IMG/VR virus record: IMGVR_UViG_3300030110_001739
Location: 1 to 26,190 of that record
Direction: 5' to 3' (one strand)
DNA: 26,190 nt
Source: a virus
Positions 1 through 26,190 of this stretch are shown here, piece after piece; positions within the stretch are counted from its first letter, which is position 1, and every line of letters starts with the position of its first letter. A model generated the notes under the pieces. It was given only the letters and a program-made list of their open reading frames with translations, was not told the origin of the DNA and searched no databases. The position numbers and the translations under genes were made by a program.

Positions 1-878
1 TCTCCACTAGATCCACTTGTACCGTCTATACCACTCGTACCTGTTGTTCCCGAAGTTCCACTAGTACCGGATGTACCATCATCTCCACTACTACCAGAAG
101 ATCCAGAAGTCCCACTTGTACCAGAACTACCGTCTTCACCACTAGAACCACTTGTACCCGATGTTCCATCAGTTCCACTCGTTCCTGTTGTACCACTTGT
201 CCCACTGGTACCACTACTTCCATCATCTCCACTAGACCCACTGGTACCTGCTGTTCCACTACTACCGCTCGTACCATCTATTCCAGATGTACCGGTCGTA
301 CCACTAGATCCAGAACTACCACTGGTTCCAGAAGTTCCATCATCTCCAGATGTACCATCTTCACCAGAGCTACCACTGCTTCCACTTGTACCACTAGTAC
401 CAGTAGTTCCAGATGTAGCTGATGTACCAGAAGAACCACTTGTACCAGCCGTTCCACTACTACCACTTTCTCCTGAACTACCACTTGAACCAGATGTTCC
501 ACTAGTTCCATTTGTACCACTTGTTCCATCTATACCTGAACTTCCACTAGTACCACTAGTTCCGTCATCACCAGATGAACCTGCTGTACCTGAACTTCCA
601 CTGCTACCTGCAGTTCCACTAGATCCAGAGCTTCCAGAGCTACCAGATGTTCCCGTTGTACCACTAGTACCATCTTCTGCAGACGTACCACTTGTACCAC
701 TTGTTCCGGATGTACCATCCTCAGCTGATGTACCACTCGTTCCAGATGTACCAGATGTACCGGTTGTACCTGATGTAGCACTACTACCTGAAGTTCCACT
801 AGTTGCACTTGTACCTGATGAGCCTCCTGTACCACTAGTACCAGAGGTTCCAGTTGTACCTGAAGTCCCTGAGGTACC
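1..878 (-). repeat. Collagen-like Gly-X-Y tract 4
   Basis: This is the longest tract, about 97 triplets before the left edge cuts it. Thr-Ser pairs dominate, with Ile-Asp, Asp-Asp and Glu-Asp pairs scattered through it. Alanine replaces the expected glycine at several places, for example the SAED segments near 672-680 and 720-728. Synonymous codons are heavily mixed. Confidence 0.95.
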
Positions 879-2819
879 AGAACATAATCCATTAACTCCT
901 ACCGATCCACCATTGTCAATAGTAGGTAGAGCTTTAGCACATACATCTGTTGCATTTCCTTCGGATATAGTAATAGTTTGAGCTACGTTTGCACAGTCTG
1001 TATAGTCTGCATCACAATCACCTCCACCACCTGGACATGATAAGTTATAACTTATACAGCTACCACCAGATGTACCGGAAGTACCACTTGTACCTCCTGA
1101 TCCACTAGAACCAGAAGTACCCGAGGTACCTGATGTGCCAGACGTACCTGATGTACCATCAATACCTGATGATCCACTCGTACCTGAAGAACCTGAAGAG
1201 CCTGAAGTACCTGTAGTACCAGAGGATCCTGCACTGCCTGATGTTCCAGATGTGCTGCCAACCGATACACCTATTTGTTTTATACTAAATATAGCAGAAG
1301 GTGAAGCTGGTCTATTGTACCCACCTGTTTGAGCAGATGTAGCAAACAATTGAACTGAATTACTGGAAGAAGCAAACCATAACTCTAAATAATCCCCTGC
1401 TTCTAATATTAGAAGGTAAGGAGTAGAAGGCATGTATCTAATGTTATTTTCTAAAGTTTTTATTCTATCCTTACGAGGTAAGTCCACACCATTCTTCTTG
1501 ATCCATAAATCTATTTCAGGATTACCAGCATCAGTACACTCAGCTTGTACAGTATAAGATATTTCATACACACCATTGTGTACAATTCTTACCTGTTGAT
1601 TAACATCGAGAACAAAACCGTTCTCTAATTCTGTTGTTTGGAATGTAACAGCCACTGGAGTATTAGCTGCTGGTTGACTATGACTTACATTAGATGAATA
1701 TGCTGCATACCAGTTTGCTATAGCAGCACCTGATGATCCATCAGCACCACTACTACCTGAGCTACCGGATGTACCGGTTGTACCAGCCGTCCCACTGGTA
1801 CCTGAAGTACCTGAGCTACCACTAGTTCCAGATGTACCTGGTGTTCCACTAGTTCCTGCTGTTCCACTAGTACCCGCTGTCCCAGAAGTACCTGTTGTTC
1901 CTGATGTCCCACTTGTTCCTGTAGTACCACTTGTTCCTGTACTTCCTGATGAACCAGCTGTACCACTACTACCAGGAGTACCACTGCTTCCAGAGCTACC
2001 ACTCGTACCAGTTGTACCTGATGTTCCTGTTGTTCCAGAGGTACCGCTAGTACCACTAGAACCATCACCACCTGTTGCACCATCTAAGTTTACACAGAAT
2101 GTAGTGTATGTTCCTGATCCCACACATGTAGTAGGTGCAGTAAAGGTTAAAGATCCTGTTGCTGAATTGTATGATATAACTTCGCACTCTTGATAATTGT
2201 TTACATCATGTGCGATAATAATAGATTGAGCCGGAGTATATGCTAAACCTGTACAAATAGTTAATGTACCTGCTTGACATAAAGTAAAACCAGGACTAGC
2301 GACAGTAAAGCAGCATTTATAGAAGTCTCCATCATCTCCTGATGTTCCACTCGTACCACTAGTACCCGTTGTACCAGCTGTACCCGATGTACCAGGAGTT
2401 CCTGATGTTCCAGCTGAGCCCGATGTACCACTTGATCCACTAGTACCAGTGGTACCAGAAGTTCCGGTGGTTCCTGCAGTTCCACTTGTACCTGATGTCC
2501 CAGCACTTCCGCTTGTACCTGAGGTACCAGCTGTAGCACTTGTACCAGACGTACCAGAAGTTCCTGAAGTAGCAGACGTACCAGAAGATCCCGAGATACC
2601 AGAGGTACCTGAGGTTCCTGACGTACCACTAGATCCATCCGCACCAGCACCTGAACATAGAAGTTTATCTATCTTCTCTAGTGCTTCTTCTACAGTCATA
2701 TTTGTCATGACTCCAGAGCATACGAGGTTTGGGCCCTCATAGAACACACAAGCTGCACTTAGTGTTATGGGGCAAGGATTAGCTGCACAAATTAAATTGC
2801 TACTACTTTTCTTACTCAT
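1..2819 (-). CDS. Collagen-like (Gly-X-Y) phage fiber protein, 3' end beyond the window
   Basis: Probable trimeric receptor-binding or decoration fiber of the virion. The frame opens at the ATG at 2819-2817 and has no stop to base 1, giving at least 939 residues. Order: N-terminal head (residues 1-58) with a 31-residue module shared with the upstream gene; Gly-X-Y tract 1 (59-164); Cys-rich beta module (about 165-243) with [16 protein letters not shown] and [17 protein letters not shown], a type common in phage fibers; tract 2 (about 247-364); a C1q/TNF-like jelly-roll candidate (365-517) with [18 protein letters not shown] and [11 protein letters not shown]; tract 3 (525-585); a six-Cys linker (about 586-646); tract 4 from 648 to the edge. 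X-Y pairs are mostly Thr-Ser, Ser-Ser, Thr-Thr and Thr-Ala, with little Pro or Lys. The gene starts 17 bases after the 131-aa gene, with no Shine-Dalgarno site, so it is probably cotranscribed. The fiber role is inferred from domain types. Confidence 0.9.
1065..1247 (-). repeat. Collagen-like Gly-X-Y tract 3
   Basis: A short tract of about 20 triplets joins the jelly-roll-like domain to the six-cysteine linker. The pairs are Thr-Ser, Ser-Ser, Ser-Ala, Thr-Thr, Ile-Asp and Ser-Gly. No alanine-for-glycine change was seen in it. Confidence 0.93.
1728..2081 (-). repeat. Collagen-like Gly-X-Y tract 2
   Basis: About 39 triplets run from the GATGGDG segment to the SGADGSSG segment just before the jelly-roll-like domain. 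The first few residues break phase once (Gly-Gly-Asp), after which the three-residue period is regular. Two Thr-Pro pairs occur, resembling the Thr-rich collagens of bacterial and phage surface fibers. Confidence 0.94.
2328..2645 (-). repeat. Collagen-like Gly-X-Y tract 1
   Basis: About 35 triplets lie between the N-terminal head and the first Cys-rich module. Alanine stands in the glycine position at 2535-2537 and at 2571-2573, in SGTSATSG and GTSATAG contexts. The tract ends with Gly-Asp-Asp-Gly. Confidence 0.94.
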
Positions 2820-2836
2820 TTATATGAATATATATA

Positions 2837-3232
2837 TTAATGTACTATTTTAAGAAGGTCTCCTGTACGGTATACTTCTCCTACGGATAATCCAGCAAGT
2901 AAAGCAGCATTGTTATTAGCATACTCAGGTGCACCTGCTTCAGGTATAGTTACAACAACTTCCCAATCAGAAGCTGTTCCAGCTAAATTAGCAACATAAA
3001 CTTTACCTCCTGGTACACTTTGATCTACATGTAGTTTTCCTACATAAGGTGCAGGACTAACCGGTGGAGCGGAAGTGAATGAAGGTACTAAGTTTGTGTC
3101 AATAAGTCCTAGGATATTCTGTAGATCATCTCCAGGATTTACCATTGCATTAACTAAGTATGGACCATTGTATATAATGCACTCTGCATTTTGCAGTACA
3201 GCACACGTGGGACAAATTTCAGCGGTTCTCAT
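2837..3232 (-). CDS. Small virion protein sharing the fiber's N-terminal module
   Basis: A 131-residue protein starting at the ATG at 3232. Residues 1-17 include CPTC. Residues 18-48 align without gaps to residues 24-54 of the collagen-like fiber encoded next (11 of 31 identical; shared core CxxYxGPxLV, then LxxIDxxL). The middle, with KLHVDQSV and VYVANLAGTASDWEVVV, suggests a small beta domain. The C-terminus GLSVGEVYRTGDLLKIVH resembles the closing motif of many small phage structural proteins. No signal peptide or membrane segment is visible. The likely role, inferred from the shared leader and position, is an accessory fiber, collar or head-decoration protein docking at the same kind of site as the fiber. 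The exact role is unknown. Confidence 0.8.
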   Translation of the reverse strand: MRTAEICPTCAVLQNAECIIYNGPYLVNAMVNPGDDLQNILGLIDTNLVPSFTSAPPVSPAPYVGKLHVDQSVPGGKVYVANLAGTASDWEVVVTIPEAGAPEYANNNAALLAGLSVGEVYRTGDLLKIVH

Positions 3233-3239
3233 ATTATTA

Positions 3240-3272
3240 CAAATTTAAATTATTATTTTATATTATTAACAA
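3240..3272 (-). promoter_or_regulatory. Bacteroidota-type promoter candidate for the 131-aa and fiber genes
   Basis: On the minus strand TTG (3272-3270) is followed after 22 bases by TAAATTTG (3247-3240), which fits TTG-N(17-23)-TAnnTTTG. The box ends exactly 7 bases before the ATG at 3232, so the transcript would be leaderless or nearly so. The region is very AT-rich, so a chance match is possible. The same geometry at the other promoter candidate supports it. Confidence 0.5.
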
Positions 3273-3312
3273 TCACTTATAAAACACCTTAGTATAATAT
3301 AGCAATTGTATG

Positions 3313-6300
3313 TTATCTTCTGTTTTGAGCAGGAATAGTTACATCAAAATCTCGAGCAAATTGATCACTAGTTACAGCTAACCAGTTAACCATTCCTTTA
3401 GTTAGTGGGAACATCTTCATTAGATACTTGACAGGTTGAGCTTGTTCTCTAACTGATTTAGGAGTCGATCCACTCTTAAGTGTTGCATACATTCTTCCAT
3501 CCATTCCAGTTGTTTCTCTCATAAAGTGATCAAAGAATCTACTAATCTCATCGAATAAACCAAGAGAAGGGAATATCCCTTGACTTAACATACTATTCCA
3601 TTCAGCTGGATTATAGAAGAACATAAGTTCTTGGGAGAATCTAGCAAGAGTTCTTTTCATGTATCTAAAGAAGTTCTTTTCTGCTTTGGTAGCATTGTCT
3701 TCTGGTTCAAAGTATCCCATAACCATTAGCAGTTGTGTAAGAGCTATAACGATAGCAATCTCTCTAGTTTGATTTCTTATATTGTTTCTAACCATCTCAA
3801 TAAAGTCTTCCCTAGACATGTTTAGTCTTTCTCCTGTTTGTTGCTCGTACTGTTTACTGTACTTTTGATAGAGTTCATCTATCTTTGCAAGTCCATTATC
3901 ATCTAACTTGATGGTTCCTTTTATATCTTTTACCATCTTCACTACATTCAGACTAAGAAAAGATGCAAATAATCTGGCTCTACCAATATCATAAACTTCA
4001 CCAGTAGTAGTACCATCATCTTTTATCTCCACCCCAAAGTCATCACCCATCTTCTTAAATCCTTGGAAACGTGTAGCTACAAGTTTGGGAATCCAACTCT
4101 TGAATACCATTGCAGACTTACCAAAGATATTCATGTTCATAGATATCTCATCAAAGTCTGTAAATCCACCAGTTGCTGTTCTAGATATATCTCTGGCTAT
4201 GTTCGTTAATCGTTGTACTTCATCTCTATTCTTCAAATCAAAACCTGGTATTACAACCTTACCATCTACTAGTTTTTTAGTGGCAAAGATAGACTTGTTT
4301 TTACTCAAGTTATCTATCTCCTTATTGATCTCTCCTATAACCTTGTTGTACTCCGCAGCATTTTTATATCTATTTTTGTATTTATTCTTTACAAAGTCTC
4401 TGATATTTACAATGTTTCCATCTACTACCATCATGTTCTGCATCAACACTTTAAATATAGCTCTCTCCATAAGAAGTTCAGGTTGTCTAAAGAAGAAGAA
4501 TAAATCATCACTTAGATTTCTTCTTGTTAAAGCAGTTATACCAGCGTCTCTTAGTGCATCGTATGTAGGACTATCTTTTAAAGGTTGGAAGATTTCTTCT
4601 AATTGTACAAATGCTTCTTTCTGTTCTCCACTTCTAAACTTATTTCCTATTAAGCTAGTTAATGCTGCTTGGAATTCTGCTCGAGTAAAGTATTTTCCTG
4701 ACTGAGCTATCACCTGTATACCAGCACCAAATGCATTAACCATACCTGAAATAGGTTCTAGTCCTAAAGTTTTGAGTGTAAACCAACTATTCATACCCTC
4801 CATGATTTTTATTACAGAGAAGTAACTTGGATTATCTGTATTTGAAAATGGTTCTACATTAAATAACTGTTTCATTACAGAATTTATTCCCTTCTTAGCA
4901 CCTTGAATAGGAATAGCTTGATCAATATCAGATGTATACTTCTGGTCGTATAGGATACTTTTTAAGAACTGATCAAAGAATTCTGTATTATCTTCATTCC
5001 CTTGTTCTATTACAGGTGAGTTTCCTTGCTGAACTACATTTCCTATCCAGTTAGTTTTGTAATGATCTTTTGCTTTCATTACAGTTTTAACTAATCTCAT
5101 TTGACCTTCAATCTCACTTATATATTTGTACTTATGTACATGATTAATATAAAGTATTTGGTTTTTAAATAACTCTAGAGATACATCAGACATATTATTA
5201 GGATTATTTTCATCCTGATTACTAAAATCATAGGTATAATATTTTGGTACACCTAACATAGTTTCTCCTGTTAATGCATTTATCTTTCCATACCCTACGT
5301 CCTCAGCATTTCTAGTAAATGCCTTTCCCCAGTTTTGAACTGCAGACAATCCATAATCCCAAGAAAGAGATTCAGCTGTGCCTTTCGATATAAAAGGTAA
5401 GAAGGTAGACTCTGCTTTATTCTGGAGGTATCCTACATCTGCTGCTATACTATTTATTTCTCTTATTAAATTATATAAAGCAAACAAGTCTTTATCCTTA
5501 GTGAGATCCTTGTACTCTTTAGATAACCATTTATCTTTAGGATGTTTTGCTAGTATCTCGTTAGACCAACCATTAAAATCTCTTCTAGAGATATCATACT
5601 TCTGTCTAGTATCTTGAATAGCTTTGTCTCTTAAACTCCTTAAATCTTCAGTAGCATATAGAGACTTATGCCTCTCAATTTCACGTTGCATAATAGGAAT
5701 AGCTTCTTTTTTATATGCTTCTATATCTACATTGTCAAATAACCACTGTTTACTTCTATTCCCTTCAGCAGCATTGTCTCTCATTTGATTATAAAACTCT
5801 CTCTGATATTTATATATTAACTGATTTACTAAAGATCCATCTTCTTGTCGATATATTTTTCTTACTGTTTCTGCAAGATTACCACCTCTATCTACTAGCT
5901 TTTTTCTAATAGCCATTAACTTTTCTACATAACCTCTAGACTCACTATCTGCATCATCTTGTGCTCTTCTAGCTGACCTTGATAGTATTCTTAAAGAAGG
6001 TAAAGGTAAATCTGATAGACGTGTAAATAGTCTGCTGAAAGATAAACTCTTTATAATTTTTGTAGGATTTAAAAGTCCTGTAACATTATATTTATTCCCA
6101 ATAAATTTGTCAGCAAACTCTCCTGTAATTCTTTGAACCTCTTCTCTATTGGCCATTATCTCTTGTTGCTTTCTATTTATCTCATCTTGAACCTGTTGTT
6201 TCTGAGACTCAGCAATATTTAGAAATGGAATTAACGGTGCAATTTCTACATTTATTTTCTCAAATGCTACAGACTGATCTAAGTAGTCATTCATTCTATC

Positions 6301-8190
6301 AGAAAATTCATTTAATTGTTGGTTATCAAAAGTATTTTCACTTGGTTTAACACCTTCATAAGTGGTAATATACTCAGCTACAATAGCATCTCCTTCATTT
6401 TTCATTACTGATATTGCATCTATAATTCCCTTAACATTTAAGTTAGCTTGTGTAAGTCTAACTGCTTTCTTTATAATGTTTAAACGATCTTTTTTAGAAG
6501 TTTTAGATGCCTGATCGGTTGCATTCTCATCTGATATAACATCATATAACTTATTAAGTTTTGTTAAAAGTTGATCTAATCCTGGTATATTAGTACTCTC
6601 ATCTGTTACCGGAACAACTGTAAGATATAAAGGAGTCTCTTCTCCTTTCTTGGGAACTACAGAACCTATAGCTATACTTGTTAACATAAGCTCAGAAGTT
6701 TGATCCTGAAAGTTTTCTCTTTTTAAGTTAAGAGCAATCGGTACAGCTCTAGTCTTTCCAACACTCTTTACTCCATATACATTTTGTAGTATTGCACGAT
6801 AGGTTTTAAGTTGTTCGTTAAATGCTCCTTGTTTATACCAAGCTACGTCTTGGGTATTCTTACCCATACTTATAAACTTCCAATCATATATATGTGTCTT
6901 TCCGTCTTGTTCTACTATAAGAAGATCTATGGTACCTGCTTCATCGTTAGTAGGATCATATACCATTACTTCAGAAAACACTAGAGGATTTCTTCCATTC
7001 TTAGAAAAACTTGCAATTAAATCTGTATAGTATTTTTCTAATTTAGTGTGAACTTCAGCTCTTTGTCTGTCAGCTATGTACATTCTTTGACCAGGTATCT
7101 GTCTTCTAGTTCCATCCGGATTAAAGAATCTAGCATGTATCTGTTCAAACATATCATGAAATTCAACTCCTAGTTCTCTCTTAACATTATTATCTATCTT
7201 CTCTTGTTCGGTAAATTCTATTCCACCTCGAAATCTTTGTCTGTACCACTGCTTTACTCTATCTGTTACTCTGTTTTGTACTCTTACATACTCATCTCCC
7301 TGCTTTACCTCATAGAAACTATTACCATTTTCTTCATCTTGAAGTAAAGGATTTATTGGTTCATTACTTTCTATCTTTCTTATATTCTTTTTAGTATTAA
7401 GAATACGATCCTGTATTTTCTTTTGAGGATCCGTAAGTGTAAAGTATAGTTCTCTAGGAGTACCATCTAATAGTTCTCCTTCTACTCCTTCTGTTGTAAT
7501 TATGCCAGCAATCTTTTGGAATATATCTACATTAGATTCTGCGTAAACGCCTCTAAACCAGCCAGTTATAGCATCCCATATTCTTTTAAATAAAGATCTA
7601 TCTTGTTCTGTTAACTCTTCTGGTTCTACTACTGTATCAGAAGCTTCAACATCAGATAACTGTTGGCCTACAATATATGCTATAAGTTTATCAGCTGCTT
7701 CTTTCTTTATCTTTCTTATATTTGGTCTTCCATCCGGTAGTTGATAAGCTGGTATTTCTCTATACTTTTCTAAAGTTTTATTATATATTTTAAACCCACC
7801 TATCTTAGATATCATTTCTGTAACCAACTCAGGATTCTGTTGTTCTAATATTTGAGTGGCAATGTGTACCATCTCCTCTGTTATATCTTCTTGAGTTGCT
7901 CCTTCACTAACTGCAATAAGTTTACCTACAGCATCTGCAACAGAGTTTGCCCCTCTAATATCCATGTCAGGATTTTCTGCCGCATAGGTTTGTAGATCAG
8001 TTAAGCTAACACCCATCTTAGCTATAAGCTCTTTTACTTTAGAAAGATTACTCTCTACTGGTACGGTGTTAGTATACTCTCCAGGCACATTACCATCAAA
8101 GTTATTCCATAGGAAATATGCTTTCTCTTCACCTTGAGCTTTAACTAGCTCTTTCCATTCCGGACTATTTATGTTAGGACATATCGCCAT
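3313..8190 (-). CDS. Large virion cargo protein with PD-(D/E)XK nuclease domain and zincin-like remnant
   Basis: A 1625-residue protein. I start it at the ATG at 8190, which overlaps the upstream stop as TAATG; a TTG two codons earlier is possible but less likely. Residues 1-35 (MAICPNINSPEWKELV...) look like the start of known phage structural proteins. EEMVH at 105-109 resembles a zincin site with its first His replaced by Glu. FKRIWDAITGWFR at 201-213 matches a helix in the giant polymerase protein. A full RecB/Cas4-type PD-(D/E)XK set follows: H345, E407, D422 (GTIDLL), D436-W-K438, and Q460xxxY464. Residues from about 650 on are mostly helical. A hydrophobic stretch (IAIVIALTQLLMVMGYF) lies near 1475-1490. 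Likely packaged with the polymerase and acting on DNA after entry or during packaging; that is inference. Confidence 0.88.
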   Translation of the reverse strand: MAICPNINSPEWKELVKAQGEEKAYFLWNNFDGNVPGEYTNTVPVESNLSKVKELIAKMGVSLTDLQTYAAENPDMDIRGANSVADAVGKLIAVSEGATQEDITEEMVHIATQILEQQNPELVTEMISKIGGFKIYNKTLEKYREIPAYQLPDGRPNIRKIKKEAADKLIAYIVGQQLSDVEASDTVVEPEELTEQDRSLFKRIWDAITGWFRGVYAESNVDIFQKIAGIITTEGVEGELLDGTPRELYFTLTDPQKKIQDRILNTKKNIRKIESNEPINPLLQDEENGNSFYEVKQGDEYVRVQNRVTDRVKQWYRQRFRGGIEFTEQEKIDNNVKRELGVEFHDMFEQIHARFFNPDGTRRQIPGQRMYIADRQRAEVHTKLEKYYTDLIASFSKNGRNPLVFSEVMVYDPTNDEAGTIDLLIVEQDGKTHIYDWKFISMGKNTQDVAWYKQGAFNEQLKTYRAILQNVYGVKSVGKTRAVPIALNLKRENFQDQTSELMLTSIAIGSVVPKKGEETPLYLTVVPVTDESTNIPGLDQLLTKLNKLYDVISDENATDQASKTSKKDRLNIIKKAVRLTQANLNVKGIIDAISVMKNEGDAIVAEYITTYEGVKPSENTFDNQQLNEFSDRMNDYLDQSVAFEKINVEIAPLIPFLNIAESQKQQVQDEINRKQQEIMANREEVQRITGEFADKFIGNKYNVTGLLNPTKIIKSLSFSRLFTRLSDLPLPSLRILSRSARRAQDDADSESRGYVEKLMAIRKKLVDRGGNLAETVRKIYRQEDGSLVNQLIYKYQREFYNQMRDNAAEGNRSKQWLFDNVDIEAYKKEAIPIMQREIERHKSLYATEDLRSLRDKAIQDTRQKYDISRRDFNGWSNEILAKHPKDKWLSKEYKDLTKDKDLFALYNLIREINSIAADVGYLQNKAESTFLPFISKGTAESLSWDYGLSAVQNWGKAFTRNAEDVGYGKINALTGETMLGVPKYYTYDFSNQDENNPNNMSDVSLELFKNQILYINHVHKYKYISEIEGQMRLVKTVMKAKDHYKTNWIGNVVQQGNSPVIEQGNEDNTEFFDQFLKSILYDQKYTSDIDQAIPIQGAKKGINSVMKQLFNVEPFSNTDNPSYFSVIKIMEGMNSWFTLKTLGLEPISGMVNAFGAGIQVIAQSGKYFTRAEFQAALTSLIGNKFRSGEQKEAFVQLEEIFQPLKDSPTYDALRDAGITALTRRNLSDDLFFFFRQPELLMERAIFKVLMQNMMVVDGNIVNIRDFVKNKYKNRYKNAAEYNKVIGEINKEIDNLSKNKSIFATKKLVDGKVVIPGFDLKNRDEVQRLTNIARDISRTATGGFTDFDEISMNMNIFGKSAMVFKSWIPKLVATRFQGFKKMGDDFGVEIKDDGTTTGEVYDIGRARLFASFLSLNVVKMVKDIKGTIKLDDNGLAKIDELYQKYSKQYEQQTGERLNMSREDFIEMVRNNIRNQTREIAIVIALTQLLMVMGYFEPEDNATKAEKNFFRYMKRTLARFSQELMFFYNPAEWNSMLSQGIFPSLGLFDEISRFFDHFMRETTGMDGRMYATLKSGSTPKSVREQAQPVKYLMKMFPLTKGMVNWLAVTSDQFARDFDVTIPAQNRR

Positions 8191-8192
8191 TA
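8188..8192 (-). other. TAATG stop-start overlap (giant protein to nuclease gene)
   Basis: The TAA ending the 4194-aa gene (8192-8190) shares its last A with the ATG (8190-8188) of the next gene. No Shine-Dalgarno site precedes it. Terminating ribosomes probably restart here, which ties the yield of the nuclease protein to that of the polymerase. This also favors the ATG over the TTG at 8196. Confidence 0.75.
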
Positions 8193-11100
8193 GCAAAGTC
8201 TTTTATTAATTGCACCTATTTGTTTTTCAGAGTATCCTAACTGAGTTAAGAGAGGTGCGTTATTTTTTATTTCTTCTACTGAAAACTCTTGAAAAGGTCG
8301 GAAGGCTAAGAACTTATCACCTCTTACTTCCCATTGTCTTATATTTGTTGCTGCTCTGTATCCACTGTTACTAGATAAATTAGACTGAGCTGCATCAAAG
8401 TAATAAACGATTTCTGAATTTCTTTTCTCTATAGCTTTTAAAGTACCATTATCAAAAACTGAAGGTTGTGCTCCATCATAATATTCTGCAGCTCTGAAAC
8501 CATCACCTAATGCATTTACATGTTTATAGATTACATTTTTATATACCTTCCCTTTATATTCAGTCTCATAAATATATGGAGTACCATTATCATTAGTTAC
8601 CATTTCAAAAAGACCTCTGTTTATAAATGAAAAGTCTCCTCTAGAAGCCATTTCCTTTCTTTCCTCATTAGAAATACTTTCATTAGTCCAACTATACATA
8701 ATGAACCTTTCGTTAGCACTACGCATATAAGTAGGAACTTTTAGTATTTGAGGGATAGCATTAGTTTCAATTGCTGCACTAACTTCTTTTGGCATGAACT
8801 TCATACCAATATTTCTAATTAATCCTCTTGCCGTTTTAACATTTTTCTCCTTCAGCGAAACTACAGGACCGTTACTTAGAGCCCAAGCATTTCTTTCAAA
8901 CATACCCAGTGTATAGAAGTCTTCTAAGTTACCATTATTATCTAACCTAGACAAGGTTTTATTATACACTTTTGAAAAATCTTCATAAGGTATTAAGGAG
9001 GTAAATGATATATTACTGTTATTTAATCCAGATTGTAATATTGATGTTAATACAATTTTATCATAAAGATTACTGTCCGAAGATAGATATTCTTTAAGTT
9101 GTTCAAAGCCATAGATGATAGCATTTTGATCATATACTTTTCTGTCGTTACTTTTAAGTGTCAGATTAAGAGGAACCGCTCCTACTCTTCTGGAAGGATT
9201 AGTTGTAAATAAATTTATAACCTCATTGTTATATAAAGGATGATCAACATTTTGTTTTACATCATTAACAAAACCTATAACCTCTCTTGCAACAGCTGTA
9301 TCTCCGGTTAGATATTCTTTTAGTAATGTATTTAATTGTTGATTTGTCTGTACAGCATAGTCAAACAAAGCATTAGTAGCCGCTCTAGCTATTCTTACAA
9401 AGTTGTAATCTGAAGTATTGACATATGGAAGAAGCACCTTGTGTAGTACACTTGTTACAGCTGATTGATCTGCAGTTAAAGCACTAGCTATTCCTCTTCT
9501 TGCATCCACCACTGTATCCGCTGTAGTAGCTAAAAATGTAGAATCCATAGTAGCATCTGCAGCATCTATTACCTGTCCATTCACATAAGCTTTTATCTTA
9601 ATATCCTTAGCCTTTATTTGGTTTACTGTTTTCTTAAACACTATATAAGGATCATTAAATACAGTTACATCCCAGTTGGTACCAGTGTTTAAATCAAATA
9701 ACATTGTCGATTGGTCTGCATATTCTACAAACTGTTCTAACATGTATCCTTGAACCTTCTTCTCTTGAGCACTTAAACTTTCTAAACTTTTACCTATATA
9801 CTTTCTAAGATAGTTAGCTGCCGGAATAGTACTACCTGTAAAATCTATGTTTTCAGCATTTATACTTTTTAAAACTTCCTCTTTAATATCTTCTCTTACT
9901 ATTTTTATTCCTCCTTGGTTCTCTATAGTTTGTATATACTCTTGTATAGCTGGTTGATTAATAAAGAATGCTACATCTCTTAAAGGTACACCAGCTCTTA
10001 GTAGGTATAACCATGTAGATACAGTTCTACGTGTAGCACCTAAGGCATATATCCATGGATCCTTTGCAATGTCTACATAACCATCCATAAACTGTCCCAT
10101 TATATCTGATATAAAATTACCAGCTGCGTTTCTTCTACCAGAAAAACTAATCATCTCTTCACCTTCTATGTTCACTGTATTCTTGTTCTTGAAAGAAATG
10201 TAATTTGTAGGAAGAAATAATGTTACATGTTGTGCGAGAGCTAAACTAGTCTGACCAATAGCTGCAATACCAATAGCCTTCTTACCTGCTACAAATGCAT
10301 TTCTCAATCTCTGCATAAACGGTCTATCTAATAAATTGTCTATATTATTAGAATTGAAAGATGTTTGTCCTTTTCTCTCTACAATTTCAGCTGCAAGGGC
10401 TTTAGCTTGATCAGCATTATTTGGAAGAATTAGTCTCTCAAAGTTTTCTGGTAAGGTGATTAAATTTTCCATAGAGTTTATATACTCATTCTCTAGGGAC
10501 TCTTTATATATCTTGTCGATAAATGTTTTCTTAGCTCCTTTGTCTCTTATTTCATCAACAAAGTCTAAAGTAGTTTCTTCACTATCAAATAAACCAAAGT
10601 TTCTAAGAACAGTAATTAAGTCATCATCTCTTTGTTCAGTTTTTTGATCCCTCTGTAATGATTGCTCTACTCTATCTAGATCTCTTACAAATCTATTGAG
10701 TTCTTTTTCTTGAGCAGGTGATATAAACTCTCCTTTATCATAGTCTTCTGTGATCTTTACTTTAGCATCCTCTCCTATACCATAAAAAGGTACAGCTTTC
10801 AGACTACCATCTATTATACGTATGTTTTTTAGGAATAGATTTAATTTATCAATATCAAAATCCGATCCTACTTTCTTGACTATAGCTGACGGTACAATAA
10901 CTTGATCTGAATACTCTTGAGGTAAGAATTGTTTTATCTTTATAGCATCTATAGAGTTTTGTTTCTGTGTAGGTATACGATATGCAACACCACGTAGAGC
11001 ATTCTGTCCTTCTTCTGTATTGTTAAAATATTCTAGTAGCTCTGCATCAGACATGTCACTTTGGAACCAACGACCTACCATAATCTCCATTACTCGCTCA

Positions 11101-14100
11101 CCATCTTCATTCTCATAGAACTTAAGTATGTCAGATGTATATCCATTTAATTCTTCATTAAATGCTGCACGTTTGCTTTCTAAATAAGCAGAAGGCATTT
11201 GTACTTTCTCTCCTCCAGATATTTTAGGTCTTACTATGTTTTTCTGTACAATAGAGTATATAATATTTCTAACCTCATTATACGCAGGGGTAGATTCTAG
11301 TACAGATTGGCCTTCTAAGAAACCTGTAATAGCCTGACTAAGATTATCATTTGATTCTCTTTTAAACATTTCTTCACGTAGAGTAGTAGCTATTTTACTT
11401 AAGTCTTTTACTTGGAATCCATCTTTTGTTCTTTCTATACCCAGCCTATCCAACACTTGTTTACCTGCTTCTGACGTAAGAGCATTAAGTAACCTTGTGT
11501 TTCTATCTATTTCTCTATAGATTGCAGAATCGGCTATCTTCTGTTCTTTACTTAGTTTATTCCATTCATCGAATGTACCGTCATAATCATAAGGTACACT
11601 ATTATCTAAAAGATCTAAAGTTACCAATTTAGTAACCTGACTACCTCTAGTAACTGTACCACTAGTTTTAGAAGGTACGTCTGATTGAAGACCTATTATA
11701 GAAAAAGGTACGTTTATCTTATTGTTATATGGAGCATCATTAAACTCTCCATCTACATAAGGTGCATGTACCGGTCCAGCTCCTACCTTTCTACCACTTT
11801 TAAATACTATGTAGTCTATGTTTTCATCCTGCATCTTATTATATAGCTTCACCATATTAGAATCAGGATCAAGTTCCTTCATTATTCTATAAGAGATTGG
11901 GAACAATGCAAATTTATCTAGTACTGTTTCGTTTATAAAGTTGTCTCCTCCTTCATATCCCAATCTCGCTCCTGATACTATAGGTTTTAAAGCAACTATA
12001 TTTACTTTAGGGTTACCTGCCTTAAGAAGATCTCGTTCTCTACGAGTTAGCTTTTGTTTTTTGTCTCTCTTTTCCCATGCAATATTATATCTATATTGTC
12101 TTTCTTTATCTGCATTCCATGTACCAGTTCTAAGTTGGAAGTTACGATCTGCTTGTTCCGTTATTAATCCACCACCATCTGTCTCGTCAAAATTCTTATC
12201 ATATAATTCCGATACACCTAGGACATCTCCATATGTTACAGTAGAGAAATAATCTTTTGTAAAGTCTGTATAACCTATTGTTTCAGGTGTGTAGTCTCTG
12301 TTATATAAGTCATTGGCTTTACTATTCCATGCAGGAGAACTATTAATTACAGGCTGTCTAGGAGATAGGAAACTCTTAGTACGCTTCAGTTCATCCTTGT
12401 ATTGATAAGGATCACCGTATATTAATTTGTGTTGGTCTATATTTGCAATTATATAATTAGCAGTCATTGTTGCCATAACGGTAGTGAGACCTTCAGGTTG
12501 TATAGTTCTCATCCCTTGAACATTGTTTATTGTATATCCAACTGGATTACCTAGACTATTATATTGTTCTTGGATAATTCCATTTTTTACTAATTCAGAT
12601 ATAGTTCTAGAAGTATTTCTTAATACATACTCAAATGTTTGAGTTTTAATTTCTGCTTCCTGACTGGCGTATATAGTTTCTGCATCCTGTAAAGGATCTA
12701 AGATTTGTTTTTCTATTTCCTTGTTTGTTTCCTCTGTCAAGATACCTTTAAAGAATCTTAAATCTGTAGACTTTCTACCATCTATTAGCTCTAGATTATC
12801 ACGTTGTTCTTTAGCTAAGTTTACCTCTGCTATAAAGAAGTCTTTCATAATAGCATTAAACACAGCTTTATCAGTTCGCAGATCACTTTCTGTAACTGGA
12901 TTACCCATCTCTAGTGCCCACTCTAATGAAGAATCACCAGGAACTAGATTTAGATATATTCCATTCATATTTAAGTTTAACTCTTGTGTTAATCTTTGAG
13001 GAATAGATAGTTGAGTAGATTTAGTATTTCTACCGTTAGATTGATTTACTATACCTCCTGCAGTTACTGAAGATAATAATTCATTAGACCCTGGTAACTT
13101 ATTTCCGTCTGTGTCGAATATTCTGTTGAGGGTGCTAGATCCTTTAGCGAATACATCTGTAAGTAAATAAGAAAAAGGTGTACCAGCTAATTCAGATATA
13201 TTAGAAATACTTTTTATCCAGTCATGTAATTTAGAGAACGAGTTGGGAGCTATATATGTTTGAGCTTTTTTACCTTCTACATTACTAAAGGTACTTCTTA
13301 CCTCAGGATTTTGGAAAGCAGATTTTATAGTAGCTAACTCCATAAGTCTACCTGCCATGTTTAAAGCTTGAGAATTAAATATACGTATGTTTCTTGATTG
13401 GAGAATACTTGATTTAATTCCTCCTACTGCTTCATTTAATATAGCAGCTCCATCAACAGCATTATTAATAGCTCCTCTACTTATATTTATTCCTATAGCT
13501 TTTAAGAACTCTAGGTTTTTAGAAACGGTTCCAATAGGTTTTTTTAATATAACAGGGTTAGGATTAAATATACCATCTGTATTTATAAAAGCACCAGAAC
13601 CAGATCTAGATTGAGTAATAATATTATTAACAAACTCTTTTGCTATCTGACGAGCAGCTGGACCAACACTTGCTTCAGTTACCTGAACTTCATTACCTTC
13701 TAACACATTTACCACTGGAACCTTATTTGCAGTTTTGTTAAATGTTTTCCATAGTGTAGTTATTAAAGCTAGTTGATGATCTTGTGTTATATTATCTAAG
13801 TTAGGTATAACATTAGGTTCGGGTTTAGCTCCTACTACACGTCTATAAAAACTGTCATAATTAATATCTGATAAAGCTAAGTCTCTAAGTTTAGATAACA
13901 TGTCTGTTATACTAACTGCACTAGCTAGTTTAGATAGAAGAGTTATATAAGTTTGACTCTGAGGTAGTAACTGAACTCCTCCTATACTACTAGGAGATAC
14001 TGCTATACTACCCTCACTGCTTACTTGTACTCTAGGGATAGTACTAAGAAGTAATCTGAATCCTGAATTAGTTTGTTTGTAATTATCTACAAGAGTAATA

Positions 14101-17100
14101 TCTGTATTCCATCCCTTGTTTGATTTTACCTCTTGAAGTTCTAGTTGACCTTGCTCATCAAAGGTGATAGAGAATTGTCTCAAGAACTCTTTATGTTTTT
14201 CTATAATCTCAGGCCATAATGTATTTACATCAGATCCTAGAGTTAAGTACTTTTCTTGTAGAACAGTTATATAATCCTGAAGACTTTCTGAATTGTAGTC
14301 TTCATTTTTTCTATCCTCTTCTAATTGATATATACGTTGATCAATCTTTTTCTGAACTCCATCTTTTAACTTATCATAAAGCCCTGTTAGATCTTGTGTA
14401 AACCCACTAAGTAAGTCTCTTTTGGTGCTTACAAGAGGAGTGATCATATCATATGTCATTTGATGAAGTATATCACGCATCTCTTTACCACCTATCCTTC
14501 CTCCTAAACTAAATACTCCATCTGTTACGGTTACTGTATCTATGTCCATGAAGAGAGCAGGACCAGGTGTAGCATAATATCCATCTCCTATTCTATCAAA
14601 TAATTCTTTAGTAAACTTACTAGAGTCTGGACTTCTAAACCAGCTAGTTATAAGATCTTTTAGTTGTTTAAATATCTTTACGTAAAAAGGTTTTTGGTTA
14701 TATTGTACATAGTCTTTAAACTCTTCTGCTAAGTGTTCTCTCATTTCGTCTTGAGTAGCCTCAGAGAACTTTATATTTTTACCTGTAGGTCTATCTACAA
14801 ACGTACCTTTACGTTGTTTAAACTCATTATATAAATTAGCTTTCTCCTTACTATCTAAGAACATTCCATACACAGCTTCAAATGCTTCATGATAAGCTGT
14901 ACCCACCTCTGCATTTTCATAGATATACATAGCTGCATCTTGGAACATACCCCATGCTTGTTTACCGTTTCCGTTCTCTATAATATTCTTAACTCTAAAT
15001 ACTGGAACACTAGGTAGATTTGTTTTCATCCAACTGGTAACTTCATTCCAGTTTTTATCAGACATTCTTTTTACAGCACGATCAGTAATCTCACGTAGTA
15101 CTGGATCACTACCACCTCTTCCATTGTTAAGTCTTCTTTTGAGTTCTGCCTCACTATCTTGTTGTGTTGGTTCAAAATAAGCAGGTAATCCATCATCATT
15201 TTTACCTGCATATGTATAACCTCTAGCTATTAAACTATCTGCTTCTTCTTGACTTTCAGCAGTCTCTAACTTGTTAATATCAAACTCCCCTGGATCCTGT
15301 TGTGTTGGTTGTTCTTTAAACTTTGTAAAGTTTAGTTTCTTCTCAAGGGCAGATGCTTTCTCATTTATATCCTTCTCTTGTTGATCATTTCTTTTTGCTT
15401 TAGCAATAAGAGGATTAACATAGTTATATATAGCAGCCTTTACTGTTTGATTAGCTCTCTCACTAGTCATACCTTTGGCCTCTCTAAGATCTTTTTTAAC
15501 CTTTTCAAAATCCAAACCAGCACGCATTTGAATAGCTTGCATGTAGTTTTGAGAATTAATACTAGGACTAACTGTATAATTTAACTTGTTACCATTAACA
15601 GAAGTAAAGACATTAATTGTCTTTCCGTCTAGTACAGGAATATCAGCAGGATCTACAATCATAACCTCTTCCTCTACATTTAAATCTATTTCTCTACTCG
15701 TGTCTACGAGATATATAGCTCTCCTATTTATTTGCTTAGGAGCATCTGGATTGAGAACATCTCTAGAAGGTTGTATGTTTACATATAAAGGAAGATCGGA
15801 AGCAGATCTAGTTTGTCCACTTGGGTCTTGAGAAGCTAGAAGGTAGTCTTGATAGTTTCTCCATTTTACTTGTTCTATATTACCTCCAGCATCTATACTT
15901 TTAATTTGAAAGAATGGCTCATCAGATTTAACATAGGAGTTATTAATGTTAGAATACATATCCATCAACGTAGTAATGATAAGCTCTTCGTTAGCTTGTA
16001 AACTCCTTACATTAAAGTCTATAGGTTCTCTTTGATTCTCTACTCCAAAGTTTATAACTGCTTTTTCAAACATCTCCACACCACTAAACTTACTGGTCTT
16101 AATAAACTCAAAGTATACACTGTTCTGTCCTGCAGCATTACTTGGTTTACCCCAATAGGTAACTCCTCTTAGAAACTTTAATGCATTTTGTGCTAAGTCT
16201 GATCCTTTTCTTTTTGCAAATAGTTCTGTTGCATAAGTTAAAATAGAATCATAGATAGCTTTAGCCTCCTCACGAGTATGTTTTCTGTTTCGTGCTTGTA
16301 CATAACCATTAGATGTTTTTATAAATACACTACCTAAAGGTTGCTCAAAAGATTGAGATCCATTCTCTGAAGAAAAAGTATTATTATTTGTAGGAATGTA
16401 AATAACTTTGTCTTTTATACTACCTTGTTCTTCTACTAACCCTGCTTCCCAAACACTAACAGGAGAAGGTGTTGATTCGGTAATACCAAAGGAAGGTGAT
16501 ATTGTAAAAGGTTCACCTAATGGGTTGTTTAAAATATTTGATCTCCACTCTTTATACTCCTCTACTATTTTTTTAGCTTGATTAGAGTCGGGATTTCTAA
16601 ACATGCTACCATTGTCATAGTATTTAGACTTGAATCCGTTCTCAGGCATAAACATATAGATAGCATTATCTAGTACATTTTCACCTTCTGGTATCTTTGC
16701 TCCGTCTTTACCTACCAGGTCACCATCTGTGTCAACTACAACCATAGCTATAGCTGTCTTCTTAAAGCTTTCTAAGTTCTCTTCTGGTGCTCCCTCTAAC
16801 ATCTTTTCTATAACGCCAGGTATTAACTCACTTTGAGTGCTAGATGTTACGTATATACCACGCATCTCATCCCTTCTTTCCATAGTAGGAAGATTAAAAC
16901 CAAACTCATTAGCTCTAATCACTGCATCAGTAGGATCTTTTTGTACATCATCAAGAGGTATTGTAGACCTAGATATAACTTCATTTGACTTCTTAGCTAC
17001 AGGGTCAAAAGTTTTAGGCACAGCTTCTACAACAACAGACTTATCTCTATTGTTTTCAAGTTCTTGTTGTGTTTTTATATCCTTAGATATTTGATCTTGC

Positions 17101-20100
17101 TCTGCTCTTTCTTTATTAGCCTGATCTATATACTGTTGGAATCTATTTACTATTTCTCTCTTTACTTTGTATTCTTGTCTGAGTGCATCTAGTTGATTCT
17201 CTAACTCTTCAGTCTTTTCTAGTGCTTCAAATGCAGCCTTCTCTGATATGCTAACTTCTTTAAGTAAGTCATTTGTAAGATTAAAGTCTGCGAGCATTTG
17301 TTTTAACAAAGGCCAGGTGGATTCTAGGTCTTCTCCTTTTGCAGCTTTTTCTAATAGAAGATCCATATCTATTGTAAAGTCTTCTCCTACTTTATATCCA
17401 GACTTAATGCTAGCTTTTAGTAATTTAGCTGCAGATTTAGCAGCATCTATTAATTTATCTATAAGTTTTTTGTTCTCAGCAATCTCTTTCTTTACCGCCT
17501 TACCATTGTCTTCTAATAACTTTAATTGTTGTTTTAATTCATTTAAGAATGTTTCATTGTTACCAGGTATGTCTGCTAGGTCTTTTGTAAATGTATCAAA
17601 GTATTCTACGTTTAAAGTATTTTCTTGTTGCTCTAGTTGTAATTCCTGTACACGTTTTTGTGTATCAGTTTGCATCTTAGTAAGCCTATTGATTGTTCTA
17701 GTAAAGTTCTTTGATGCCTTGGAGTAAGTCAACTTAATAGTTTCTGCACCCTCTTGCATAGCAGCTATAGCATCTAAGTCTTTCTTAATTAAATCTAAAG
17801 TTTTATTGTCTTTCTCTATTTGTCTATTTATCTCTTCTAATCTTCTTTTAGATTCTATACCTAAGTCACGCATGATCTCTAATCGAGCTTCTCTACTAGC
17901 TGCTAAAGACTCTTGTTCTTGTGCTAGGTTCTTATCAGATAAATACTCCTCACTAGCTCTTCCTTGATTTTCACTTAAAACTCCTACTGGTTTAATAATT
18001 CCATCTTTAAAAAACTTACCTGTAATCTGTTTTCTAAGTACAGTTCCATTAGAGTCCTTGTAAACAAAGTACATTTTTCCATCGGAGTATTGTAATCTAC
18101 CTTTACGAGCACCTCCTTGAGTAGCAGGTAAGTTAAATTCAAATACTTTATTTCTGTTCTCAAAGTAATATGCTGCAGCTTTATCATTCTCTAGACTGGA
18201 AAGTGGTGCTACTTTTAAATTAAGTAACTCTTCCTGTGAAATATCTTTAACCAGTCCATTGTTATCTTTTATTTTTATAGTACCATCTTCATTCTTTCCT
18301 AGCACTTCAATCTCAGATATTTCAATAGGTTGGTCTATTGCTGTATCTCCCTCAAAGTCTACTCCTCTTCCTACATAATATCTACCTCCTATATCTAATG
18401 TTCTTTCTCCATCTTTAGTAGTTACTACAACAGAACTATCTTCAATATCTGTTTTCTCCTCGTCTTCATCTGGGTCTGTACCTGTAGGAGGAGCAGAGGA
18501 ATACATGTCAGGATTGTCTTTAATCTTGTCATACTCTGCAAGAAATTGTTCTCTCTGTATAACCATTTTACCAAGATCTTCTAGAGCTTGTTTTTGACTA
18601 TTTTTAATATCTGATAGTATGTTCTGTGCGTCTATAAGATCCATTGCATTAGATAGACTTGCTCCATCTCCAGCAATAATATCTTTTATCATAGTATCAA
18701 AGTCTACTCCTGGTAAAGCTGTATTAAATTCAGCTATTATATCCTGCATACGTTTGTCAAAGTTTTGTACTGTAGCAGCTGCATATATCATTTGATTGAT
18801 AACATCTTCATTGTACACTGTTTCCATTTGACCAGTATTCTTGTTTAGTCTTTGAATACCTCCATATCTTAAATTGAGTGATTGATATAAAGTGTTAATT
18901 TGATCAGCCACATCACTTAGATTATCTAAACGATCAATGTATTTTTGTTTTGTATCTCCAGGTGCAACTTTTCCTTCAGCTTCTAGCTGTGTAAAGTCTC
19001 CTACAGCTACATCTCTAAGAGTTTTTATATCCTCTTTTACTAAATCATACCTACCATATTTTATTCTAGGAGTTAGATAGTTTATTATATAGTCACTTTC
19101 TAAACTCTTGTAAGCATATGCATCTCCTCTTTCTGCTGCCGCATTTAACTCATCTCCTAATACTCCTGCTCTGTTAACTGAATAAATTGTCTCTTGAGTA
19201 AATTTAGATAGTGGTGGAGAATCATTAAGTTCTCTAATTGCATTAGCTGTATTAGTATTTCTACCTATACGCTCTCTGTTCATTCCTCTAATAGTCATTA
19301 TTCTACCAGAGATACCACCAATTAATGCATTCTTAGCACCTTCATTACTGAACACACCATCTGTTAGTCCTACCCCCATAGAACCTATCCAACTGGTTGC
19401 TTCGTTATTATATTGTTTATTGTAATAATCTTTTGTTGTAACACTAATTCCATATTGAGAAACTTCTTCTAGTGCTTCTGTAGTAGAAAATAAATAAGGT
19501 CGGATATTATTTAGTGTACGAAGATAAGGATGAATCTTTTTAACATCTGGAGTAAACGTTCCTCCTCTAGCAACTATACCATTAGTTCTCTTTATAGTAT
19601 TATTAAGAGCTGCCTTTTGTGTTGTGTAACCATTACGTGCAATACGAGGGAACATAATATAGTTACTTGCAGTTAGAACACCTACGTTAGACCAGAAAGA
19701 AACATTACCTGCACCTTCTACTGCAGCATTTATATCCTCCATCGCTTGTCCACTAGGTATTACTCCATACTCCTGTTTATAGTCGTCTATTAAAGTTTGT
19801 CTAAATTCATTACTGTTATGTAATGCTTCAATACCAGCTTCACCTTGTGTAGCTAGTCCTGCTACTGTGATTCTCTGAGCTGGACTTAAAACATTATATT
19901 GACTTAAGAAGTTTTTTGAAAGACTCTCAAGTTCACCATATACACCAGCTCCTCTATTAGCTGCAGATAATCCTTTTTCTGTAGCAGCTAATGTTGCTGC
20001 TGCATTAGGTTGTCCGGTTGCTACCATACGAGCACTTAAACTAAGTCCTCTAAGGGCACCAGCGTATGCTGCACCTGTATAATATGCACCTACAGCAAAA

Positions 20101-20774
20101 CCTAAGTTCTTAACAATACCATCCCATAGAAAATTTCCTGTCATCCAATAGGTAGGAGAATACCAATTTGCATCTAGTTCAGCTTGAGAATAATAGTTAG
20201 GAAGTGCATCTTCTAAATATGCTCTACCTTCATCTAATGTTCGATTAAACTCATTATCATAAAAAGAACTAAACTGTCCAGTATCAGCCCATTGATAAAG
20301 ACCATTAATTGCTCCTATTGTACCTTGTAGAAAAGTACTTCCGGCAAGATATGTACCTTTTAATAAACCGTTAACAGCTTTCTCTCCCCATCCTTGATTA
20401 GCAGCAGCCACCTCTTCATTATTAACACCTATACTAGAAGGCATGAAGTAATCATATCTTCCTGAGCCATCCATTTCATTTTCTGTAATAACTCTTCCAC
20501 CTGCTCCATAATCACCTGGAGTAGCTGCATTTTGCATGAAGTTTTCAAAGTTTAAATTACCTGCGACTCTAGGAGCACCCATAGGTTGGAAGTCAGGACT
20601 TAAATTCATACCACCCATTAGTGAACGTGAAGGTTGTTGGTATCCACCAAACGCTTCTTCCATATACTTTTGATTTTGCAAAGGAGCATTTCCTCCAGAC
20701 ATCACTGGCGGTAAGTTAGGTATATTAGATGAAACTGATCTACCTTTCTGGGCGTTCTTAGGGCTTTTCTTCAT
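8190..20774 (-). CDS. Giant virion RNA polymerase fusion protein, crAss-like type
   Basis: A 4194-residue protein that should carry the phage's own RNA polymerase into the host to transcribe early genes, as shown for phi14:2 gp66. Residues 1-120 are Gly/Pro/Asn-rich. Hydrophobic Gly/Ala-rich segments near 133-162 and 215-247 could insert into a membrane. About 950-1245 is a charged coiled-coil region. A zincin-like segment has HEAFE at 1962-1966 and EHLAEEF at 2013-2019, then the helix FKQLKDLITSWFR (2035-2047). Polymerase motifs follow: TDGGGLITE near 2865, a GLQSD...VTKLV motif at 3028-3050, and YRIPTQ followed by GSDFDIDKLNLF with D3305, D3307 and D3309. The last two parallel RAPTLH and NADFDGD of bacterial beta-prime. 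phi14:2 gp66 is about half as long, so this is a fusion with other cargo regions. Both ends overlap neighbors as TAATG. Confidence 0.92.
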   Translation of the reverse strand: MKKSPKNAQKGRSVSSNIPNLPPVMSGGNAPLQNQKYMEEAFGGYQQPSRSLMGGMNLSPDFQPMGAPRVAGNLNFENFMQNAATPGDYGAGGRVITENEMDGSGRYDYFMPSSIGVNNEEVAAANQGWGEKAVNGLLKGTYLAGSTFLQGTIGAINGLYQWADTGQFSSFYDNEFNRTLDEGRAYLEDALPNYYSQAELDANWYSPTYWMTGNFLWDGIVKNLGFAVGAYYTGAAYAGALRGLSLSARMVATGQPNAAATLAATEKGLSAANRGAGVYGELESLSKNFLSQYNVLSPAQRITVAGLATQGEAGIEALHNSNEFRQTLIDDYKQEYGVIPSGQAMEDINAAVEGAGNVSFWSNVGVLTASNYIMFPRIARNGYTTQKAALNNTIKRTNGIVARGGTFTPDVKKIHPYLRTLNNIRPYLFSTTEALEEVSQYGISVTTKDYYNKQYNNEATSWIGSMGVGLTDGVFSNEGAKNALIGGISGRIMTIRGMNRERIGRNTNTANAIRELNDSPPLSKFTQETIYSVNRAGVLGDELNAAAERGDAYAYKSLESDYIINYLTPRIKYGRYDLVKEDIKTLRDVAVGDFTQLEAEGKVAPGDTKQKYIDRLDNLSDVADQINTLYQSLNLRYGGIQRLNKNTGQMETVYNEDVINQMIYAAATVQNFDKRMQDIIAEFNTALPGVDFDTMIKDIIAGDGASLSNAMDLIDAQNILSDIKNSQKQALEDLGKMVIQREQFLAEYDKIKDNPDMYSSAPPTGTDPDEDEEKTDIEDSSVVVTTKDGERTLDIGGRYYVGRGVDFEGDTAIDQPIEISEIEVLGKNEDGTIKIKDNNGLVKDISQEELLNLKVAPLSSLENDKAAAYYFENRNKVFEFNLPATQGGARKGRLQYSDGKMYFVYKDSNGTVLRKQITGKFFKDGIIKPVGVLSENQGRASEEYLSDKNLAQEQESLAASREARLEIMRDLGIESKRRLEEINRQIEKDNKTLDLIKKDLDAIAAMQEGAETIKLTYSKASKNFTRTINRLTKMQTDTQKRVQELQLEQQENTLNVEYFDTFTKDLADIPGNNETFLNELKQQLKLLEDNGKAVKKEIAENKKLIDKLIDAAKSAAKLLKASIKSGYKVGEDFTIDMDLLLEKAAKGEDLESTWPLLKQMLADFNLTNDLLKEVSISEKAAFEALEKTEELENQLDALRQEYKVKREIVNRFQQYIDQANKERAEQDQISKDIKTQQELENNRDKSVVVEAVPKTFDPVAKKSNEVISRSTIPLDDVQKDPTDAVIRANEFGFNLPTMERRDEMRGIYVTSSTQSELIPGVIEKMLEGAPEENLESFKKTAIAMVVVDTDGDLVGKDGAKIPEGENVLDNAIYMFMPENGFKSKYYDNGSMFRNPDSNQAKKIVEEYKEWRSNILNNPLGEPFTISPSFGITESTPSPVSVWEAGLVEEQGSIKDKVIYIPTNNNTFSSENGSQSFEQPLGSVFIKTSNGYVQARNRKHTREEAKAIYDSILTYATELFAKRKGSDLAQNALKFLRGVTYWGKPSNAAGQNSVYFEFIKTSKFSGVEMFEKAVINFGVENQREPIDFNVRSLQANEELIITTLMDMYSNINNSYVKSDEPFFQIKSIDAGGNIEQVKWRNYQDYLLASQDPSGQTRSASDLPLYVNIQPSRDVLNPDAPKQINRRAIYLVDTSREIDLNVEEEVMIVDPADIPVLDGKTINVFTSVNGNKLNYTVSPSINSQNYMQAIQMRAGLDFEKVKKDLREAKGMTSERANQTVKAAIYNYVNPLIAKAKRNDQQEKDINEKASALEKKLNFTKFKEQPTQQDPGEFDINKLETAESQEEADSLIARGYTYAGKNDDGLPAYFEPTQQDSEAELKRRLNNGRGGSDPVLREITDRAVKRMSDKNWNEVTSWMKTNLPSVPVFRVKNIIENGNGKQAWGMFQDAAMYIYENAEVGTAYHEAFEAVYGMFLDSKEKANLYNEFKQRKGTFVDRPTGKNIKFSEATQDEMREHLAEEFKDYVQYNQKPFYVKIFKQLKDLITSWFRSPDSSKFTKELFDRIGDGYYATPGPALFMDIDTVTVTDGVFSLGGRIGGKEMRDILHQMTYDMITPLVSTKRDLLSGFTQDLTGLYDKLKDGVQKKIDQRIYQLEEDRKNEDYNSESLQDYITVLQEKYLTLGSDVNTLWPEIIEKHKEFLRQFSITFDEQGQLELQEVKSNKGWNTDITLVDNYKQTNSGFRLLLSTIPRVQVSSEGSIAVSPSSIGGVQLLPQSQTYITLLSKLASAVSITDMLSKLRDLALSDINYDSFYRRVVGAKPEPNVIPNLDNITQDHQLALITTLWKTFNKTANKVPVVNVLEGNEVQVTEASVGPAARQIAKEFVNNIITQSRSGSGAFINTDGIFNPNPVILKKPIGTVSKNLEFLKAIGINISRGAINNAVDGAAILNEAVGGIKSSILQSRNIRIFNSQALNMAGRLMELATIKSAFQNPEVRSTFSNVEGKKAQTYIAPNSFSKLHDWIKSISNISELAGTPFSYLLTDVFAKGSSTLNRIFDTDGNKLPGSNELLSSVTAGGIVNQSNGRNTKSTQLSIPQRLTQELNLNMNGIYLNLVPGDSSLEWALEMGNPVTESDLRTDKAVFNAIMKDFFIAEVNLAKEQRDNLELIDGRKSTDLRFFKGILTEETNKEIEKQILDPLQDAETIYASQEAEIKTQTFEYVLRNTSRTISELVKNGIIQEQYNSLGNPVGYTINNVQGMRTIQPEGLTTVMATMTANYIIANIDQHKLIYGDPYQYKDELKRTKSFLSPRQPVINSSPAWNSKANDLYNRDYTPETIGYTDFTKDYFSTVTYGDVLGVSELYDKNFDETDGGGLITEQADRNFQLRTGTWNADKERQYRYNIAWEKRDKKQKLTRRERDLLKAGNPKVNIVALKPIVSGARLGYEGGDNFINETVLDKFALFPISYRIMKELDPDSNMVKLYNKMQDENIDYIVFKSGRKVGAGPVHAPYVDGEFNDAPYNNKINVPFSIIGLQSDVPSKTSGTVTRGSQVTKLVTLDLLDNSVPYDYDGTFDEWNKLSKEQKIADSAIYREIDRNTRLLNALTSEAGKQVLDRLGIERTKDGFQVKDLSKIATTLREEMFKRESNDNLSQAITGFLEGQSVLESTPAYNEVRNIIYSIVQKNIVRPKISGGEKVQMPSAYLESKRAAFNEELNGYTSDILKFYENEDGERVMEIMVGRWFQSDMSDAELLEYFNNTEEGQNALRGVAYRIPTQKQNSIDAIKIKQFLPQEYSDQVIVPSAIVKKVGSDFDIDKLNLFLKNIRIIDGSLKAVPFYGIGEDAKVKITEDYDKGEFISPAQEKELNRFVRDLDRVEQSLQRDQKTEQRDDDLITVLRNFGLFDSEETTLDFVDEIRDKGAKKTFIDKIYKESLENEYINSMENLITLPENFERLILPNNADQAKALAAEIVERKGQTSFNSNNIDNLLDRPFMQRLRNAFVAGKKAIGIAAIGQTSLALAQHVTLFLPTNYISFKNKNTVNIEGEEMISFSGRRNAAGNFISDIMGQFMDGYVDIAKDPWIYALGATRRTVSTWLYLLRAGVPLRDVAFFINQPAIQEYIQTIENQGGIKIVREDIKEEVLKSINAENIDFTGSTIPAANYLRKYIGKSLESLSAQEKKVQGYMLEQFVEYADQSTMLFDLNTGTNWDVTVFNDPYIVFKKTVNQIKAKDIKIKAYVNGQVIDAADATMDSTFLATTADTVVDARRGIASALTADQSAVTSVLHKVLLPYVNTSDYNFVRIARAATNALFDYAVQTNQQLNTLLKEYLTGDTAVAREVIGFVNDVKQNVDHPLYNNEVINLFTTNPSRRVGAVPLNLTLKSNDRKVYDQNAIIYGFEQLKEYLSSDSNLYDKIVLTSILQSGLNNSNISFTSLIPYEDFSKVYNKTLSRLDNNGNLEDFYTLGMFERNAWALSNGPVVSLKEKNVKTARGLIRNIGMKFMPKEVSAAIETNAIPQILKVPTYMRSANERFIMYSWTNESISNEERKEMASRGDFSFINRGLFEMVTNDNGTPYIYETEYKGKVYKNVIYKHVNALGDGFRAAEYYDGAQPSVFDNGTLKAIEKRNSEIVYYFDAAQSNLSSNSGYRAATNIRQWEVRGDKFLAFRPFQEFSVEEIKNNAPLLTQLGYSEKQIGAINKRLC

Positions 20775-20776
20775 TA
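20772..20776 (-). other. TAATG stop-start overlap (963-aa gene to giant protein)
   Basis: The TAA of the 963-aa gene (20776-20774) shares its last A with the ATG of the 4194-aa gene (20774-20772). This is the same arrangement as at 8188-8192, so three consecutive large genes form one translationally coupled chain. The preceding bases (CCTAAGAAG) offer no clear ribosome binding site. Confidence 0.75.
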
Positions 20777-23665
20777 CTTCTTAGGTGTCTTAGCAGCTTG
20801 TATTAATTGGTTTTGAGCACTACGAGTGTAGGGTGTGTTCGGATTTAATAACTGCCATATAAATTGATCGTTTAATTGTGAAATAGTAAATGCTACTTTA
20901 GATTTATCTACTATACCAGAACCTCCAGAAGGAGGCACCATCATAATATTTTCATGTACGATACCAGTAATAGGGTCGGTTATATTTAAAAATAATCTAA
21001 AACGATTTGTCTCTTTAGGATTTCCCTCACTTACTAAATTTCCTTCTACACCATAGTAAAGTACTTCCATAAAATGAGATTGAGGTATACCAGCATTACC
21101 AACATTAGTCTCATATGAACTATCTGTAGCAGTAGTCCAGAATGATTGTGGTTCTCTATAGTATACTGGAAAGCTATTTGGTCCGTTAGGATAACTTTCC
21201 ATCAATGGAGTTCTTGATCTCAACATCAGAGGTAAATACTCCTCATTAAATGTTTGTATGGCTGGGGACTGATAGTACTGTCCACCTGGAAATAACATAT
21301 CAAATTGAGCTTTGGTTAGATTTATTTCTTCTGTATATTGTGCTCCTTGAAGACCTCCTCCTCTAACAGTTAATCTAAAATCATCTTCTCCATCTGTTAC
21401 AACACTAGCTGCATCTAATCCATCTATAAGGTTTGGAAAGTTATCTATATCATTTAGTAGTATACCTCCTTCACCACCATCATCACCTCCTGCTTCTTGG
21501 TAAAGAGCTAGAAGTTTAGATTTCATTCTAGATTTCTGAGCTGCATTAACTAATGGTACTTCATATCTCATACTCTGAGACATAATATTATTTTCCTTTA
21601 TACCATCGGCTATATATTGAGATCTGTTATTAGCATTGACTTCAGCTCTTCGGTCCATCATTTTTTGAAATTGTTTTACTTCTCCATATAGGGATTCATA
21701 CTTATCTCCTATTCTATGGTCTCCAATCATATCTGTAAAGTCATCGTCCCATTGGAATGAGCTTTGATCATCATACCACCCAGCTCTCCATAAATCATAG
21801 GCAGCTCTCATGTCTGATGGAAGATCCGAAGGATAGGTTCCTGAATCTGCAAGTCCACCTTCAGGTATATCTTCACCTGCTAGTGATGGTGACCAATCTC
21901 CTCCAGCATATGGTATTAATGAAGGATTCTGAGTCATTTCCATCCTACTACCTGATAAATAATTATTATCAAAATACTCAAACGCTGCAGCTAACTCTAA
22001 TATACTTGAGTTGGATTCTAGAGTACCACCCATATCATCGATTGGTATATTTGTGTTTATGTTTCCATCAGCAGTTCGACTATTTAAACCTAAACTGTTT
22101 GGTAGGAATAAATTGGTTCGATTATAACCACTGTCTATAAATTGTTTTAAGAAATGTGGATTAACTTCTCCATTCTCTAAATACTGTGTAGGAAATTGTA
22201 GATCTGCTTCTACTGCTAAAGTGTAATCAAGAAGTTCTGATCTCTCAAGATCTTTCTTAAGTAGATTATATTGAGCTAAATCTGCTGTGAAGTCAGCTCT
22301 ATTAAATAATCTATTTGTTTTATCAGCTGCATCTGCTTCATTAAGGGTCATATCATTTATTCCATATTTGGATTCCATCATAGACTTCCAGTCATTTAAC
22401 TCTTTCTTTTTAGATGCTAAGTTACTTTTATAGATGGCAGCAACTTCATCATTGCTTTTTTCTTCAAAGTCCACTACACCCACTGGTACTCCCCACATGT
22501 TATTCATTTGCATCTCTTGTACTTTAAGATTATAATCCTCTCGATGATGTGCTTCTCTTTGATTATAAGTAGCTAACCATTCTTGTTGTCTTTGAATTTC
22601 TTGCTTTTTCTTAAAGTCAGCTTCAAACCATGGATTAGTCTTGTATGTTTCTGACACATTTCTATAGGAGTATGCATTACTAAAGTTCTTCATCCAATCA
22701 GTTGCATACAAATTAGCTTTTGCAGCTTCTACATCTCCATTTGCAAATCCTTCCGATATACTGTCATATTCTGATTGTAGATATTTAGTTTGATTATCAA
22801 GAGCATCTATTTGCAATTGAATATTATCTTTTTCCTCTGGTGATTTTGCTAATTTCTTTAGTCCTACTAGTTCGTCTCTTTGTTTTACTAATCCATCAAA
22901 TGTATCACTGTATCTGGTATTTAAGTCTTGAGAAAATTGTTCTGGACTTACTCCTGAGTATTGATATAATCCATCTATGCTCATTTGTCTTTTTGCTTCT
23001 GGTGTAAGACCAGCTTGTAATGCTGTTTGAATTCTATCTGCACTAACCCCCTCTACTTCCACACGTGTTATAGCATCCATTATTCTCCATTTACCATTTG
23101 CATCTTGTTCGAAAGCTATCTCTTGAACATCTTCTGTTTTGACTAAACCTTTTATTATCTCTCTAGCTTCTTTATTAAAATCTACATATGGTGTATACTG
23201 TCCTGTAAACTGAGCATCTAAACCTCCACCCATCCACTCTTCTACTTGTTGATTAAAGAAAGCATCATTAGAAGCTGAACCTTTTCCTTCAGAATTAATC
23301 TTATCTTGGTTTTCTTTTTGTTTTCTATAATAACCTGTAGAAGCTACAGCATTTAAAATAATAGGATCATTAACTAATTGTTTGGTCATACCATCAACTG
23401 AGTTAACAAGTTGGAAGTTTGAGAAATCTGACGCTGCAATACTATTGAGCTGTCCTCCTAAAGCATTAAGCTTAGATTGAAGATATTCTCTTTGTTCTGG
23501 TTGAATGATATCCAGTCCAGCAATATTATCTATACTGTCTTGAATCTTCTTTACTCCCTCATTATATGCTTGTTGTTTGAACAGACCTACTTTGAGCATA
23601 TCATCCTGAGGACGTTGCTCTACATATTCATTAAAGGTAGGTATGTTATCTAGATATGATGCCAT
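20774..23665 (-). CDS. crAss-like internal cargo/structural protein
   Basis: A 963-residue hydrophilic protein with no signal peptide or membrane segment. Its start (MASYLDNIPTFNEYVEQR) and the segments IDNIAGLDIIQPEQREYLQ and ASDFSNFQLVNSVDGM (within about 45-110) match, from memory, a conserved protein encoded just upstream of the polymerase in crAss-like phages. Residues about 265-300 and 355-400 are predicted helical or coiled (QRDELVGLKKLAKSPEEKD; KKKQEIQRQQEWLATYNQR). The C-terminal third looks more beta-rich and includes MMVPPSGGSG. I see no catalytic motif. Its place at the head of a coupled three-gene chain suggests a scaffold or carrier for the polymerase and nuclease proteins inside the virion; that is inference. 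The start is the ATG at 23665, 7 bases after a promoter-like box. Confidence 0.85.
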   Translation of the reverse strand: MASYLDNIPTFNEYVEQRPQDDMLKVGLFKQQAYNEGVKKIQDSIDNIAGLDIIQPEQREYLQSKLNALGGQLNSIAASDFSNFQLVNSVDGMTKQLVNDPIILNAVASTGYYRKQKENQDKINSEGKGSASNDAFFNQQVEEWMGGGLDAQFTGQYTPYVDFNKEAREIIKGLVKTEDVQEIAFEQDANGKWRIMDAITRVEVEGVSADRIQTALQAGLTPEAKRQMSIDGLYQYSGVSPEQFSQDLNTRYSDTFDGLVKQRDELVGLKKLAKSPEEKDNIQLQIDALDNQTKYLQSEYDSISEGFANGDVEAAKANLYATDWMKNFSNAYSYRNVSETYKTNPWFEADFKKKQEIQRQQEWLATYNQREAHHREDYNLKVQEMQMNNMWGVPVGVVDFEEKSNDEVAAIYKSNLASKKKELNDWKSMMESKYGINDMTLNEADAADKTNRLFNRADFTADLAQYNLLKKDLERSELLDYTLAVEADLQFPTQYLENGEVNPHFLKQFIDSGYNRTNLFLPNSLGLNSRTADGNINTNIPIDDMGGTLESNSSILELAAAFEYFDNNYLSGSRMEMTQNPSLIPYAGGDWSPSLAGEDIPEGGLADSGTYPSDLPSDMRAAYDLWRAGWYDDQSSFQWDDDFTDMIGDHRIGDKYESLYGEVKQFQKMMDRRAEVNANNRSQYIADGIKENNIMSQSMRYEVPLVNAAQKSRMKSKLLALYQEAGGDDGGEGGILLNDIDNFPNLIDGLDAASVVTDGEDDFRLTVRGGGLQGAQYTEEINLTKAQFDMLFPGGQYYQSPAIQTFNEEYLPLMLRSRTPLMESYPNGPNSFPVYYREPQSFWTTATDSSYETNVGNAGIPQSHFMEVLYYGVEGNLVSEGNPKETNRFRLFLNITDPITGIVHENIMMVPPSGGSGIVDKSKVAFTISQLNDQFIWQLLNPNTPYTRSAQNQLIQAAKTPKK

Positions 23666-23672
23666 AATTTCA

Positions 23673-23703
23673 CAAATGTATTATTATTTACAGAATTATC
23701 CAA
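23673..23703 (-). promoter_or_regulatory. Bacteroidota-type promoter candidate for the cargo-polymerase-nuclease operon
   Basis: On the minus strand TTG (23703-23701) is followed after 20 bases by TACATTTG (23680-23673). This fits the Bacteroidota vegetative promoter form TTG-N(17-23)-TAnnTTTG. The box ends exactly 7 bases before the ATG at 23665, so transcription would begin at or beside the start codon. It implies host RNA polymerase, rather than the virion enzyme, reads this late operon. Confidence 0.55.
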
Positions 23704-23708
23704 GGTAG

Positions 23709-23746
23709 ACTAATCTCTTTTGGTAATTCTTTATAATCAGATTAGT
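23709..23746. repeat. 8-bp inverted repeat between the cargo genes
   Basis: ACTAATCT (23709-23716) and AGATTAGT (23739-23746) are perfect inverted copies around a 22-base spacer. One arm touches the stop codon of the upstream gene, and the other lies 5 bases before the TTG element of the promoter candidate. No T-run follows on the minus strand, so it is a poor intrinsic terminator. A protein-binding site or a weak RNA hairpin is also possible. Confidence 0.35.
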
Positions 23747-26190
23747 TATTGTTTTTTGAATTGTCTCAAAATATTACTATTTTTCTGATTCCTTTTTACT
23801 TTTCTATTGATAGGTTTTAGTTTTGTCCCATATGCACTTTCTGCAATAGTAGTAGTCTCTCCTGTAGTATTTTGTCCACCACCAATTCCACCACCAGTTA
23901 ATATTTGTAGTAGATTTTGATAAGGTCCAAAAGGAGATGTCTGTCCTGCACCAGGTATATTGAATTGTGCCATTCCTTGATTAAATAAATCTAAGTCTTC
24001 AGTAAATCTAAAGTTAGGATATAATTCACGCAGAACTTTCTCTCTTCTGTTCTCTAGTTTATTCTGTTGATATTTATCAGCTATAGATTTAACAATCTCT
24101 TGTTGTGTTTCTTTTGTATTAGCTACAGCCTGAGCTTGTCTTTCTTGTTGCTGATCATATATACCTAGATTAGTAAGTCTTGCCTGATTAAGGGTAGCTA
24201 AATTACCAGAGTATACAGTATCTTTCATTGCTTGGTTAAGTCTAAACTCTTCAGCCGTTGTATTGTTTATTGCATCATACATAGGAGCAGCCATAGCAGC
24301 TGCTAATGCAGGATTATTTTGAACAGCTGGGTTCTGACTCATAGCTCTATAAGCTCCTGTAATTTGATTTCTTCTATCCTGTAAACTAATATCGTAAGGT
24401 ACTCTTAGTCTAGGTTGGAAAGATTGTGCATATACAGGATCAAGTTGATTGTTTGCAGCAGCATTTATTTCAGGTAGTATCTGATTGTAATCCAGGTCAT
24501 TATCTATTTCTCTAGGGAAAAGTCGTCTAAGTAGATTTGCATCAAATGGATTGAATGGTACTGCTGTGGTAGTTGGTTCTGTAGTTTCTTCCACTTCCTC
24601 CACAGTAGCATACTCATACTCAGGACCTGCAGCATCTGTCTTAGGAGTGTATCTAGCACTAGAAGTTTCTTCACCAATAATACCATCTACAGTTAGTGAT
24701 ACATCAATACCTGCATCTTTGTTTCTTTTATTAAATTCTCTTTGGAATCTTTTTACATCTTCTGGCTTTCTACGATCAAAGTTTTCCCAATCAAACCAAG
24801 AGTTTTCTCTTACAAACTCTTCATAATCTGCTTCAGTTACATTACCAGCTAAACCTGTCTTACTATCATACTTCTGGTTAGGAGGCATTTCACCTATATC
24901 AGAACCAGTAGCATCTGCACCCTCTACTTCTTCCACTTTAATTTTTCTCCATTTCTGAGTCTCTTCGTCAAACACAAAACCTGCTTCAAGAGCCTCTTCT
25001 TTATTCTTAAATTTTGTAGGAAGTACATTTAAGTCGAGACCTTCATCTTTACTATTATTTTGTTGACCATCTCCTTGTGCTTTAGGAACATCTGCACCAT
25101 CTTTTGCATTCACCATCTTACCGATTCTCTGAGCTTGACTCTTATGCATCTTAGAAGCTTTATGTAACTCTTTTTCTATCTTCTTAAGTTTCTTTATCTT
25201 AGTTCCATCTTCTGCATAGTCAGTGTATGTTTCCATTTTACCACCGTTCTTAGCGTAGTCTTCTGTATCCTTAACAGCTTGTATCTCACCTTTAGATATA
25301 AATGTGTTACCATCTATACCACGTTCCTTAAATGTATCATTTAAAGCTTCTTGTAAGTCAGCTAATATATTTTTCTTGTTTGCTATGTCTTGTAATTTCA
25401 TATCACCACCTTGTATAATGGCTTCAGATGTAGATCTTTCTAGTTCTCCCCACTTAGTATTATCACTATCACCAGCATTTACTACAGCTTTGCCCATTTG
25501 TTTATTTATTCTTGCCTCCTCATCATTAAGATTATTTACATAATGCTTAAATTTCTTACCTCCAGCTTCTGGATCACCTATCTCATCTGAATACTCTTTA
25601 GGTATTTTTAGGTCTCCATATATAACTAGATTTTCCTCACCATTCTCGTTAAGTATTTGAGCTGGTTCATTTTCCACTTCAACTACTGGTTGATTTGTAG
25701 CTACAGACTGCGGTCCATATGCCACACCTATACCAGTTTCTCCAGTCTTAGGATCTCTGTTTTCATGAGAGTTACCAGAGAAATATAAACTTTCACCACC
25801 AGCATATGGATTGTATGCTACAGCATTAACATCACCACCCCATAGAGTTTTGACATTACCTCCACCTGCTACTGATCCACCTTTCTTAAGTGTATCAGGC
25901 ATTCTAGAAGCTTTTTGCAACATGTTGTTTAAGTTCTTACCATCAAATGTTTTTAACATTTGTGGACCTGGTGCTCCTATCATTCCATAATCATTATTAG
26001 GGCCAGGAAGTTTTCCACCTTTTTTCATATGAGAGGCATAACCTGCATGTATCTGAGGTCCTATCTGCATATTAGTCATGTCGGTGATATTTTTATCTAT
26101 CTTTTCTCTTGCTCTATCTTGTCTACTATCGTTTCTATCTAATAAGTCACCAATACCACTACCAACAAAATCACCAATAGCACCACCGAG
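23746..26190 (-). CDS. crAss-like virion structural/cargo protein with peptidoglycan-binding-like segment, 5' end beyond the window
   Basis: The frame ends with TAA at 23746 and stays open to the right edge (at least 814 codons), so the Met at 26079 is probably internal. The 37 residues before it begin GGAIGDFVGSGIGDLL, a Gly-zipper-like hydrophobic stretch. Counting from that Met: Lys/Gly-rich residues 18-70; a segment at about 75-165 with KTLWGGDVNAVAYNPYAGG, GETGIGVAYG, VEVENEPAQIL and LVIYGDLKIP, seen in many crAss-like structural proteins; DVKRFQREFN...DGIIGEETSSARY at about 435-478, like a PG_binding_1 repeat; an acidic Thr-rich linker (EEVEETTEPTTT); then an Asn/Gln/Ala-rich helical region with SQNPAVQNNPALAAAMAAP and NLGIYDQQQERQAQ. 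Probably an internal or tail-associated protein delivered early in infection. The wall-binding role is inferred from the motif only. Confidence 0.85.
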   Translation of the reverse strand, partial: LGGAIGDFVGSGIGDLLDRNDSRQDRAREKIDKNITDMTNMQIGPQIHAGYASHMKKGGKLPGPNNDYGMIGAPGPQMLKTFDGKNLNNMLQKASRMPDTLKKGGSVAGGGNVKTLWGGDVNAVAYNPYAGGESLYFSGNSHENRDPKTGETGIGVAYGPQSVATNQPVVEVENEPAQILNENGEENLVIYGDLKIPKEYSDEIGDPEAGGKKFKHYVNNLNDEEARINKQMGKAVVNAGDSDNTKWGELERSTSEAIIQGGDMKLQDIANKKNILADLQEALNDTFKERGIDGNTFISKGEIQAVKDTEDYAKNGGKMETYTDYAEDGTKIKKLKKIEKELHKASKMHKSQAQRIGKMVNAKDGADVPKAQGDGQQNNSKDEGLDLNVLPTKFKNKEEALEAGFVFDEETQKWRKIKVEEVEGADATGSDIGEMPPNQKYDSKTGLAGNVTEADYEEFVRENSWFDWENFDRRKPEDVKRFQREFNKRNKDAGIDVSLTVDGIIGEETSSARYTPKTDAAGPEYEYATVEEVEETTEPTTTAVPFNPFDANLLRRLFPREIDNDLDYNQILPEINAAANNQLDPVYAQSFQPRLRVPYDISLQDRRNQITGAYRAMSQNPAVQNNPALAAAMAAPMYDAINNTTAEEFRLNQAMKDTVYSGNLATLNQARLTNLGIYDQQQERQAQAVANTKETQQEIVKSIADKYQQNKLENRREKVLRELYPNFRFTEDLDLFNQGMAQFNIPGAGQTSPFGPYQNLLQILTGGGIGGGQNTTGETTTIAESAYGTKLKPINRKVKRNQKNSNILRQFKKQ

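Follow-up and report, generated by a model that had tools for sequence, protein, structure and literature searches.

TAnnTTTG promoter boxes placed against virion-gene start codons in a crAss-like phage predict leaderless or nearly leaderless mRNAs

The window, the whole stretch of DNA that was analyzed, comprises the first 26,190 bases of the 74,491-bp virus record IMGVR_UViG_3300030110_001739. Two TAnnTTTG boxes, here called sites 1 and 2, lie close upstream of the first genes of two minus-strand units, one leading to a tail fibre gene and the other to a virion RNA polymerase-type gene. The genes and features are as follows.

3..2819, minus strand: collagen-like tail fibre gene, 939 aa, running off the window (Pfam Collagen 1.2e-70; PHROG tail fibre); second gene behind site 1
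2837..3232, minus strand: 131-aa gene (MRTAEICPTC...); heads the site-1 unit, with the tail fibre gene next
3230-3232, minus strand: site 1 start codon ATG
3233..3239, minus strand: site 1 spacer TAATAAT between box and ATG; predicted transcription start at 3235 or 3234
3240..3247, minus strand: site 1 -7 box TAAATTTG, 7 nt 5' of the ATG; also found in relatives
3270..3272, minus strand: possible site 1 -33 TTG, not conserved among site 1 sequences; 22 nt upstream of the box
3293..3303, minus strand: upstream element B, GCTATATTATA, at a near-constant distance to the box
3313..8196, minus strand: 1627-aa protein that weakly matches a PD-(D/E)XK nuclease; third gene behind site 2
8190..20774, minus strand: 4194-aa virion RNA polymerase-type protein with a DFDID motif; second gene behind site 2
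20774..23665, minus strand: 963-aa gene (MASYLDNIPTFN...); first gene of the site-2 operon
23663-23665, minus strand: site 2 start codon ATG
23666..23672, minus strand: site 2 spacer TGAAATT; predicted transcription start at 23668 or 23667
23673..23680, minus strand: site 2 -7 box TACATTTG, 7 nt 5' of the ATG
23701..23703, minus strand: site 2 -33 TTG, 20 nt before the box; TTG is present there in 8 of 10 aligned sequences
23718..23736, minus strand: upstream element A, TTATAAANNATTACCANAA; it begins 56 nt ahead of the site 2 box

A sequence-only reading of the window had pointed out a box 7 bases before the ATG at 3232 and the same spacing at 23673-23680. Both are exact in the reverse complement, TAAATTTG-N7-ATG at site 1 and TACATTTG-N7-ATG at site 2, and each ATG is the earliest ATG, GTG, or TTG in its own frame. 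They are the only start-proximal intergenic TAnnTTTG boxes before ATG ORFs in the 74.5-kb record; the other intergenic boxes within 80 nt of same-strand ATG ORFs have gaps of 21, 27, 28, 30, and 31 nt. If transcription starts 4-5 nt after the box (PMC6847099), the predicted leader at site 1 is 3 or 2 nt. The same length is predicted for site 2, from the Flavobacterium johnsoniae spacing and from the hairpins of relatives described below.

The N-terminus of the 131-aa protein resembles that of the tail fibre (33% over 36 aa). Its AlphaFold model is poor (mean pLDDT 53), and BLAST searches of the named-phage collection with the gene, as DNA and as protein, gave no matches. The 4194-aa protein matches by blastp the catalytic RNA polymerase subunit g066 of phi14:2 (5.6e-27) and crAss001 gp47 (2.5e-35). 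The crAss001 match covers residues 127-755 and the phi14:2 match residues 2589-3630, and the protein appears to fuse what are separate proteins elsewhere.

The terminase and portal match PHROG families. Among the matches listed, the named phage with the best terminase match is Leptolyngbya phage Lbo-JY46 (40%), and the terminase is also similar to those of Cellulophaga phages phi17:2 and phi4:1 (32%) and of gut crAss-like records (27-29%). Judged by the related terminase and the virion RNA polymerase homologue with its DFDID motif, the phage is crAss-like in the broad sense. The 90 records with terminase matches include 29 Flavobacterium phages and nine Cellulophaga phages, and the best single match is annotated Leptolyngbya. 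From the promoter type and these Flavobacterium and Cellulophaga terminase relatives, we infer a Bacteroidota host. Lbo-JY46 (PP438436.1, 75260-77797), annotated with a cyanobacterial host, carries many Bacteroidota-type TAnnTTTG boxes at promoter distance, and its orthologue of the 963-aa gene has a box at gap 20; the host assignment is worth re-examining. A host scan with a conserved 521-aa protein of the window phage yielded a single contig, of 13.4 kb, from a Tissierellales MAG (JACIXZ010000023.1, L195); it encodes an 85% relative and is likely a misbinned phage contig.

The shuffle check suggested in the sequence-only reading favors a nonrandom placement. The 40 ATG-start ORFs of the record have two gap-7 boxes against a shuffled mean of 0.025. 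None of 2000 sets of shuffled upstream regions reached two gap-7 sites and 15 of 2000 reached two at gaps of 3-8 nt; the gap of 7 was picked after being seen, and the independent support is conservation. In a raw count over 11 whole records, coding sequence included, TAnnTTTG-N5..8-ATG occurs 139 times against 100 for the reversed pattern, only a modest excess and no flood across the genomes.

The distance from box to ATG is bimodal. Over nine genomes, for intergenic TAnnTTTG and ATG ORFs of at least 60 aa (non-ATG starts being outside the scope), 18 boxes lie 3-7 nt before the ATG, one lies at 8-13 nt, and 68 lie at 14-36 nt. The five family genomes, which share orthologous sites, contribute 9, 0, and 36 to these classes, and the four named phages 9, 1, and 32. 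At 3-7 nt, 29 letter-permuted control boxes averaged 0.21 in the family genomes and 0.41 in the named phages; the top permuted box, ATnnTTGT, occurs five times at this distance in named phages, and its letters allow overlap with the real box in TATATTTGT. Dropping the intergenic requirement gives 20, 1, and 78 for the three gap classes among 971 starts, versus 22, 39, and 119 for 5569 internal in-frame ATGs, a comparison in which orthologues are counted as independent.

Conservation of site 1 was followed in 12 orthologues of the 131-aa gene, namely ten loci, L182, and the window; a second copy on the contig of L013 (L014) and two loci in which only residues ∼100-131 match (L023, L024) were omitted. 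The exact box is found at gap 5 or 7 in eight of the 12, window included, and two others have TAAATTCG at gap 7 in its place. The remaining two (L016, L182) have neither box nor spacer, and since their upstream gene ends 21-32 nt before the ATG, the 131-aa gene can presumably be expressed there by read-through. Protein conservation starts at M1, and the G009 and G010 copies contain no other in-frame ATG. At the 5' end of the gene, the differing fraction is 0.27 in the first block of ten codons, 0.23 in the second, and 0.17-0.50 in later blocks. We do not claim a downstream coding element, as this synonymous constraint is only mild.

Element B accompanies the site 1 box. It occurs once per record in 10 of the 11 records searched, and in an alignment of ten sequences its centre falls 56 or 57 nt upstream of the box's final base, at box-to-ATG gaps of 5 and 7 alike; element B is therefore phased to the box and not to the start codon. 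A scan of the viral collection for GCTATATTATA followed by a box 35-60 nt on returned at least 119 stretches (122 rows with the window). Total spans of 62-64 stand out sharply among the matches listed, with 43 rows against eight or fewer in every other bin. At least 18 MRTA-type orthologues, window included, were found, all at spans 62-64, and the gaps of the 18 listed are 5 (14), 6 (two), and 7 (two). The 49 listed rows at spans 61-65 divide into 19 with a gap of 8 nt or less (the 18 and L521), 17 with no ORF nearby, and 13 with longer gaps; of the remaining 73 listed rows, four have a gap of 8 nt or less. Those with longer gaps include three fibre-like genes (L446, L537, L494), at 30, 30, and 76 nt, and by eye their N-termini resemble that of the 939-aa fibre.

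Site 2 is likewise conserved. The pattern TACATTTGTTAAATTATGGCA, with up to three mismatches, was found in 11 of 13 records, the window's included. The two misses are G008, a 44-kb fragment with no match to the 963-aa protein, and G012, whose homologue has the box TAAATTTG 40 nt before the ATG and represents a leadered form. Ten site-2 sequences were aligned, all with a gap of 7; they had been fetched by pattern matches at gaps of 5-8, so the gap is not blind. In 43 of their 45 pairs, the last 22 nt before the ATG are more alike than the next 63 nt upstream. The next in-frame ATG of the 963-aa gene is conserved at codon 22-23 and could in principle serve as a leadered start; residues 1-22 are also conserved. 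The layout TAnATTTG-TNAANTT-ATGGC is present at other viral genes (L076, L078, L079, L103, L161, L126, L133, L141, L158, L144, L145, L162); this pattern fixed the gap beforehand, and its 62 further matches amount to one coding chance match.

The element A consensus was drawn from the family alignment. When it was scanned for, with sites less than 130 nt from a locus end dropped, the matches listed gave at least 116 usable sites. In 27 of these a box begins 20-70 nt downstream, at an offset of 55 or 56 in 22 cases. A control pattern, approximately the motif read backward (15 fixed bases versus 16, not an exact reversal), had a box in three of 118 matches listed. The 27 include at least four others, off offset 55/56, that look like coding chance matches, and three family members that helped to define the motif (L085, L086, L094).

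A second scan, for element A plus a box at a spacing of 25-45 nt, was blind to the ATG and returned 41 stretches (42 rows with the window). The 42 rows comprise 39 orthologues of the 963-aa gene, several of them near-copies, one tail gene from a record of 100,418 bases, evidently that of phi14:2 itself, and two chance matches in coding sequence (L215, L435). The 39 orthologues fall into two forms, 19 leaderless (gap 7) and 20 leadered (gap 37-40), with none between, and in both the box lies 55 or 56 nt from the start of element A. Contig 3300037520_001064 (loci L464 and L442) combines a leaderless site 1 with a hairpin-leadered site 2, so the form is a property of the promoter and not of the phage. 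A quick tree was built from 38 orthologues and an outgroup (36 of the 39 orthologues, with at least 140 aa present, plus G003 and G009); the program warned of long branches. It requires at least two changes between the forms, two being forced by well-supported branches, and places one small leaderless clade among leadered relatives. That clade could also reflect promoter exchange through recombination instead of a second loss.

Hairpin leaders lie behind the virion RNA polymerase operon promoter of related phages, e.g., at L198, L201, L246, and L253 and at the other leadered loci. All 15 distinct leaders in the element A plus box scan contain a hairpin stem of 5-8 pairs that begins after 6 nt (seven leaders) or 7 nt (eight leaders). 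Their mean stem score is 6.13, versus 0.74 for shuffled leaders and a maximum of 2.3 in 300 shuffles. Twelve of the 15 leaders were brought into a common register; in these, both partners of pairs 4, 5, and 6 have changed (TA/CG, GC/AT, and CG/AT/TA), pairs 2 and 3 are invariant, and pair 1 varies on one side. A sixteenth leader, that of G012 (gap 40), fell outside the element A scan because its element is degenerate, and departs in part from this pattern: the longest stem seen by eye would start immediately behind the box, and just a short inner stem begins after 7 nt. For a hairpin to be fixed in the RNA 6-7 nt after the box, transcription should begin ahead of it, within ∼7 nt of the box.

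Named phages carry comparable sites. Phi14:2 has three start-proximal boxes, at the tail protein gene g070 (gap 5), the portal gene g093 (gap 6), and g110 (gap 4); phi17:2 has four and Lbo-JY46 two. In phi14:2 and phi17:2, the ORF starts at these boxes are those of the deposited annotation, and the phi17:2 set includes a helicase gene, so start-proximal boxes are not confined to virion genes. No box at gaps of 3-7 nt was found in the 100,000 of 102,679 bases of crAss001 that were scanned. Phi14:2 contains one perfect TTATAAANNATTACCANAA match. It immediately precedes the g070 promoter, whose gap is 5, and its distance to the box is 9-10 nt shorter than at site 2. In 44 comparisons of upstream regions from named phages with sites 1 and 2, only the phi14:2 tail gene against site 2 (two comparisons) reached the 2% level in shuffles; the portal promoter did not reach it.

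Promoters of the Bacteroidota primary sigma factor (σABfr) consist of a -33 TTTG and a -7 TAnnTTTG (PMC6847099, PMC7366714), and the -33 element is much less evident in F. johnsoniae too (PMC6847099). The latter report gives a box-to-start spacing of 4 or 5 nt for F. johnsoniae. We consider it probable, at about 0.85, that both boxes are host-read Bacteroidota promoters giving leaderless mRNAs that start 2-3 nt before the AUG (0-3 nt in relatives). They would act as -7 elements recognised by host RNA polymerase carrying the primary sigma factor of Bacteroidota, and as the box adjoins the start codon, the ribosome would engage the 5'-terminal AUG directly. With the F. johnsoniae spacing, gap 7 would leave a leader of 2-3 nt, which is nearly, not strictly, leaderless, and gap 5 a leader of 0-1 nt. 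The start codon is AUG at both sites, and the gap of 7 minus the published 4-5 nt places the predicted 5' end within ∼5 nt of it; the hairpins bound the start to at most 6-7 nt after the box. Selection against short intermediate leaders would leave just such an empty stretch of gaps, 8-13 nt overall (apart from one box) and 8-36 nt in the scanned site-2 orthologues.

Elements A and B are two different phage elements, starting 54-56 nt before their boxes, and are probably binding sites of activators that would switch on the virion genes. Element B is centred 61-63 nt before the predicted transcription start; under the class I activator rule, the protein is bound near -61.5.

The genes might instead be translated mainly from read-through polycistronic mRNA, with TAnnTTTG as a secondary or internal promoter of little weight. 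Late-type genes arranged head to tail on one strand would suit such a scheme, as would the loss of the whole promoter spacer in two of the 12 orthologues of the 131-aa gene. We nevertheless regard it as unlikely, because the box, its phase to the upstream element, and the gap are kept while the DNA between changes, and because an internal promoter would have no need to avoid gaps of 8-36 nt. It is far less plausible that the box is part of an AT-rich, Kozak-like translation-initiation signal and not a promoter. F. johnsoniae does tune initiation by mRNA structure and several base identities (PMC6847099), but the same box stands 37-40 nt from the ATG in 20 orthologues, its distance at site 1 is fixed to the upstream element and not to the ATG, and permuted boxes of equal composition are little enriched. 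Chance, conceivable in that TAnnTTTG is short and frequent in AT-rich DNA and its whole-record counts exceed the reversed control only modestly, is refuted by conservation across records, in line with the absence of two gap-7 sites from all 2000 shuffles, and has practically no weight.

The leaderless reading of these two promoters, as first proposed from the sequence, is thus well supported by comparison, through conservation, bimodal gaps, the two forms behind one promoter, and the hairpins. Its extension, that leaderless transcripts would explain the lack of Shine-Dalgarno sites, is not supported as a general cause. Only two genes here have such an intergenic box, and the other boxes imply leaders of ordinary length; F. 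johnsoniae, described as without Shine-Dalgarno sites, is mostly leadered, 87% of its predicted transcripts with a probable promoter having leaders longer than 10 nt (PMC6847099). About 3.7% of 5' UTRs in Bacteroides thetaiotaomicron are reported to be shorter than 10 nt, and 5.5% leaderless mRNAs are reported in Flavobacterium psychrophilum. With so few leaderless mRNAs in mapped Bacteroidota, we confine the claim to these phage promoters. The description of the mRNAs as late would fit the gene content, i.e., tail fibre and virion RNA polymerase.

More tentatively, and with rather less than even confidence, we suggest that the sites belong to a dedicated class of virion-gene promoters, in which a phased activator site ∼55 nt upstream and a host -7 box would yield an mRNA that is either leaderless or has a 5'-hairpin leader, with nothing between. 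The forms would have switched at least twice, going by the quick tree, and can differ within one phage, which may suggest selection for a protected or ribosome-seizing 5' end late in infection.

Orthologous promoters with no leader and with a hairpin leader offer a ready-made paired comparison for measuring leaderless initiation in Bacteroidota, a phylum without Shine-Dalgarno sites in whose mapped members leaderless mRNAs are a small minority. To our knowledge, the transcription of crAss-like phages has been little mapped, and the sites provide sequence-based promoter predictions, with an upstream element, for their virion genes. The cultured phage phi14:2 carries the same features, and the unusual translation start is directly testable there. 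Leaderless mRNAs were first found in phage lambda (PMC3160421), and phage transcripts are remarked to be often leaderless (PMC5312081). A prediction that sought only Pribnow-like boxes found leaderless genes in one of 37 Bacteroidetes/Chlorobi genomes (PMC3160421). In the titles and opening parts of abstracts covered by our literature search, nothing was found on leaderless promoters in crAss-like phages.

Four known systems invite comparison. Lambda cI and actinobacterial genes are examples of leaderless mRNAs, and as in these, the AUG at sites 1 and 2 would lie at or beside the predicted 5' end; unlike them, the present cases are operons for virion genes in crAss-like phages, headed by a TAnnTTTG promoter, and the leaderless form is interchangeable with a hairpin leader in orthologues. 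The ompA mRNA has a 5'-terminal stabilising hairpin, and the likeness to it, a short stem-loop at the 5' end, is limited to the leadered orthologues, where a stabilising role is putative. The sites share with σABfr promoters the -7 box, the TTG 20 nt upstream at site 2, and the predicted spacing from box to start, and differ from them in having the ATG 5-7 nt after the box, with no leader, and a phased phage element ∼55 nt further upstream. Phi14:2 (Akihdevirus balticus) is like the window phage in its virion RNA polymerase homologue, its element A, and its TAnnTTTG-N5-ATG at tail gene g070, and also has the gap-6 box at portal gene g093; it is unlike the window phage in that element A precedes another gene and no start-proximal box was found at its RNA polymerase genes.
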